Below, in pieces: positions 1 through 64,000 of a DNA stretch of 64,000 nucleotides (position 1 is the first letter of the stretch; every line of letters begins with the position of its first letter). Made by a program: the position numbers and the translations under genes. Origin of the DNA: Halothece sp. PCC 7418 (GTDB taxonomy: Bacteria > Cyanobacteriota > Cyanobacteriia > Cyanobacteriales > Rubidibacteraceae); the NCBI RefSeq assembly GCF_000317635.1, contig NC_019779.1, positions 2,480,001 through 2,544,000 on the forward strand, read 5' to 3'. The notes beneath the pieces are model-generated. The model was not told the origin of the DNA. It searched no databases and saw only the letters and a program-made list of their open reading frames with translations.

Positions 1-290
1 GTTGGTTCTGTGAGATAGTCCATTCCCCCACCGCTACCGAAGACAGGTAACCAGACTAAACCGAGGGTGACATAAGCCAGTTGTGATAAAGCCCCCGCCC
101 GTTTCCCCCCCAGACATCCAGTGAGTAAGACCGCCCCGATTTGATACGTTACCCCCAAAGAATGGATCTCAAGACCTTTTTCCGTCCAAGACCAAGGAAA
201 ATTAGTGGTGAAGGCTTCCACAAATGTCCCGCCAATGGTCAAGATTAAACCAATAATTGTCCAGAATAATTCATTGCTTGGAGACGACAC
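1..290 (-). CDS. bioY: BioY family biotin transporter S component (C-terminus cut by window edge)
   Basis: Reading the minus strand from a GTG at 290 gives an open frame to the window edge, about 97 residues. It starts SSPSNELFWTIIGL and contains the stretch GVTYQIGAVLLTGCLGG followed by KRAGALSQLAYVTLGL, which I recognise as the N-terminal half of BioY, the substrate-binding membrane subunit of ECF-type biotin uptake. Two hydrophobic helices are visible (about residues 6-24 and 43-60). No Shine-Dalgarno precedes the GTG; instead the leader is an AACAAAGAACGAATAAC repeat. The frame stays open upstream of the GTG, so the exact start is uncertain. The C-terminal half lies outside the window. 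Confidence 0.75.
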   Translation of the reverse strand, partial: MSSPSNELFWTIIGLILTIGGTFVEAFTTNFPWSWTEKGLEIHSLGVTYQIGAVLLTGCLGGKRAGALSQLAYVTLGLVWLPVFGSGGGMDYLTEP

Positions 291-345
291 GGGCTCAGAT
301 TTGTTATTCGTTCTTTGTTATTTGTTCTTTGTTATCTGTTCTCTA
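291..345 (-). repeat. A-rich GAACAAAGAAC-type repeat leader upstream of bioY
   Basis: On the minus strand this stretch reads as tandem variants of AACAAAGAAC, AACGAATAAC and AACAAATAAC and ends about 10 bases before the bioY start. The same repeat type is found just before the start codons at 2373, 29517, 44534, 58736 and 60697. Confidence 0.6.
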
Positions 346-420
346 TTTTTCGAGATGAATCAGTAACAAGACTTAACCATAACAGATAGGGAGTGGAAAG
401 CCAACAGCATAAGAGATGAC

Positions 421-1263
421 TTAAACCTGAGCGCGATCGGTTAAAATTTCATAGCCGTCTGGGGTAACCAAAACGGTATGTTCAAATTGAGCGGAGAGAG
501 ATTTATCGACGGTGACCACTGTCCAGCGATCGCGCAAGGTACGAGTAAATTTTGATCCCGCATTCACAATCGGTTCAATCGCAAGCACCATCCCCGCTTT
601 TAACTTCACATTGGGGAGTTGATTGGTTCGTATATTAAACACCGCAGGGGCTTCGTGGAGATTCCGCCCCACGCCATGACCCGTAAAGCCTTCGACAACA
701 CTATAACCGCGACTAGTGACATAATCCTCGATCGCGCCAGCAATGTCTAATAATTCTGTTCCTGCTTTCACTTGTTTCACCCCTTCATACAGGGCAGTTT
801 CCGCCACTTCCATCAACTCTTGGGCTTTCGGTTTAATTTTACCAATCGGGATCGTAATACAAGAATCCCCATGAAACCCATTTTTATACGCCCCTGTATC
901 CACCTTTAAGAGATCCCCCTTACGAATGACTTTTTTCGCGCTAGGAATCCCATGCACCACTTCATTATTAATACAAATACAAATCGAACCTGGAAAGCCA
1001 TGATACCCCTTAAAACTTGGCGTTGCACCCATTTCTCGAATCCGCTTTTCCGCATAGGCATCGAGGTCGGCGGTGGTCATTCCCGCTTCTGCAATCTCAG
1101 AAATTTCCTTTAAAACCGTGGCAACAATTCGCCCTGATTCCCGCATATACTCAATTTCTTGAGCATTTTTAATTTCAATTCCGCGATGACGTTTCCGTCG
1201 TCGAGAGGGTTTTGGTTGTGCTTGCGATGTTTTCGGAGAGAGGAGTTGAGTGAAGAAATTCAT
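421..1263 (-). CDS. map: Type I methionine aminopeptidase
   Basis: This 280-residue protein removes the initiator methionine from nascent proteins in the cytosol. The five metal ligands of the family are present: Asp122 (KVDTGAY), Asp133 (FHGDSC), His196 ([13 protein letters not shown]), Glu230 ([10 protein letters not shown]) and Glu261 (QFEHTVLV). Compared with the compact E. coli enzyme (264 residues) it has a short basic N-terminal extension (RRRKRHRG, residues 21-28). It starts at an ATG. The gene stands alone on the minus strand between bioY and mtnP, with about 110 bp to mtnP. I see no truncation or odd residue. Confidence 0.96.
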
Positions 1264-1373
1264 AAATTAAATTAAGACTGTATCATCAGGACACTGCTCA
1301 ACCATTATAGTTTTTCAGACTGGTTGGCTCAGGTTTCTGACCCTTACTGATTCCCTTTCTCCCGACTTCACCC

Positions 1374-2246
1374 TTAAAGATATTTGCCTAAAAACACTTT
1401 TAACTTCTCTTTTGTTTCTGTAGGGGCTTTATCCAAAGGGGTGATAATTGAATTTTTCAGAGCCGAATGTGCTTCTGAACTTGGCGGATTTTCATTAATG
1501 CGACGCACTGCTTCTTGAATTACTTTTTGAGCATTCACCGCATTTTTTTTCAAATATTCAATGACCATTTCTACCGTGACACTATCATGATCATCGTGCC
1601 AACAATCATAATCGGTCACTAAGGCTAAAGTTGCATAAGCAATCTCTGCTTCTCGCGCCAGTTTGGCTTCAGGTAAATTAGTCATTCCCACCACAGCAGC
1701 CCCCCAACTGCGATAAAGATAAGATTCTGCTTTAGTGGAGAAAGCAGGTCCCTCCATACAAACATAAGTTCCACCGCGATGAGACGTGACTTCTTCTAAT
1801 TCCAAATGCGAGATGGAATCATATAGAATATCTCCTAGCTTTTCACATACTGGATCACCAAAGCCAATATGTGCAACAATGCCATCTCCAAAAAAAGTAT
1901 TGACTCGGTTGCGGGTGCGATCAATAAATTGATCGGGAATTACCATATCTAATGGTTTAATCTGTTCCTGAAGAGAGCCGACAGCAGACGCAGAAATGAT
2001 ATATTCTACTCCAAGTTGCTTCATGGCGTGGATATTTGCCCGAAAGGGTAACTCTGTGGGCATCAGGTGGTGATTGCGTCCATGACGGGCGAGAAAAGCC
2101 ACTCGCGTTCCTTCTAAGGTGCCAACAATTAGAGCATCAGAGGGATCACCAAAAGGGGTTTCTAACTTCACTTCTTCGACATCTTGGAGGGCTTCCATTT
2201 GATAAAGTCCACTCCCGCCAATTACACCAATTTTTGCTTGCGCCAT
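1374..2246 (-). CDS. mtnP: S-methyl-5'-thioadenosine phosphorylase
   Basis: The 290-residue product belongs to the type 2 nucleoside phosphorylase family and should cleave methylthioadenosine into adenine and methylthioribose-1-phosphate in methionine salvage. Family signatures visible are GVIGGSGLY at residues 7-15 (phosphate site), [22 protein letters not shown] around residues 51-72, and the substrate stretch [14 protein letters not shown]. The length matches MtnP. Related phosphorylases can act on other purine nucleosides, so the substrate is assigned by overall similarity, not by one residue. Start ATG; the upstream region is filled by heptamer repeats. Confidence 0.93.
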
Positions 2247-2295
2247 GAGCTTTATTTAAGAATCGTACATTAAGCTATTTTAGGAGACTACAGAA

Positions 2296-2372
2296 CCAGT
2301 GACCAGTGACCAGTGACCAGTGACCAGTGACCACAGAACAAACAACGAAGAACCAAGAACAAATCAAAGATT
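2296..2372 (+). repeat. CCAGTGA heptamer array plus GAACAAACAAC/GAACCAAGAAC leader
   Basis: Five perfect tandem copies of CCAGTGA occupy 2296-2330. They are followed at once by GAACAAACAACGAAGAACC and AAGAACAAAT, which run to the ATG at 2373. No Shine-Dalgarno is present. The array separates the divergent mtnP and ABC-class ATPase genes. Confidence 0.85.
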
Positions 2373-4082
2373 ATGCCAACCCAAGATCAACTCCGTTCAA
2401 AACTCCAACAATTAGATAACGCTAGCTACAAAGCGTATAAAGACATCAAAGGACGTTATGATTTTCTGGATTTTACGCTGATTATTGACTATGTTCAAGG
2501 GGATCCGTTTGCGTCTCCCTCTCAGTTGCGAGTGCAAATTCCACAGTCTATTGCTGAGTTTCCCGAGTTTCTCTATCAGTCTCCCAGTCGGGAAATTGCG
2601 CTGCGAGATTACCTCACCCGTCAGTTTCGCCAAGTTGCAGGAAAAATAAGTTCTTCCCGAGGTACAGGAAAAAGTGGTTTAATTGCCATTACCAATGTCG
2701 GACAAGAAATTTTAGAGCGCAGTTCGGTACTAGTTGATGAGAAGATGGTGGAAGTGCGCTTTATCGCTGGCTTACCCGCCAAAGGACGGCGCGTTTTAGG
2801 TCGTCAAGCAGCAGAAATGTTGTGTGAAGATATCCCTGAAATTGTGGATCAAGCCCTGATTTATCAGTCCCTTAGTCCAAAAGCGATTCGTCATCATCTG
2901 GAAACGGCTGAGGATGCAGACTGGTTAAGAGAACAGTTATCGCAACGGAATTTAACGGCGTTTGTCCCTAATGGGGCAATTTTACCCCGTCGCAGTGGCG
3001 TAGATGATCGTCCTTTAGTGGATCAAAATGTTGTTCCCTTTCAATCTCCCCCAGAGTTACAAGTTAGTTTTAATTGTCCCAATCGTGGAACCGTCGAAGG
3101 AATGGGCATTCCAGAAGGGATTACCTTAATTGTTGGTGGTGGCTATCATGGCAAGTCAACCTTGTTAGAGGCGTTAGAGTTGGGGGTTTATAACCATATT
3201 CCTGATGATGGACGGGAGTTAGTGGTGATGAATCCTGATGCGGTGAAGATTCGCGCGGAAGATGGGAGAAATGTGGTTGGTGTCGATATTTCTCCGTTTA
3301 TTAACCAGTTACCGCAGGGTCGGTCAACAACTGATTTTTCGAGTCCGAATGCAAGTGGTAGCACCTCCCAAGCAGCGAATATTGTGGAAGCCTTGGAAGC
3401 AGGGGCAAAAGTGTTATTAGTGGATGAAGATACAACGGCGACAAATTTTATGATCCGCGATCATCGGATGCAGCAGTTAATTAGTAAGGAGAAAGAACCA
3501 ATTACGCCGTTTATTGATAAGATTCAACTGCTTTATCAGGATTATCAAGTTTCCACCATTCTTGTTATGGGCGGAAGTGGCGATTATTTTGATATGGCGG
3601 ATACCGTGATCGCAATGGAGAATTTTCAGCCCTTTGAGGTGACAGAAAAAGCCAAAGTGATCGCGCAAGAAAATCGCACGGAACGTTCGGCAGAAGGGGG
3701 AGACCGTTTTGGCACTATTACCCCTCGCATTCCCTTGGCAGATAGCATTGATCCCAGTCGCGGGAAAAAAGATGTCAATGTGAAAGTTCGCGATGATGAT
3801 GAGGTCTCTTTTGGGAATGAAGAGATTGATCTGGCTGCGGTTGAACAGTTAGTGGATAAAAGTCAACTCCGCGCGATCGCTGCTGCGATTGTTTATGCGA
3901 AAAAACAGTATCTCGATGGCAAACGCACTCTTCCTGAAATCTTAGATTTAGTCTTAGCAGATATTGATGAAAAAGGATTAGATGTGGTCACGCCTTCTCC
4001 CCAACATGATTTAGCTTATTTCCGTCGGTTTGAACTAGCAGCAGCCCTCAATCGACTCCGCACCTTAGCGGTGAAAAATTAA
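2373..4082 (+). CDS. ABC-class ATPase, COG3044 type, function unknown
   Basis: The 569-residue protein is a full-length member of the stand-alone ABC-class ATPase family (COG3044 / ABC_ATPase). The Walker A motif is GGGYHGKST at residues 255-263, an ABC-like signature is near SGSTSQAANI (about 328-337), and Walker B is VLLVDED at 347-353, followed by TTATNFM. No membrane segments are visible, so it is probably cytosolic and not a transporter. Family members have been annotated vaguely; some are considered RNA- or stress-related, but the biochemical role is not established. The start ATG follows a repeat leader without Shine-Dalgarno. It ends just before a decayed group II intron end. Confidence 0.85.
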   Translation: MPTQDQLRSKLQQLDNASYKAYKDIKGRYDFLDFTLIIDYVQGDPFASPSQLRVQIPQSIAEFPEFLYQSPSREIALRDYLTRQFRQVAGKISSSRGTGKSGLIAITNVGQEILERSSVLVDEKMVEVRFIAGLPAKGRRVLGRQAAEMLCEDIPEIVDQALIYQSLSPKAIRHHLETAEDADWLREQLSQRNLTAFVPNGAILPRRSGVDDRPLVDQNVVPFQSPPELQVSFNCPNRGTVEGMGIPEGITLIVGGGYHGKSTLLEALELGVYNHIPDDGRELVVMNPDAVKIRAEDGRNVVGVDISPFINQLPQGRSTTDFSSPNASGSTSQAANIVEALEAGAKVLLVDEDTTATNFMIRDHRMQQLISKEKEPITPFIDKIQLLYQDYQVSTILVMGGSGDYFDMADTVIAMENFQPFEVTEKAKVIAQENRTERSAEGGDRFGTITPRIPLADSIDPSRGKKDVNVKVRDDDEVSFGNEEIDLAAVEQLVDKSQLRAIAAAIVYAKKQYLDGKRTLPEILDLVLADIDEKGLDVVTPSPQHDLAYFRRFELAAALNRLRTLAVKN

Positions 4083-4097
4083 AAGATATCTCCTCTT

Positions 4098-4440
4098 TAT
4101 CGGGTAAGGTTCGAGAGTCGCCTCTCTCTCCTCACTAAAGCTCCAGTCCCCTAAGAACCGTACGTGACTGTTTCCCATCATACCCCGCTCAAGCCTTACT
4201 TCCAATGGTGTAAGGGTTACACCGATTCAACCGACCAGTTCAGGTCGCGCGAGTTCTCCACGTGCGTGAAAAACGTGGATTCCAAACGTTGCTACAAAGC
4301 AAGATTAAATCTCGCTTCTGGGCGTTTACGGTATGATTGATTCAGCGAACTGAAAACATCATACCGCTTTTGCCCACTCAAGACTTCCCGATGCAACTCG
4401 GCTAGACCGAAGCCCCACTGCGTGCTGACCTTTCTTAAAA
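4098..4440 (-). mobile_element. Remnant of group II intron 3' end (domains V-VI), no reverse transcriptase
   Basis: On the minus strand, positions 4190-4155 read GAGCGGGGTATGATGGG followed by AAACAGTCACGTACGGTTC. This resembles intron domain V (family form GAGCCGTATG...GTACGGTTC). It is followed by TTAGGGGACTGG and a CTCTC/GAGAG-type hairpin as expected for domain VI. The 5' strand of the domain V stem is degenerate (GAGCGGGG instead of GAGCCGT). A second stem, CGGTATGAT (4329-4337) with ATCATACCG (4358-4366) enclosing TTCAG/CTGAA, lies upstream in intron sense. There is no reverse transcriptase frame, so this is a dead 3' fragment filling the gap between two genes. Confidence 0.55.
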
Positions 4441-4451
4441 TATTTGCTCTT

Positions 4452-6875
4452 TTACCGTCCTGCGTGTTCTTCTAACAAGGCTTTTGCCCTTGGTTTATAA
4501 ATTAAATAAAACAGCGATTCAATATAGCGCAACATATCTTCCCGATTTTCCTTCGAGGTGAAATTCCAGAAGCCGTAAATTCGCGCTAAAGAAAGCAGTT
4601 TTGTGGTGTGAATTTTCCAAGTGTAACTGGAATAAACTCGTTGCATTCCCTTCTGAGAAATTTCTTGCCACAATTCAGGGTTAATATCACATTTTTGGAC
4701 AAAATCAAGGATTTTATGCGCTGTTTCTTCTAGATTGGTGGGGTTAATATAAAATCCATTCACTTGATCTTGAATAATCTCTAAAGGTCCCCCAAACTGA
4801 GTTCCAAAAGTGGGTAAACCAGAAATCATCGCCTCTAAAATGGTCAAGCCAAAGGCTTCAAATAAAGCAGGTTGGACAAAAATCCCTTCCTGATCTGCAA
4901 TCACGCGATACACTTCTCCAGAATCACTTTTTGGGAGTCGCACGCCTAACCAACGAATTTTTCCGTGTAGATTGTATTCCTCAATGAGGCGATACATTTT
5001 TTCAATTTCTTCTTTTTCCTCACTATCGGTGGTTTCAGAAGTATGTAGCTTACCCGCAATCAGAATCAAGTTGCAGTGTTCTTGCAGTTGCGGAGAACGT
5101 CCAAAACATTCCACTAACCCAGTTAGGTTTTTAATCCGATCTAAACGCGCCATGGAGAACAAAGGACGTTTTTTCGGATTTTCTAGCTTGCCAAAAACTT
5201 GCGATTCATCTTCTTTATAAAAGAGTAACTCTTCAACTTGTTCAGCGCGATTGGGAATGCGGTCTTCTTGTTGGGTATAAGGGAAGTAAATATTTTCATT
5301 CACACCTGGGGGGACAACATTAAACTTCGGTGAAAACAGTTCTATTCCATTCACCACATGATATAAATCAGGCATGGTAAAGTTCTGATAAGACTCATAC
5401 TGTCCCACGCTGTCGGGTCGTCCCACAATTTCTTGATAGGTACTGCTGATGATACACTGAGCAGCATTCATGGCAATTAAATCCGCCGTAAATTGAATGG
5501 AGAAGTGATAATTCTCTTCTAAATCTTGCCAGTAAAGGTTACTAAACAAGTATTTTGATTTTTCTAGGGCGTGGGCAACATTAAACTGGGTAACATTAAG
5601 ACGACGGGCTAACAGAAACGCCACTAAATTCCCATCAGAATAGTTCCCAATAATGAGATCGGGTTTTCCTTCTAATTCTGCACAAATTTCGGTTTCAGCA
5701 TCAATCGCATAGGTTTCGAGATAGGGCCAAATCTCAAAGCGAGAAATCCAATCTTGAGTCACTTCAGGATTATATTCGCGGAAGGGAACGCGCAAAATCC
5801 AAGCGTTTTCTGTGCCATACACTTTTTCTAAACGTTCATTACAACGGGTTCCATCGTTATTCGGAATCAGACGAGACAGAATAATGACTTTCGGTTTCAC
5901 CCCTAAGTTTTTTAATCCAGCCAGTTCAATATCTTCTTCCAGTTGTTTTTCTAAACTGCGGGCTTGGTCTAAAACATACACCACTTGACCCCCTGTGTCA
6001 GGTCGTCCTAGTACGCCTTCTTGTCCAAACCAACCATGAACCGAGACCAAGACAATCTTGAAGATCATGGGAATACGAGAGAGGAAGGCTTCTAAACCTT
6101 TGTTATCGGGAGAATCAATGAGTTCATCCAGAATATTGAGGCTTTCTTGAATACGTCCAGCGGTATTTCCCCAACCGGGTTCAAACCCAAGATCTTGTAA
6201 GTCAAAACGGAAATCTTCATAGGGTTTATCAGGAGGGAGATCACCCACAAACTCAAGGGCGCGTTTGACTTGATTCGAGAGTTGCTGTTGATTTTGAATC
6301 CGTCCGTTAATGAGGAGAGGAACGCCATTATAACTATGAAGACTGAGAAAGTTATAAACGGCTGTTAGCCATTGGTTGGGATCTTGGAACAGCTTACTGG
6401 ACATATAGCGGTTGAGGAAGTCCACACCGCGACCAATATTTTTAGAATCTTTAATAATCGGAGAGTAATCATAGAAGGGTTGAAAGTCAATTTCAAAAAC
6501 ATCTCCTTCTTCAGGATGATATTGATTGACGTATCGATCGCGCACATCTAATAATTCTTGTGTGGTCAACGGTTCAACCGTTAAATCATCCACAATGCGA
6601 TAGCTTTCTTGTCTAGCAATCTGCGGGCGAATAATCAGATAAAGGCTTTCGTATTCTAAAATCAGTTCTTGGGTGTAATAAATGAGGCGACCCAGTGCCG
6701 ATTTTTTGGCATAATCTGGATTTTTTCCTTGATCTTCGCAAAACGTAGAAAATGCGTTCAAAATATCGTTTCGGAGGAGATAGCGATGAGATCCTTCACG
6801 ACGCAGGAGGTCGATAAAGTCCCGTAAATCAGTTCTTTCTTTGCTTTCGAGGACAGCTTGCACTAACTCAGACAT
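4452..6875 (-). CDS. susA: Sucrose synthase
   Basis: The 807-residue protein matches the usual length of sucrose synthase (about 800-810). This GT4-type enzyme reversibly converts sucrose and NDP to fructose and NDP-glucose. It has the long N-terminal regulatory region, then the GT-B catalytic core beginning near SVHGWFGQEGVLGRPDTGG, and the retaining-transferase E-x7-E motif in EAFGLTILEAMISG (C-terminal third). In cyanobacteria it links sucrose breakdown to ADP/UDP-glucose supply and is tied to salt or drought osmolyte turnover. I prefer the ATG at 6875 because AAGGAATAATTG precedes it; a TTG one codon upstream also keeps the frame. With stpA 1.2 kb away it suggests osmolyte metabolism. Confidence 0.95.
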   Translation of the reverse strand: MSELVQAVLESKERTDLRDFIDLLRREGSHRYLLRNDILNAFSTFCEDQGKNPDYAKKSALGRLIYYTQELILEYESLYLIIRPQIARQESYRIVDDLTVEPLTTQELLDVRDRYVNQYHPEEGDVFEIDFQPFYDYSPIIKDSKNIGRGVDFLNRYMSSKLFQDPNQWLTAVYNFLSLHSYNGVPLLINGRIQNQQQLSNQVKRALEFVGDLPPDKPYEDFRFDLQDLGFEPGWGNTAGRIQESLNILDELIDSPDNKGLEAFLSRIPMIFKIVLVSVHGWFGQEGVLGRPDTGGQVVYVLDQARSLEKQLEEDIELAGLKNLGVKPKVIILSRLIPNNDGTRCNERLEKVYGTENAWILRVPFREYNPEVTQDWISRFEIWPYLETYAIDAETEICAELEGKPDLIIGNYSDGNLVAFLLARRLNVTQFNVAHALEKSKYLFSNLYWQDLEENYHFSIQFTADLIAMNAAQCIISSTYQEIVGRPDSVGQYESYQNFTMPDLYHVVNGIELFSPKFNVVPPGVNENIYFPYTQQEDRIPNRAEQVEELLFYKEDESQVFGKLENPKKRPLFSMARLDRIKNLTGLVECFGRSPQLQEHCNLILIAGKLHTSETTDSEEKEEIEKMYRLIEEYNLHGKIRWLGVRLPKSDSGEVYRVIADQEGIFVQPALFEAFGLTILEAMISGLPTFGTQFGGPLEIIQDQVNGFYINPTNLEETAHKILDFVQKCDINPELWQEISQKGMQRVYSSYTWKIHTTKLLSLARIYGFWNFTSKENREDMLRYIESLFYLIYKPRAKALLEEHAGR

Positions 6876-7028
6876 CAATTATTCCTTTTTCCTTACAACT
6901 TCGCCAACTACTATGGGTGAATCTGTGATGTGTTGCTACTTCCCTGAGGAAGAATTAGTCTTGACGGGGATAGCGCGATCGCGCTTTGATTAGTTTGGAA
7001 TTGCAAAATCTTGGGTAAGGAGATTTTC

Positions 7029-7964
7029 TTGACTAAATTAATTATACAAATCCCTTGCTATAACGAAGAAGCCACCCTCGGCGCGACTTTAGCCGATTTA
7101 CCGCGACAACTCCCTGGCATTGATACCATTGAATGGCTGATTATTGATGATGGGAGTCGTGACCAAACGGTAGAAGTTGCTAAAGCAAGCGGGGTCGATC
7201 ATATTGTCCGCCATCCAAAAAACCAAGGCTTAGCCAAAGCCTTCATGAGTGGGCTACGAGCCAGTTTAGCAGCAGAAGCAGACATTATCGTCAATACCGA
7301 TGCTGATAACCAATATTGTGCGGATGACATTCCCCATCTCATTGAACCTATTTTATTAAAACAGGCGGAAATTGTCGTGGGAGCGCGACCCATTACCAAT
7401 ATCCCTCATTTTTCGCCCATTAAGAAAACTTTGCAACAGTTAGGAAGCTATGTTGTACGCTTAGCCAGTAACACCAATATACCAGATGCTCCCAGTGGGT
7501 TTCGCGCTTTTAGTCGCGATGCTGCATTACAAATTAATGTTTTTGATAATTACACTTATACTTTAGAAACCATTATCCAAGCAGGACAAAAAGGAATGGC
7601 AATTACTTCCGTTCCCGTCAGAGTCAATGGCGATTTACGTCCCTCTCGTTTAGTTAAAAGTACACCGACTTATGTGCTGCGGTCAATGACAACTATTCTC
7701 CGCATTTTTATGTTGTATAAGCCGTTGCGCTTCTTTCTCCTTGCGGGATCAGTTCCCTTTAGTTTAGGCTTTCTCTTAGGAGTGCGTTGGTTATTTTTCT
7801 TTTTTATGGGAACAGAAAGAACTCGCGTTCCGAGCTTAATTTTAACTGCAATTTTAATTTTAATTGGCTTTCAACTTTGGATGTTTGGGTTGATTGCTGA
7901 TTTAATGGCTGCCAATCGTCGCTTAATGGAAGATATTCAAGTTAATTTGAGAAAGCAAAGGTAA
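7029..7964 (+). CDS. GT2 family glycosyltransferase with C-terminal membrane segments
   Basis: This is a DPM1/PglI-like family 2 glycosyltransferase of 311 residues. IQIPCYNEEATL at the N-terminus, IDDGSRDQT around residue 41, and NTDADNQY (the DxD metal/nucleotide-sugar motif) near residue 89 mark the GT-A fold. The last about 85 residues contain two hydrophobic segments (FFLLAGSVPFSLGFLLG and LILTAILILIGFQLWMFGLI), so it is membrane anchored. I chose the TTG at 7029 because TAAGGAG (7015-7021) stands 7 bases upstream; an in-frame TTG at 7011 would place that Shine-Dalgarno inside the gene. The acceptor is unknown. It precedes stpA, but a MITE separates them. Confidence 0.85.
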   Translation: MTKLIIQIPCYNEEATLGATLADLPRQLPGIDTIEWLIIDDGSRDQTVEVAKASGVDHIVRHPKNQGLAKAFMSGLRASLAAEADIIVNTDADNQYCADDIPHLIEPILLKQAEIVVGARPITNIPHFSPIKKTLQQLGSYVVRLASNTNIPDAPSGFRAFSRDAALQINVFDNYTYTLETIIQAGQKGMAITSVPVRVNGDLRPSRLVKSTPTYVLRSMTTILRIFMLYKPLRFFLLAGSVPFSLGFLLGVRWLFFFFMGTERTRVPSLILTAILILIGFQLWMFGLIADLMAANRRLMEDIQVNLRKQR

Positions 7965-7985
7965 GTTAGTCATTAGTTATTGGTT

Positions 7986-8162
7986 TATGGCAGTTCTCGA
8001 ATTCATGAGGTACATTCTAAATTTTTGTTCTTCGTTCTTTGTTCTTCGTTCTTTGTTCTTTGTTCTTCGTTCTTTGTTGGTTGTTAATCAATGAACCACG
8101 AACTATGAACCATGAACGTCCACCGACTTGCTTTGTACTTCAACAGACTAAGAAACGCTATA
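7986..8162 (+). mobile_element. MITE-like element A, copy 1 (ends at stpA start codon)
   Basis: The left end reads TATGGCAGTTCTCGAATTCA then TGAGGTACATTCTAAATTTT. The middle is tandem GTTCTTTGTTCTTC repeats, then GGTTGTTAATCAATGAACCA, ATGAACCATGAAC and CCACCGACTTGC. The right end is AGAAACGCTATA. Copies at 55777-55982 and 60450-60607 share this architecture and have better preserved inverted ends. The A of the stpA ATG (8162) is the last base of this copy. Confidence 0.75.
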
Positions 8163-9421
8163 TGTTACATCCACTTTTACAAGAAAAATCTCCTTCTCTC
8201 AATCATGAGAAACTTGCTGAAATTTTAATTCATCATGAAAATATCCTCATTATTCAAGATTTAGATGGCGTTTGCATGGGGTTAGTAAAAGACCCCTTAA
8301 ATCGCACGATTGATCCGAATTATGTGAGAGCAACTAAAGCCTTTGCTGGACATTTTTATGTCTTAACAAATGGTGAACATATTGGCAAACGTGGCGTTAA
8401 TCCGATTATCGATCGCGCTTTTGGTGATGCTAATTTTGTCAAAGAAAATGCTCTCTATCTTCCTGGTTTTGGTGCGGGAGGGGTGCAATGGCAAGATCGC
8501 GCAGGGAAGGTTTCTCATCCTGGGGTCACTGACCAAGAATTAGCGTTTTTATCACAAGTTCCGCAACGCATTCAACAACAATTAGAACAGTTTTTTCAAG
8601 CCCAACTCACTCCCCTCTCCCCAACTGAAATCAAAGAAGGTATTGAAGCCTCTATTTTAGATAATATTGCCTCTCCCACGGCTAATCTCAATACTTTATA
8701 TGACAAACTCAAAACCAAGCCAGAAGTTTATGCTGCATTACAAGCAACAATGCAGAAGCTAATGGAAACTCTCTTAAAAGAAGCAGCAGCAGCAGGATTA
8801 AAAGATTCCTTTTTTGTTCATTATGCCCCAAATTTAGGACGAGATCAACAAGGAAAAGAAATCATGCGTCCTGTCGCCGAAAATGATTCTGGAACAACTG
8901 ATTTTCAATTTATGATTCGGGGTGCAATTAAAGAAGCAGGTGTCTTAGCAATTCTCAATCGCTATTACTATCAACGCACGGGAAACTATCCTTTAGGAGA
9001 AACCTTTAATGTTCGCAATGCGCCGAATTATTACTCAGATTTATATCAGTTAGTAACCAATCATTTTGATCCTGAGTTAATGCCGATTATGATTGGAGTC
9101 GGTGATACTGTTAACAGTAGTGTGACCGAAAATAATGGTCAATTAGAAGCAAAAAGGGGAGGCAGCGATCGCGCTTTTCTCCAACTGATTCAAGAGATTC
9201 ATCCCCACAATATTGTTGTTTATATTGATAGCAGTGACGGGGAAGTGAAAAACCGCAAGCCTGTCCGCATCGAAAACACTCCCACAGGAGAAAAACGAGT
9301 TACAGAATTACCCACCGATCCCCGAGACACCACCGATCCGCTAACTCTAAATGTGATCTTTCCAGAAGGACATTCCGAATATACAGCATTTTTCCGAAAA
9401 GTTGCTGCACAGACGATTTAA
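8162..9421 (+). CDS. stpA: Glucosylglycerol-3-phosphate phosphatase
   Basis: The 419-residue protein is recognisable as StpA, the phosphatase that completes synthesis of the salt-stress osmolyte glucosylglycerol. The signature is ILIIQDLDGVCMGLVKDPL near residues 30-48, a HAD-like DxDG motif, followed by HFYVLTNGEHIGKRGVN. StpA is about 420 residues in Synechocystis, which supports the ATG at 8162. The frame stays open for 41 codons upstream, but those codons (FVLCSLFFVLC) are simple translation of MITE repeats. The partner synthase GgpS is not in the window. The leader lies inside the mobile element and no good Shine-Dalgarno is seen (AAGAAACG at best). Confidence 0.9.
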   Translation: MLHPLLQEKSPSLNHEKLAEILIHHENILIIQDLDGVCMGLVKDPLNRTIDPNYVRATKAFAGHFYVLTNGEHIGKRGVNPIIDRAFGDANFVKENALYLPGFGAGGVQWQDRAGKVSHPGVTDQELAFLSQVPQRIQQQLEQFFQAQLTPLSPTEIKEGIEASILDNIASPTANLNTLYDKLKTKPEVYAALQATMQKLMETLLKEAAAAGLKDSFFVHYAPNLGRDQQGKEIMRPVAENDSGTTDFQFMIRGAIKEAGVLAILNRYYYQRTGNYPLGETFNVRNAPNYYSDLYQLVTNHFDPELMPIMIGVGDTVNSSVTENNGQLEAKRGGSDRAFLQLIQEIHPHNIVVYIDSSDGEVKNRKPVRIENTPTGEKRVTELPTDPRDTTDPLTLNVIFPEGHSEYTAFFRKVAAQTI

Positions 9422-9430
9422 AATTTAAAA

Positions 9431-9471
9431 CACACCGATGAAGCGTATTGTTTTTCTACGCTCCAGGTGTG
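9431..9471 (+). terminator. Hairpin downstream of stpA
   Basis: CACACC (9431-9436) pairs with GGTGTG (9466-9471), and AGCGTA (9442-9447) with TACGCT (9457-9462), enclosing a TTGTTTTTC loop. It is followed by ACAAAAAG instead of a U-tract, so it may be an RNA-processing or regulatory hairpin and not a strict terminator. Confidence 0.5.
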
Positions 9472-9473
9472 AC

Positions 9474-9600
9474 AAAAAGATGAGTGGAGTGCCACGCTAG
9501 GTGACTTCTTGGGCGCACGTGCTATTCGCGGTGCTATCCTAGTCTTACAACTAGCTCCTCAAGCGTCAATTCCCATCCTCCCGATGGTACTAAGATCATT
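9474..9600. other. Stretch between the stpA hairpin and sulfurtransferase, unassigned
   Basis: No coding frame. GCCACGCTAGGTGAC and GCACGTGCTATTCGCGGTGC give several inverted repeats, among them CTAG...CTAG, so it may be a structured RNA or an old repeat. I cannot name it. Confidence 0.3.
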
Positions 9601-9620
9601 ATAAACAATAACGTTTAAAA

Positions 9621-10457
9621 GTGGCAAGTGTTATGGAATCCGTTGTTTCTGCTGACTGGCTATTAAACTATCTCGATGATCCCAATGTGGTGATTATTGA
9701 TTCCCGCTTCCAACTGTCTGATCCGAGTTGGGGACGAAAACAGTATGAAATCAGCCATATCCCAGGAGCATTTTATCTCGACTTAAATGAAGATTTATCC
9801 TCCCCTGTGCAAAAACATGGCGGACGACATCCCCTTCCTGATCCGCAGGTTTTAGCGGAGAAATTCGCCAACATGGGGATTGATTTTAACCAAACTTCAG
9901 TCATAGCTTATGATGACTCAAGATTTGCTTTTGCTGCGCGATTATGGTGGTTACTGCGCTATGTCGGTCATGATCAAGTGGCTGTGTTAGATGGCGGGTG
10001 GCAAATGTGGCAAGCAGGGGGTTATCCTGTGAGTGCAGAAATTCCTTCCCCGAAAGCAGGGTCATTTACACCGCAATTGCGAGAAGATTGGGTGGTGGAT
10101 CGAGAAAGGGTGAAAGCCTGTCAAACGGATAAAACTGCGGTGATTATTGATTCGCGCGATCGCGATCGGTATTTAGGAGAAAGAGAACCCATTGATCCAG
10201 TTGCAGGGCATATTCCCACCGCCGTCAATTTTCCGTGGAAACAAGTCACCGATGAAGAGGGTAATTTATATCCCCCAGCCCAACAACGTCAACGCTGGTT
10301 AGAGAGTGACACGCCCATTCAAGAAAAGCAAGAGAAAATTGTCTATTGTGGGTCAGGAGTGACCGCTTGTGTCAACCTCTTATCGTTGCATTTAGCCCAA
10401 CTTCCCCACGGGAAACTTTATGCAGGAAGCTGGAGTGATTGGTGTTCTTATATTTAG
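9621..10457 (+). CDS. Sulfurtransferase with two rhodanese domains (mercaptopyruvate type)
   Basis: The 278-residue protein has two rhodanese domains. The N-terminal one (about residues 8-135) is inactive in type, and the C-terminal one (about 160-278) carries the active loop YCGSGVTA with Cys243. A CG[ST]GVT loop is typical of 3-mercaptopyruvate sulfurtransferases, whereas thiosulfate enzymes have CRKGVT, so mercaptopyruvate is the likelier donor. The start may be GTG 9621 or ATG 9633; neither has a strong Shine-Dalgarno. Its right end reads ATATTTAGTCATTTGTCATT, a degenerate form of the ATTAGTC heptamers found after other genes. Confidence 0.9.
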   Translation: MASVMESVVSADWLLNYLDDPNVVIIDSRFQLSDPSWGRKQYEISHIPGAFYLDLNEDLSSPVQKHGGRHPLPDPQVLAEKFANMGIDFNQTSVIAYDDSRFAFAARLWWLLRYVGHDQVAVLDGGWQMWQAGGYPVSAEIPSPKAGSFTPQLREDWVVDRERVKACQTDKTAVIIDSRDRDRYLGEREPIDPVAGHIPTAVNFPWKQVTDEEGNLYPPAQQRQRWLESDTPIQEKQEKIVYCGSGVTACVNLLSLHLAQLPHGKLYAGSWSDWCSYI

Positions 10458-10509
10458 TCATTTGTCATTACTGGGCAACTGAAAACTATTAGAAATCTAT
10501 GACAACTGG

Positions 10510-12114
10510 TTACATGGCGAGAGCAACCCCATCAGCGCGAGGTTCAGAAGCAGCAACAAAAACCCCATTTTGCCTGAGAATCATTTGTCCTTTGCCAAAC
10601 ATCCCTTTACTGGGATTAACTCTCACTTCATGACCCCGTTGGGAGAGAGAAATCATGACTTCTGAAGGAATGCCTGTTTCTAAAACGACTCGTTGATCAT
10701 TTAAATAACGCCAGCGAGGGGCATCTAGGGCGGTTTGCGGGTTCATCTCGTAATCAGCCAAATTAGATACAACTTGTAAATGACCTTGGGGCTGCATTTG
10801 TCCCCCCATTACCCCAAATGGGCCTAACGGTTGGTCATCTTTGCTCAGAAAGCCAGGCATAATGGTATGAAAGGGACGTTTTCCAGGGGCAAAGGCGTTG
10901 GGATGGTTTGGTTCTAAATTAAAACAACTGCCTCGATTATGTAATGCAATCCCCGTTTCTGGAACTAAAATACCACTGCCAAAGCCTTCATAGTTAGATT
11001 GGATCAGAGACACCATTAAATCCCCATCAGAAGCGGTTAAATAAACCGTACCGTGATCAGGAAAACTAGGTTGAATATCGGTAATGGCTTGTTCACTAAT
11101 CAGTTGGCGACGCTGTTGGGTATTTTTAGCAGATAGTAGGGTTTCGTTATCAATTTTCATCCAATTGGGATCGCTCAGATAACGGTTAATATCAGCAAAG
11201 GCAAGTTTCATTGCTTCAATTTGCCAGTGATAGCGTTGTTCGCTGTCGTAGGGAATCGACTTGAGATCAAAGCCTTCTAGGAGGTTTAAAGCAATGAGGG
11301 TTGCTATCCCTTGAAAGTTAGGGGGAAGTTCCCAAACTCGCAGATCGCGATAGGTTGTCGAAATGGGTTTAACCCATTCGGGTTGGTGTTGTTTGAAGTC
11401 TTCTTGCGTGAGGAAACCCCCTGTATTAGCAGCAAAATTCGCGATTTTTTCCGCTAATTCTCCTTGATAAAGTGCTTCTCCTCCAGTTTGCGCGATCGCG
11501 CTTAAAGTTTTGGCATGAAGGGGACTGCGCCAAATTTCTCCCACTTTTGGGGCGCGTTGATAAGGGAAAAACACTTCCTTAAATGCTTGATATTCTGGGG
11601 CATCCAAGTGTAAATAATGAGCCTCGGCTTGTTGCCAAGCTAAAGCGGTGACAGGAGAAACGGGAAAGCCTTCTTCTGCATACCGTATTGCTGGGGCAAA
11701 TAATTGTTCAAAGGGCAGTTTTCCCCATTGATTCCATAACTCCCGCCATGTTGAGACTGCACCTGGAACCGTGACCATTGACCAACCGAGACGAGTTTTT
11801 TTCCGTTCCCGATTAAATTGTTCTTGAGTTAACCCTTGCGGGCTTTTTCCCGATCCATTTAAGCCGTGAAGCTGACCATCCCATACTAACCCACAGGCAT
11901 CCCCACCAATCCCATTCGATGTTGGTTCAACAACCGTTAACGTAATCGCCATGGCAACAGCAGCATCGATCGCGCTTCCTCCTGCCATTAACATTTCCAT
12001 TCCCGCTAAACTGGCTAACGGTTGACTGGTTGCCACAGCCCAACGGCTTCCCAGCATAACGCGACGTTGGGAGGGATAGGGGTAGTAACTTAATTGATCG
12101 GGATCGAGTTTCAC
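10510..12114 (-). CDS. Gamma-glutamyltransferase-like Ntn hydrolase
   Basis: This 534-residue protein belongs to the gamma-glutamyltranspeptidase superfamily. N-terminal features are ATSQPLASLAGMEMLMAGGS, AIDAAVAMAITLTVVEPTSN and GIGGDACGLVWDG. The autoprocessing nucleophile threonine lies in DHGTVYLTASDGD, and the C-terminal FGVMGGQMQPQGHLQV is typical. No signal peptide is seen, unlike exported GGTs, so a cytosolic YwrD-like enzyme is likely. Substrate unknown (glutathione or another gamma-glutamyl amide). I favour the GTG at 12114 (AAGGAA upstream); a TTG one codon earlier is possible. It is divergent from the rhomboid gene with about 100 bp between. Confidence 0.88.
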   Translation of the reverse strand: MKLDPDQLSYYPYPSQRRVMLGSRWAVATSQPLASLAGMEMLMAGGSAIDAAVAMAITLTVVEPTSNGIGGDACGLVWDGQLHGLNGSGKSPQGLTQEQFNRERKKTRLGWSMVTVPGAVSTWRELWNQWGKLPFEQLFAPAIRYAEEGFPVSPVTALAWQQAEAHYLHLDAPEYQAFKEVFFPYQRAPKVGEIWRSPLHAKTLSAIAQTGGEALYQGELAEKIANFAANTGGFLTQEDFKQHQPEWVKPISTTYRDLRVWELPPNFQGIATLIALNLLEGFDLKSIPYDSEQRYHWQIEAMKLAFADINRYLSDPNWMKIDNETLLSAKNTQQRRQLISEQAITDIQPSFPDHGTVYLTASDGDLMVSLIQSNYEGFGSGILVPETGIALHNRGSCFNLEPNHPNAFAPGKRPFHTIMPGFLSKDDQPLGPFGVMGGQMQPQGHLQVVSNLADYEMNPQTALDAPRWRYLNDQRVVLETGIPSEVMISLSQRGHEVRVNPSKGMFGKGQMILRQNGVFVAASEPRADGVALAM

Positions 12115-12213
12115 CAAGATGTTTCCTTGAGTTTGTGGGTTGAAGATGAAGACAAAGCAGTTGTTTATAGGATATCTTGAAAACTAACCTTAAGTGAGGC
12201 AGAAAGAAGAACC

Positions 12214-12924
12214 GTGGTTCCTTTACGCGATCAAAATCCAACTAAAATTACACCTTATGTTACTTATGTCCTGATTGGACTCAATATTGCAATTTTTTTA
12301 TATGAAATTAGTTTAAGTCCACAACAATTAGACATTTTCTTCAAACTTTATGCGGTTGTCCCCGCCGAATTAACCGCCAGTTTTCGAGGAATTACGGTTA
12401 ATCAACCGGTTCCCGAATGGTTAACTTTATTTACAGCCCAGTTTCTCCACGGGGGAATTCTTCATTTAGGGGGAAATATGCTCTATCTCTGGGTTTTTGG
12501 GGATAATATTGAAGAAGTGCTTGGCCGAATCCGCTATGTGATTTTTTATCTGTTGTGTGGGGTTTTAGCGAGCCTAGCGCAATGGTTTTTCTCTTCCCAG
12601 TCGGGTGTCCCGTCTTTAGGGGCAAGTGGCGCGATCGCGGGAATCATGGGGGCTTATGTCTTACGTTTCTATGACCGCGAAATCCTAACCTTGCTACCGA
12701 TTTTTATTATCTGGACAACCATCCGTGTTCCAGCAATTTTCTTTATCGGTTTCTGGTTTATCCAACAAGCCTTTTATGGTGTAGCAAGTCTTAATACATC
12801 AGCTAGCATTGGCATGGAAGGCGGTGGCGTTGCATATTGGGCGCACGCTGGCGGATTTGTTTTTGGCGCAATTCTAGCACCGATTCTCGGTTTATTTGAT
12901 AATAATCAGGATACTTATTATTAA
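12214..12924 (+). CDS. Rhomboid family intramembrane serine protease
   Basis: The 236-residue protein has six or so hydrophobic helices. The rhomboid signatures are HGGILHLGGNMLYLWVFGDN (residues 80-98; His and Asn of helix 2), GASGAIAGIMGAY with the nucleophile Ser138, and WAHAGGFVFG with catalytic His211. All catalytic residues are present, so it should cleave membrane proteins within the bilayer. The start is a GTG; GAAAGAAG upstream is a weak Shine-Dalgarno. Substrates are unknown. Confidence 0.93.
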   Translation: MVPLRDQNPTKITPYVTYVLIGLNIAIFLYEISLSPQQLDIFFKLYAVVPAELTASFRGITVNQPVPEWLTLFTAQFLHGGILHLGGNMLYLWVFGDNIEEVLGRIRYVIFYLLCGVLASLAQWFFSSQSGVPSLGASGAIAGIMGAYVLRFYDREILTLLPIFIIWTTIRVPAIFFIGFWFIQQAFYGVASLNTSASIGMEGGGVAYWAHAGGFVFGAILAPILGLFDNNQDTYY

Positions 12925-13006
12925 AACATTCTTTGCTTTTGATGTTTTGATGGAAAAGGAACGTTAGCTTGTAGAGCAGTGCAATAGCAACCGATATCAA
13001 ACGCTT

Positions 13007-13102
13007 ATGACTCCGAACGAACTCTTAATGTTAGTGGTTCTCCTCAGTCCTGGAATTTTACTTTCTGTCATCGTCATGGTGACCTTTGCTGAAGGCGGTT
13101 AA
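13007..13102 (+). CDS. Small single-span membrane protein, 31 residues
   Basis: An ATG at 13007 opens a 31-codon frame ending at TAA 13100-13102. The translation begins MTPNELLMLVVLL and ends with SVIVMVTFAEGG. One hydrophobic helix (about residues 6-26) is flanked by a short polar N-terminus and an acidic tail, like many small photosynthetic-membrane subunits. I do not recognise it as any named psb, psa, pet or ndh subunit. There is no strong Shine-Dalgarno. A nine-unit heptamer array begins at the base after its stop codon. Whether it is translated is inferred from composition only. Confidence 0.45.
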   Translation: MTPNELLMLVVLLSPGILLSVIVMVTFAEGG

Positions 13103-13165
13103 GCAGTGACCAGTGACCAGTGACCAGTGACCAGTGACCAGTGACCAGTTAGCAGTTAGCAGTGA
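13103..13165 (+). repeat. Nine-unit heptamer array (CCAGTGA and variants)
   Basis: The order is one GCAGTGA, five perfect CCAGTGA, one CCAGTTA, one GCAGTTA and one GCAGTGA unit. The array starts directly after a stop codon and ends 17 bp before the 3' end of the convergent DUF760 gene. Because the period is 7 and each unit holds TGA or TAG-like triplets, it closes all frames. Confidence 0.9.
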
Positions 13166-13181
13166 TCACTGGTCATTGCAA

Positions 13182-13532
13182 TTAAATATCCTGACTGTGA
13201 TCCATACGGGTTTCCAGTTCCATGCGCTGTTCCATTTGGCGCAAGAAGTACCCCGTCATCATTGCGGAAGCCAACATATTAGAGAGATTATCTTGATCTG
13301 TGGTGACTTGGACTTGAAAGTGTTCAGAAGGAAGCATCCCGACGAGTCCTTGCACATTTTGCGATACAATTTGTTTGGCATCGGGGCTGATGGAGCGAGC
13401 GATTTCAGCTAAAACATCAGGGTTTTGTTGTTGGAGATATTCCAAAAGAGAATTATCGGGTTGTTCGTCAGAAGACGCGGATGATTGGTTGTCACTTGCG
13501 TCAGAATTAAAGAAGTTAGGGTCAAATACCAT
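13182..13532 (-). CDS. DUF760 domain protein, paralogue 1
   Basis: The 116-residue protein, starting MVFDPNFFNSDASD, has a low-complexity acidic N-terminus and a DUF760-type domain (about residues 30-110). It contains LLEYLQQQNPDVLAEIARSI, GLVGMLPSEHFQV and LASAMMTGYFLRQMEQRMEL. I start it at ATG 13532; the frame continues upstream to 13628, but that overlaps the obg start. A second DUF760 gene at 15763-16128 shares GLLGGLPSDQF and LASAMMSGYFLRNAEQRM. The family is conserved in cyanobacteria and plastids and has no established biochemical role; plant relatives are linked to chloroplast protein turnover. Confidence 0.85.
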   Translation of the reverse strand: MVFDPNFFNSDASDNQSSASSDEQPDNSLLEYLQQQNPDVLAEIARSISPDAKQIVSQNVQGLVGMLPSEHFQVQVTTDQDNLSNMLASAMMTGYFLRQMEQRMELETRMDHSQDI

Positions 13533-13610
13533 CAGTAAATGTTGTAGAGTTAAGACCTGCTTATGAACCAGTTTAAACCATGATGGAATTAATCTCCACG
13601 TTGTTAAGCA

Positions 13611-14609
13611 ATGCAATTTATTGATCAAGCCGAAATTGAAGTGATTGCGGGGAAAGGAGGAGACGGAATCGTCGCCTTTCGCCGAGAAAAGTATGTACCA
13701 GCAGGGGGTCCTTCTGGCGGAAATGGCGGGAGAGGAGGGTCTGTGATTCTCGAAGCGGATGAAAATTTACAGACGCTCTTGGATTTTAGATATAACCATT
13801 CCTTTAAAGCCGAAGATGGGAAACGGGGGGGACCGAAAAATAAAACGGGGGCAAATGGGCGCGATCGCGCTCTCCGTGTTCCTTGTGGAACAATTGTTTA
13901 TGATCTCGATACGGAAGAAATGATCGCTGATTTGGTCTATCATCAGCAACAAGCCTGTGTTGCTCAAGGCGGGAAAGGTGGTTTAGGAAATCGCCATTTC
14001 TTGAGTAATCATAACCGCGCCCCAGAAAAAGCCCTCCCTGGACTGCCCGGGGAAGAACGCCGTCTGCGTCTAGAATTGAAATTATTAGCAGAAGTGGGAA
14101 TTATTGGCTTACCCAATGCAGGAAAATCCACTTTAATTTCTGCCCTGTCTTCGGCTCGTCCGAAAGTGGCAGATTATCCGTTTACGACTTTAGTTCCCAA
14201 CTTGGGGATTGTCCGTAAACCCAGTGGGGATGGGACGGTGTTTGCTGATATTCCAGGGTTAATTGCGGGCGCACATCAAGGGGTTGGCTTAGGACATGAG
14301 TTTTTGCGCCACATTGAACGCACCAAGATTTTAATTCACGTCATTGATATTACCGCCGAAGCCCCCTTACAAGACTATCAAACGATTCAAGATGAATTAC
14401 TCGCTTATAAACCGAGTCTCGCAGAACGTCAACAAATTATAGTCTTGAATAAAGTGGATGCAGTGGATGAAGAGATCGAAGCGGATGTGAAAGCACAATT
14501 TGCGAGTGTGACTCATGAACCGATTTTACTCATTTCTGCTGTGGCGCGATCGCGCTTAGATGAATTACTCAATCAAGTCTGGGAAATGCTAGAACTGGTT
14601 CCCAGTTAG
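13611..14609 (+). CDS. obg: Obg/CgtA GTPase
   Basis: The 332-residue GTPase has the glycine-rich Obg fold at residues 1-158 ([34 protein letters not shown]) and a G domain. Its G1 is [10 protein letters not shown]2 lies in DYPFTTL, G3 is DIPGLI, G4 is NKVD and G5 is ISAVA. It lacks the extra C-terminal domain of some orthologues. Obg acts in late 50S ribosome maturation and stress control. The start is ATG with no clear Shine-Dalgarno. It is divergent from DUF760 paralogue 1 and convergent with mutY, with a 4-bp gap. Confidence 0.96.
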
Positions 14610-14613
14610 CGTA

Positions 14614-15705
14614 TTACTGCTGAGTGACAATTGCCTCAATAATTTTAGTATTCGCTTTGGGAAAGGGAAACTCGGATAATTGTTCGGGTTTCACCCAGCG
14701 TACTTCCTCACACTCAATTGGTTGTGGTTTCCCTTCTAAATAACGGCAATGATGAACGTGCAAAGTAACCTTAAAGTGGGTGTAAGCATGATTAATCGTA
14801 ATTAAATGCTCTCCTACTTCCACCCTAATTCCTAATTCTTCTTTGATTTCTCGTTCAATACAAGCGGGAATCGTCTCTTGTTCTTCAATTTTACCGCCAG
14901 GAAATTCCCACAAGCCTCCGAGTAAGCCTTCTTGGAGACGGCGATCAATCAAAATTTCTCCGTGCTGATTCCAGATGACAGCAACACCAATTTGTTTATG
15001 AGGAAGGGGAGAAGAGGGAGTACGCATAGGGATTTCGGTTTGTAAGTTGTGTTGAAAGGCTTGGCAATAATCACGCCACGGACAAAGTAAACAACTCGGT
15101 TGCTTTGGGGTGCAAAGGGTTGCGCCTAAATCCATCAATGCTTGATTATAATCTCTGGGATGAGTTTGATCGAGGAGTTGATCGGATAATTCCCATAATT
15201 GGTTAATGGCTTTGTTGGGGGGGATCTCTAACGCGATTAACCGCGCTAAAACTCGTTTGACATTCCCATCCAGAATAGAAAGGGGTTGATTAAACGCAGC
15301 ACTGAGAATTCCGCCTGCAGTGGTGCGTCCAATTCCAGGTAAACTCAAGACATCAGCTAATTGATGAGGAAAAACACCATGGTAATCATTGACAATGACT
15401 TGTGCTCCACGATGTAGATTCCGCGCTCTGGCATAATAGCCTAATCCTTCCCACTGTTTAAGAACGGTTTGCAGCGAACTTGCAGCCAACGTGGCAATAT
15501 TAGGAAAAGTTTCTAGCCAACGCTGATAGTAGGGAATAACCGTTTTCACTTGGGTTTGCTGCAACATAATTTCTGAAACCCAAATTTGATAAGGATCGCT
15601 GGTTTTACGCCAAGGTAAATCTCGACCTTGAGTTTGATACCAATCTCGCAGCGATCGCTGCAAAAAGCTGACTTCTTCTCGGGCTAGCATTCCCTTCCCA
15701 CTCAC
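14614..15705 (-). CDS. mutY: A/G-specific adenine glycosylase MutY with Nudix-like C-terminal domain
   Basis: MutY removes adenine mispaired with 8-oxoguanine. The 363-residue protein has SEIMLQQTQVKTVIPYY (catalytic Glu), LPGIGRTTAGGI (helix-hairpin-helix) and ILDGNVKRVLARL (catalytic Asp). The 4Fe-4S ligands follow the spacing C-x6-C-x2-C-x5-C in CTPKQPSCLLCPWRDYC. Its C-terminus has an intact Nudix box, from GGKIEEQETIPAC to EREIKEELGI, unusual because MutY C-domains usually lack catalytic Nudix residues. Such fusions may also hydrolyse oxidised nucleotides. An ATG at 15690 (five codons in) is an equally good start. Confidence 0.95.
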   Translation of the reverse strand: MSGKGMLAREEVSFLQRSLRDWYQTQGRDLPWRKTSDPYQIWVSEIMLQQTQVKTVIPYYQRWLETFPNIATLAASSLQTVLKQWEGLGYYARARNLHRGAQVIVNDYHGVFPHQLADVLSLPGIGRTTAGGILSAAFNQPLSILDGNVKRVLARLIALEIPPNKAINQLWELSDQLLDQTHPRDYNQALMDLGATLCTPKQPSCLLCPWRDYCQAFQHNLQTEIPMRTPSSPLPHKQIGVAVIWNQHGEILIDRRLQEGLLGGLWEFPGGKIEEQETIPACIEREIKEELGIRVEVGEHLITINHAYTHFKVTLHVHHCRYLEGKPQPIECEEVRWVKPEQLSEFPFPKANTKIIEAIVTQQ

Positions 15706-15762
15706 AAAAAATAAAGCCCGTCGAGAACGAGCTTCGCGTTAAGATCGGAAACAATCACAGTT

Positions 15763-16128
15763 TTACTGATCATCTTCGGCGTGACTTCCAGAAGAACTGT
15801 GTTCAGAGGCTTGCAGGGATTTTTCAAAGTTCATCCGTTGTTCGGCGTTGCGTAGGAAATATCCACTCATCATCGCTGAAGCGAGCAACCGCCCTAAATG
15901 TTCTCGGCTGGTACTAATACTAACGTTAAATTGATCGGAAGGCAGTCCTCCTAAAAGCCCAACAATATTCCGTTCCATAACTTGAAAGACTTCTTGAGAT
16001 TGAGGATGCGACAACTGTTCGACCACTTCTGGGTTTAATGACTGGACGTAATGCCAAAGATGATTATTTCCTTCTGCACCATTTTCAAAAAATTCAGAAT
16101 TTTGGTGCTGTTGGCTATGATTCATCAT
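15763..16128 (-). CDS. DUF760 domain protein, paralogue 2
   Basis: The 121-residue protein is paralogous to the one at 13182-13532. It shares the NPEVVEQL, ERNIVGLLGGLPSDQFNV and LGRLLASAMMSGYFLRNA motifs, with a His/Asn/Gln-rich N-terminus and an acidic, Ser-rich C-terminus. The start ATG has a strong Shine-Dalgarno (GGAGGAAG, about 8 bases upstream). It lies directly behind mutY on the same strand (57-bp gap). Function unknown; the pair brackets obg and mutY. Confidence 0.85.
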   Translation of the reverse strand: MMNHSQQHQNSEFFENGAEGNNHLWHYVQSLNPEVVEQLSHPQSQEVFQVMERNIVGLLGGLPSDQFNVSISTSREHLGRLLASAMMSGYFLRNAEQRMNFEKSLQASEHSSSGSHAEDDQ

Positions 16129-16555
16129 GTTTAATCTTCCTCCTTCGGTCTTGCTTGATCACTCAAGGGCGATCAGTTTCTGTTTAAAAAAGCGTTACCT
16201 CATCACAGCATAGATCATGAGTTTAACCACAACCCAGAGAGTATGTTCTCAGCTTGAGTGTCATCTTCTATCCCCTACCTTAACAATTTCTTTGTTTATT
16301 GCCGTCTGTGAAACCGTACTGCGAAAGTCGGATTTTTCGACCCTTGTTGATCAAACAAGTCAAGACAATCTCATTAATGAGTGACAAAGCTATACAAAAC
16401 TTAATGATAGATTTGTTAAGTTTTCAAGAAAAAATGTAACTTGTATTACAAAATAAAGATAAATATAAACTTCAATCACTTTTTTATTCATATTTGATCA
16501 AAAGCTATTACTTACCCCAATAAGTCGGGCATCTATCTTTAGTAGGAGAACTGTA
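16129..16555. other. Intergenic region, 427 bp, AT-rich
   Basis: This divergent promoter region between DUF760 paralogue 2 and the LOV-GGDEF-EAL gene is strongly AT-rich from about 16380 to 16500. I find no coding frame, tRNA or clear terminator. The only confident signals are the two ribosome binding sites at its ends: GGAGGAAG on the minus strand and AGGAGA at 16544-16549. Confidence 0.6.
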
Positions 16556-18751
16556 GTGAGTCCTAACAATTTATTTCCAATCATCCAACCGAAAATGCTA
16601 GAGACGCTAGAAACGAATATCCAATTAAATTTGTTAGAGCGGGCGATTAATGCCAGCACAAATGGGATAATTATTACAGATGCCCAACAAGAAGACGACC
16701 CGATTATTTATGTCAATGAAGCATTTGAAAACATGACAGGGTACGCTTTTAATGAGGTGGCAGGTCACAATTGTCGCTTTTTGCATGGTCATCATTGTCA
16801 GCAAGAGGACTTAAGCAAAATTAGACAAGCCTTGCAGGAAGGGAAAGAGTGTTGTGCTGTACTTAAAAACTATCGCAAAGATGGAAGTGAGTTTTGGAAC
16901 GAACTTTATATTGCCCCTGTCCACAATGCCCAAAATCAGATCACTCATCATATTGGAGTACAAACTGATGTGACGCATCGCAAACAGGCGGAAAATATAT
17001 TGCAGGAGAGTGAAACTCAGTTTCGCCAAACTTTTGAATGCGCCCCTATTGGTATGGCTCTCGTTAGGATTGAGGGGCGGTTTTTAGATGTGAATCCAGC
17101 GTTGTGTGAGATGCTGGGCTACACCAAAACCGAATTAATGAGGCGAACCCTTCTGGAAATGAGCCATCCTGATGATTTCGCAGAAGGGAAATTTCTCTAT
17201 CGTCGCTGTTTACAAGGAGAAATTCAGACCTTTCAGCTAGAAAAACGTTATCTGACTAAAGATGGCAGTACAATCTATGCTTTAACGAGAGCGACATTAA
17301 TCCGAGATGAAAATCAGATTCCTCTCCACTATGTTGTACAAATTCTCGATTTAAGTTGCGCTTTAAGTCAACATCCCGTTCCCGAAACGACTCTAGCCAC
17401 AAAACAGGTGACTCCTGCCAAAGCATTACCCAATTACTTTCACTATGATGGTTTGACGGGATTGCCTACTCGCATTCTCTTTGAGGAGTATTTGGAAGAA
17501 GCCCTCTGGCATCAACCACAGCAGGGTGCAGTCTTTTTTCTGGACTTAGATCGCTTTCAAATTATTAATGAAAGTTTTGGACATGGTGCGGGCGATCAAT
17601 TATTAATAGCAATTAGTGATCGCCTAGAAGAATTGTTGCAAAAAGATGATTTCATGGCGCGATCGGGAGGCGACGAATTTGCTATTTTTGTTAAGGATGT
17701 GAACACCTTATCACAAGCGAGACAAATTGCTAAAACTCTGCAAGAAAAGTTAACTTCTCCCTTCACGATTAATACGTCCGAAGGCAAAATTACGACCAGT
17801 GATCACTTTATCACGACAACGATTGGTCTTACCCTTACAAGCGGTCATTACAGTCAAGAAAAAGGGCGTAACCTCTTGCAAAATGCAGAAATTGCTCTAG
17901 GACGAGCTAAGAAAAAAGGAAAAGCAACGGTTGAAGTCTTTGACCAGACTCTTGGTGAAAAGGTTTGGCGACAATCTCGTTTAGAAACGGATTTGAAAAA
18001 AGCCATTTCCCGACAAGAATTATACGTGCAATATCAACCGATTATGAATCTTGTGACGGGGCGACTGGATGGGTTTGAAGCGTTAGTGCGTTGGCAACAT
18101 CCAGAGTTAGGCTTTGTTTCTCCAGGAGAGTTTATTCCCATTGCGGAAGAAACAGGGTTAGTGATTCCCATTGGTTACTGGGTTTTAGATCAAGCCTGTC
18201 AGCAATTACAAGAATGGCAGCAGCGTTTCCCTGAGTGTCAAGATTTAACGATCAGTGTCAACTTATCAGGGCTACAAATTAAAGATCCAGGATTAGTACA
18301 AAAAGTAAAAGGGATTTTAGAAAAAACGGGTTTAGTAGGGAATCAGCTTAAGTTAGAGTTAACGGAAACGGCTTTAATTGAAAATGTGGATTTAGCAAGT
18401 CAACAATTGCAACAACTGAAAAGGCTTAAGATTCAGTTGAGTATTGATGATTTTGGGACGGGTTACTCGTCTCTCAGTTATCTCCAACAGTTTCCTGTGG
18501 ATGTGTTGAAAATTGATCGGTCTTTTGTTTCAGCAATGACACCCGATAATCATAACTTGAAAATTGTGCAAGCTGTGATTTCTCTGGCTCATGCTTTAGA
18601 TTTAGAAGTGATTGGGGAAGGAGTAGAAACGGGGTATCAAAAAGACCAATTAAAGTCTTTAGGTTGCGAATATGGACAGGGTTATTATTATGCCAAGCCT
18701 TTGGGGGCAGTGCAAGCGACGCAAGTCGTTCAAGAAGACGTTGGTCAATAG
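16556..18751 (+). CDS. LOV-PAS-GGDEF-EAL protein, probable blue-light c-di-GMP enzyme
   Basis: The 731-residue protein has four domains. Residues about 25-143 form a LOV-type PAS: GHNCRFLHG holds the adduct cysteine Cys73 in the NCRFL context, and GVQTDVT holds the conserved flip Gln136. A second PAS covers about 150-270. The GGDEF domain has an intact active site (SGGDEF, 371-375) and the EAL domain has E508-A-L with GFEALVRWQHPE, ELTETALIE and DDFGTGYSS intact. It could both make and degrade c-di-GMP. GTG start with AGGAGA. Its TAG stop lies within the first bases of a 90-bp repeat element, so the natural C-terminus may have been altered. No neighbouring partner is evident. Confidence 0.93.
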   Translation: MSPNNLFPIIQPKMLETLETNIQLNLLERAINASTNGIIITDAQQEDDPIIYVNEAFENMTGYAFNEVAGHNCRFLHGHHCQQEDLSKIRQALQEGKECCAVLKNYRKDGSEFWNELYIAPVHNAQNQITHHIGVQTDVTHRKQAENILQESETQFRQTFECAPIGMALVRIEGRFLDVNPALCEMLGYTKTELMRRTLLEMSHPDDFAEGKFLYRRCLQGEIQTFQLEKRYLTKDGSTIYALTRATLIRDENQIPLHYVVQILDLSCALSQHPVPETTLATKQVTPAKALPNYFHYDGLTGLPTRILFEEYLEEALWHQPQQGAVFFLDLDRFQIINESFGHGAGDQLLIAISDRLEELLQKDDFMARSGGDEFAIFVKDVNTLSQARQIAKTLQEKLTSPFTINTSEGKITTSDHFITTTIGLTLTSGHYSQEKGRNLLQNAEIALGRAKKKGKATVEVFDQTLGEKVWRQSRLETDLKKAISRQELYVQYQPIMNLVTGRLDGFEALVRWQHPELGFVSPGEFIPIAEETGLVIPIGYWVLDQACQQLQEWQQRFPECQDLTISVNLSGLQIKDPGLVQKVKGILEKTGLVGNQLKLELTETALIENVDLASQQLQQLKRLKIQLSIDDFGTGYSSLSYLQQFPVDVLKIDRSFVSAMTPDNHNLKIVQAVISLAHALDLEVIGEGVETGYQKDQLKSLGCEYGQGYYYAKPLGAVQATQVVQEDVGQ

Positions 18752-18837
18752 AGCTACGCGCTGGGCAAAGGGGAAAGGTGATTGATGACTTGGTTTTGGG
18801 ATTTCGATCTGTCAAACACCTGAATGGCTAGTGCTAT
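18748..18837 (+). mobile_element. 90-bp repeat element B, copy 1
   Basis: ATAGAGCTACGCGCTGGG at the left and GGCTAGTGCTAT at the right are imperfect inverted termini. It matches the 90-bp element at 47221-47310 without gaps, with about ten substitutions by eye, including the shared core GATGACTTGGTTTTGGGAT and CGATCTGTCAAACACCT. The upstream gene's stop codon (18749-18751) is inside its left end. Confidence 0.75.
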
Positions 18838-18870
18838 ATCAGCGCGTGGATGCGACTAGGAATTGATGAG

Positions 18871-19458
18871 TCATGGTTTCCAAAAGTCACTGATAGTGTA
18901 GCCGAATTCTGCTAGCATTTCTCGGAATAAGGGGAGACTTAAGCCAATGACGTTACTGTGACAGCCTTCAAGTTTATCGACAAACAGCCCCCCTCGACCT
19001 TCAAGGGCAAATCCACCAGCACAGTGAAGAGGTTCCCCTGTGGCAACATAATCGGTAATGGCGCGATCGCTGATCCAACTGAGATGGACGTTGGTTAAGC
19101 CGTAGCGAACTGAGATTTTATCTTGTTTTTGGTCGATGAGAGTATGACCTGTGTAAAGTTCTCCTGTCTTTCCCCGCATTTTTTGCCACAGCGCGATCGC
19201 GAGAGTCTCATTTTCTGGTTTACCATAAATTTCCCCATCCACTACCAGCACGGAATCACAGCCTAAAATCAAGCTGTCTTGATACTGTTGAGCAACCATC
19301 TTCGCTTTCGCGGTGGCAAGTTCAGTGACTAATTGACTGGGTTCTGTCACTTGCACTTGTGATTCATCAAAGCCACTTTTGCAAACTACTGGCTCAACAC
19401 CAGCACGACGAAGAAGGCGTAAACGGGCGGGGGAAGCGGATGCAAGAACCAACTGCAT
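18871..19458 (-). CDS. maf: Maf family nucleotide pyrophosphatase
   Basis: The 195-residue protein starts with [18 protein letters not shown], the SASPRR-type substrate loop of Maf. It also carries the [17 protein letters not shown] and [12 protein letters not shown] motifs. Maf proteins hydrolyse nucleoside triphosphates (dTTP/UTP or modified bases) to monophosphates and have been linked to septum control; the exact substrate cannot be assigned here. The usual first Arg of the loop is Ala (SPAR). It is 8 bp behind the PsbP-like gene on the same strand, so the two are probably cotranscribed. Confidence 0.92.
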
Positions 19459-19466
19459 AGTTTGAT

Positions 19467-20015
19467 TTAATACACTTCAAAGGAATCAGCGATCGCGTTA
19501 AACCTTTCAGAAAGGCTTTCCCAACGATTTTGCGGGGTAGAAACGCTTAAGGTAAAGAGTTTACCGCGACTGACGGCGACACTTGCTACATTATGTCGTT
19601 GTCGTTGGTCTGGGAAGGTTACTTGATATTCTAAAAGATAGTAGGTTTGTCCGTCTTTCTCTAATTCATCAGCGCGAAGCAGTTCCCCTTTGCGGTCAGA
19701 ATTCGGGGGCGCGATCGTATTTTTGAGGCGTTGACCGACATCTGATGGTGTTCCCAAATCTTGCAGTTTTCTGTCTTCCCCAACTTGATTAATGACAACA
19801 CTGACATTTTCTGATTGTTCCACTAAATCCCTAAAGACAACATCAACACCTGCGGTGTTATTATCCACTTTCACTTCTTGCCAACCGTTGGGATAAAGAA
19901 ACTGATAGCCTTCAGTGCTGTTTGTATAGCCTTGTAGTCCACCTGTGGCACTACTACAACCAAAGAGGGTAAGATTAGCAATTAAAAAAATAAGGGCAAG
20001 GGTTGCTCTGAACAT
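19467..20015 (-). CDS. PsbP-like lipoprotein of photosystem II (CyanoP)
   Basis: The 182-residue protein has a lipoprotein signal peptide ([13 protein letters not shown], lipobox LFGC, Cys20), then a PsbP domain ([39 protein letters not shown]). CyanoP is lumenal, anchored by its lipid, and associates with early photosystem II assembly intermediates. The length is typical. Start ATG. It precedes maf by 8 bp. Confidence 0.9.
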
Positions 20016-20066
20016 GATGCTAGACTTGGTTTTCCGATCAAATGTATTCTCCCACGTTTCGGCGAT

Positions 20067-20567
20067 TTACCGAAACTCGTTTTGGCAAGTGGCTAACATT
20101 CGTTGATCATTAGGACTGATTTCTTCTAAGGGATGATAGCCTTTGAGGGTGACGGGGAGGGAGGTTTGTCCATTGCGACCCGCGAGAGGGGAAACTGCTT
20201 CCAGCGCGATCGCGTAAGGATATCGGGTGTTTTCATAAGGATGATCAACCGTCATCGCTAATTCATTCCCTTTCATTTCTCCTTGAAAGCAGCTAAATTC
20301 GGAATGAGGCATATACAACGCCCCCACCAGTTGTCCGTCCTTCACTTCAAAAACGATGTATTCTTGACCAATTTGGTTCGGTTGTGGGGATTGTCCATAA
20401 AGGTAAGTGCCATTGGGAAGATCCCTCATCTGATTTTTCTCTTTTGTTTCCCTCTGTTCTTCTGCTGAGAGAGGGTTAATGGGAACACTTGCCATCACCA
20501 ACATCACCAGTGCTGCCATGACGATTTGCACTGATTGAAACCATTGTAATAAGGAAGTGATATTCAT
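20067..20567 (-). CDS. Exported protein of unknown function
   Basis: I do not recognise the family with certainty. From ATG 20567 the product has 166 residues. It has a hydrophobic signal segment (IVMAALVMLVMASVPINPLSA), a charged linker, then a domain containing LPNGTYLYGQSPQPNQIG, EYIVFEVKDGQLVGALYMP and a C-terminal QRMLATC. Two conserved-looking cysteines (SCFQ and ATCQ) could form a disulfide in the periplasm or lumen. A TTG at 20600 also keeps the frame but is less likely. It is 51 bp upstream of the CyanoP gene on the same strand, possibly in one transcript. Confidence 0.75.
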   Translation of the reverse strand: MNITSLLQWFQSVQIVMAALVMLVMASVPINPLSAEEQRETKEKNQMRDLPNGTYLYGQSPQPNQIGQEYIVFEVKDGQLVGALYMPHSEFSCFQGEMKGNELAMTVDHPYENTRYPYAIALEAVSPLAGRNGQTSLPVTLKGYHPLEEISPNDQRMLATCQNEFR

Positions 20568-20835
20568 CAATAATTTATTCCTGACTGATTTTTGTGCCAA
20601 AACAAGATCATTTTGATTGGGCTTGTTTGTTGAATGAAAATTATTTTAGTTATTATTACTACCATTATCGCAAATAAAGATTGCGAGTGCGGTCATTCAT
20701 AAGTATGAATACCAGCACTAGCTTGAGCGGGTTAAAGAAAATTTACATTTTGTTGCAAAACTTATCATGAAGGGACTTGACAAAAGTCCTCACTTTTCCT
20801 GTACAAGAAAAATCTACAAAAATTGACAATACATC

Positions 20836-21474
20836 TCATAAGTTTGAGGAGTTTTTTTGAAAAATCGTGAGTCCCACTGAAGCTAGTAACCAATGATGAT
20901 CGATCGAGGAAAACCCAATTTCGCGACCCATTTTTTCCCGTTGAGAAAAACTATAGAGACGAATTTTCCCAGTTTCAAGACCGAGTTCAATTTGATCTTC
21001 CTCGCCTTTCCAAACAAAATCCACTAAATAATATTTTCCTTGAGGCTTGAGGGTGCGATAAACTTCCGATAAGACTTTTTTGGGGTCTGGATAATGCAAA
21101 AAACTGATGGTATTAAAAACCGCATCAAATTGAGCAGTTGCTGTGGGTAAATTAGCTGCGTCCCCTTGAATATAAATCAGACGAGGGGCATAACGGCGAG
21201 ATTTTTTTCTGGCTTGACGTAACATTTCAGGAGAGAAATCTAATCCCACCCCAGATAACTCGGGAAAAGATTTTGCGAGTCGTTGTAATAAACGTCCTGT
21301 TCCACATCCTAAATCTAAAACGTAAGGTTTTTCAGGTAATTCTAGATAGTCTAATACTCTCAGATGTAGTGCTTGATAAAAAACAGAAGGGAAAAGCAAG
21401 TCGTAAAATGGGGCCCACAGGTTAAAGAGTTGTGTTTTTTGTTCCCGTTCTTTTTCACTACTTTGTAAGCTCAT
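20836..21474 (-). CDS. Class I SAM-dependent methyltransferase
   Basis: This 212-residue protein has motif I in VLDLGCGTGRLLQRLA (near residue 52), then GVGLDFSPEMLRQAR, QGDAANLPTATAQFDAVFN and a UbiE/Methyltransf_11-like core. The substrate is not evident. Its start overlaps the upstream WecG-type glycosyltransferase gene by 17 bp, so the two are translationally coupled and probably act on the same surface glycan or lipid. The preceding P-type ATPase is only 4 bp from the glycosyltransferase. Confidence 0.88.
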   Translation of the reverse strand: MSLQSSEKEREQKTQLFNLWAPFYDLLFPSVFYQALHLRVLDYLELPEKPYVLDLGCGTGRLLQRLAKSFPELSGVGLDFSPEMLRQARKKSRRYAPRLIYIQGDAANLPTATAQFDAVFNTISFLHYPDPKKVLSEVYRTLKPQGKYYLVDFVWKGEEDQIELGLETGKIRLYSFSQREKMGREIGFSSIDHHWLLASVGLTIFQKNSSNL

Positions 21475-22264
21475 TGTTTGAAGAATTTTCTGGTTTTAAT
21501 CCCAGTAAAAAAAGTGTCCAATATTGAATGAACTGCAACGTAAATAAAATTAAAAAGGCTGGATTATTGATCAGATACCGTCGCCAAAGTCGTCTCGGTT
21601 CTGTTGCTAAACGATATAACCATTCTAATCCTAATTTCATTAACCAACGAGGGGCTTCGGCAGTTTGTTGACTGTGAAAGGCAAATGCAGCACCGACACC
21701 AATCATCACGCCCTGAATGTTTCCCACTTGTTGCGCCATCCAGACTTCTTGTTTCGGACAACCTAAAGCAACAAAAACGATCGCGCTTCCTGAATCATTA
21801 ATCTGTTTAATCTCCTCTTCTGTTTCCTCGGGGGAGAGAGGGCGAAAGGGGGGAGAATGAGACCCAGCAATTATCAGATTAGGATACCATTGCTTCAAAT
21901 TATCTTTCAGTTTAGCAAGGACATCAGACGTTGAGCCATAGAGATAGATCGGGATTTTTTCTTTTGCAGCGCGATCGCAGCAGGCTAACATCAAATCAGG
22001 ACCATACACGCGCTGTTGTCCTTTTACACCTAATAATCGCAATCCCCAAACTAAAGGCATTCCATCAGGTGTTACTAACGCTGCATCATTGACAACGGTT
22101 TGATAGTGTTTTTGCCAGAAAGCGGTCATCACCACATGAACATTTGCAGGAATGACATAACAACTGCGTTTTTGTTTTGCCCATGCCATAATCTGGTCAC
22201 AAGCGTCAGTGTAACTGGTGGCGTGGATCTGGCTGTTAATAATCCGTCGGCTCAACTGTCCCAT
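21458..22264 (-). CDS. WecG/TagA/CpsF family glycosyltransferase (GT26)
   Basis: The 268-residue protein carries the family motifs VTPDGMPLVWGLRLLG, YLYGSTSDVL and FVALGCPKQEVWM, and a C-terminal amphipathic/hydrophobic stretch (ILFTLQFIQYWTLFLLGL) for membrane attachment. Relatives add ManNAcA or ManNAc to lipid-linked sugars, or act in capsule synthesis. The acceptor here is unknown. It overlaps the downstream methyltransferase gene by 17 bp and follows the copper ATPase by 4 bp. Confidence 0.9.
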   Translation of the reverse strand: MGQLSRRIINSQIHATSYTDACDQIMAWAKQKRSCYVIPANVHVVMTAFWQKHYQTVVNDAALVTPDGMPLVWGLRLLGVKGQQRVYGPDLMLACCDRAAKEKIPIYLYGSTSDVLAKLKDNLKQWYPNLIIAGSHSPPFRPLSPEETEEEIKQINDSGSAIVFVALGCPKQEVWMAQQVGNIQGVMIGVGAAFAFHSQQTAEAPRWLMKLGLEWLYRLATEPRRLWRRYLINNPAFLILFTLQFIQYWTLFLLGLKPENSSNNELTK

Positions 22265-22268
22265 TAAC

Positions 22269-24581
22269 CTAGATTTCCTGTTGTTTAAGGAGGACAGAAT
22301 TAGTAACTACAATTACTGAGCTTAACGCCATAAAGCCAGCAGCGATCGCGGGACTGAGTAAAATGTCATATTTCGGTAATAAAACCCCTGCTGCAAGAGG
22401 AATCGTAATCACGTTATATCCCAAAGCCCAGAAGAGATTTTGACGGATTTTATTGAGAGTGGCGAGACTTAAACGCACTGCGGTGATGACATCCCCCACG
22501 CGATCGCGCATGAGAACAATAGAAGCCGTTTCTAGAGCGACTTCTGTTCCTTGGGCGATGGCGATTCCCACATCCGCTTGGGCAAGGGCGGGGGCATCAT
22601 TAATCCCGTCACCGACCATTCCCACTTTATAGCCTTTTTCTTGTAGAGACTTGATCACTTGTGCTTTTTCTTCAGGATGGACTTCAGCAAAGACGTGATC
22701 CGAGGACAGATTTAACTGTTGCGCGATCGCGCTGCCCACGCGCTGATTATCCCCCGTTAATAATATTACCTGAAAGCCCATTTTTTGCAGCTTGGAGACG
22801 GTTGCCACCGCATCAGGACGTAAACAATCCTTCAGAGCCATCAGTCCTGCCAGTGCGCCATTAATTGCCACATAGACCACTGTTTTTCCTGCTGCTTCTA
22901 ATTGTTGGGCTTGTTGCGCGATCGCGCTGGGAATTTTAATGTCTTGACTGTGCAACCACTTTTCATTCCCCACTGCGATTTGTTGTTGTTCAACAGTTGC
23001 GACCACACCTGATCCCGCCTTGGTTTGAGACTCACTCACAGGTAATCGAGAAATCCCTTTGTCTTGGGCTGCATTAACAATCGCACTCGCTAAAGGATGA
23101 TTGGTTCCGGCTTCTGCGGAAGCTGCAAACTGTAACAACGTTTCTTCTTCAATATCAGGGGTTGCAACCCCAAAATAATCCGTGACTTTCGGTTGTCCTT
23201 CCGTTAAAGTTCCCGTTTTATCAAACACCAAAGTATCTAAACGATGGACATTTTCTAAAACATCGCCTCCTTTCAACAATAAGCCTTGTTTCGCCCCAAT
23301 CCCCGTTCCGACTAAAATGGCAGTGGGAGTCGCTAAGCCTAACGCACAAGGACAAGCAATGACTAACACCGCAATCATTAGCTTGAGACTGAGTAACAAA
23401 GGACTGGTTTCAGCCGTGACATCTATCCAGACATTTGTTCCGATAAAATACCAAAAGAGAAAGGTTAATGTAGCAACCGCCATCACCCCATAAGCGAAGT
23501 ATCCTGCAACTTGATCCGCTAATTTCTGGACGGGCGCTTTACGCATTTGGGCATTTTCCACCGAAGCAATAATCTTTGCTAACGTTGTGTCTTTCCCGAC
23601 TTGTGTTGCTTGCAGCGTAATCACACCTGTTAAATTAAGCGTACCTGCTTTGACAACATCTGCTTCTGTTTTGGCGACGGGAACCGATTCACCCGTTAAC
23701 ATTGACTCATCAATGGTCGTTTCTCCCGTTACAATTTCTCCATCAACGGGAATTTTCTCCCCAGGTAACACCCGCAGCCATTGACCCCCTTGCACCGTTG
23801 TCACCGGAACTTCCATGCTTTTCTCATTTTCATTTGAGGTATTTTTGACTAAACGAGCCGTTTGCGGTTTCAGGGAAATCAGTGCAGATAGTGCAGCCCC
23901 TGCTTCTCCTCGCGCTCGTTGTTCTAAAGTGCGCCCCAGGAGAATAAACCCCAGAAGCATCACAGGTTCATCAAAAAAACATTCCCAACCCAGTTGGGGG
24001 AAAACAAGTGCGGTACAACTGGCAATATAAGCACTCAGCGTTCCCAATGCAATTAAACTATTCATATTGGGAACCCGACTCCATAAGCCCTTCGCCCCAT
24101 CAATAATAATTTCTCGCCCAGGGAATAAGAGTGCGAGGGTCGCTAGTCCCCAATGAAACCAAATATTGCTCAAAAAGGGAACATGGAAGCCTGTGAAGTG
24201 TTTCAGGTGCCCCAGAGCCGATAAAATAATTAAAACCGCAGCGATCGCGAGTTTTTGCAAGTTTTCTCGATCCGCTTGTTGGCGTTTTTCTTCATAGGTT
24301 TGGGCTGTATTCTCCTCATCTGTATCGTGGCGTTGCGAGGGAAAGCCTTTTGCTGTTAGTTGTGCTGCGATCTCATCAGGGTTAACTTGTTCAGGTTCAT
24401 ATTGAACCACGGCGGTTGCAGTAACGAGGTTCACTTGCGCTGCAATGACCCCATCTCGTTGTTCAATTTGACGTTCCACCGCACTCACACAGCCTGCACA
24501 TTTCATCCCATTGACATCAAGGGTAATGGTTTCTGGGCTGTTTTGTGAAAGCTGACGATTCGGTTTTGAAGAAACTTGCAT
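22269..24581 (-). CDS. Cu(I)-type P1B ATPase
   Basis: The 770-residue heavy-metal ATPase has an N-terminal HMA domain (GMKCAGC, Cys28 and Cys31), the TGES actuator loop (LTGESVP) and the CPC metal motif in VIACPCALGLATP. The phosphorylation site is DKTGTLTEG, and it also has HP in NHPLASA, TGDN and GDGINDAPAL. YN in GYNVITIP and MALSS near the C-terminus are the copper(I) signature of helices 7-8. Cyanobacteria have two such pumps, CtaA (plasma membrane) and PacS (thylakoid), which supply plastocyanin; I cannot tell which this is. It is not near a copper chaperone. Its frame is complete. Confidence 0.93.
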   Translation of the reverse strand: MQVSSKPNRQLSQNSPETITLDVNGMKCAGCVSAVERQIEQRDGVIAAQVNLVTATAVVQYEPEQVNPDEIAAQLTAKGFPSQRHDTDEENTAQTYEEKRQQADRENLQKLAIAAVLIILSALGHLKHFTGFHVPFLSNIWFHWGLATLALLFPGREIIIDGAKGLWSRVPNMNSLIALGTLSAYIASCTALVFPQLGWECFFDEPVMLLGFILLGRTLEQRARGEAGAALSALISLKPQTARLVKNTSNENEKSMEVPVTTVQGGQWLRVLPGEKIPVDGEIVTGETTIDESMLTGESVPVAKTEADVVKAGTLNLTGVITLQATQVGKDTTLAKIIASVENAQMRKAPVQKLADQVAGYFAYGVMAVATLTFLFWYFIGTNVWIDVTAETSPLLLSLKLMIAVLVIACPCALGLATPTAILVGTGIGAKQGLLLKGGDVLENVHRLDTLVFDKTGTLTEGQPKVTDYFGVATPDIEEETLLQFAASAEAGTNHPLASAIVNAAQDKGISRLPVSESQTKAGSGVVATVEQQQIAVGNEKWLHSQDIKIPSAIAQQAQQLEAAGKTVVYVAINGALAGLMALKDCLRPDAVATVSKLQKMGFQVILLTGDNQRVGSAIAQQLNLSSDHVFAEVHPEEKAQVIKSLQEKGYKVGMVGDGINDAPALAQADVGIAIAQGTEVALETASIVLMRDRVGDVITAVRLSLATLNKIRQNLFWALGYNVITIPLAAGVLLPKYDILLSPAIAAGFMALSSVIVVTNSVLLKQQEI

Positions 24582-24813
24582 AGGTGTTATTGATCAAAAT
24601 AAGCCAATCAGTACCAGTTTTCTATTTTGACAAACTCGGCATCAGATGAACCATCCAGAATTAAGAATTGTCAACCATCGTCGAAATTAGTTATTTGTTC
24701 TTGGTTCATTATTACTTGGTAGCAAAAATTGATCGAGTTGAATCACCTCTCCCATCAGAAATAGGCTTGAGAAGATTACTTTTTGTTAAGCTGAAAGCGG
24801 GAAATTATTCATT

Positions 24814-24984
24814 ATGGCATCAAAAATGAAAAAGATTATCTGCTGCTTAACTAAACCATTGCGTCTTGCTGCTGGCTTAGTCTTTCTTCTCTTAGGAACA
24901 ATTCCTACCGTTTTAGTTCCTGGAATTGGTCTATTTCTGGGCTTACCGTTTCTCTTAATCGGTGGCGCGTTAGTCTGCTGTTAA
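24814..24984 (+). CDS. Small hydrophobic protein, 56 residues
   Basis: An ATG at 24814 opens a 56-codon frame to TAA 24984. The product has a short basic N-terminus (MASKMKKIICCLTKPLR) and one long Gly/Leu-rich hydrophobic stretch, roughly residues 18-54, with a PG turn that may make it two helices. It ends in CC. Composition and the following terminator support a real gene. No named family recognised. Confidence 0.5.
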   Translation: MASKMKKIICCLTKPLRLAAGLVFLLLGTIPTVLVPGIGLFLGLPFLLIGGALVCC

Positions 24985-24999
24985 AAACTTAACTCATCT

Positions 25000-25040
25000 C
25001 ACTCTGAGAGAGAATTTAACCTTCTTTCTCAGAGTTTTTC
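25000..25040. terminator. Terminator between convergent genes
   Basis: ACTCTGAGA pairs with TCTCAGAGT around a GAGAATTTAACCTTCT loop, followed by TTTTT on the plus strand. It ends the small hydrophobic protein gene and lies just past the stop of the minus-strand pentapeptide gene. Confidence 0.8.
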
Positions 25041-25046
25041 CCATTT

Positions 25047-25817
25047 CTAGAAGAAGAAACGCATCAGCAGAGATCCAACCGTTGTAAACAGGCGATTGAG
25101 ACCGCCACCACCACCGTTACTGTCTCGCGGTTGACTAGCAATTTCCACAGCTTTCATAAATTGTTGCGAGGCTTGAACGCCAATTTCATTTTCTTGTTGT
25201 GTAAACAATTCCAGTGCAATTTCTGCATCTTGGGTTGCGCCAACTTGATCTCCTAGACGATAACGAGCAACCCCTCTTCCCAAGTAGGCTGCTGCATATT
25301 CAGGATCGAGACGAATAGCAAGATTACAGTATTCTAAAGCAGCTTCATAGTTTCCCGCCTCGGCTTCTGCTGCAGCGAGTTTATAAAATTGTTTCGCAGA
25401 ACTGGCTGAGGTCGGAACACCGATCGCGCCCCGAATATAAGCAGTTTCCAACGTTGTATTTTCCAATTGGGCGTTATTGAGATAAGCCTTTCGCAGATCG
25501 GTTTGATTGAGAATTGCACCTGTTAAATTCGCCCCAGTTAAGTTCGCCCCATGTAAAGACGCTCCCGTCAGGTTCGCCCCCCTTAAGTCAGCCCCCGTTA
25601 AATTCGCTCGACTCAGGTTTGCATTTGTCAAGTTCGCCCCTTGCAGTTGTGCTCCTGCTAACTCAGCCCTCACTAACCCCGCGTTAACCAAGTTACAATG
25701 TTGGCAAGTTTGGGTAGAGAGCAATTGATTCAGATCCGTAAGATTTTCTGCAAGTGCAACGGAGGGAGAAAGAAGCACTGTCAGGAAAGTAGCAGTGGTA
25801 GCGGTACGCAAAGACAT
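25047..25817 (-). CDS. Exported pentapeptide-repeat protein with TPR motifs
   Basis: The 256-residue protein begins with a signal peptide (TATFLTVLLSPSVALA). Next comes a CQHC motif, then about 15 A(N/D)L-type pentapeptide repeats (ANLTGADLRGANLTGAS and on, residues about 45-130) forming a right-handed beta helix, and then two TPR units (about 143-215). The C-terminus is Gly-rich and ends in LLMRFFF, an outer-membrane-like final Phe, though no barrel is evident. The localisation is probably periplasmic or lumenal. Function unknown; TPR and pentapeptide scaffolds usually bind proteins. Confidence 0.85.
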   Translation of the reverse strand: MSLRTATTATFLTVLLSPSVALAENLTDLNQLLSTQTCQHCNLVNAGLVRAELAGAQLQGANLTNANLSRANLTGADLRGANLTGASLHGANLTGANLTGAILNQTDLRKAYLNNAQLENTTLETAYIRGAIGVPTSASSAKQFYKLAAAEAEAGNYEAALEYCNLAIRLDPEYAAAYLGRGVARYRLGDQVGATQDAEIALELFTQQENEIGVQASQQFMKAVEIASQPRDSNGGGGGLNRLFTTVGSLLMRFFF

Positions 25818-25879
25818 AAGATTTATTAAGTTGTGTTGACATCTGAAAGAGGGAAGTTATCTTCCCCCATGAGTTTTTC

Positions 25880-28480
25880 CTATTTGCTATCTGATTGTTG
25901 CGCTTCCAACTTAGCTAAACGACTCATTAACTCTTGATTCTCCTGCTTCAAGCGATCAAATTCCTCTCGTAATTCCTTGACTGCTTTATCTGATCCAAGG
26001 TTTCCTTGAACCGTTTTTACCGCTTCTTCCGCCATGCGACGCACTCGTCCATCTGGAGTTTGGTCAGCAAGGGTCTGCAATATGGAAATCGCTTGAGAGG
26101 TTTGCATTTGTTTTAATGCAGTCACAACCGAGACTTGAGTGAGGAAGAAACTTTCTCCCGAAAGCGCGTCTAACTGTTCTAAAATTGCTTCTAGTTGGGC
26201 TTGTTCTTGACCTGTTGAAATTGTTCCTAATGCTCGAATCGCAGCCAAACGCAAGGGTTGCGGAATTCCAGCATAAGTATAAGGTAAAATCATGCCCATA
26301 GCAGTTTCAGAGGTTTTCATCTCCGAGAGTCCGCCAATAATTCCTCCGCGAACGACTTCATTCCAACCTGCGCGGTTTTCTAGCCCTTGACGGAACAAAT
26401 CAATCACTTCCGCTTCTTTCTCTTTAAGATTTCCCGTCGCCATTTTACCTAACATTCGGAAAGCAACCGCTTCTGTATAGTAACTGGGATCGCCTTCCTG
26501 TGCGATTAGTTTGACTGCTTGATAACTTTCTTCGGTTTTAAAGTTGGCTAACCCTTCTAATATGGTTCGGCGTACTTTCGGGTGTTCATCACTTAAGCCG
26601 TTGATCAATTCAGGAATGGCTTGCTGTAACTTAATTTTTCCTAACTGTTTCGCGACTTCTAAACGCACTCCCCAAAACGGATCTTGAGTCAGGCTTTCCG
26701 CCAAGGCTTTAATCACCTCTAAACCGCCTTTTTTCCCCAGTGCTTCTGCTGCATAAATGCGAGAAGTGACATCTGGATCATATTTTAATTGGGTTTTGAG
26801 TTCTTCGGTAGGATATTCTAAGGTGACGGTTTTGAGGTAATAGTTCCCTTGGTCAAAGCTGATGAACTGGGGTTGTTGCGGTAATGGGAAATAAAAATTA
26901 TGTTCTTTCTCATGGAGATGTAAAGACATAGTTTCAAAACACACTTCTCCATTGTCAGAAACATAGCCAAAACCAACGGGAATCTTAAGATCAAATAACT
27001 CATTTTCAGTTACATCTTTATCGGTTTTTCCTTGGGTTTGGGTGACAGTCAGTTTGGCGAGGTTATCCTGTGCATCCCAACTGTAGCTCACTTTAAAGTC
27101 GGGATGTCCGCCACGGAAGACATATTGGTCAAATAATGGAGAGAGATTTTTTCCCGTTACTTCATCGATCGCGCGGAGTAAATCAACGGTTTCTACGGTG
27201 CGATGGGCGTTTTTCTGGACAAAGTTATGAATCGCTTGGGTAAAGGCTTCTTCTCCCAGTTCCCCGCGAATCATGTGATAGACACACGCGCCTTTTTCAT
27301 ACAGATGGCGATCATACAGTTCAATGGCTTCCCGATAAATATTCGTGACAATCGGACGACGGTAGCGAGAGGAGTCTTCATTGAGATAACTTCTGGCTTC
27401 GTTCAGAATATAGTAAGCAGCGTCATCTTGACTATATTCGTGGTCAGTCCACAGCACTTCCGAATAAGAAGCCATTCCTTCTTTAATCCAAGCGTGAGAC
27501 CAATGTTTGATGACTAATAAGTCTCCAAACCACTGATGGGCGAGTTCGTGGGCGACTAAGGTTTCTGAGCGTTGTTTGTCTAATCTGGCGCGATCGTCTA
27601 ACAAGCAACGGTCAGTGAGTAGCGTTGTGGAAGTATTTTCCATTCCCCCAAAGATGAAGTCAGCCACACAAACTTGGGCATATTTGGGGTAAGGATAGGC
27701 ATAACCAAACTGTTGTGAGAAAAACTCAATCATTTGGGGGGTTTTTCCCATGGTGCGTTTCGCATCATCTTCCCGTCCTTTCTCCACATAATACTCGACA
27801 GGGATATCCTTCCATTGATCCTCAATCTTGGCAAAATCTCCCACCGCCAAAGTCATCAAATAAGTGGGATGAACTTGATTTTGTCGCCAGTGATAAATTG
27901 TATTTTCCCCTTTCTCTTCCGTAGCGACTAACTCGCCATTGGAAACTGCAACATAAGGTTTAGGAACTTCTACTCGGATTTCTGAAGTCGCCAGTTGTCC
28001 AGGATAGTCAAAACAGGGAAACCAGAAGCGAGAGTCTTCATCTTCCCCTTGTGTCCAAACTTGGGTGGGTTTATCGGGATAATCTTTGTCGGGTTGAATA
28101 AAATAGAGTCCTCGTTGGGGATGATCAACCCGATAGTGAATCACTAAATCAATGGGGTCAAAGGTTGTGGGTTGTAGCAGTTGGATTTGTAGCTGTTTCC
28201 CATCGTAGTGAAAGGGTTGACTGACTGACTTGATCTGAACACTTTCGATGGTTAAATCTTCCGCATCAAGAGTAAGATGGGTTAATCCTGACTGAACTGG
28301 CTTGAGAGTAATCGTGCTACTTCCCCGAAAAGACTGGTTCGGAATATCTAAAACCAAATCCAAGAAAATATGTTGGACATTTCCTGGACGATCTGGGGTG
28401 TAGTGAGGTTTCGCACCAGGAAGAATAAATGATTTGCGTCCGTTTTCTTCAGTATCAAAGAGGAAATAGTTATATTTCAT
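25880..28480 (-). CDS. M1 family aminopeptidase with HEAT-like repeats
   Basis: The 866-residue metallopeptidase has the GGMEN exopeptidase motif at 278-282 and the zinc site HELAH at 311-315 with the third ligand Glu334 (WIKEG). Residues about 560-830 are HEAT-like helical repeats (EVIKALAESLTQDPFWGVR, AIPELINGLSDEHPKVRR), replacing the usual C-terminal domain. The protein closes with a coiled coil (KELREEFDRLKQENQELMSR). No signal peptide, so cytosolic. It should trim N-terminal residues from peptides; the coiled coil suggests oligomerisation. Start ATG. Confidence 0.92.
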   Translation of the reverse strand: MKYNYFLFDTEENGRKSFILPGAKPHYTPDRPGNVQHIFLDLVLDIPNQSFRGSSTITLKPVQSGLTHLTLDAEDLTIESVQIKSVSQPFHYDGKQLQIQLLQPTTFDPIDLVIHYRVDHPQRGLYFIQPDKDYPDKPTQVWTQGEDEDSRFWFPCFDYPGQLATSEIRVEVPKPYVAVSNGELVATEEKGENTIYHWRQNQVHPTYLMTLAVGDFAKIEDQWKDIPVEYYVEKGREDDAKRTMGKTPQMIEFFSQQFGYAYPYPKYAQVCVADFIFGGMENTSTTLLTDRCLLDDRARLDKQRSETLVAHELAHQWFGDLLVIKHWSHAWIKEGMASYSEVLWTDHEYSQDDAAYYILNEARSYLNEDSSRYRRPIVTNIYREAIELYDRHLYEKGACVYHMIRGELGEEAFTQAIHNFVQKNAHRTVETVDLLRAIDEVTGKNLSPLFDQYVFRGGHPDFKVSYSWDAQDNLAKLTVTQTQGKTDKDVTENELFDLKIPVGFGYVSDNGEVCFETMSLHLHEKEHNFYFPLPQQPQFISFDQGNYYLKTVTLEYPTEELKTQLKYDPDVTSRIYAAEALGKKGGLEVIKALAESLTQDPFWGVRLEVAKQLGKIKLQQAIPELINGLSDEHPKVRRTILEGLANFKTEESYQAVKLIAQEGDPSYYTEAVAFRMLGKMATGNLKEKEAEVIDLFRQGLENRAGWNEVVRGGIIGGLSEMKTSETAMGMILPYTYAGIPQPLRLAAIRALGTISTGQEQAQLEAILEQLDALSGESFFLTQVSVVTALKQMQTSQAISILQTLADQTPDGRVRRMAEEAVKTVQGNLGSDKAVKELREEFDRLKQENQELMSRLAKLEAQQSDSK

Positions 28481-28700
28481 CGCTAAGGCTTGAGAGGTTA
28501 GGCTATTTCCCTCTAGGGTAGCGTTAGAAGTCTTCGTTCATCGAGGGCAATTGCTAGCAAACTACTCTAGCACGAGAAGGCGTAATCTTTGATGACTACT
28601 TAACGATGTTTCCACAGTTTGAACACTCTTGAGAGGTGTAGTCAATTAAAATAAAATGGAAAAATGGATCTGTTTTCAATCTGAAAATCAACTGCTTTTC

Positions 28701-29489
28701 ATGACTGCTGTTACTTCTCGCAAAATTCCTTCCCTCATCAAAAAATACTTAATGGCAATCACAGGCTTGGGAATGGTCATTTTTGTTTTTGGACATTTGC
28801 TAGGGAACTTACAAATCTTCTTATCCCCTCAAGAGATTAACGAGTATGCGTATTTCCTCCATGACATCCTTCCAGGGGAGATTCTGTGGGGACTTCGCAT
28901 TGGACTGTTATTCATGGTCGGCGTTCACATCTGGATGGCGATTCTACTAAAACTTGAAAATAAAGCTGCGCGTCCCATTGGCTATGTCAATAATCAATGG
29001 ATTCAAGCCAACAGTGCATCTCGTTACATGACCCACAGTGGCGGTATTGTGCTGATCTACATTATTTTTCATCTTCTCCACTTTACTGTTCAAACTGTAC
29101 ACCCCGCATTTGGACAACTCACTTATTTCCTCGGAAATCATCTCACTCAAGATGTGTACGCCATGATGATCTATGGCTTTTCCAGTCAGTTCTGGTATGT
29201 ATCGCTTTTTTATATCATTGGTATGGGATTATTATGCTGGCATTTATCTCATGGTGCAAGTAGTCTGTTTCAAAGTTTAGGCTTACGAAATGAGCGCACC
29301 CGCTATTGGTTAAATCGCGTCGCTTTGGTTTATAGCATTATTGTTTTTATTGGTTTTGCGTCGATTCCTTCTTTAGTTTTGGTTTCTGAAACAACAGATA
29401 TTCAAGTTGTCCAAGCAAAAACGGTTTTAACGCAAATTCAAGATTGGGATGGGAAGGAAACAATTACTATTGATTACAGTGACCAGTGA
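28701..29489 (+). CDS. sdhC: Succinate dehydrogenase/fumarate reductase cytochrome b subunit
   Basis: The product (262 residues from ATG 28701) is a b558-type membrane anchor with five transmembrane helices. GLGMVIFVFGHLLGNLQIF and VGVHIWMAILLKLE contain candidate haem-ligand histidines, and FWYVSLFYIIGMGLLCWHLSHG is a further helix. It anchors SdhA/SdhB and passes electrons to quinone. An ATG at 28656 would add 15 residues. The stop TGA (29487-29489) lies inside a CCAGTGA heptamer, so the last residues (DYSDQ) are repeat-derived. sdhA begins 27 bp later. Confidence 0.92.
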   Translation: MTAVTSRKIPSLIKKYLMAITGLGMVIFVFGHLLGNLQIFLSPQEINEYAYFLHDILPGEILWGLRIGLLFMVGVHIWMAILLKLENKAARPIGYVNNQWIQANSASRYMTHSGGIVLIYIIFHLLHFTVQTVHPAFGQLTYFLGNHLTQDVYAMMIYGFSSQFWYVSLFYIIGMGLLCWHLSHGASSLFQSLGLRNERTRYWLNRVALVYSIIVFIGFASIPSLVLVSETTDIQVVQAKTVLTQIQDWDGKETITIDYSDQ

Positions 29490-29516
29490 CCAAAGAACCA
29501 AGAACCAAGAACAAAA
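29476..29516 (+). repeat. Two CAGTGAC heptamers plus GAACCAAGAACC leader
   Basis: ACAGTGACCAGTGACC is followed by AAAGAACCAAGAACCAAGAA right up to the sdhA ATG. The heptamer supplies the sdhC stop codon, and the A-rich part replaces a Shine-Dalgarno. Confidence 0.75.
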
Positions 29517-31505
<1,989 letters not shown>

Positions 31506-31524
31506 AAAGAACTTCAACATAGTT

Positions 31525-31755
31525 TTACTCTTGTAATAATTCAAAGAATCTTTCTTTGTCGATGCCAGTATCTTGAATCATTCCTAAAAGCGTTCCTTTT
31601 TTGAGGTCTTTTCCAGAATGAATGGGAACAACTACTCTGCGTCCTTGAGCATTCTTGTAGATAGCATGACTCCCCTTTTGACGATCTAGATAAAACTCTA
31701 GTTTCTTCAAAATTTTGATAAACTCTTTAGCGGTAACACTGGGTTCATTGCTCAT
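31525..31755 (-). CDS. hicA: HicA family mRNA interferase toxin
   Basis: The 76-residue protein has the HicA double-stranded-RNA-binding-like fold, with the catalytic His in RQKGSHAIYKN (GSHxxY motif, about residue 31) and the typical VVVPIHSGKDLKKGTL strand. It should cleave mRNA when free of its antitoxin. It overlaps hicB by 4 bp (ATGA), so translation is coupled. The antitoxin gene comes first, the opposite of the E. coli order. Confidence 0.92.
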   Translation of the reverse strand: MSNEPSVTAKEFIKILKKLEFYLDRQKGSHAIYKNAQGRRVVVPIHSGKDLKKGTLLGMIQDTGIDKERFFELLQE

Positions 31756-31991
31756 AAAGAAACAGTTAAAGGCTTAACAATCAAATCTTCTTGAGGAATT
31801 GGTTGATTATCCGCCATTAAACTTTCCAAATATAATTCAATTGCTTCTGTTATATTCTCAATTGTTTCTTCATAGGTATCTCCTTGAGAATGACACCCTT
31901 TTAGCATTGGACAAAAAGCGTGATACCCTCCGTCCTCTTCTTTTTCTAAAATAACGGTATAATTATAAACCTGCTTGCTTTTATTTTCCAT
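31752..31991 (-). CDS. hicB: HicB family antitoxin
   Basis: This 79-residue protein has the HicB partial RNase H-like domain (YTVILEKEEDGGYHAFCPML, KGCHSQGDTYEETIENITEA). It lacks an obvious C-terminal DNA-binding helix, so autoregulation may use another element or be weak. AAAGGAT lies directly before the ATG. It pairs with the downstream overlapping hicA in the insert between sdhA and sdhB. Confidence 0.9.
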   Translation of the reverse strand: MENKSKQVYNYTVILEKEEDGGYHAFCPMLKGCHSQGDTYEETIENITEAIELYLESLMADNQPIPQEDLIVKPLTVSL

Positions 31992-32237
31992 ATCCTTTAA
32001 ACACTTGTTTTGTCCTGTTATCTATATTAGCGATTAGCGCAATGTCGTGAAGGGATTAGAGATCGCGATCGCGCTACTCTAGTAAGGATAAAAAGGTAAG
32101 CCCAGAAAGTGTAGCAGTGTTTTTTGTATTTCATATAACTTTGCGCTTATTACTGTAACTTTACTTTTCCTTTTCTCGTCTGCTGACCATTAGCGAGCTT
32201 AAATCGTGGCGCGATTGATCTGAACAATCGCCTAGCT

Positions 32238-33032
32238 TTGCGCGATCGCGCTGCACCAGTCCTGGAAAAAACAGAAAAATATCCTATCTTGGAAGTAAGA
32301 AGAGAAGAAACACCAAAAGATTTCATGCAGCTAGAAGATTACTTTGAAGCGGGGGCTGCGGATTATGTGACTAAACCATTCCAAACGCCAGAATTGTTAG
32401 CTCGCATTAAAACTCATCTGAAATTGATTCAACTGCAAGAGGAACTTAGAGAAACTGTGAAACAGTTAGAAGCAGCGAATCAACAATTAACTGAATTATC
32501 CCAGAAAGATGGACTGACAAAAATTGCAAATCGTCGCTATTTCGATCATTATCTCCAACAAAAATGGGAACAGTTAAGACGAGAAGAAAAACCTCTGTCG
32601 GTGATTTTAATTGATATTGATTATTTCAAACAGTACAACGATTATTATGGACATCTCCAAGGGGATGAGTGCTTAAAAACCGTTGCTCAGACTTTATCAC
32701 AAGCGATTAAACGCTCAACTGATTTGGTAGCTCGTTAAGGCGGAGAAGAATTTGTACTGGTGCTTCCTGATAGCGATGAATCAGGGGCAGTGACCATCAC
32801 GCAGGAAATTCAAAGCGCGATCGCGCAACAAAATATTTCTCATGGTTCACATCTTGCCAGCGATCAGGTGACGGTGAGCTTAGGGATAGCAACTGTGATT
32901 CCCACCGTCGAAACCTCTTGGAAAGCGTTAGTAACACTTGCCGATGGGGCGCTGTATCAGGCAAAAACACAGGGGCGCGATCGATATTTTCTCGAATCTG
33001 AAATTGGGAAACGCCAAGAAAAACAACTTTGA
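32238..33032 (+). pseudogene. Response regulator diguanylate cyclase, truncated and with an internal stop
   Basis: The frame reads as the end of a receiver domain (YFEAGAADYVTKPFQTPELL), a coiled-coil linker, and a GGDEF domain (KDGLTKIANRRYFDHYL, LIDIDYFKQYNDYYGH). A TAA stop at 32736-32738 falls exactly where the residue before GGEEF should be. Translation in the same frame then continues GGEEFVLVLPDSDESG to 33032. The receiver's N-terminal half, including its phosphorylation Asp, is missing. So there are two lesions: an N-terminal deletion and one nonsense codon. No other stop or frameshift is seen, which suggests recent decay. Confidence 0.85.
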
Positions 33033-33626
33033 TCAAAATTATTTTTTTCCTAGTTAGCAAGAAAAAAATCAACATCCCCTGTCGCCTTGGGCTTAATTAT
33101 CAGTGCAGCTTATATAAAACTTTTTTTTAATAAGACTTTTCTTTCAATCAACCCTCTTAATCTTTCTTAAACAAAAAAATAAAGAGAGAATTCTTGACGA
33201 AATTGCGAGGTTTCAGGTATGCTAAGGAAAATAATAATCCAAAGGGAGCTTTTGTCTCAATTTCAAAAAATAAGCAAAAAATCTGATTCTTTCGTCGCTA
33301 GACCCAATTAAGCTGTCAAGTTTTTTGGAACGAGTTGCATTGATTTTTGTAACTAGGTTTGAATCTTTGTTAAGCAGGGTTGACAGATATCTGATGATAT
33401 GCAGGGAAGAAATGAGGCGAAGGCTTTTCCCAGAACAACATCATAGCATTTCTCATTAGTTAAAATATAGACCAATGGGGTGAAACCCAATCCAAAAGCT
33501 ATTCTGAAGACGGGGAGAGCATAAACAATAAGAAATGATTAACTTCTGATTGGGTGGGCAGGGCAAACCCTACGATTGCTCATTTATCTTCAGCGCTTAA
33601 CTCAGGGAATTAGAGGGCGCGATCGT
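33033..33626. other. Non-coding AT-rich stretch in the sdhA-sdhB insert
   Basis: No supported coding frame. It holds a promoter-like pair at 33194-33223 and a copy of the phrase GTGGGCAGGGCAAACCCTACG near 33555, echoed as GTAGGGTGGGCAAGGCAAAC near 35010. The stretch looks like decayed DNA. Confidence 0.5.
33194..33223 (+). promoter_or_regulatory. Sigma70-type promoter candidate without an obvious gene
   Basis: TTGACG at 33194-33199 and TATGCT at 33218-33223 are separated by 18 bp. No coding frame starts nearby, so it would drive either the decayed sdhA fragment or a small RNA, or be non-functional. Confidence 0.35.
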
Positions 33627-33740
33627 CATTATGCGTTTTTTGGCGTTTGGGAATATCAAGGCGAAGCAAAAGAACCAACTTTACAAAAAGAGTCTTTGGT
33701 TTATGAGGAGGTTAAATTTTCAACGCGATCGTATAAGTAA
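33627..33740 (+). pseudogene. Relic of the 3' end of a second sdhA
   Basis: The 114 bp translate to 37 residues plus TAA and match the last 37 residues of SdhA with about four differences (start HYAFFGVWEYQG, end VKFSTRSYK). Several DNA changes are silent, which suggests the copy was once under selection. Nothing upstream continues the gene. Confidence 0.85.
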
Positions 33741-33834
33741 AAATATTGGAATTTCAATGGTTGATATAAAATAGTCTCTTATAGTTAGAAATATTAATTC
33801 AATTGACAGAAGATGATGTGTGTATTGGCTCTAG

Positions 33835-34233
33835 ATGAGTTCGACAAATATTCTGATTGAAATCGGATCAGGAATAGTTGCAGGTTTATTTGTTAACCTA
33901 TCAAGTCTGATTATTGCATTGATTTGGGTTGTCACTTTTTTCGGAATAACGTCCGTATTATCTCGCCAAGAGAACAAAACTGAAATGACTGATACTGAAG
34001 GCTGTTTCCAAGCATTAAAATCTATCTTTGTTTTAGTATTAGGTTATTTTAGTGCTCTCATTGGTGGTTACTTACTCTCATTTTGGCTTGCCATTAAAAT
34101 TGGCAATTCTAAATTTTACTTTGGCAGTTATTATGATTTCTCTGTACTCATTTTTAGTTTAATTCCTGCTTGGATTTCTTTTATTCAATTTCAGAATGAT
34201 CGAAAGCATAAATTAGGGAGTGAGAGCAAATGA
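33835..34233 (+). CDS. Small membrane protein of unknown function
   Basis: The 132-residue product has three or four hydrophobic segments (IVAGLFVNLSSLIIALIWVV, SIFVLVLGYFSALIGGYLL, FSVLIFSLIPAWISFIQF) separated by short polar loops. It ends in a basic tail. I recognise no family. It lies between two decayed sdhA fragments in the insert, is AT-rich, and has no clear Shine-Dalgarno. It may be accessory or horizontally acquired. Confidence 0.5.
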   Translation: MSSTNILIEIGSGIVAGLFVNLSSLIIALIWVVTFFGITSVLSRQENKTEMTDTEGCFQALKSIFVLVLGYFSALIGGYLLSFWLAIKIGNSKFYFGSYYDFSVLIFSLIPAWISFIQFQNDRKHKLGSESK

Positions 34234-34517
34234 CTCTGATATCCTCGTAACATTAAAGCGCGATCGCGCTGCAAATTGGAAAAGGTGAATGATTCCCCGA
34301 TGATATTCTTCAAGCCCCAAGGGATTACTCTAAAAGTTTCCAAAAAATAAGGGATGTCTGTTCTGGACATTCCCATCATTTGATTATGAATAGTGACTTT
34401 CCCAAGTTCAAGAATTTGATCGGTTAATTTAGAGGGAAGTGAACTAAATACATTCAGTCTTGAGTCACTATGAAATGAATCGATCAATCGTTATTAGATA
34501 CCGATTATCAGGTGAGA
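34234..34517. other. Gap with a decayed internal sdhA fragment
   Basis: Apart from the sdhA-like fragment at about 34256-34336, I see no coding or RNA feature in this gap. Confidence 0.5.
34256..34336 (+). pseudogene. Decayed internal fragment of a second sdhA
   Basis: The frame reads AIALQIGKGE, a TGA stop, then FPDDILQAPRDYSK. This corresponds to [24 protein letters not shown] of the intact SdhA (near 30416-30485). The order of the two fragments is reversed relative to the intact gene (3' end at 33.6 kb, internal part at 34.26 kb), so the copy was rearranged. Confidence 0.6.
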
Positions 34518-34694
34518 CTACCCCTCAGGAGATTCTCCATTGGATTCTTCTTCAGGCATCTCAGAATCTTCAGACTCTTCTGTTTGTGTTTCCTCTTGTT
34601 CGGGAGGAGGGACTTCTTCTGTTGTTGGGGGATTACAAGCTGTCAAAGCAAATAGTGAGCCAATTAGAAATAAAGCAATTAATTGAGATTTCAT
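34518..34694 (-). CDS. Small acidic lipoprotein
   Basis: From the ATG at 34694 the product has 58 residues: a lipoprotein signal (MKSQLIALFLIGSLFALTAC, lipobox LTAC) then a Pro/Glu-rich acidic tail (PPTTEEVPPPEQEE, TEESEDSEMPEEES). The Shine-Dalgarno AAGGAG lies 6 bases before this ATG and so decides the start; an upstream TTG would include it. The mature tail is probably disordered in the periplasm. Function unknown. Confidence 0.7.
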   Translation of the reverse strand: MKSQLIALFLIGSLFALTACNPPTTEEVPPPEQEETQTEESEDSEMPEEESNGESPEG

Positions 34695-35086
34695 AAGCTG
34701 CTCCTTCAATATTTAATTGTGCAGTCTTTTCTTTCTGATCAATCTAAAGACATCAGACAAATCGAAGCTATTACTGATTAGAATACATTCATTTTAACTT
34801 ACTCTTAATCCATTTTTCTGGTGTGACTTTTGAGGATATTCTATGTGCTAAAAGTATGATTGAATAGCATACAAAATCTTTCTTGAGAACAATCGATTAT
34901 CACAAAAAAATACTCCGCCGTGAGAGGACGGAGCTTGCGGACGACCGTTGGTCACAGATTACACCTTCCTAAACGGAAGGGGCCTGCTGTAACCGTTGGT
35001 CAAGTTGTCGTAGGGTGGGCAAGGCAAACCCCACAAGGTAGCGCGATCGCGCTACTCTAGAATTTGATAGTCTAATCTAGTCAACG
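34695..35086. other. Gap with hairpins of probable IS200/IS605-like relic before sdhB
   Basis: No coding frame. CTCCG (34913-34917) pairs with CGGAG (34929-34933) and CCTTCC (34964-34969) with GGAAGG (34975-34980). The 10-mer CCGTTGGTCA occurs at 34945 and 34993. Such stacked hairpins resemble the ends of TnpB-type elements, but no transposase or TnpB frame remains. GCGATCGCGCTACTCTAG near 35042 is also present near 32066. Confidence 0.35.
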
Positions 35087-35848
35087 ATGCACTTCACATT
35101 AAACATTTGGCGACAACCCAACCCCAACACCAATGGAGAAATGGTAAGCTATCAACTCGATCAGGTGTCTCCCGATAGCTCTTTTTTAGAGATGTTAGAC
35201 CTCCTCAATGAGAAACTTTTAGAGCAAGGAGAAGACCCTGTCGCCTTTGATCATGACTGTCGCGAAGGAATTTGTGGCAGTTGTGCGATGACAATTAATG
35301 GTATTCCTCCACAAAAGGAAACCACGGCTTGTCAGCTTTATATGCGCCATTTTAATGATGGGGATACGATTACGATTGAACCTTGGCGGGCAAAACCCTT
35401 TCCTGTGATTAAAGATCTGGTTGTCGATCGCGCTGCATTTGATGAGTTGATTCAAGCAGGAGGCTTTATTACCGCCCGTACAGGAAGTGCGCCCGAAGCC
35501 AATGAAACACCAATTCCGAAAGCGGTTGCTGATGAGGCGATGGATGCAGCAGCTTGTATTGCTTGTGGAGCCTGTGTGGCCACTTGTAAAAATGCCTCTG
35601 CAATGTTGTTTGTGGGAGCGAAAAATGCACACTTAAATCGCCTTCCTCAAGGACAACCCGAGAAAGAGCAACGGGTGCTGAATATGATAGAAACAATGGA
35701 TCGCTTAGGATTTGGCAACTGTAGTAATTTTGGAGAATGCCAAGCGGTTTGTCCCAAAGGCATTACACTAGATGTGATTGCTAAGTTAAATCGAGATTAC
35801 GCGATCGCGCAAGTCCGTCGTTTCCTGTCTCCGAAAACCCAACGTTGA
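35087..35848 (+). CDS. sdhB: Succinate dehydrogenase/fumarate reductase iron-sulfur subunit
   Basis: The 253-residue protein carries the 2Fe-2S site CREGICGSC (Cys58, 63, 66, plus Cys82) and two C-terminal cluster sets, [11 protein letters not shown] and [14 protein letters not shown]. It passes electrons from the SdhA flavin to the b-type anchor. It fits the same b558-type enzyme as sdhC-sdhA, although a 3.6-kb accessory region now separates them. In many cyanobacteria sdhB is unlinked anyway. Start ATG; no strong Shine-Dalgarno. Confidence 0.95.
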
Positions 35849-35913
35849 GTTGACAAGATGACGAAAATATGCAAACTTATGAGCATATTTTCCCAGAATG
35901 AAGGGTGTGGGGT

Positions 35914-36576
35914 ATGGTGACAAGTGATAGAGATCGGAAAACTTCCCTTGGTGGGATTAACCTCCAGTTAACAAAACAACGTCTCAAACTAAAGTTACTG
36001 TTCTTGGGTCTTGCTAGCATTAGTGTTCTGACAATCTTGTCGATTTTGAGTCAACCGCCAGTCAAGGCTCAAAGCATGGCTCGGAATAATGTACAAACGG
36101 GACAATGGTTGAACGCTTCGTTTCCTGTAGAAAATTTCCAAACTTATACCTCTCCCTTTGGCTATCGTCAGTCCCCCACCACGGGAAGAACCCAGTTTCA
36201 TCGCGGACTCGATTTAGCAGCCCCCTTGGGGAGTTATATTCGGAACTGGTGGGGGGGAACAGTCAGCCAACTCTCAGATCATACAGCCTGCGGAACAATG
36301 ATTGTGATTCAATCTGGAGAGTGGGAACATATCTATTGCCATCTCAAAGGACGGGTGGAGAAAACCAGTACTGGGCTAGTTTTAGTGGATCGAGAAGGAG
36401 GAATCCGCTTAAAACAAGGTCAGCCAGTCCCCACAGGGACTCGCATTGGGCGTGTTGGCATGACAGGACGGACAACTGGACCTCATTTACACTGGGGGTT
36501 AAAGTATGCTGGAGAGTATATTGATCCAGGATTAGTGTTGCGACAAATGTATCAAGAACAAACCGCTCGGCAATAA
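35914..36576 (+). CDS. M23 family metallopeptidase (LytM-like)
   Basis: The product (about 220 residues) has an N-terminal membrane or signal segment (LLFLGLASISVLTILSILSQPPVKAQ) and a C-terminal peptidase M23 domain. The zinc-site motifs are complete: FHRGLDLAAP (HxxxD) and GPHLHWGL (HxH), with HIYCHL between. It should cleave peptidoglycan cross-links in the periplasm, or activate amidases. Starts GTG 35905, ATG 35914 and GTG 35917 are all possible; ATG is my choice. sdhB ends 65 bp upstream. Confidence 0.9.
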   Translation: MVTSDRDRKTSLGGINLQLTKQRLKLKLLFLGLASISVLTILSILSQPPVKAQSMARNNVQTGQWLNASFPVENFQTYTSPFGYRQSPTTGRTQFHRGLDLAAPLGSYIRNWWGGTVSQLSDHTACGTMIVIQSGEWEHIYCHLKGRVEKTSTGLVLVDREGGIRLKQGQPVPTGTRIGRVGMTGRTTGPHLHWGLKYAGEYIDPGLVLRQMYQEQTARQ

Positions 36577-36642
36577 TCGAGGCTCGATCGCGCTTCTTGG
36601 TAAAATTAGGATCAATTCTAACTTCTCTGTCTGAAACCAGCC

Positions 36643-38292
36643 ATGCTTCGCTCTTTACGCCACCGATCGCTGCACGTTTTGTTCTCCACAGCGAGCTTGT
36701 TGTTGTGTTCCCTTCCCGCCCAAGCAGCCGAGAATGTTTATGTTTCTCTCGGACTACTGGAGGTTTCTGTTTCTGTAGAGTCCCTAGAAAAATATGCCGA
36801 AGACGGAACGATTACGCAAGAGTTAGCAGCTTATACCCGCTACTTGAATGCAGAACAAAAACAGAAGCTACAGGAAGTTTTAACGGTTCCTGCAGAATTA
36901 GATACCATCGCGATCGCGCAATTTTTATATTCTCCTCAAGGGGAAGCGGTTCTCAGACAATTTGGAGATATTATTGACACCAAAGCCAGACAAGGCGGAT
37001 TCTATGCCATACGCTCGGCTCTCATCTTAGCAGCAGCCGATCCAGAAGGGTTAACCTTACTCAACTTCCTCCAACATTTTCCCACGGACGGCTTGCGTAT
37101 TAATTCTGGGCGAGGCTTAGAACTGGTCAATCAACTCGGCGAGTTTATCAAACAAACCGACCAAACCGTTGCTCTGATTGAACAGCAGGCTTTAGAAACA
37201 TCTCTCGAAGCTGAGAGCACCAAAGCCACCGACTTTTCTCGTAATCTTCAATCTCAGGGAACGTTTCCTTACCGCCGTCAAAGTATTGATTTAGTTGATC
37301 GCCAGCGCGACCCCTTACAAGAAGTCGTCACAGGCTTGACCACTCGGGAGATTCCCACCTATCTTTATCTTCCGCAAACAGCGACTTTTGAACGTCCCCC
37401 TTTAATTATTATTTCTCACGGACTGGGTTCAGATCGCAGTACCTATTCTTATCTGGCAGAACATCTCGCCTCTTACGGTTTTGCTGTTGCGACTATTGAA
37501 CATCCTGGGAGTAATGCCCGTCAACTACAATCTCTGTTAATGGGACTGAAAAATGAAGTGAGCCCCCCTTCCGAATTAATTAATCGTCCCAAAGATATTA
37601 AATTTTTACTGGACTACTTAGAACGAAATTACACCACAAAAATCAATGTCAATCAAGTGGGAATTTTGGGACAATCTTATGGCGCATATACCAGCCTCGC
37701 TGTCGGAGGTGCAACCATTAACTATGAGCAAGTGGCTCAACAGTGCCAAACCCAAGAAACAGCCACAGTCTTGAACTTTTCCGTCTTACTACAATGTCAA
37801 TTACTCCGTTTACCCCGAAAAGACTATAACTTTAATGACTCTAGAATCAAGGCAGTTTTTGCCATTAATCCTTTGACCAGCATCATTTTTGGTCAAGACG
37901 GGCTAGAAAAAATTAATGTTCCCACTTTACTGGTGACAGGGAGTGCAGATACAGTCACCCCTGCTTTACCAGAACAAATTCGTCCGTTTGCTTGGTTAGA
38001 AACGCCAGAAAAATATTTGGTCTTATTGAAACGAGGAACTCATTTTTCTACCCTTGCTGAAGGAACAGAAGAGGGGATTCCAGTTCCGAAAGAAGCCATT
38101 GGCCCCGATCCCGCGATCGCGCAAAATTATATTCGCGCCCTCAGCACTGCTTTTTTCAAAACCCATCTGGCAAATGAAACCAACTATAAACCCTATCTCA
38201 GTACAGAATACACCGACGAAATCAGCCGTTATCCCATGCCTCTGTTTTTACTCGATTCTCTCCCAGATCAGGTAATCGATAATTCTGATTAA
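36643..38292 (+). CDS. Exported alpha/beta hydrolase with DUF1400 domain
   Basis: The 549-residue protein has a signal peptide (VLFSTASLLLCSLPAQA), an N-terminal DUF1400 helical domain (about residues 30-150) and an alpha/beta hydrolase domain. That domain has the oxyanion region IISHGLGSDRSTY, the nucleophile elbow GQSYGAY, the acid in LVTGSADTVTPALP and the histidine in LKRGTHFS. The whole triad is present. This is a cyanobacterial family related to platelet-activating-factor acetylhydrolases and chlorophyllase-like enzymes. The substrate is unknown, probably a lipid ester in the periplasm. Confidence 0.88.
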   Translation: MLRSLRHRSLHVLFSTASLLLCSLPAQAAENVYVSLGLLEVSVSVESLEKYAEDGTITQELAAYTRYLNAEQKQKLQEVLTVPAELDTIAIAQFLYSPQGEAVLRQFGDIIDTKARQGGFYAIRSALILAAADPEGLTLLNFLQHFPTDGLRINSGRGLELVNQLGEFIKQTDQTVALIEQQALETSLEAESTKATDFSRNLQSQGTFPYRRQSIDLVDRQRDPLQEVVTGLTTREIPTYLYLPQTATFERPPLIIISHGLGSDRSTYSYLAEHLASYGFAVATIEHPGSNARQLQSLLMGLKNEVSPPSELINRPKDIKFLLDYLERNYTTKINVNQVGILGQSYGAYTSLAVGGATINYEQVAQQCQTQETATVLNFSVLLQCQLLRLPRKDYNFNDSRIKAVFAINPLTSIIFGQDGLEKINVPTLLVTGSADTVTPALPEQIRPFAWLETPEKYLVLLKRGTHFSTLAEGTEEGIPVPKEAIGPDPAIAQNYIRALSTAFFKTHLANETNYKPYLSTEYTDEISRYPMPLFLLDSLPDQVIDNSD

Positions 38293-38359
38293 TTTTTCGG
38301 CAGTCATTCATCATTCGTCATTCATTCTCCCCCTCATCTGTCGCAAACTTTAAAACAGA

Positions 38360-39442
38360 TCAAATCAAATTAATCTTAAGTCCCCGTTGCTTCATCATCG
38401 CTTCAAACTGAGGGGTGGTCACAGCCTGTTCAATTGACCAAACACCTGGTTGGATCATCTCTTGGTTGAGTAGTAATTGGGCAACACTTCCTGCTCCCAT
38501 CCCAGCAGCGATCGCGGTATGATGATGAGAAAAATTGAGTCGGTAACGTTGTTTTTGTCCCCCTTGCCATCCCGTTACATCTACAGCAACAGCAATACCG
38601 ACACCACTCACCCGATCCGTCACTCTTGCCATGCCAAGGCTAAGCCAAGATAATCCTTCCCTCACAAGGGGATTTTTCAAAACAGAATGGGGGACGCGAT
38701 GGGCAACCAGACTGGTTAAATCATTGTAAAAACTAGGAAGAGAAGCAAACTTAGTGACAACCGTATTCACTGGAAAAGATTGAGTGAGGGTATAAGTTTC
38801 AGCAACATCAAACCAATAAACCTCTGCTTCCCCGTATTGTTCAAATTGGACTGTCTCTGGTTCACTATAGGGAATAATCTCTTGCCATTTGCCATTAATC
38901 CAAGCGGAAAAGGGAGATTGTAGCCCTAAAAAAGTGGTTTGCATTACCGTTAATCCCGCCCCTCCTGATCCCGCGACTAAGTAATTCAAATGAATAGATT
39001 CCACTTGATCCAGTGCTTCTACTCCTTTTTTCGCCATCAAGTTAGAAATTCCAGGAAAGACCCCTGTATGCAAAATCGCAGTCACTCCTGCTTGTTGGGC
39101 TGCTTGATGATACTCTGTCGCCTGAAAATAAAATGAACGATGATCGCTGACATCAATATAATTGATTCCTGCTTCGATACAGGTCTTTAAAACCCGACCA
39201 TCTCGATGGTGAAAGGGACCAGCACAATGCACCACTAAATCAAAATTAGAAATCAGGGGTTTAAGTTGATCAAAATTGTTCAAATCAAACGGTAAAAAAG
39301 GAAAATCTTGGTTATAAGAAGATTGGAGTCCAGCTACAGTGACATTTGCTTGCGTCTGCGCCTGAATATCCTCTGCAACACGATGACCAATAGATCCAGT
39401 TCCACCAATGATCAATACCTTTTTTGTCACGACTTCCCCCAC
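38360..39442 (-). CDS. Saccharopine dehydrogenase-like NAD(P)-binding protein
   Basis: The 360-residue protein opens with a Rossmann fold (VLIIGGGTGSIGHRVAEDI-like, residues 9-25) and has LVVHCAGPFHHRDGRVLKTC and ILHTGVFPGISNLMA, typical of the Sacchrp_dh_NADP family. The reaction is not deducible; relatives act on amino-acid, lipid or carotenoid substrates. Starts are GTG only; GTG 39430 has GGGGGAAG just before it and may be the true start, four codons inside the frame given. It is convergent with the hydrolase gene. Confidence 0.8.
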   Translation of the reverse strand: MGEVVTKKVLIIGGTGSIGHRVAEDIQAQTQANVTVAGLQSSYNQDFPFLPFDLNNFDQLKPLISNFDLVVHCAGPFHHRDGRVLKTCIEAGINYIDVSDHRSFYFQATEYHQAAQQAGVTAILHTGVFPGISNLMAKKGVEALDQVESIHLNYLVAGSGGAGLTVMQTTFLGLQSPFSAWINGKWQEIIPYSEPETVQFEQYGEAEVYWFDVAETYTLTQSFPVNTVVTKFASLPSFYNDLTSLVAHRVPHSVLKNPLVREGLSWLSLGMARVTDRVSGVGIAVAVDVTGWQGGQKQRYRLNFSHHHTAIAAGMGAGSVAQLLLNQEMIQPGVWSIEQAVTTPQFEAMMKQRGLKINLI

Positions 39443-39574
39443 GACAACGATTTAAAATAAAGATTTGCTAAGGTTAAAAAGAAGAAATTTGTAATATTAC
39501 TCAACAATTATCGGCTTACTTCCCGAGTCATCAAAGCAGCATCTGGATTAAACGCACCAATTACCGAGATTATC

Positions 39575-40273
39575 ATGCCGACTACTTATTTTCCTGGTCA
39601 ATCACAATTATCCTTGCAAGGGCAAGATACGCCAACCCTGAAAGCAATCTGGGAAACGATTAATGCAGATAGTTGCCCTCATTACTATAACTTCCATTTG
39701 CACACAATTTGTTCTGATGGACAGTTAGACCCCAAAGCCCTAATTCAACAGGCTTTAGAGATCAACTTGCAAGGACTCGCGATTACTGATCATCATACCG
39801 TTAAGGGTTATCGGATGGCTCGTCAGTATCTTGAAAGCTATGGCAATTTTTCTTCTTTCCCTCAACTTTGGACAGGCGTAGAAATCACCTCCATCCTCAT
39901 GGAAACTGAAGTTCATATTTTAGGGTATGGCTTTAATCCGGAACATCCGACCATACTTCCCTATTTAAGGGGACAGAGTCCGAAGGGAGTGGCTGCGAGT
40001 GCTAAAAATGTTATCAACGCCATTCATGAAGCAGACGGATTAGTCGTTTTAGCGCATCCTGAACGTTATCGCCGTCCCGCAAAAGAGTTAATCCCAGCAG
40101 GAGTCGCCCTCGGGATTGATGGTGTGGAAACCTATTATGCTTATAAAAATACCATCCCCTGGCGACCCAGTGCAGAGGAAACGATGGAAGTGAAAGCATT
40201 AAGCCAACAGTATGATCTGTTTAATACTTGTGGGACAGACACTCATGGGTTGGATTTATTGCAACGAGTTTAA
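39575..40273 (+). CDS. PHP domain phosphoesterase-like protein
   Basis: The 232-residue protein has the PHP metal motifs NFHLHTICSDGQLDP (residues about 39-53), ITDHHTVKGY, LAHPERYRRP and CGTDTHG. This makes it a trinuclear-metal phosphoesterase of the YciV/RNase AM type or a histidinol-phosphatase-like enzyme. It lacks the C-terminal insert of larger relatives. The substrate is probably a nucleotide or RNA end. Stop at 40273 within a stretch leading to a HIP1 site and a hairpin. Confidence 0.85.
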   Translation: MPTTYFPGQSQLSLQGQDTPTLKAIWETINADSCPHYYNFHLHTICSDGQLDPKALIQQALEINLQGLAITDHHTVKGYRMARQYLESYGNFSSFPQLWTGVEITSILMETEVHILGYGFNPEHPTILPYLRGQSPKGVAASAKNVINAIHEADGLVVLAHPERYRRPAKELIPAGVALGIDGVETYYAYKNTIPWRPSAEETMEVKALSQQYDLFNTCGTDTHGLDLLQRV

Positions 40274-40306
40274 AGGCGCGATCGCGCAGTTTTTCTGAAA
40301 AGAAAA

Positions 40307-40331
40307 GGGAGGATTGTTTTCCTCCCTAATC
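40307..40331 (+). terminator. Hairpin terminator after the PHP gene
   Basis: GGGAGG (40307-40312) pairs with CCTCCC (40321-40326) around ATTGTTTT, followed by TAATC and then TTGTATTT. The T-tract is weak. Confidence 0.55.
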
Positions 40332-40339
40332 TTGTATTT

Positions 40340-40677
40340 AGCCTTCTTGAACTCTCCACGGATTAAAATCGCGTGGATTCCAATCGAAACCACTCAATGG
40401 ATTAAAATCACAAATCGAGTGTTAGAAAGGAGTCTCCCGAAGCCGGAGCGAAGGTGAGGATGGCACGTTCAAAGATGCCCTACAGACCTTGGCTAAACGA
40501 AAGTCTAGCTGTATCTCTACTTTTTTTAATAAGCCTGACGGGTTTTTCACCATCTTTGGGCTTCGTCTATTATCGCAGACACAGAGGACTAAAGTCCTCC
40601 AAGGCTCATTCATGAGGGGCTGTCGTCGGAACTTGGTTTCGACGCTTGTAAGCCCCGTCCATCGGTTTCAAACCGAT
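40340..40677. mobile_element. IS200/IS605-like end relic downstream of cydB
   Basis: No coding frame. The palindromes GAGGACTAAAGTCCTC (near 40586) and ATCGGTTTCAAACCGAT (40661-40677) are set in GTAAGCCCCGTCC context, resembling the right-end hairpins of TnpB-type elements. Two near copies of GGATTAAAATC occur at its left. The last hairpin overlaps the cydB stop codon. No TnpA or TnpB remains, so this is a tentative relic. Confidence 0.4.
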
Positions 40678-41702
40678 GACTTTCTGACTGGCTCTGTGTA
40701 ATTACTACTTCTAACTTTACCGCGAAAGACCACGTACTGATAGATGTTATATGCCAACATAATCGGAATTAAAAAACCAATAAATGTCAGCATAAACACC
40801 AAAGCACTGGGGTCAGCAGCAGCTTGATAGACGGTAATGGAACGGGGAATAATGTAGGGAAAGACAATAATCCCTAAACCTAAAAAAGACAGCAAGAAGA
40901 CTAAAATTGTCCAAACAAAGGGCGCACGTTCTTGTTGTTGATTAAGGCTGCGTAACAGTTGCCAGATGAAAAATGCTCCTAAAACAGGAATGGTGGCAAA
41001 AATGTAAAGAAAGGGGGGATCAAAGAGGCGCGATCGCGCTTCTTCTAAGAAAATGGGCGTGGTAATGGTGATTAAGACTGCACCGATTAAGGTGGTAACT
41101 GCAGCAATTTTAGCTGTGCGATAGTGGGTTTGTTGCAACGCCCCTTCCGTTTTCATCACCAAATAAGTCGATCCACTTAAGACATACCCTTGAATCAAAG
41201 TTAGGGTAACGAGAATCGAGGGTAAACTTAACCAATCCCAAATTCCGCCAATAAAGTGTCCGCTTTCATCGACATTAATTCCGATTAAGACACCGCCTAA
41301 AGCAAAGCCTTGTCCGACGGTGGCGAGTAAACTCCCTAAACCAAACGCAGCATTCCAGAAAAATTTATTCTCAGAATGTTCGCGAAATTCAAACGCAACC
41401 GCACGGAAAATAAAGCCAAAGACCATCAGCCAAATCGGGATGTATAACGCGCTTAAAATCGTGCTGTACGCTAAGGGATACGCCCCAAATAACGCGCCTC
41501 CCATCAAGACAAGCCAGGTTTCGTTTGCATCCCAAACGTTACTTAAACTGGTCATTAATAAGCCACGGCGTTCCTCGTTAGAAGAGGTAATGGAAAGAAT
41601 CCCTACCCCTAAGTCAAAGCCATCGAGGGTGACATAAAGGAAGAGAAATAACGCCAAAATGACGAACCAAACTTGCGGTAAAAAATAAGCGAGAGTTTCC
41701 AT
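40668..41702 (-). CDS. cydB: Cytochrome bd quinol oxidase subunit II
   Basis: The 344-residue membrane protein has eight or nine hydrophobic helices and typical CydB signatures: LDGFDLGVGIL near the N-terminus, then SLSNVWDANETWLVLMGGALFGAYP. It forms the bd oxidase with CydA, reducing oxygen with plastoquinol or ubiquinol-type quinones at low oxygen. Its stop (40668-40670) lies within the terminal hairpin of an IS-like relic, so about ten C-terminal residues (YTEPVRKSSV) may derive from that insertion. cydA ends 2 bp upstream. Confidence 0.95.
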   Translation of the reverse strand: METLAYFLPQVWFVILALFLFLYVTLDGFDLGVGILSITSSNEERRGLLMTSLSNVWDANETWLVLMGGALFGAYPLAYSTILSALYIPIWLMVFGFIFRAVAFEFREHSENKFFWNAAFGLGSLLATVGQGFALGGVLIGINVDESGHFIGGIWDWLSLPSILVTLTLIQGYVLSGSTYLVMKTEGALQQTHYRTAKIAAVTTLIGAVLITITTPIFLEEARSRLFDPPFLYIFATIPVLGAFFIWQLLRSLNQQQERAPFVWTILVFLLSFLGLGIIVFPYIIPRSITVYQAAADPSALVFMLTFIGFLIPIMLAYNIYQYVVFRGKVRSSNYTEPVRKSSV

Positions 41703-41704
41703 AA

Positions 41705-43135
41705 TTAATTTTCCACGGGACGGCGGTCTGGAGTATGTTCAACGGGTGTCGGTTCTAAGGTTTCTTTTGGAATCGGTAAGTCAAAGTTGGGCCCTTGGCG
41801 GATAATCCGACTCCCGAAATAGAGGGCGGAGATAAACAGAAGCGTATAGACTCCTGTAAAGGCTGCTAGAGAGGTGAGAATCTCTTGGGCGGGTAAATTG
41901 GAAGCAGCATCAACGGTGCGAATTTCTTCATACATCGTCCACGGTTGTCGTCCGACACAACGGACAATCCAACCCGATTCAATGGCGATATATCCTAAAG
42001 GGGCGGAAAATATCCAACCCAACATTAACCATTTTTGATTGGCAATTTGTGCGGGTGCGAGTTTTCCTCGTAACCATTGGATGACGGTAATTCCCATTAA
42101 TCCCGCAAGGAAGAAACCAATCCCCACCATGATCCGAAATGAGTAGTAAATCAATCCCACCATTTTCGGACGATCTTCAGGTTTCCATTCTTTTAAGCCT
42201 TTGACGGGTTCCGATAAATTGGGTTTTAATTCGAGGATATAGCCTAAACCATTGGGAATTGAAATTTCCCAGTCATTCCGTTCTGCTTTTGAGTTCGGAA
42301 TCGCCACTAAACTCCAATCTGCGGGTTGTCCGCCAGGGGCGGTTTCCCATTGCGCTTCCATGGCTGCCATTTTTGTGGGCTGTTTATGATAGACTTGTTC
42401 CCCACTGAGGTGTCCGATATAGATTTGTAAGGGCGCGACCGCGATCGCGACAGCAAGAATAATCTTAAAGGATCGGGTAAAGAACTGTTGATAACGTTGA
42501 TTTCGGTTCAGGATATACCAAGCACTAATTCCCCCAATCACAAATAGAGAAGTCTCCAGTGTGGCAAAGAACATATGCAGTACACTATTGACCATGAAGG
42601 GATTAAAAATAGCTTGGAAATAATCGGTGACAACAAATTTTCCATCCACTAATTCGCCACCAGCAGGGGTTTGTAACCAAGAATTGGCGGTAATAATCCA
42701 AAAGGTCGATAAGTTCGCGCCAAAAGCGACCATAATTGTTCCCATGTAGTGAATGACAGGAGGAACACGACCCCAACCAAACAGCATAATTCCGAGAAAC
42801 CCCGCTTCTAGCATGAACGCCATTGAGGCTTCAAACCCAAGAATACTCCCGAAAAAGTCACCTACTGCTTCGGAAAATGGGGCCCAGTTTGTGCCAAACT
42901 GAAATTCCATGGGAACGCCACTGGCGACTCCAATCCCGAAATTTAGAACATACAGCTTTGACCAAAACCGAGCATGATAGTAGTAGTCTGGGTTGCGGGT
43001 TTTGAGCCACATTCCCTCAACAACCACTAAATAAATTGACATTCCAGTTGTCAACACGGGCCATAACATATGAAAAATTGCAGTTATGGCAAATTGCATC
43101 CGTGAGAGCGAAACTGAGTCTGATAAAAAATCCAT
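41705..43135 (-). CDS. cydA: Cytochrome bd quinol oxidase subunit I
   Basis: The 476-residue subunit starts DFLSDSVSLSRMQFAITAIF. The haem b595 ligand is expected in AIFHMLWP. The family motif CVGRQPWTMYEEIRTVDA is near the C-terminus. The Q-loop is short, so it is of the cyanide-insensitive CIO/bd-II-like type instead of the long E. coli form. I chose ATG 43135 because GAGAGG lies a few bases upstream; a TTG at 43153 also keeps the frame. It is divergent from the hemerythrin array, with 246 bp between starts. Confidence 0.94.
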   Translation of the reverse strand: MDFLSDSVSLSRMQFAITAIFHMLWPVLTTGMSIYLVVVEGMWLKTRNPDYYYHARFWSKLYVLNFGIGVASGVPMEFQFGTNWAPFSEAVGDFFGSILGFEASMAFMLEAGFLGIMLFGWGRVPPVIHYMGTIMVAFGANLSTFWIITANSWLQTPAGGELVDGKFVVTDYFQAIFNPFMVNSVLHMFFATLETSLFVIGGISAWYILNRNQRYQQFFTRSFKIILAVAIAVAPLQIYIGHLSGEQVYHKQPTKMAAMEAQWETAPGGQPADWSLVAIPNSKAERNDWEISIPNGLGYILELKPNLSEPVKGLKEWKPEDRPKMVGLIYYSFRIMVGIGFFLAGLMGITVIQWLRGKLAPAQIANQKWLMLGWIFSAPLGYIAIESGWIVRCVGRQPWTMYEEIRTVDAASNLPAQEILTSLAAFTGVYTLLFISALYFGSRIIRQGPNFDLPIPKETLEPTPVEHTPDRRPVEN

Positions 43136-43381
43136 TCTTCCTCTCGTTAACAAATCTTAAGCACGGTCACATCATAACGATTGTTGACTTTCAATATTGC
43201 GAAATTAAAAGAAGTTTTAAGATTTAATATAAAGTTAACGTTTTATTTTAAATGCAAAAAATTGTTGATTCCACAATTAAGTATTATTTCATATCCAACA
43301 TTTTTACGAAGAATTAAACTCATTTTTACCGTCTTTTCTTAAAATTTTAGGCATCTCAAAGCATTAGGGTGAAGGTAGATT
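43136..43381. promoter_or_regulatory. Divergent cydAB/hemerythrin promoter region
   Basis: This AT-rich 246-bp stretch carries the start regions of cydA and of the first hemerythrin in opposite directions. I see AT-rich blocks (TTAATATAAAGTTAACG near 43225) but no confident operator. Sharing this region could co-regulate the two units. Confidence 0.45.
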
Positions 43382-43810
43382 ATGAAAATTGCATTTTGGC
43401 GATCAGAGTATGAAACTGGGTTTGACACCGTTGATCAACAACATCAACACTTGTTTGACATTATCAACCGTCTCCATGAAGCCATGTCTAGTGGTCATGG
43501 ACGGGAAGTTATTGAAGAAACATTAGAGGAAATGATCAATTACACCATAGAACATTTCTCCACGGAAGAAAAGCTCATGATTAAAGCCCATTATCCCTTG
43601 TACAAAGAACATAAACAAATTCATGATCAACTAACCCAAGAAGTACAAGAAATTGCGGAAAAAGTGGCTCAACGGGAACATTTAATCACCGTAGAAGTTT
43701 CACATTTTTTAACACAATGGTTGATTCACCATATTAAAGGGGAAGACTTAAAAATGATTCGGTTTCTCCGAGAAAAGAATGTTTTAGAACCAGAGATGAG
43801 TGCTGTTTAG
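43382..43810 (+). CDS. Bacteriohemerythrin 1
   Basis: The 142-residue single-domain hemerythrin binds oxygen at a diiron site in the cytosol. All seven ligands are seen: His21 (QQHQHLF), His58 and Glu62 (EHFSTEEK), His77 and His81 (KEHKQIHD), His117 and Asp122 (WLIHHIKGED). Roles proposed in other bacteria are oxygen delivery, storage and sensing. GGTGAAGGTAG upstream is a weak Shine-Dalgarno. It is the first of three tandem paralogues, next to divergent cydAB. Confidence 0.95.
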   Translation: MKIAFWRSEYETGFDTVDQQHQHLFDIINRLHEAMSSGHGREVIEETLEEMINYTIEHFSTEEKLMIKAHYPLYKEHKQIHDQLTQEVQEIAEKVAQREHLITVEVSHFLTQWLIHHIKGEDLKMIRFLREKNVLEPEMSAV

Positions 43811-44014
43811 AGGAGGTAATCATTCTCTAGGAGTAGCCATGTCTAGCAGATCTAATTCATTTGTAAGAACCTGCTTAATCGATCTTTCTTTGTTTCCCTG
43901 CTTAGTGAGCGGGGGTGCAGGGGGGATGAAAGCGGGGATTAAATGCAGGAATTTACAACTGATTTAGGATTGCTATAGGATCAGAATTGAAGAAAGGAAA
44001 ATGATCACTCAAAT

Positions 44015-44443
44015 ATGAAAATTGCATTTTGGCGAGCCGAATATGAAACGGGATTTAGTACAGTTGATGAACAACATCAACATTTATTCGATATTATTAA
44101 TCGCCTGCATGAAGCCATGTCTAAGGGTCATGGTAAAGATATCATTAAAGAAACCTTAGATGAAATGCTTGACTATACCGTAGAACATTTTGCCAATGAA
44201 GAAAAGTTGATGCTTCACTATGATTACCCTAACTATAAAGAACACAAAAAGATTCATGATAGCCTGACGCAACAAGTCAGGGAAATTTCAGAAAAGTTTG
44301 CGAATGGGGATCGCTTTGTTACGATTGAACTCTCTCATTTTTTAACGCAATGGTTGATTCATCATATTAAAGGTCAAGATCAAAAAATGATTCGGTTTTT
44401 CCGAGAAAAGAATGTTTTAGAACCAGAAATGAGTGCTGTTTAA
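44015..44443 (+). CDS. Bacteriohemerythrin 2
   Basis: The 142-residue paralogue of the preceding gene keeps all seven ligands (His21, His58, Glu62, His77, His81, His117, Asp122; last pair in WLIHHIKGQD). The last 13 residues equal those of copy 1 (REKNVLEPEMSAV). GAAGAAAGGAAAATG upstream offers a Shine-Dalgarno. A 204-bp spacer separates it from copy 1; the spacer has a repeated GGGGTG/GGGGGG tract and no supported gene. Confidence 0.95.
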   Translation: MKIAFWRAEYETGFSTVDEQHQHLFDIINRLHEAMSKGHGKDIIKETLDEMLDYTVEHFANEEKLMLHYDYPNYKEHKKIHDSLTQQVREISEKFANGDRFVTIELSHFLTQWLIHHIKGQDQKMIRFFREKNVLEPEMSAV

Positions 44444-44502
44444 TCTAAAATTTCTGATTCGGTTTAGGAATACCAGTTACTAAGGGGGGGGAAGGGAGGG
44501 GG

Positions 44503-44525
44503 AGAACAAAGAACAAAGAAATCAT
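44503..44525 (+). repeat. GAACAAAGAAC repeat leader of hemerythrin 3
   Basis: GAGAACAAAGAACAAAGAAA just upstream of ATG 44534, same type as at 2333-2372 and 29490-29516. Confidence 0.6.
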
Positions 44526-44533
44526 TAGTCAAT

Positions 44534-44962
44534 ATGAAAATGGAATTGTGGCAATTGGAATGTGAAACGGGTTTCGATAGTATTGATGAACAACATCAAT
44601 ATTTATTTGATGTCGTTAATCGCTTACATGACGCGATGTCTCAGGGAGAGGAAAAAAATATTATTCAAGAAATCTTAAAGGAAATGATTGACTACACTGT
44701 TGATCATTTTGCTGACGAAGAAAAGTTAATGCTTCAGTATGACTACCCTAACTATAAAGAGCATAAAGAAGCTCATAACCACTTGACTCAGCAATTGCAC
44801 GAAATTTCAGAAAAGTTATCTAATGGAGATTCGTTTGTTACGATGGAACTTTCTTACTTTTTAACCCAATGGTTGACTCATACCATTAAAGGTCAAGATC
44901 AAAAAATGATTTGTTTTCTCCAAGAAAAAAAGGTCTTAGATGAAACAACAACGTCGGTTTAA
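44534..44962 (+). CDS. Bacteriohemerythrin 3 with a substituted iron ligand
   Basis: The 142-residue third copy keeps His21, His58, Glu62, His77, His81 and Asp122, but position 117 is Thr (WLTHTIKGQD, codon ACC at 44891-44893 region). Copies 1 and 2 have His there. Other residues have drifted too (SYFLTQ for SHFLTQ). Loss of that ligand should disturb the diiron site, so it may bind one iron or act without oxygen. His116 is adjacent and might substitute. The leader has a GAACAAAGAAC repeat and no Shine-Dalgarno. The next gene's frame follows at once. Confidence 0.93.
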   Translation: MKMELWQLECETGFDSIDEQHQYLFDVVNRLHDAMSQGEEKNIIQEILKEMIDYTVDHFADEEKLMLQYDYPNYKEHKEAHNHLTQQLHEISEKLSNGDSFVTMELSYFLTQWLTHTIKGQDQKMICFLQEKKVLDETTTSV

Positions 44963-45022
44963 TTGTTACCTTTATTGACAAGTGAAGAGCAGTATTTGCA
45001 AATAACAGCAAGTTGGTTAATA

Positions 45023-45769
45023 ATGATGACTCTCATTTTTGATGTTGATGGCACTCTGGCGGAAACCGAACGTTACGGTCATCGCGTTGCGTTTAATCGG
45101 GCGTTCGCTGAAGCGGGGTTAAACTGGTTTTGGTCAGAGTCCTTGTATGGTGAGTTACTAGAGATTTCTGGGGGAAAAGAGCGGATTCGTTACTATATGA
45201 CCCATTATCTCCCCGATGCGATCTCTCCAGAAGAGACATTGATCCAAGATCTGCATAGTGCCAAAAATCGTTATTATCGCCAAGTTTTAGGGGAAGGGGG
45301 GATTCCCTTACGCCCTGGAGTCAAACGGTTGATTACTGAGGCTTATGAAGCAGGGATTCCATGCGCGATCGCGACCACTAGTGCTTTAGAAAATACGGTC
45401 GCCCTCCTAGAAACCCATTTGGGAACGACTGCTTATTTTCGCGCGATCGCTGCGGGCGATGTTGTTGCTGACAAAAAACCAGCCCCCGACATTTATCACT
45501 ATGTTTTACAACAGTTAAATGTAATGGCTGCTGATGCTTTAGTGTTTGAGGATTCACAGCCTGGTCTCACCGCAGCAACACAAGCGGGTCTCAAAACAGT
45601 GGTTACGGTTAATGATTATACGGCTCACCAAGACTTTTCTAATGCAATTTTAGTCATCAGTGATTTGGGAGAACCGAATCAACCCTTTACTATTTACTCG
45701 GATCAGAACTCCCTTGATCAGACTTATTTTAATCTCGATTTAGCCCAACGCCTGCTCCAGTTCCATTAA
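45023..45769 (+). CDS. HAD phosphatase, CbbY-like
   Basis: From ATG 45023 the product has 248 residues. HAD motif I is DVDGTLAETE; motif II lies in ATTSAL; motif III/IV in KKPAPDIY and VFEDSQPGL. The cap is of the CbbY/phosphoglucomutase type. CbbY removes the Rubisco inhibitor xylulose-1,5-bisphosphate, which would suit a cyanobacterium, but this is by family. The ATG at 45026 is also possible; a TTG at 44963 would add 20 residues of unlikely sequence. It ends 4 bp from the convergent PatA-like gene. Confidence 0.88.
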   Translation: MMTLIFDVDGTLAETERYGHRVAFNRAFAEAGLNWFWSESLYGELLEISGGKERIRYYMTHYLPDAISPEETLIQDLHSAKNRYYRQVLGEGGIPLRPGVKRLITEAYEAGIPCAIATTSALENTVALLETHLGTTAYFRAIAAGDVVADKKPAPDIYHYVLQQLNVMAADALVFEDSQPGLTAATQAGLKTVVTVNDYTAHQDFSNAILVISDLGEPNQPFTIYSDQNSLDQTYFNLDLAQRLLQFH

Positions 45770-45773
45770 GAAA

Positions 45774-47153
45774 TTAAGAGGCGAACATTGAGAAACTGGT
45801 CTGATTAGGAGTTAAGCGAAAGTGGGAAGAGGTTCCTCCTTGAATAATAGTTTGCTTACTTTGGTTTTTGGGATCTGATTTGGGGTGCTGATATTTTTTA
45901 ATGATTGAGTTGACGTAACTGGGTGTCAAGGAATTTTCAGTAATTAATTCGTTTGCTCCAGCATAGAGGACTTCTTCCGCGTCTTGATTAGAAATTGGAC
46001 GTTTCGTATAAACCACAATGGGAACTGATCGTATTAATTCAACTCGGCGGATAATAGCACAGAATTCTTGTGGTTTAATGATTCCCATTTCGTAGCTAGC
46101 AAAGATAATTTTTGGGCGAGCAAACGGATTATAAACCATCTTTTGAAGAGCATCGATCCCATCATTCATCGCTTGAAATTGAGATCCTTGTCGTTGCGCG
46201 ATCGCGCTTAGCAAAGACTGATTCTTACGACTAGAATCAATGACAAATAGGAAAGACTCTTCCTTGTTTTTTTCTGATAAGGTAAAGGTTGAATACTTTT
46301 GTTTTTCCGCATTATAAACCGATAAATCCTTGATGGGATTAAAGGTAATCAATCCTTCTTGATAATAGGGAGCAACAGCAGAAGCAATGGTAAAAAAATC
46401 GCTATTCTTTTTAAACTTAAAAGCTAAATCTCTTAGAGAGGTTTTTCCCTGCAAACCTTTTTCCATATTTTGATAAACTTTCTGAGAAACCCGCTTTTTT
46501 AGTTCTTCAGGCTCTAGTAAAAAGGGAGCTTCATTGGGAGAAACTTGAGACAATCCCAATTTGAGCCACTTTTTCCAATTTTCATAAGTCCTTTCTTGTA
46601 AGCCTTTAATATTCGGAAATAGGCTACGAGGTAAACGATAATAACGGTCTGGAGTTACCCCTTCTTGGACTTCTAAATTCATGCCATCGCCAATTCCAGT
46701 TAATTGGGAAAGTGAAATCACGGTTTGAGGACAACCCAGATATTGGTAGATGGGGGCTTCAAAAGCCTGTACGACATCAAACAAAACCTCTCTCAAAGTG
46801 CCCTTAAGAATGGTTTGCACTTGTTCAATCGCCAGACTATTATTCTCACTTAAAATCCTCAATTCTGTACAATCCCAAGATTCAGCATTCCAGTCTAAAT
46901 TATCAAGATTAGGTAGTTTTCCTGTTGCAGCATAAAATTGTCTCCGCCACCGTCGTAAGGGATAGCTCCCACCACTTGCCCAAGTTAAGTTTCCTAGCAA
47001 AAAATAAAAGCTCCATTCTTCTCCGTGGGTACTCGAAACTTTAATTTTTCCTGTAAATTTCTGTAAGTGATAAAAAATTAGATGGCGAAAAATACGGTTA
47101 CAAGTTAAACGTTGTTCAGATCGGTTTTGCATCTCTAAATCTTCTTGGTTCAT
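45774..47153 (-). CDS. PatA-like protein with degenerate receiver domain
   Basis: The 459-residue protein has an N-terminal PATAN/DUF4388-type domain (residues about 12-190; FTGKIKVSSTHGEEWSFYFL, LLGNLTWASGG) and a C-terminal receiver (about 300-430). This is the architecture of PatA, PixG and TaxP1 in cyanobacteria. The receiver is degenerate: it has FVIDSS instead of an acidic pair, and IIFASYEMG where the phosphorylated Asp is expected. So it is probably not phosphorylated. Such proteins are involved in phototaxis or pattern control. Convergent with the HAD gene; start ATG. Confidence 0.85.
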   Translation of the reverse strand: MNQEDLEMQNRSEQRLTCNRIFRHLIFYHLQKFTGKIKVSSTHGEEWSFYFLLGNLTWASGGSYPLRRWRRQFYAATGKLPNLDNLDWNAESWDCTELRILSENNSLAIEQVQTILKGTLREVLFDVVQAFEAPIYQYLGCPQTVISLSQLTGIGDGMNLEVQEGVTPDRYYRLPRSLFPNIKGLQERTYENWKKWLKLGLSQVSPNEAPFLLEPEELKKRVSQKVYQNMEKGLQGKTSLRDLAFKFKKNSDFFTIASAVAPYYQEGLITFNPIKDLSVYNAEKQKYSTFTLSEKNKEESFLFVIDSSRKNQSLLSAIAQRQGSQFQAMNDGIDALQKMVYNPFARPKIIFASYEMGIIKPQEFCAIIRRVELIRSVPIVVYTKRPISNQDAEEVLYAGANELITENSLTPSYVNSIIKKYQHPKSDPKNQSKQTIIQGGTSSHFRLTPNQTSFSMFAS

Positions 47154-47646
47154 TATCGTTTTTGATCTTGGTTAACTCTTCCCCTTGACAGGATTAGAGC
47201 TCACTAAAGTGAGATTATATATAGCGCTACGCGCTGGGGAAAGAGACAAGGTAATCGATGACTTGGTTTTGGGATTACGATCTGTCAAACACCTAAATGC
47301 GTAGTGTTATCGTTTGATCTTCATCATTTTCAGGTCTCTTTTACGATCAAGATCTTCCTTAAGTTTTCTGTTTCATCGGGTCTATTTTGTAGTATAGAAC
47401 ACATAATGAAAGAGGATTGACAAGATTTACGGAACTTAATATTTAAATCAATAGAATCATAGCAGATTTCACTGATTCCGATTGAAAGAGATTAAATCAA
47501 TGATTGGTTATCACTACTGACTCGTTCCGTAGTTAATATAACATTATAGTCGAGTCATCATCCATATAACTGACAGGTGGAAGGTCAAGAGCTTTCTAGT
47601 TTTGATCTAGGCTAAGTAGAAGACAGTAGCCCTTGAACAATTAGTA
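47154..47646. other. Intergenic region, 493 bp, with repeat element B copy 2
   Basis: A divergent region between the PatA-like gene and the hydrolase. It contains the small palindrome CTCACTAAAGTGAG near 47200 and the 90-bp element at 47221-47310. The rest is AT-rich with no coding frame. Confidence 0.6.
47221..47310 (+). mobile_element. 90-bp repeat element B, copy 2
   Basis: The inverted ends are ATAGCGCTACGC and GCGTAGTGTTAT. Its core is CGATGACTTGGTTTTGGG and CGATCTGTCAAACACCTA. It aligns end to end with 18748-18837. Size and ends fit a non-autonomous miniature element; TATATA flanks the left side, as expected for TA-targeting insertion. Confidence 0.75.
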
Positions 47647-48498
47647 ATGACTCAAATCGAAACTCAAACCCTAACTATTGATACTCAAGAATGGTTTTAT
47701 CGCCAAGCCACTCCAAGAAATGAAACCGAACAGACTCCAATTGTCTTATTACATGGACTGCTTGCTCACAGCTATTGTTGGCGCGTCTTGTTAGAAGATA
47801 TTGCTGAGGCTGGACTCACTGCTTATGCGCCAGACTGGTTGGGAGAAGGCGCATCGAGCAAACCTTCGCAACGAGAATTTTCTTATCAACCTTCAGCATT
47901 TCTAACCGCGTTAGAAGAATTCTTTGCTGAGTTAAACCTTTCTCGGTTTCACCTTGTCATACAGGGCTTTGTCGGTTCAGTCGGCTTACAATATGCCTTT
48001 CGTCATCCCGAACAAATTGAACGTTTAGTCATCCTCAATACCCCACTCTCGTCATCAGTTCGTCTCCCTTGGCTGATGCGTCGTTGGGGCTTCCCCTTGA
48101 TGGGAGAGATGTTAACCCAAGATCCCTTACTGGTTGATCGGACATTAGAAACCGGGAGTGGTTACGTGATCTCTGATGAAAATTTAGGAATTTATCGCCA
48201 ACCTTTTTTGAAAAACTCAAAAGCGGGACGTTCACTAGTGGCGACCATTAAAAACTTAAATTTATCAGATGCGATGACGGAAATTGAAGCAGGTTGGAGC
48301 AATTGGGAGAAACCAACCCAAATCATCTGGGGAATGGATGATCCGTGGTTATCGTCGGATATTCCAGCAGCGATCGCGCAAGAGCATCAAAATGTGAATT
48401 TAGCCAAATTAGAAGAAGCCAAGCATTATCCCCAAGAACACTGGTCAGATGAAATTAGTCCGATTCTACTAATGTTTCTCCGTCAACAAATCGTTTAG
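47647..48498 (+). CDS. Alpha/beta hydrolase fold protein, nucleophile not evident
   Basis: The 283-residue protein has VLLHGLLAHSYCWRVLL (oxyanion region), an acid in WGMDDPWLS and a histidine in AKHYPQEHW. At the elbow, where GxSxG is expected, it reads VIQGFVGSVG, so Phe stands at the nucleophile position. It may use another residue or be non-catalytic. Haloalkane-dehalogenase-like cyanobacterial relatives exist; function unknown. Start ATG. Upstream is the 90-bp repeat and a long leader. Confidence 0.82.
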   Translation: MTQIETQTLTIDTQEWFYRQATPRNETEQTPIVLLHGLLAHSYCWRVLLEDIAEAGLTAYAPDWLGEGASSKPSQREFSYQPSAFLTALEEFFAELNLSRFHLVIQGFVGSVGLQYAFRHPEQIERLVILNTPLSSSVRLPWLMRRWGFPLMGEMLTQDPLLVDRTLETGSGYVISDENLGIYRQPFLKNSKAGRSLVATIKNLNLSDAMTEIEAGWSNWEKPTQIIWGMDDPWLSSDIPAAIAQEHQNVNLAKLEEAKHYPQEHWSDEISPILLMFLRQQIV

Positions 48499-48574
48499 AA
48501 ACTTCTGGACAAGACCCGCAACTTGGTATCCTGATGATAAAGCAATTCAAAGCCTTGATTAACCTTTAAAGATT

Positions 48575-49039
48575 ATGATAAATAAACGCTCTATTTTATC
48601 CCTATTACTGGCAGTTGTAGCAATTGTTCTGGTCAGTTGCGGTGGAGCAAATAATAACACTCCCCCTCCCACCTACAGCAACGAACAAATCGAACAGATT
48701 GAGCGAGCAGCCACCCCCGTGAGACAAGCCCGAAAACGTCTGACGGAACTGGAATCCCTAATCAAGGACAAAAAATGGTCGGATGCGTTTAGCTTACTTC
48801 ATGGTCCTTTAGGCGGTCTGCGTCGTGAGATGACCTATGTCACTCGGAACTTACTACCAGAAGATCAAAAACAAGCGCGGAGCTATGCCAAACGGTTGTT
48901 TCAAGATATAGAACAGGTTGACTCGGCGGTAGAAGACGAAGCCTATTCCCGAGCGTTAGAAAGTTACGATCGCGCTCTGACTGATTTCGATCAATACCTC
49001 AACTTGCTTCCCGAACCAGAATCAACGGAAACAACATGA
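48575..49039 (+). CDS. psbQ: Photosystem II protein PsbQ (CyanoQ), lipoprotein
   Basis: The 154-residue protein has a lipoprotein signal (LLLAVVAIVLVSC, lipobox LVSC, Cys22) and a four-helix PsbQ-type domain (ERAATPVRQARKRLTELESL, LRREMTYVTRNLL, LESYDRALTDFDQYLNLLP). It sits on the lumenal side of photosystem II and stabilises the oxygen-evolving centre. Its end overlaps the next gene by 4 bp (ATGA), indicating coupled translation. Confidence 0.92.
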   Translation: MINKRSILSLLLAVVAIVLVSCGGANNNTPPPTYSNEQIEQIERAATPVRQARKRLTELESLIKDKKWSDAFSLLHGPLGGLRREMTYVTRNLLPEDQKQARSYAKRLFQDIEQVDSAVEDEAYSRALESYDRALTDFDQYLNLLPEPESTETT

Positions 49040-50124
49040 AGCGTGTTTTAATTATTGGCGGTGGTATTGTTGGCGCAACCATCGCCTACGAACTGAGCCC
49101 GTCCTCTGACTTTGACCTGACAATCATCGATCAAGATGCCCCAGCACAAGCCTCAACAGGGGCAGCACTGGGAATTTTAATGGGCATCATCAGCCAGAAA
49201 ACAAAGGGACGCGCTTGGCAACTGCGAGAAACCAGTCTGCAACGCTATCCCCACTTATTAGAAGAGTTGAGGGAACAAACAGGAAATGCTATCCCTCATT
49301 GTCAGGGCTTAATTCATCTTTGCTTTTCCTCAGAAGAGATGGCAAAATGGCAAGAACTCGTCAAGTTACGTCATCAACAGGGTTGGACATTAGAAGTTTG
49401 GGATCTTGAAAAACTGCAAACTGCTTGTCCCGATCTCAAGACAACTGGAATCATCGGAGCAGTGTATTCTCCCCAAGACTTACAAGTTCAGCCCCAAGTT
49501 CTAACCCAAACCTTAATTCAAGCCTGTCAGAAAAAGGGAGTTAACTGTGACTGGGGAGTCGAAGCAACTGGGGTCTCTGTGAGTAACACGGACGATCATG
49601 GCGAATGTTATACCATCGAGACCAATCGCGGAACGTATGAAGCCGATTGCCTCATTATTGCAGCAGGATTAGGATCATTTCCTCTCACTCGTCACTTAGA
49701 ACAACCGATCGAGTTGCGCCCCGTCTTAGGACAAGCGATGCGAGTGCGTCTTCCTGCATCCTTAAAATTACCGACAGTGGTCACAGGGGATGATGTTCAT
49801 ATTGTTCCCTTGGGAAATCAGGAGTATTGGGTCGGCGCGACCGTAGAATTTCCTGATCAACCCGTCACTACTCCCCTTGATAAAGTATGGGAAAAAGCCG
49901 TGCAATTTTGTCCAGCTTTAGCAACAGGAGAAATCTTAGAAACATGGTCGGGCAAACGTCCACGACCCGAAGGACAAGGCGCACCCGTCATTCAATATTT
50001 AGAGGGATATCAAAATGTGATTGCTGCGACAGGGCATTATCGGAATGGGGTTTTACTTGCCCCTGCAACCGCGAGACAGGTGAAAGAGATGGTCTATGAA
50101 TCCTTGCAGCCATCGCTAAGATGA
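49036..50124 (+). CDS. FAD-dependent oxidoreductase (DAO family)
   Basis: The 362-residue flavoprotein starts with the dinucleotide motif VLIIGGGIVGATIAYEL and belongs to the glycine/D-amino-acid oxidase family. It has TGAALGILMG, QPQVLTQTLIQACQKKG and a C-terminal IAATGHYRNGVLLAPATA, the FAD-contact pattern of ThiO-like glycine oxidases. It might supply thiamine precursor, but the substrate cannot be fixed from sequence. It overlaps psbQ by 4 bp; chlG follows 31 bp later. Confidence 0.85.
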   Translation: MKRVLIIGGGIVGATIAYELSPSSDFDLTIIDQDAPAQASTGAALGILMGIISQKTKGRAWQLRETSLQRYPHLLEELREQTGNAIPHCQGLIHLCFSSEEMAKWQELVKLRHQQGWTLEVWDLEKLQTACPDLKTTGIIGAVYSPQDLQVQPQVLTQTLIQACQKKGVNCDWGVEATGVSVSNTDDHGECYTIETNRGTYEADCLIIAAGLGSFPLTRHLEQPIELRPVLGQAMRVRLPASLKLPTVVTGDDVHIVPLGNQEYWVGATVEFPDQPVTTPLDKVWEKAVQFCPALATGEILETWSGKRPRPEGQGAPVIQYLEGYQNVIAATGHYRNGVLLAPATARQVKEMVYESLQPSLR

Positions 50125-50155
50125 TGGAAGTAAAGATAACAAAATGTAAATTGAT

Positions 50156-51148
50156 ATGTCTGAATCCACTCCTTCTGAAATGCCAGAACAACAAGAAAAC
50201 CGCTCTGGAAAAACCCGCCAGATGTTGGGAATGAAAGGGGCTGCTACGGGGGAGACTTCCATTTGGAAAATTCGCCTGCAACTGATGAAACCCATCACAT
50301 GGATTCCCTTAATCTGGGGTGTCATTTGTGGGGCTGCTTCTTCTGGAAACTTCCATTGGCAAATAGAAGATCTGATCAAAGTGGTCACTTGTATGCTGCT
50401 TTCGGGTCCTTTGATGACGGGTTACACGCAAACCCTCAATGATTTTTACGATCGCGAAATTGATGCCATTAATGAACCTTATCGCCCCATTCCTTCTGGC
50501 GCAATTTCAGTGCCACAGGTGGTTACGCAAATTCTGATCTTGTTAGGGGCAGGGCTCGCGATCGCGTTTGCATTAGATCAATGGGGCGGGAATGCCTATC
50601 CTAAAATCACTATTATTACCGTCATTGGCACATTTCTCGCCTTCATCTACTCCGCGCCTCCCCTCAAACTCAAACAGAATGGTTGGTTAGGCAACTACGC
50701 CCTTGGAGCCAGTTATATCGCATTGCCGTGGTGGGCTGGACATTCACTGTTTGGCGATTTAAATCTAACCATCATTGTTCTGACACTGATTTACAGTATG
50801 GCAGGTTTGGGCATTGCAGTTGTCAATGACTTTAAGAGTGTGGAAGGCGATCGCGAACTCGGTCTAAAATCGCTTCCGGTTATGTTTGGAGTCGGCGGTG
50901 CAGCCTGGATTAGTGTCTTGATGATTGATACCTTCCAACTGGGAATTGCAGGCTACTTAATGAGTATTCACGAAAACCTCTATGCCACGCTTCTCGTCTT
51001 GCTGGTAATTCCTCAAATTACCTTCCAAGATATGTATTTCTTGCGCTCTCCCCTAGAAAACGATGTCAAATACCAAGCCAGCGCCCAGCCTTTTCTTGTC
51101 TTCGGAATGCTAGTAACCGGTTTAGCACTGGGACACTCTGGGATTTAA
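50156..51148 (+). CDS. chlG: Chlorophyll synthase
   Basis: ChlG esterifies chlorophyllide with geranylgeranyl or phytyl diphosphate in the thylakoid. The 330-residue UbiA-superfamily protein has the two Asp-rich motifs: NDFYDREIDAINEPYRPIPSG (first, about residues 99-119) and NDFKSVEGDRELGLKSLP (second). Multiple transmembrane helices follow. The ChlG-specific DREIDAINEPYRPIPSG stretch makes the assignment firm. It follows psbQ and an FAD oxidase on the same strand, a pigment/photosystem cluster. Confidence 0.96.
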   Translation: MSESTPSEMPEQQENRSGKTRQMLGMKGAATGETSIWKIRLQLMKPITWIPLIWGVICGAASSGNFHWQIEDLIKVVTCMLLSGPLMTGYTQTLNDFYDREIDAINEPYRPIPSGAISVPQVVTQILILLGAGLAIAFALDQWGGNAYPKITIITVIGTFLAFIYSAPPLKLKQNGWLGNYALGASYIALPWWAGHSLFGDLNLTIIVLTLIYSMAGLGIAVVNDFKSVEGDRELGLKSLPVMFGVGGAAWISVLMIDTFQLGIAGYLMSIHENLYATLLVLLVIPQITFQDMYFLRSPLENDVKYQASAQPFLVFGMLVTGLALGHSGI

Positions 51149-51159
51149 TCCCTCTCAGG

Positions 51160-51181
51160 CAAGGGGTTTGTCCCCCCTTGT
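51160..51181. terminator. Bidirectional terminator between chlG and dnaJ-type gene
   Basis: CAAGGGG (51160-51166) pairs with CCCCTTG (51174-51180) across TTTGTCC; TCTCAT follows. It serves two convergent genes. Confidence 0.6.
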
Positions 51182-51182
51182 C

Positions 51183-52190
51183 TCATAATCGGACATTCTT
51201 AATGTCTTTTCTGGGATCTTCCTTGCGGTTAGCGCGAATTTTCTCATATAAATCCCGTTCCGTCTGACTAATATTTTTGGGAATGGTGATATTAACGCGC
51301 ACAAACAAATCCCCGCGTTCGCCTTTCGGTTTTGTCCAACCTTTCCCCCGCAGTCTAAGCGATTGTCCTGACCGAATCCCAGCTGGAACTTTCACCGATA
51401 CCTTCCCATCAGGAGTGGGCACTTCAATTTCTCCGCCTAACACTGCTTCATCGGGAGTAATCGGCACTTCACAAATTAAATGGTCATCTTCAAACCGAAA
51501 GAAAGAATGGGGTTGCAGTTCAACATTTAAGTATAAATCCCCTCTTTGCTGACCGTAAGGACTGGCTTTTCCTTTTCCAGGCACCCGAATGCGACTCCCT
51601 GGTTTTGCCCCTCCTGGAATGCGAACATTAATCACCTCATTCCCAACACTCAGGCGTTTTTGCACACCACGGAAGGCTTCACTAAAACTGAGACGAATGG
51701 TGGCTTCTGCATCTGCACCAACAGTCGTACTTGTCCCGAAACCACTGCTAAAGTCACTGAAACCAGTGCCACCAGGGGACGTTTGATATTTGTAGCGAGT
51801 CCGTCCACCGCCAGTCGTGCTAAAGCGTCCAAGCAGTTCATCAATAAATTCTTCAAAGCTGCCATACTGGCTAAAGTCAAAGCCACCCATATCTGTTCCA
51901 AAGCCAGTGGTGCGTGTGCGCGTACCAGCACCACCCTGTTGTTGAAACTGATCCGCTTGTTGCCAATATTGACCAAATTGATCATATTTCTTCCGCTTTT
52001 CGGGATCAGAGAGCACTTCGTAGGCTTCATTCACTTCCTTAAAGCGGTTTTCCGCTTCTTGATCATCGGGATTGCGATCGGGGTGGTATTTTAGGGCAAG
52101 TTTACGATAGGCTTTTTTGATATCACTATCGCTGGCGTTTTTATTCACGCCCAAAATGGAATAATAGTCCTTGAAGTCTGTTTTTGCCAT
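51183..52190 (-). CDS. DnaJ/CbpA-type co-chaperone without zinc finger
   Basis: The 335-residue protein has a J domain (residues about 5-70) with HPD in [10 protein letters not shown], a Gly/Phe/Gln/Thr-rich linker and two beta-barrel substrate domains. There is no Cys-rich zinc finger, so it is CbpA-like (type II DnaJ). It stimulates the ATPase of DnaK. GAGAGAGGAATTT before the ATG is a good Shine-Dalgarno. Convergent with chlG. Confidence 0.93.
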
Positions 52191-52358
52191 AAATTCCTCT
52201 CTCCTCAGCGTGACGACTAACGGCTAAGTTCTAGAATACTGATTAGATTAACGATAAAGCAGATATTATCTCAGATATAGCCTAGCAAAGTTGCAACGAG
52301 AGGGAAGTTCGGTTTTTGCTGTCGGGTTGGGTGGCAATTTCCTCCTTATCTTGAAGAG

Positions 52359-52697
52359 TTAATTTAACCACTGATCCCAATTGACTCCTTCAGTTTCCAG
52401 CACTTGAATAAAGGGATCTCCTTGGGCTTTCCGGGCTTGATATTCCTCTTCCCGCCAACCGATGGGTTCAATTTCTGGAGTTTCATCGCGAAGATCAAAT
52501 AAAATATCCAATCTCCCTTTCATCGAGGGGGGAAACTCGTTACTAATAATCAACAAATCAGTATCACTGTCTCGAATAAAGTCTCCTCTTGCCACTGAAC
52601 CAAAAATAATCGCTCGGTATTGGGCGAAAGGAAGCCGAGAAAGGTATTGTTTAACACGGCGCGATCGCCATTTTCGTTGTTCTTCTTTATCGAGCAT
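52359..52697 (-). CDS. MNT-type nucleotidyltransferase (antitoxin of HEPN/MNT pair)
   Basis: The 112-residue protein has the minimal nucleotidyltransferase motif GSVARGDFIRDSDTDLLII (GSxxxG-x-SDxD). In MNT/HEPN modules this protein neutralises the toxin, in known cases by AMPylating it. The neighbour at 52687-53088 overlaps by 11 bp. Confidence 0.88.
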   Translation of the reverse strand: MLDKEEQRKWRSRRVKQYLSRLPFAQYRAIIFGSVARGDFIRDSDTDLLIISNEFPPSMKGRLDILFDLRDETPEIEPIGWREEEYQARKAQGDPFIQVLETEGVNWDQWLN

Positions 52698-53088
52698 GGT
52701 TAGCTAAGTTTTCAATAAATTCTAAAATTTTTTCGACACAATCAATACTGGCTCCAGCATCGGCTTGATCATAAAAATCAATAGGAGCACCTTCAATATA
52801 AGCGTCAGGATAACGACTGGGAATATAAACTTTATCTAATTCACGAGCACATTTTTGCAAGGTTGGAGGAACTTCGATTTCTGGTTTGAGTTGTTCTAAT
52901 AAGTTGACAATGGAATGACCCGTAACAAAATGATCCGTACTTCGTAGCCATCCTTTAAGAATTAATTCACCTGCTTGATGTGCCTTAAAACAAGCCCAAT
53001 CAAAATCTTCTGCTGTGCAATCCCGCCTCGCCGAAGCAAGAGTATGTTTCGCTTGTTTGAGATATCGGTTCCACTCTTGCTGTTTCAT
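52687..53088 (-). CDS. HEPN domain protein (toxin of HEPN/MNT pair)
   Basis: The 133-residue HEPN domain has DFDWACFKAHQAGELILKG and HSIVNLLEQL, typical of the HEPN N-terminal bundle. HEPN toxins are RNases with an Arg-x4-6-His motif; I do not see that motif unambiguously (LRSTDHF is R-x3-H). So ribonuclease activity is not shown. It precedes the MNT gene and overlaps it. Confidence 0.85.
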   Translation of the reverse strand: MKQQEWNRYLKQAKHTLASARRDCTAEDFDWACFKAHQAGELILKGWLRSTDHFVTGHSIVNLLEQLKPEIEVPPTLQKCARELDKVYIPSRYPDAYIEGAPIDFYDQADAGASIDCVEKILEFIENLANHAR

Positions 53089-53193
53089 AAACCAGCCCCA
53101 TCAGGTACTTAGCAATATTATCCCAAAAGATCAATTTCAGCTTCTTTACATTTTGTTACATTAAAGGAACATTGTCTCAACCCCCACTGACAG

Positions 53194-54093
53194 ATGACGC
53201 TCAAGATTCCTCAGAAAGGAGATGGCTGGCGTGATTGGAATCCGTCTCGCCTGCGCGATCGCGCTTTAGAATTTCTCATCTATCCTAGTATTTGGGTAGC
53301 AGCAGCCTTAGCTTCCCTAACCGCCTTCGCCCAAGGGATGATGGGCTTAGAAACCGACTGGCGACCGATCTTATTTATTTTCCTCGTTGCGCTGATTCCC
53401 TACAACTTAGACCGTTTATTTGATGCTTATGTGCAACAAAGCCGTAATGCGAAAGCACAAGCCTATTTTCGCTCTAATTTTGGGCTTTTAGGATTACTAG
53501 GATGTGCCATTGCTGGTGTACTGGTTTTACTCTGGTTTGCGCCCACTGCGGTTCGTTATGTCAGTTTAGCGGTTGTATTTCCCTTGGTTTATGGCGCACC
53601 GATTTTTCCGATCCGACGTGAGAAACAATGGCGTTGGTATCGGCTGAAAGATATTCCGGGGGCAAAGGCTTGGATTGTTTGTACCATTATTACCTATGGC
53701 GCGATCGCGCTGCCTTTAGCTTATGCGGGAAGTGCATTTGATTTAAGGGCTGGACTCACCACGGGTTTTATTTTCGCCTTTGAAGGATCAAATGCCAACT
53801 TATTTGATATTCGAGATTTAGAATCCGATGCCAAAAAAGGCGTTTTAACCTTACCCTTAATGGTCGGTATTCAGGGGACGCGAATCATTCTCACGATTAT
53901 GAATTGTCTGATGTTAGCAATTTTAATCGGCTACGGCGGAACCTTAATTTTACCCTTTTATCCAGCCATCTTCAGCGCAAATAGTATCATGCTGATTCTC
54001 ATCTGGACAGTAAATGAAGACACCCCGCTTTTATTTTACGATTTTATTATTGATGGGTCGTTATTTCTTCCCCTCATCGTTAAATTTATATAA
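53194..54093 (+). CDS. UbiA-superfamily membrane protein, substrate unknown
   Basis: The 299-residue protein has about eight hydrophobic helices. A first motif NLDRLFDAYVQ is a variant of NDxxDxxxD, and a second motif is DIRDLESDAKKGVLTLPL. The second is well preserved (D-x3-D), the first is Asn-Leu-Asp. That fits a UbiA-like prenyltransferase or a relative that has lost prenyl transfer. It lies upstream of a CruP-like gene and could act in quinone, tocopherol or carotenoid biosynthesis; that is inference. Confidence 0.7.
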   Translation: MTLKIPQKGDGWRDWNPSRLRDRALEFLIYPSIWVAAALASLTAFAQGMMGLETDWRPILFIFLVALIPYNLDRLFDAYVQQSRNAKAQAYFRSNFGLLGLLGCAIAGVLVLLWFAPTAVRYVSLAVVFPLVYGAPIFPIRREKQWRWYRLKDIPGAKAWIVCTIITYGAIALPLAYAGSAFDLRAGLTTGFIFAFEGSNANLFDIRDLESDAKKGVLTLPLMVGIQGTRIILTIMNCLMLAILIGYGGTLILPFYPAIFSANSIMLILIWTVNEDTPLLFYDFIIDGSLFLPLIVKFI

Positions 54094-54222
54094 AATTGAT
54101 AGCAAAAATTGTTGAATTCAATATAATTGATTGAATGCAAAAAACTATCTGAATCTCTCTCTGTGTCTCTGTGGTTCATTTTAAATCTCTACATCCATTG
54201 TCCCTGTTAATATCAACTGATT

Positions 54223-55770
54223 ATGAAACCAACCGAACAAATTTTATCTCAACTCCCTGGTGATGTTTTAGGTAGCTTGCGAAAAGCTGATCAGATTTGG
54301 CAAGGAATTCGTCAAGACCAAAATTCCCCCAAGGAAGTCATTCAAACCAGTAATAATTCTCTCGCTGCTTCTGAATTTGATGTTCTTATTTGTGGCGGAA
54401 CACTAGGAATTTTACTGGCTACTGGGTTACAGCAAAGAGGCTTTAAAGTTGGGATTTTAGAGCGGGTAATTTTACGAGGACGGGAACAAGAATGGAATAT
54501 TTCTCGTCAAGAACTATCAGAATTAGTTGAATTAGGCTTATTAACAGAAGAAGAATTAGACAGCGCGATCGCGTCAGGGTATAATCCCGCACGAGTTGCA
54601 TTTCATCAAGGAATTGAACTCTGGGTCAATGATGTTTTAAATATTGGCGTTGACCCTGTTATTCTCCTAGATTTACTCAAAAACAAATTCTTAGATAGAG
54701 GTGGAATTTTATTAGAAAAAACCGCCTTTCAATCCGCAACAGTTCATCCGAATGGGGTTGCAATCCAAACGGATCAACAAACCCTAACCACCCGCCTATT
54801 AGTAGATGCAATGGGACACTTTTCTCCGATTGTCAAACAAGCGAGAAATGGTGAAAAACCTGAGGGAACTTGTGTTGTGGTGGGGAGTTGTGCGGATGGG
54901 TATCCGAAGAATGAAACAGGAGATTTAATCGCCTCTTTTACTCCGATTCAAAACCAATGTCAATACTTTTGGGAAGCCTTTCCCGCTAAAGATGGACGCA
55001 CCACTTATTTATTTTCTTATCTGGATGCTGATCCATCCCGTCCCAGTTTAGAATTTTTTATGGATGAATATTTCCGACTGTTACCCGAATATCAAAACGC
55101 GGGACTTTCAGACTTAGAGTTTAAACGGGTTTTATTTGGTTTCTTTCCAGCTTATAAAAATAGTCCGTTGCGGGTTCCGTGGTCGCGTATTCTTCCGATC
55201 GGCGATAGTAGTGGGATACAATCGCCCGTGAGTTTTGGCGGGTTTGGTGCGATGATTCGTCATTTGTCTCGGTTAACTGATGGGGTAACAGAAGCCCTGA
55301 ATGCAGATGCACTTTCGCAACGGGATCTCGCCATTTTACAACCGTATCAACCGAATATTTCAGTCACTTGGTTGTTTCAACGCACCATGAGTGTCGGTAT
55401 CAATCAACAACTTGCTGCTAATCAAATCAATGATCTTCTGAGTGGTGTTTTTGCAGCAATGAATGAACTGGGGGATGATGTTCTCAAACCCTTTTTACAA
55501 GATGTTGTTCAGTTTCCCGCCTTAACTAAAGCCCTCGCCCTAACTGCGGTGACACGACCCGATATTGTGTTCCCCGTAATTCCGCAAGTGGGACTTTCCC
55601 CGCTTATTGATTGGCTAGTCCATTACCTTAATCTTGGACTTTATAGCGGTTTATCGGAAATCAGCCAACCATTGCTTCCCACTTTAAAGAATCTTTCCCC
55701 AGAACAAAAATATCGTGTGCAGCGATTAATTGAAGCGTGGCAATATGGGTCTGGAAAAGATTATCATTAA
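54223..55770 (+). CDS. cruP: CruA/CruP-family FAD protein, probably CruP
   Basis: The 515-residue flavoprotein has the FAD motif VLICGGTLGILLATGLQQRG near residue 54 and the CruA/CruP signature REQEWNISRQELSELVELGL. Length favours CruP (about 530 residues) over CruA (about 640). CruA is a lycopene cyclase; CruP is a paralogue with little cyclase activity, in plants linked to singlet oxygen and carotenoid epoxide levels. The symbol is tentative. It is followed directly by MITE-like copy B. Confidence 0.7.
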   Translation: MKPTEQILSQLPGDVLGSLRKADQIWQGIRQDQNSPKEVIQTSNNSLAASEFDVLICGGTLGILLATGLQQRGFKVGILERVILRGREQEWNISRQELSELVELGLLTEEELDSAIASGYNPARVAFHQGIELWVNDVLNIGVDPVILLDLLKNKFLDRGGILLEKTAFQSATVHPNGVAIQTDQQTLTTRLLVDAMGHFSPIVKQARNGEKPEGTCVVVGSCADGYPKNETGDLIASFTPIQNQCQYFWEAFPAKDGRTTYLFSYLDADPSRPSLEFFMDEYFRLLPEYQNAGLSDLEFKRVLFGFFPAYKNSPLRVPWSRILPIGDSSGIQSPVSFGGFGAMIRHLSRLTDGVTEALNADALSQRDLAILQPYQPNISVTWLFQRTMSVGINQQLAANQINDLLSGVFAAMNELGDDVLKPFLQDVVQFPALTKALALTAVTRPDIVFPVIPQVGLSPLIDWLVHYLNLGLYSGLSEISQPLLPTLKNLSPEQKYRVQRLIEAWQYGSGKDYH

Positions 55771-55776
55771 GCTAAA

Positions 55777-55982
55777 ATAGCACTTCCCAATCTCATGAGG
55801 TACATTCTAAATTTTGGTTCTTTGTTCTTTGTTCTTCGTTCTTTGTTCTTTGTTCTTCGTTCTTTGTTCTTTGTTCTTTGTTCTTCGTTCTTTGTTGGTT
55901 GTTAATCAATGAACCACGAACCATGAACCATGAACATCCACCGACTCGCATTACGTACCTCAACCAACTAGGAAACGCTATA
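55777..55982 (+). mobile_element. MITE-like element A, copy 2
   Basis: Ends: ATAGCACTTCCCAATCTCAT with TGAGGTACATTC at the left; GTACCTCAACCAACTAGGAA then ACGCTATA at the right. The interior is long tandem GTTCTTTGTTCTTCGTTC. At 206 bp it is the longest of three copies owing to more internal repeats. It sits immediately behind the cruP-like gene's stop. Confidence 0.85.
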
Positions 55983-56016
55983 AGTCTTAATATAGTTACT
56001 TACTAAAAAAATTTTC

Positions 56017-56835
56017 ATGCGCGTTGAAGCCTGCTGTCAAAGTTTGTTGAAAGAAATTCTGCCAAGCGTTGATCCCTACCGAGAAGGAGTCTGTCTAGAT
56101 GTTGGAGTAGGAGATTTTGCATTTTATTGTGATTTATTTTCTCGATTAGGTTTTTCTACAATTGCAATTGAACCGTCTCCTAATAAAAAACTACGACGCA
56201 TTTGCAAACAGAATTCAATTCAATTATTAGAATGTTGTTTATCTAATCACAATGGTATGCAAAGGCTACATTTAGGAAGGTTTGCATATTTAGGTGATAG
56301 AAATTTTAATTCTCTAGAAGCAGAATGGTTTGCTTCTTCTCAACAAACTAAATTAGTTTCTACGATTAATTTATCAAAGCTAATAAATCTAACTGGAATC
56401 GAAGAAATTACTTGCTTAAAACTAGATATTGAAGGTTGGGAAGTCGTTGTCATTGAACAAATTAAAGCACTCCCTCCCTCTCAATTACCGAAGATAGTTA
56501 TGTTTGAGTATGGAGGAGGAAGCCGTCGCTATCATGGAAAAAAAGGTTGGTCACCTAAATTTCTTAGCGGAACCATGAAATGCTTAGAAACATTACAAAA
56601 GCATGGCTATGGGTTTAGCATTATGATTGATTACGCCCCTAATGCAAAACCAAACATTTTTGATTTGCAATCTCTTACCTTAGATCCCGATACCCTCTTT
56701 ATTCCCAATGCCGTTTATGGAAATATTATTAGTTTCCGTGGTTTCGCTTATTCTGAAAGTGCAATTACTAAGATCACGAATCCTTATAACGGTAAATGGC
56801 TCAATTGGCTCATAGAAAGATTGATAACGAATTAG
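56017..56835 (+). CDS. FkbM-family methyltransferase
   Basis: The 272-residue protein has the FkbM core: GVCLDVGVGDFAFYCDLFSRL, AIEPSPNKKLRRI, and EITCLKLDIEGWEVVVIEQI (the D-x-E-G-W-E motif). Such enzymes methylate sugars or small metabolites. It is AT-rich by eye compared with neighbours and lies between two copies of element A, hinting at horizontal gain. The start ATG has no clear Shine-Dalgarno. Confidence 0.82.
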   Translation: MRVEACCQSLLKEILPSVDPYREGVCLDVGVGDFAFYCDLFSRLGFSTIAIEPSPNKKLRRICKQNSIQLLECCLSNHNGMQRLHLGRFAYLGDRNFNSLEAEWFASSQQTKLVSTINLSKLINLTGIEEITCLKLDIEGWEVVVIEQIKALPPSQLPKIVMFEYGGGSRRYHGKKGWSPKFLSGTMKCLETLQKHGYGFSIMIDYAPNAKPNIFDLQSLTLDPDTLFIPNAVYGNIISFRGFAYSESAITKITNPYNGKWLNWLIERLITN

Positions 56836-56845
56836 AACAGCATTT

Positions 56846-57235
56846 TCAAGCTAATGTTTCTGGACAATAACCGAGTCCTTTGGTAAATTGTTCTCGAAAG
56901 GCTTCAATATCGCTGTAGTTAGGTTGACCATGAGAAACAATTGCGAGTTGGTAACGACGCATCACATCAACCATGGATTGTCCCACTTCTAAACTCCACA
57001 ATGCCATTTGCAAGCGAATTTCTGGTTCGTAGGGAATTCCAATTTCGTCCAGATAGGCTTGGAAATCGCCATGTTGCTGAGAGTCTAAGGCTTGCTGGAA
57101 ATGAATTTTAACCAACCAACCGTCAATACGATGAATGACTGTAACTATACTGGTGGGAAGTTCAGAGCTTCCTCGAAGATGGTCAATCAGTCTGAGCGTT
57201 AGACTGGCATTAGCGAGATAATAAATGTACTTCAT
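56846..57235 (-). CDS. Hypothetical protein
   Basis: The 129-residue product from ATG 57235 is a soluble, mainly helical protein (KYIYYLANASLTLRLIDHL, RYQLAIVSHGQPNYSDIEA). I do not recognise the family. A further ATG at 57265 would add ten residues; the choice is not decided by sequence. It is divergent from queA and convergent with the FkbM gene. Confidence 0.6.
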   Translation of the reverse strand: MKYIYYLANASLTLRLIDHLRGSSELPTSIVTVIHRIDGWLVKIHFQQALDSQQHGDFQAYLDEIGIPYEPEIRLQMALWSLEVGQSMVDVMRRYQLAIVSHGQPNYSDIEAFREQFTKGLGYCPETLA

Positions 57236-57265
57236 TTCTAAAAAACCTTCGTAGCGCGATCCCAT

Positions 57266-57578
57266 CGATCTGCACTACCTTTAGTGTCCCAGAGTGGATG
57301 ACACTCTTACTAGGGGAAGATCCCCCAATTTTGTTCTAAAGAATGGGGGTTTCCCGCCTAATCCTTCTCGGGTTGGTATTTGGGTGACCAGTGACCAGTG
57401 GATAGTTGACAGTGGATAGTTGACAGTGGATAGTAAAGAAGAAAAAAACTACCCACTACCTACTAACCACTACCCACTTAATAAATGACCAGTGACCAGT
57501 TAGCAGTTACCCAAGAAGGGCTGTCAAGGGGATTAAATTTTCGCGATAATAAGGGTTCGGTTTGTTAAATCAGGAATC
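57266..57578. other. Intergenic region with hairpin and degenerate repeats upstream of queA
   Basis: CCCCCA (57322-57327) pairs with TGGGGG (57344-57349), followed by TTTCCC, a hairpin of terminator type. Next come GTGACCAGTGACCAGTG and repeats of GGATAGTTGACAGT at 57383-57435, then the degenerate ACCACTACCCACTT block and GACCAGTGACCAGTTAGCAG near 57486. No coding frame. Confidence 0.6.
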
Positions 57579-58661
57579 ATGAAAGTTGACGCTTCTCCTT
57601 TAGACCAAAAACTCAGCAGCTACGATTATCACCTTCCAGAAAGTTATATCGCGCAAACCCCTGTTACCCCTCGCGATCATTCTCGTTTGTTGGTGGTTGA
57701 TTCCCCGACAAGCCATCATCACCAACGGTTTTATGATCTTCCGCAATGGCTACAGGCTGGGGATTTATTGGTGGTGAATAATACGAAGGTGATTCCCGCG
57801 CGAATTTATGGTTATAAAACGACTGGCGCAGCAATAGAAGTATTGCTATTGGAAGAAAAAAGCCAAAATTGTTGGTTAGCGTTAGTTAAACCAGGGAAAC
57901 GATTACAAATTGGGGCAAAGATTCAATTTTATCCGCATCAAGCGCAAGAAAAGCCAATTTTAGAAGCAACGGTAACCGGAAAAGACGAGGCGACAGGGGG
58001 ACGGTTTTTAGAGTTTGATTTACCAGTAGAAACTTCTTTAATTAGCCTTTTAGAAGACTATGGGGAGATTCCGTTTCCGCCTTATGTCACTTCAACAGAA
58101 GCACAACCCGAACAGTATCAGACGGTGTATGCTCAAGAACAGGGCGCGATCGCTGCACCAACGGCTGGTTTACATTTTACGGATGAATTATTAACCACAT
58201 TAGCTGAAAAAGGAATTAACCAAGCCGAAGTTACCCTTCATGTCGGGGTGGGAACCTTTCGCCCTGTGGAAACTGAAAGTATTACCGATCATCAAATGCA
58301 CCAAGAATGGATTAATGTTCCTGCGACAACGGTGGAGAAAATTAAGGAAACCAAAGCGCAAGGGGGACGGGTAATTGCTGTAGGAACAACGGTTGTGAGA
58401 GCCTTAGAAGGAGCAGTTGCTGCAAAAGAAGGTAATTTTGAGGCGTTTTGTGGCAAAACGGATTTATTTATCTATCCAGGTTATGAGTTGCAAGTAGTGG
58501 ATGGCTTAATTACGAATTTTCATTTACCGCGATCGAGCTTGTTAATGTTAGTCAGTGCGTTTATCGGGCGGGAACGGCTATTATCGTTGTATGACAGCGC
58601 GATCGCGCATCAGTATCGCTTCTATTCTTTTGGCGATGCGATGTTGATTATTAGTCATTAG
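57579..58661 (+). CDS. queA: tRNA ribosyltransferase-isomerase
   Basis: QueA transfers and isomerises ribose from SAM onto preQ1-tRNA in queuosine synthesis. The 360-residue protein has [15 protein letters not shown] at the start, [30 protein letters not shown] and [20 protein letters not shown]. The natural end is near FGDAMLI; the last residues, ISH, and the TAG stop belong to an ATTAGTC heptamer array that extends 30 bp past the gene. Confidence 0.95.
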
Positions 58662-58691
58662 TCATTAGTCATTAGTCATTGGTCATTAGTG
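58650..58691 (+). repeat. ATTAGTC heptamer array at queA 3' end
   Basis: Six tandem heptamers (four ATTAGTC, then ATTGGTC and ATTAGTG). The queA stop TAG (58659-58661) lies in it. Followed at 58709 by AATAACAAAGAACCAAGAAC, which leads into trpE. Confidence 0.85.
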
Positions 58692-58735
58692 GTTTATCAC
58701 TTAAACGAATAACAAAGAACCAAGAACAAAAATAA

Positions 58736-60247
58736 ATGATTGAATTTTCCCAGTTTTGCGAACTTGCGAATCAAGGTAACTTTATTCCCGTTTACGAAGA
58801 ATGGACAGCCGATTTAGAAACCCCAGTTTCGGCTTGGTTTAAAGTTTGTGCGGGACAACCCTATAGTTTTCTTTTAGAGTCGGTAGAAGGGGGAGAAAAT
58901 CTCGGACGCTACAGTTTTTTAGGCTGTGACCCGATGTGGGTATTAGAAAATCGCGGAGAAAGCACCAAGCAAGTCGATCGCGCTGGGAAGGAAACGGTTT
59001 ATCAAGGGAATCCATTTACTGTCTTAAAAGAGTGTCTCGCTTCGATTCATCCTGTGAAACTCGATAATCTTCCCCCTGGTATTGGCGGATTATTTGGAAT
59101 GTGGGGTTATGAATTGATTAATTGGATTGAACCGCGTGTTCCCGTTCATTCCCGTCAAGAGGAAGATTTACCCGATGGCGTATGGATGCAAGTGGATCAA
59201 CTGCTGGTATTTGATCAGGTGAAGCGGAAAATTTTTGCCATTGCTTATGCAGACTTGCGAGAAAAACAGGATTTACAAACGGCTTATCAAGAAGCGCGCG
59301 ATCGCGTGACCACCTTAGTCAGTAAGTTACAGTCTCCTCTCCCTAAAATCGCAAATACCGTTTCTCTATCATCTTCTCCCACAACGGACGATTCTACCTA
59401 TGAAAGCACCACCACACAAGCCGATTTTGAAGCCAGTGTGGAAAAAGCAAAAGACTATATCCACGCCGGAGATATCTTTCAAGTAGTGCTTTCGCAACGG
59501 TTAAATACGGCTTACACAGGACATCCGTTTAATCTTTATCGTTCCTTGCGAATAGTCAATCCTTCCCCCTATATGGCGTATTATCAATTTGGGGATTGGC
59601 AATTAATCGGGTCATCGCCAGAGGTAATGGTAAAAGTAGAACTCACCTCAGACCATAAACAACAAGCCACCTTACGCCCGATTGCAGGAACGCGCAAACG
59701 CGGACAAACCCCCGCCGAAGATAACGCCCTCGCTGAAGATTTATTGCAAGACCGCAAAGAACTCGCGGAACATATTATGTTAGTGGATCTAGGACGCAAT
59801 GATTTAGGGCGAGTCTGCGAGAAAGGAAGCGTTACTGTGGATCAACTGATGACCATCGAACGCTATTCTCATGTGATGCACATTGTTAGTAATGTCATTG
59901 GGGAAGTTGCAGACCAACAAACGGCTTGGGAAGTCTTAAAAGCCACATTTCCTGCAGGAACCGTCAGTGGTGCGCCGAAAATCCGCGCCATGGAAATTAT
60001 CGCAGAATTAGAACCCCATCGTCGTGGCCCCTATTCAGGCGTGTATGGTTATTATGATTTTGAAGGACAACTCAACAGCGCGATCGCGATTCGCACGATG
60101 ATTGTCCGCCCTGAAAGTGAAGATAAACACAAAGTTTCAGTGCAAGCAGGAGCAGGGGTGGTTGCAGATTCCATCCCTCAAAAAGAGTATGAAGAAACAC
60201 TCAACAAAGCCAAAGCATTACTCGAAGCGATCCGCTCTCTTCAATAA
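58736..60247 (+). CDS. trpE: Anthranilate synthase component I
   Basis: TrpE makes anthranilate from chorismate with glutamine-derived ammonia (with TrpG). The 503-residue protein has the tryptophan-sensing LLES motif (PYSFLLESVEGG), the chorismate-binding core (IAGTRKRGQTPAEDNALAED, VDLGRNDLGRVCEKGSV, FPAGTVSGAPKIRAMEII) and the C-terminal QAGAGVVADSIPQKEYEET. Full length. No attenuator-like leader peptide is seen; the leader is a GAACAAAGAACC-type repeat. TrpG is not in the window. Confidence 0.96.
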   Translation: MIEFSQFCELANQGNFIPVYEEWTADLETPVSAWFKVCAGQPYSFLLESVEGGENLGRYSFLGCDPMWVLENRGESTKQVDRAGKETVYQGNPFTVLKECLASIHPVKLDNLPPGIGGLFGMWGYELINWIEPRVPVHSRQEEDLPDGVWMQVDQLLVFDQVKRKIFAIAYADLREKQDLQTAYQEARDRVTTLVSKLQSPLPKIANTVSLSSSPTTDDSTYESTTTQADFEASVEKAKDYIHAGDIFQVVLSQRLNTAYTGHPFNLYRSLRIVNPSPYMAYYQFGDWQLIGSSPEVMVKVELTSDHKQQATLRPIAGTRKRGQTPAEDNALAEDLLQDRKELAEHIMLVDLGRNDLGRVCEKGSVTVDQLMTIERYSHVMHIVSNVIGEVADQQTAWEVLKATFPAGTVSGAPKIRAMEIIAELEPHRRGPYSGVYGYYDFEGQLNSAIAIRTMIVRPESEDKHKVSVQAGAGVVADSIPQKEYEETLNKAKALLEAIRSLQ

Positions 60248-60696
60248 CGTTAAAATTATGTTGTGGTGTTCTTTGGTTGGTTGAGGGACAAAGTGAGTCA
60301 TTGTCTGTTATTCGTTCATCGTTGATCGTTCCTTGTTAATTTCTGCAAATCCTGTTCCAAATCCTAAAGATAGCAACGCCAAATCAATTGTAAATTAATC
60401 CCCCCTAGCCCCCCTTGCGAAGGGGGGAACGGTTAATCAAATTTTTACATATAGCGTTTCCTAGTTGGTTGAGGTACGTAATGCGAGTCGGTGGATGTTC
60501 ATGGTTCATGGTTCGTGGTTCATTGATTAACAACCAACAAAGAACGAAGAACAAAGAACAAAGAACCAAAATTTAGAATGTACCTCATGAGATTGGGAAG
60601 TGCTATAACAATTAGAACTGCTATATTAAACAACAAATAACGAAGAACGAAGAACGAATAACAAATAACGAATAATGAACAACAAATAACAAAACG
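60248..60696. other. Intergenic region, 449 bp, repeat-filled
   Basis: It contains a CCCCCCTTGCGAAGGGGGG hairpin near 60410-60428, element A copy 3 in reverse orientation (60450-60607) and A-rich AACGAAGAACGAATAACAAA repeats (about 60625-60696) running to the next ATG. No coding frame. Confidence 0.7.
60450..60607 (-). mobile_element. MITE-like element A, copy 3 (reverse orientation)
   Basis: Left end TATAGCGTTTCCTAGTTGGT then TGAGGTACGTAATGCGAGTC; right end GTACCTCATGAGATTGGGAA then GTGCTATA. It is the shortest copy (158 bp) because of fewer GAACAAAGAAC units. Oriented opposite to copy 2, 4.5 kb away. Confidence 0.85.
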
Positions 60697-61833
60697 ATGA
60701 CAATTATTATAATTAAGTTTATTATTGGCTTGGCACTGCTAGTTAAAGGTGCAGATTATTTAGTACAAGGCGCGGGGAAACTTGCCACTTTAGCGGGAAT
60801 TTCTCCCCTTGTTGTTGGGCTAACTGTGGTTGCTTTTGGGACAAGTTCTCCTGAATTAGCGGTGAGTCTTAAGGCAAATTTTACGCAACAAGCAGCAATT
60901 TCTGTTGGGAATGTGATCGGGAGTAACATCACGAATATCTTACTAATTTTAGGAATTGCTGCAACGATTACTCCCCTTAGTGTTTCTCAAAAATTAGTTC
61001 GGATGGATGTTCCAATTATGATTGGAATTTCTATTTTATTATTATTTTTCAGTTTAGATCGTCAAATCGGAAAATTAGATGGCTTCTTATTACTATTAGG
61101 CGGAATTCTCTATACAACTTATCTTTTAATTCAAAGTCGGCGTAATCATTCATCACCTGAAGAATTGACAGAAGAATTTGATGTCATCCCCCAAGAAAAA
61201 TCCTTACGAGAATGGTTAATTAATATCGGCTTATTTATAATTGGTTTTGTCATGGTTGTTTGGGGATCAGATTGGCTGGTATTTGGTGCAACCACCATTG
61301 CAGAATCATTTGGAGTCAGTGAATTAGTCATTGGTTTGACAGTTGTTGCTTTAGGAACATCTTTACCTGAGTTAGCCACTTCCATTACCGCGAGCCTGAA
61401 AGGAGAAACTGATATTGCAGTGGGAAACGTGGTTGGCAGTAACATTTTTAATATTTTAATTGTATTAGGAACAGCAGGTATTTTTGCACCGTCTGGTGTC
61501 GAAGTTTCTGCTGCTGCGATTAATCTAGATATTCCGATTATGATTGCGGTCGCGATCGCGTGTCTTCCTGTCTTCTTTACCGATAATTTAATCTCTCGTT
61601 GGGAAGGAATTTTCTTCTGGCTGTATTATATTGTTTATACATTATTCCTCTTTCTCAAATCCACGGAACAAGACACTTTGCCCATTTTTAATGCAGTGAT
61701 GCTGTGGTTTGTTATTCCGATTACTGCAGTGACCCTAATTATTATTACGATTTCTCATTGGCGCGATCGCGCAAAATTTGCTTCTAAAGTTCATCACGAT
61801 CAACAACTCAATCAGAGTGAAGGTGATCAATAA
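60697..61833 (+). CDS. CaCA-family cation/proton or sodium/calcium antiporter
   Basis: The 378-residue membrane protein has about ten hydrophobic helices in two inverted repeats, each with the alpha-repeat signature: VVAFGTSSPELAVSL with GNVIGSNITNILLILG, and VVALGTSLPELATSI with GNVVGSNIFNILIVLG. This is the YrbG-like branch. It would expel calcium or sodium using proton or ion gradients. The C-terminal tail is hydrophilic. Start ATG after an A-rich repeat without Shine-Dalgarno. Confidence 0.92.
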   Translation: MTIIIIKFIIGLALLVKGADYLVQGAGKLATLAGISPLVVGLTVVAFGTSSPELAVSLKANFTQQAAISVGNVIGSNITNILLILGIAATITPLSVSQKLVRMDVPIMIGISILLLFFSLDRQIGKLDGFLLLLGGILYTTYLLIQSRRNHSSPEELTEEFDVIPQEKSLREWLINIGLFIIGFVMVVWGSDWLVFGATTIAESFGVSELVIGLTVVALGTSLPELATSITASLKGETDIAVGNVVGSNIFNILIVLGTAGIFAPSGVEVSAAAINLDIPIMIAVAIACLPVFFTDNLISRWEGIFFWLYYIVYTLFLFLKSTEQDTLPIFNAVMLWFVIPITAVTLIIITISHWRDRAKFASKVHHDQQLNQSEGDQ

Positions 61834-62033
61834 ATGCTTACCATCTAAGTTTTTGAAGATCAAAATTAGGGACAATTGACGCATCAGATGCGTAGTGAGC
61901 GTACCCTATAGTATATTAGAAATGGTGGACTATGCTCCCTTAAGTAAACCTGTGGGTATAAATAGCCAATCACCAGCACATTATTCAAGAAAAAGCCGAG
62001 ATGAATCCTCGGTCTGTTGTCTAGGAGGTTGAC

Positions 62034-62759
62034 ATGACATCTTTTGCCACTGCTTCTGCCAGAGCCGAAATGAACGAACTGCGACGCTTAAAAACGTTAC
62101 TACCGCCTGAGTTACAAAGCTGGGTGATCGTTGAGGCAACGACAGAAGTCAATCCCCCCATTATTCGCAGCGAAGAAATTGGTCGGGATGAGGTAGAAAT
62201 TCAAATTGATCTTGGCAAATGGGAAAATCTCTCTTTAGACCAACGTAATTTAATGTTTTGGCACGAGGTTGCTCGCATCCAGAATGACACCATCCCCAAA
62301 GAAGGCTGGGAAATGGCAGCCCTTGCCATTGGTTTAGGGGGTGCAGTAGGTGAGCTCTGGGTACAAGATGGTTTACTGTTAATCTTAGCCTTAGGCTTGT
62401 GCGGTGTTTCGGGCTATCGACTCTGGCAAAAAAACAATGGTGAAAAAACAACTCAAGCCTTGATCGATGCCGATGAAAAAGCGATCGCGCTGGCGACCCG
62501 TTTTGGTTACAGTGTTCCCAATGCTTATAAAAGCCTCGGCAGTGCCTTAAAAACACTGATTGAACAAACCCCAAATCGTCGTCACCGCAAAACTTATGAA
62601 ACTCGCTTACAAGCCCTCCGTCGGAGTGCCTCCAAAGCGAAAGCCAAAATGCAAACTGACAAAAAAGGGAAAGCAGAAGCACCAGAACCACAACCAGAAT
62701 CCCGCCAACGCGCCCCTAGAGCATCGAGAAGCCAAGCAAAACGTAAAAATTTGCAGTAA
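62034..62759 (+). CDS. DUF3318 domain protein
   Basis: The 241-residue protein has a soluble region (SEEIGRDEVEIQIDLGKWENL) then a short hydrophobic pair (AALAIGLGGAVGELW, LLLILALGLCGVSGYRLW) and a basic, disordered Lys/Arg/Pro-rich C-terminus. It matches the cyanobacterial DUF3318 family, function unknown. CTAGGAGG about 7 bases upstream of the ATG is a strong Shine-Dalgarno, unlike the repeat-led genes nearby. Confidence 0.82.
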   Translation: MTSFATASARAEMNELRRLKTLLPPELQSWVIVEATTEVNPPIIRSEEIGRDEVEIQIDLGKWENLSLDQRNLMFWHEVARIQNDTIPKEGWEMAALAIGLGGAVGELWVQDGLLLILALGLCGVSGYRLWQKNNGEKTTQALIDADEKAIALATRFGYSVPNAYKSLGSALKTLIEQTPNRRHRKTYETRLQALRRSASKAKAKMQTDKKGKAEAPEPQPESRQRAPRASRSQAKRKNLQ

Positions 62760-62780
62760 ATCAGATGAATTTTTAAAAAA

Positions 62781-62809
62781 TTAAGTGCCTTCCCTGAGGG
62801 AAGGCTTAA
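62781..62809. terminator. Bidirectional terminator
   Basis: TTAAG and GCCTTCCC (62787-62794) pair with GGGAAGGC (62798-62805) and CTTAA around TGA, with T-runs on both sides. It ends DUF3318 and the convergent minus-strand gene. Confidence 0.85.
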
Positions 62810-62827
62810 CTTTTAAATTTTTAAACT

Positions 62828-64000
62828 CTAAGCGGGATAAATTCGTAAGCGTCGGTTCGGTTCTTCTCCGAAACTGTTGGATTGCAAACGATAATGTTCT
62901 GCCAGTTCATGCTGCATTTTCCGCACTTTAGCAGGACGAGGAAGTAACTCCACAGGTTGTCCCTTCGGAATGACAATCTGTTCCACAGCTAATCGGGCTT
63001 CTTCTAACGCTTCCAGTTCATCTTGATTACTACTTTCCGTAAACATCCGCAAGTCCATCCCTTCTGGAGTTGTGGGATCTAAATCGAGTAAACGCTGGAG
63101 AGTCCGACTAATTTGCGGTAGAGTGTTGGATTTAACGATATGAATCGGCACTTCTTTCGTTTTTGCCAACTGGCGTAACTTAGAATGATGTTTGACCTGC
63201 GATCGCAGCGCGATCACCGCATCTGCCGAATCAATATCTTTAGTCAGCACCACAGGTAATTTAGACAATTCCAGCACCTGATCCAATAAGTTGCGACTAA
63301 TGCCATAAGGATAGACATACACAGGCCAATCTTCGCCATTGGGGCCTGGAGTGCGGACTTTTTCCGTATGTTCTTCTGCTTGTTGCCAAGACTGATCCAG
63401 CATTTGCTCAAAATCTGGATTACGAGGCGGTGAGGGCTCAACTGGGGTCATTTGTCCCGAAGCACGCCAACCTGTCGGACGAGGCAAAATCGGATTTTGT
63501 AAACGACTCTTACCATTCATCTTTTGAGATTGACCGCCAGAAGAAGAGATTTCTACCTCTCCTTGCTCATTTGCCGATCTCACTTCTGTTAATGGATCAT
63601 GCCCCCGTAACAGTTGGTCAATGGTAACTGAGACATCTTGATGCACCACCCAACGCCGTCTTTCCAGCATTTCCACCGCAATATCAAACGTGGGAAGGGC
63701 TTTCCGTTCTAAAACCGTTTTTTGTGAACCGCGTCGCCGTGCTTCTTCATCCCCTAAAGTCACTGCTTGAATTCCCCCAATCAGATCCGAGAGAGTCGGG
63801 TTTTTAATTAAATTATCCAGTTGATTCCCATGGGCCGTACCCACTAACTGTACTCCTCGTTCCGCGATCGTACGGGTAGCTAGAGCCTCCAATTCCGTGC
63901 CAATTTCATCAATGACAATCACTTCGGGCATATGATTCTCGACCGCTTCGATCATCACTTGATGTTGCAGTTCTGGACTTGCCACTTGCATCCGTCGCGC
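62828..64000 (-). CDS. AAA ATPase with R3H domain, Ycf45-like (N-terminus outside window)
   Basis: The visible C-terminal part (about 390 residues) has the end of a SpoIIIAA-like AAA ATPase core, with the Walker B-type strand VIVIDEIGTELEA and TIAERGVQLVGTAHGNQL, a long linker and a C-terminal R3H nucleic-acid-binding domain ending NRRLRIYPA. The frame is open to the window end, with upstream residues ARR, so the Walker A motif lies outside. Known as Ycf45 in algal plastids; role unclear, probably RNA or single-stranded DNA binding. Confidence 0.9.
   Translation of the reverse strand, partial: ARRMQVASPELQHQVMIEAVENHMPEVIVIDEIGTELEALATRTIAERGVQLVGTAHGNQLDNLIKNPTLSDLIGGIQAVTLGDEEARRRGSQKTVLERKALPTFDIAVEMLERRRWVVHQDVSVTIDQLLRGHDPLTEVRSANEQGEVEISSSGGQSQKMNGKSRLQNPILPRPTGWRASGQMTPVEPSPPRNPDFEQMLDQSWQQAEEHTEKVRTPGPNGEDWPVYVYPYGISRNLLDQVLELSKLPVVLTKDIDSADAVIALRSQVKHHSKLRQLAKTKEVPIHIVKSNTLPQISRTLQRLLDLDPTTPEGMDLRMFTESSNQDELEALEEARLAVEQIVIPKGQPVELLPRPAKVRKMQHELAEHYRLQSNSFGEEPNRRLRIYPA

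Follow-up and report, generated by a model that had tools for sequence, protein, structure and literature searches.

How sdhA and sdhB of Halothece sp. PCC 7418 came to lie apart, and why the DNA between them holds pieces of sdhA itself, are the questions raised by the locus described here. The window analysed is a stretch of 64,000 nucleotides in which sdhC adjoins sdhA and sdhB lies 3.6 kb off, so that sdhC-sdhA-sdhB is not contiguous (Table 1). Judged from their sequences, all three genes appear intact, and their products all exceed the curated cut-offs of the b558-type succinate:quinone reductase/fumarate reductase families (NF005749, TIGR01811, NF005746 and TIGR02046). Against NF004613, the family of the native cyanobacterial SDH, the window SdhA reaches 248 bits, below the cut-off of 824, whereas the G007 protein reaches 1108. 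By these family assignments, the window SDH is a b558-type sdhCAB and belongs to another family than the native cyanobacterial enzyme. A separation of sdhA and sdhB by an accessory insert, as proposed by an earlier sequence-only reading, is confirmed. Our main reading, to which we assign a probability of roughly 0.6, is that this insert is a patchwork, built up by a series of small recombinations in a genus whose gene order is scrambled.

In a tree, the SdhA proteins of five members of the genus form a single group that is joined with five Verrucomicrobiota (support 100/97); the nearest relatives fetched are likewise Verrucomicrobiota. In other bacteria, sdhB follows sdhA within 100 nt in 65 of 80 loci, unlike the window, where it is found behind the patchwork. 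Nine of the 60 cyanobacterial genomes searched carry this sdhA; sdhB adjoins it in two (G004, a member of the genus, and G038) and is separate in the other seven. Because the two genes adjoin in most bacterial relatives as well as in one relative within the genus, contiguity is probably the ancestral state, and it has frequently been lost in cyanobacteria. The sequence-only reading had warned that cyanobacterial sdhB is often unlinked; this anticipated the outcome correctly, but concerns the native enzyme family. A relative with the same arrangement and no relics, which that reading had counted against itself, exists in part: in G002, some 2 kb with other ORFs separate sdhA from sdhB and no relic was seen there, so the genes can evidently separate without leaving relics. 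Gene order is scrambled more generally: genes adjacent in the window are spread over separate contigs or widely spaced in G005, G002, G003 and G001.

Table 1. Coordinates of the sdh genes and of the features between sdhA and sdhB (positions in the window)
Feature	Position	Strand	Remarks
sdhC	28656..29489	+	b558-family membrane subunit; TIGR02046, 148 bits (cut-off 96)
sdhA	29517..31505	+	flavoprotein subunit, apparently intact, 662 aa; NF005749, 1134 bits (cut-off 866); relatives full-length
Source of relic 2	30412..30483	+	within sdhA; HIP1 palindrome at its start
Source of relic 1	31393..31508	+	last codons and stop of sdhA
Block shared with G005, contig C111 (hicA 3' end)	31506..31549		95% over 44 nt; starts right after sdhA stop codon
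hicA toxin gene	31525..31755	-	PF07927
hicB antitoxin gene	31752..31991	-	PF15919
DUF433 gene start, truncated; block shared with G005, contig C111	32266..32348	+	94% over 83 nt; G005 gene is PF04255
Response regulator-GGDEF remnant	32349..33032	+	in-frame TAA 32736-32738; PF00990 in both halves, PF00072 weak
Copy of region ending just upstream of mnmG at 1.816 Mb	32814..33538		92% over 727 columns; ORF there MnmG/GidA by Pfam
R, upstream of relic 1	33593..33623	+	once in this genome, twice in G005
Relic 1	33627..33743	+	copy of sdhA 3' end
Orphan ORF	33835..34233	+	membrane protein by appearance; no Pfam family
Relic 2	34258..34329	+	copy of internal sdhA piece, in-frame TGA
Small lipoprotein gene	34518..34709	-	LTAC lipobox by eye; no Pfam family
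Dispersed repeats	34911..35041		many matches in this and other genus genomes
sdhB	35087..35848	+	iron-sulphur subunit, apparently intact, 253 aa; NF005746, 403 bits (cut-off 243)

Two pieces of the insert resemble sdhA. Their alignment scores of 93 and 38 stand against a maximum of 21 among 200 dinucleotide shuffles, and no further piece of the interval scores above that maximum. For relic 1, positions 31393-31508 align with 33628-33743 at 91% over 116 nt, and the similarity stops just past the sdhA stop codon. The sequence-only reading had recognised here, at 33627-33740, the last 37 codons of sdhA with mostly silent changes, and this holds: in frame, 9 of the 37 codons (stop counted) are changed, 6 of these 9 silently, compared with a silent share of 20% expected from random single changes. 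For relic 2, positions 30412-30483 align with 34258-34329 at 76% over 72 nt, or with 36 of 53 bases identical once the shared palindrome is removed. Its translation in the frame of sdhA is SAIALQIGKGE*FPDDILQAPRDYS, aligned to 25 sdhA residues, and the in-frame TGA previously noted for an internal piece at 34256-34336 is real. When 101 HIP1-site flanks from the window were each aligned with the sdhA flank, using the palindrome as anchor, relic 2 ranked first with 43 of 60 matches (next 28, median 15). A search for relic 2 in the other five genomes of the genus, with 40 candidates scored per genome, listed a single match, of 41 nt at the palindrome end in G002, in a listing that also lacked the related parts of sdhA in G005 and G002, themselves 71-73% identical to relic 2. 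Relic 2 is the more diverged of the two and possibly represents a partial copy in its own right. The relics stand in the opposite order to their sources in sdhA, again as first described. Every copy of the sdhA tail ends at the stop codon with differing flanks, which random breaks do not predict.

Relic 1 recurs in G005, a draft genome of the genus, with the same upstream junction (R) at a different locus on contig C111. There it adjoins the same hicA end and the same DUF433 start as in the window, and R and the relic lie upstream of an iron-containing dehydrogenase gene, with different far-side flanks. The relics of both genomes agree at three bases of their 5' part against both sdhA copies. 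Since relic and junction occupy another locus in G005, relic 1 would be an older fragment that was moved or transferred; on this comparison it is either older than the split of the two genomes or was passed between them. We also considered R as a dispersed repeat, which was not upheld: allowing up to 3 mismatches, it occurs three times in the six genomes of the genus, each time beside this segment. The fragment accompanies toxin-antitoxin pieces. As in chromosomal toxin-antitoxin cassettes, HicBA is complete in the window (HicA and HicB domains adjacent by Pfam), and genes for DUF433 and DUF5615, which we take to be a toxin-antitoxin pair, adjoin in G005; unlike in such cassettes, one member is truncated in each genome, DUF433 in the window and hicA in G005. 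No hicA lies downstream of sdhA in G005, where sdhA, on contig C65 of the draft, is 480 bp from a contig end, and an IS lies at the ends of C111 and C65; relic and gene may therefore once have been adjacent in G005. G001 and G002 have three genes in common upstream of the dehydrogenase gene, whereas this genome, G003 and G005 each carry something different there, so the G005 relic site has been rearranged. In G002 an IS605-type OrfB gene intervenes, and the G004 contig breaks off within the dehydrogenase gene. Gene order among the relatives compared is too scrambled for a clean comparison, and an empty site with matching flanks did not turn up in them.

The GGDEF pseudogene of the sequence-only reading is indeed a broken GGDEF gene, but not a plain one: it is a fusion of the DUF433 start with a remnant that keeps one frame on both sides of its stop, and its second half belongs to the copied mnmG upstream region. 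The hicBA genes were correctly recognised, and the membrane ORF and small lipoprotein are present as described. Across 100 genomes, the orphan ORF matches only itself, whereas the lipoprotein stretch has a 77% DNA relative in G005, likewise upstream of sdhB. Thirty-two plasmid records match, none covering 80% of the query; the best match is the hicB region, at 75% to a Gloeothece plasmid. Within 28000-37000, an Rfam search with E up to 1 returned only a hammerhead, below cut-off and outside the interval (36156-36214). Between 31400 and 35150 there are 10 promoter-like sites compared with 9.4 expected from shuffles, giving no excess that could point to an sdhB promoter.

Much of the interval consists of blocks with relatives elsewhere: the hicA end and DUF433 start, the mnmG-upstream copy, R with the sdhA 3' end, the internal sdhA piece, the lipoprotein and the dispersed repeats. 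This supports the earlier suggestion of duplication, rearrangement and decay around an insertion. Presumably, a verrucomicrobial-type sdhC-sdhA-sdhB operon was interrupted after sdhA, and several small recombinations, each a separate event, would then have filled the space before sdhB. The sdhA 3' end would have been copied and joined to a toxin-antitoxin segment before this genome and G005 separated, unless it was passed between them, and the joined segment would have moved at least once. The 3' part of relic 1 may later have been homogenised with the resident sdhA, a suggestion based on five sites in each genome, of which four coincide. Relic 2 would have arrived as a separate partial copy. 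The order of these events is beyond reconstruction. The pieces themselves are probably without function, and sdhC, sdhA and sdhB are predicted to still yield succinate:quinone reductase, with sdhB presumably expressed on its own, since hicBA separates it from sdhA in antisense orientation. The insert resembles a scar left by genome shuffling more than it does a novel type of system; it is ordinary in kind and informative in detail. In a cyanobacterial genus whose gene order is scrambled, the locus shows base by base what remains of an opened operon: toxin-antitoxin fragments and copies of parts of adjacent genes, set together as a mosaic. Because one host-gene fragment occurs with one and the same junction at different loci in two relatives, the movement of such segments can be put to the test.

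Several other histories have to be weighed against the patchwork. The sequence-only reading had derived both relics from one second sdhA, and a whole second gene, tandem or acquired from a relative, could have decayed between sdhA and sdhB to leave its end and an internal piece in swapped order. Two sdhA pieces within one 3.6-kb interval favour this, and the silent excess in relic 1 fits past coding constraint, or change on the sdhA side. However, intact sdhA genes also differ mostly silently (190 silent versus 39 replacement codons), so the excess requires no second gene. Given in addition the G005 locus, the unequal divergence of the relics, the lack of further pieces above the shuffle maximum, and a protein search of this genome that listed only sdhA, relic 1 and one L-aspartate oxidase locus, we consider this derivation unlikely. 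Local tandem duplication alone was rejected, as R and relic 1 also stand at the G005 dehydrogenase locus between different far flanks. Chance similarity or an assembly artefact is barely conceivable: the 51 HIP1 palindromes of the window make chance seeds common, but the scores lie far beyond the shuffles, and relic 1 recurs with its junction in an independent genome, which rules out such an origin for relic 1.

Prophage e14 integrates into the 3' end of the protein-coding gene icd and restores it with its own copy. A small island could similarly have entered the sdhA 3' end by site-specific integration, its copy restoring the gene and the old end being displaced to the far side. In both cases a metabolic-gene 3' end is duplicated beyond the inserted genes with mostly silent differences, the direct repeat here flanks toxin-antitoxin genes, and homology ends at the stop codon in every copy. 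In contrast to e14, neither the 12 insert ORFs of at least 50 aa (all searched) nor the two ORFs enclosed by the R copies of G005 match an integrase or transposase family in Pfam; with neither an empty site nor a hicA behind the G005 sdhA found, such an island is very doubtful. Scarcely less improbable is a toxin-antitoxin islet that bears the host sdhA 3' end as its own end and lodges behind sdhA leaving the gene intact, R and the sdhA tail in two genomes being its footprints and HIP1 possibly marking some borders. CGATCG occurs within 10 bp of 3 of 11 borders (0.65 expected, P 0.023) and the full HIP1 palindrome GCGATCGC near 2 of 11 (P 0.067), in a border list drawn up after inspecting the sequence, so that HIP1 as a border marker is suggestive only. 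Apart from the insert, the genus seems to have replaced its native SDH with one of verrucomicrobial origin, and for physiology this swap may outweigh the main finding.

The SDH encoded in the window differs, by family profile, from the kind native to cyanobacteria, its subunits belonging to NF005749/TIGR01811, NF005746 and TIGR02046. When a native SdhA (a G007 protein of the NF004613 family) served as the probe, a 77% relative was found in G006, while the best matches in the Halothece genome (G000), its genus relatives (G001-G005) and G008 reached only 37-41% over frames of about 545-570 aa, followed by b558-type SdhA of the window's kind or other, weaker ones. NCBIfam identifies the matches at 39-41% in G000 and G003 as L-aspartate oxidase, and the weak matches in the remaining genomes (G001, G002, G004, G005 and G008) are presumably the same enzyme. 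G003, in which neither SDH kind was seen, encodes a PRK08275-type flavoprotein (NF006131). In an SdhA tree of 64 sequences (9 cyanobacterial plus 55 of 80 fetched loci, from which records very near the window's genome were possibly left out), the five genus SdhA form one group (support 100/99) joined at 100/97 to five Verrucomicrobiota (three with Puniceicoccaceae in the record title), with best-segment identities of 72-75%. This assemblage is nested within a larger verrucomicrobial branch, and the remaining four cyanobacterial SdhA are placed elsewhere, some on long branches. It seems that a verrucomicrobial b558-type SdhCAB (28656-31505 and 35087-35848) has taken the place of the native SDH in the genus. 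Among the papers listed in a literature search, titles and abstract openings gave no account of such a replacement, which does not by itself prove it unpublished.

Among other bacteria, sdhB lies downstream of sdhA on the same strand in 76 of 80 loci (at most 100 nt away in 65), with none in the other 4. SdhA of the window's kind occurs in 9 of 60 genomes, five from the genus (G000, G001, G002, G004, G005) and four others (G016, G026, G038, G052), and the two genes adjoin in G004, where the contig ends inside sdhB, and in G038. The gap between them is 3.6 kb in G000 (a single contig of 4,179,170 bases), about 2 kb in G002 with two opposite ORFs in it, about 417 kb in G001 and 1.5 Mb in G052, and the genes occupy separate contigs in G005, G016 and G026; neither gene of this kind was found in G003. 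Since the genes adjoin in most bacterial loci and in 2 of the 9 cyanobacterial genomes, contiguity is probably ancestral and often lost, and there is nothing remarkable in the split itself. The G005 locus holding sdhC and sdhA carries another insertion into the same operon, with DUF4160 and DUF2442 genes between the two (L083:2533-3045).

Features of the sdh region and of the insert (31506-35086); L091 is the G005:C111 locus holding the G005 relic, and R is the sequence upstream of relic 1
Feature	Coordinates	Relationship
sdhC	28656-29489	adjoins sdhA
sdhA	29517-31505	adjoins sdhC
hicA end	31506-31549	L091 7225-7182, 95%
DUF433 start	32266-32348	L091 7188-7106, 94%
Copied region	32814-33538	92% copy of region ending just before mnmG at 1.816 Mb
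R	33593-33623	
R and first part of relic 1	33593-33697	L091 6406-6302, 91%
Relic 1	33628-33743	copy of last 116 nt of sdhA region, 91%
Relic 2	34258-34329	copy of 30412-30483 in sdhA, 76%
Dispersed repeats	34911-35041	
sdhB	35087-35848	away from sdhA

The two sdhA relics that the sequence-only reading had placed in the insert are both real. Against sdhA, relic 1 scores 93 and relic 2 scores 38, and 200 dinucleotide shuffles of the insert reach 21 at most. Relic 2 begins with the HIP1 palindrome, and we therefore aligned the 101 HIP1 flanks of the window with the sdhA flank; relic 2 ranks first with 43 of 60 matches (next 28, median 15).

The remainder of the insert is a patchwork. The supposed GGDEF pseudogene (32238-33032) does hold a response regulator-GGDEF remnant, interrupted by an in-frame stop, and this is fused to the DUF433 start. 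In G005, the order is a DUF433 gene that continues beyond the shared start, a DUF5615 gene, R, the sdhA tail and an iron-containing alcohol dehydrogenase-like gene, and a second copy of R precedes the hicA end. The lipoprotein stretch is also found upstream of sdhB in G005, with relatives on other contigs in G002 and G004. An orphan ORF (33835-34233), a membrane protein by appearance, matched only itself among 100 genomes. The sequence at 33130-33404 is a dispersed repeat, up to about 270 bp long, whose partial copies (68-79%) are numerous in G003, with some also in G001 and G000.

Relic 1 allows its history to be compared between genomes. Over tail sites 5-116, split into the first 66 and last 46, the G000 relic shows 10 differences from G000 sdhA (9, then 1) and 15 from its G005 counterpart (7, then 8); the G005 relic shows 14 from G005 sdhA (10, then 4), and 13 separate the two sdhA tails (8, then 5). 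Three bases of the 5' part are common to both relics as against both sdhA, one of them also present in G002 sdhA. Nearer the 3' end, five sites pair the G000 relic with G000 sdhA and five pair the G005 relic with G005 sdhA, four of the latter being the same sites. The simplest account, resting on few sites, would be one old fragment, carried with R, whose 3' part was later homogenised within each genome. Codon changes are mostly silent (6 of 9 in G000, 7 of 12 in G005), and silent changes likewise prevail between the intact sdhA of G000 and G005 (190 versus 39 replacements). Every copy of the tail stops at the stop codon, beyond which the flanks differ. In L091, the rest of relic 1 resumes past a 92-nt element (L091:6209-6300) that two TA copies flank. 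The element is MITE-like with inverted ends, and similar stretches lie at several places in G005 and two in G001.

Because G001 and G002 have three genes in common upstream of the dehydrogenase gene (65-83% protein identity), whereas G000, G003 and G005 are unlike them and unlike one another, the G005 relic site is evidently rearranged. The fragment may or may not have arisen beside sdhA, which in G005 sits 480 bp short of the end of its contig. Insertion of an island at the sdhA 3' end would fit the repetition of that end, but the insert's 12 ORFs of 50 aa or more include no match to an integrase or transposase, and no empty site was seen among the genus relatives, whose gene order is scrambled. 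Given that about 87% of sdhA DNA is shared between G000 and G005, yet the window's neighbouring genes are scattered over many G005 contigs, repeated small recombinations are the favoured account of the patchwork, perhaps aided by short repeats. The sequence-only observation is confirmed, and the interpretation placed on it was half right. The extended HIP1 of Halothece PCC 7418 is gCGCGATCGCGc (PMC4390886); that paper cites evidence tying HIP1 to site-specific or illegitimate recombination, and states that there is none tying it to homologous recombination. Patchwork borders lie near CGATCG in 3 of 11 cases (P 0.023) and near full HIP1 in 2 of 11 (P 0.067), a weak association judged after the fact. 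As a scar, the insert is well resolved and of an ordinary kind; what is surprising is that a host-gene fragment and its junction are common to two relatives at different loci. Gene order across 24000-43900 is strongly scrambled in the genus, since in G001, G002, G003 and G005 the counterparts of neighbouring genes are widely separated or sit on different contigs, and a dispersed sequence at 40347-40613 has several copies in G003 (best 96%).
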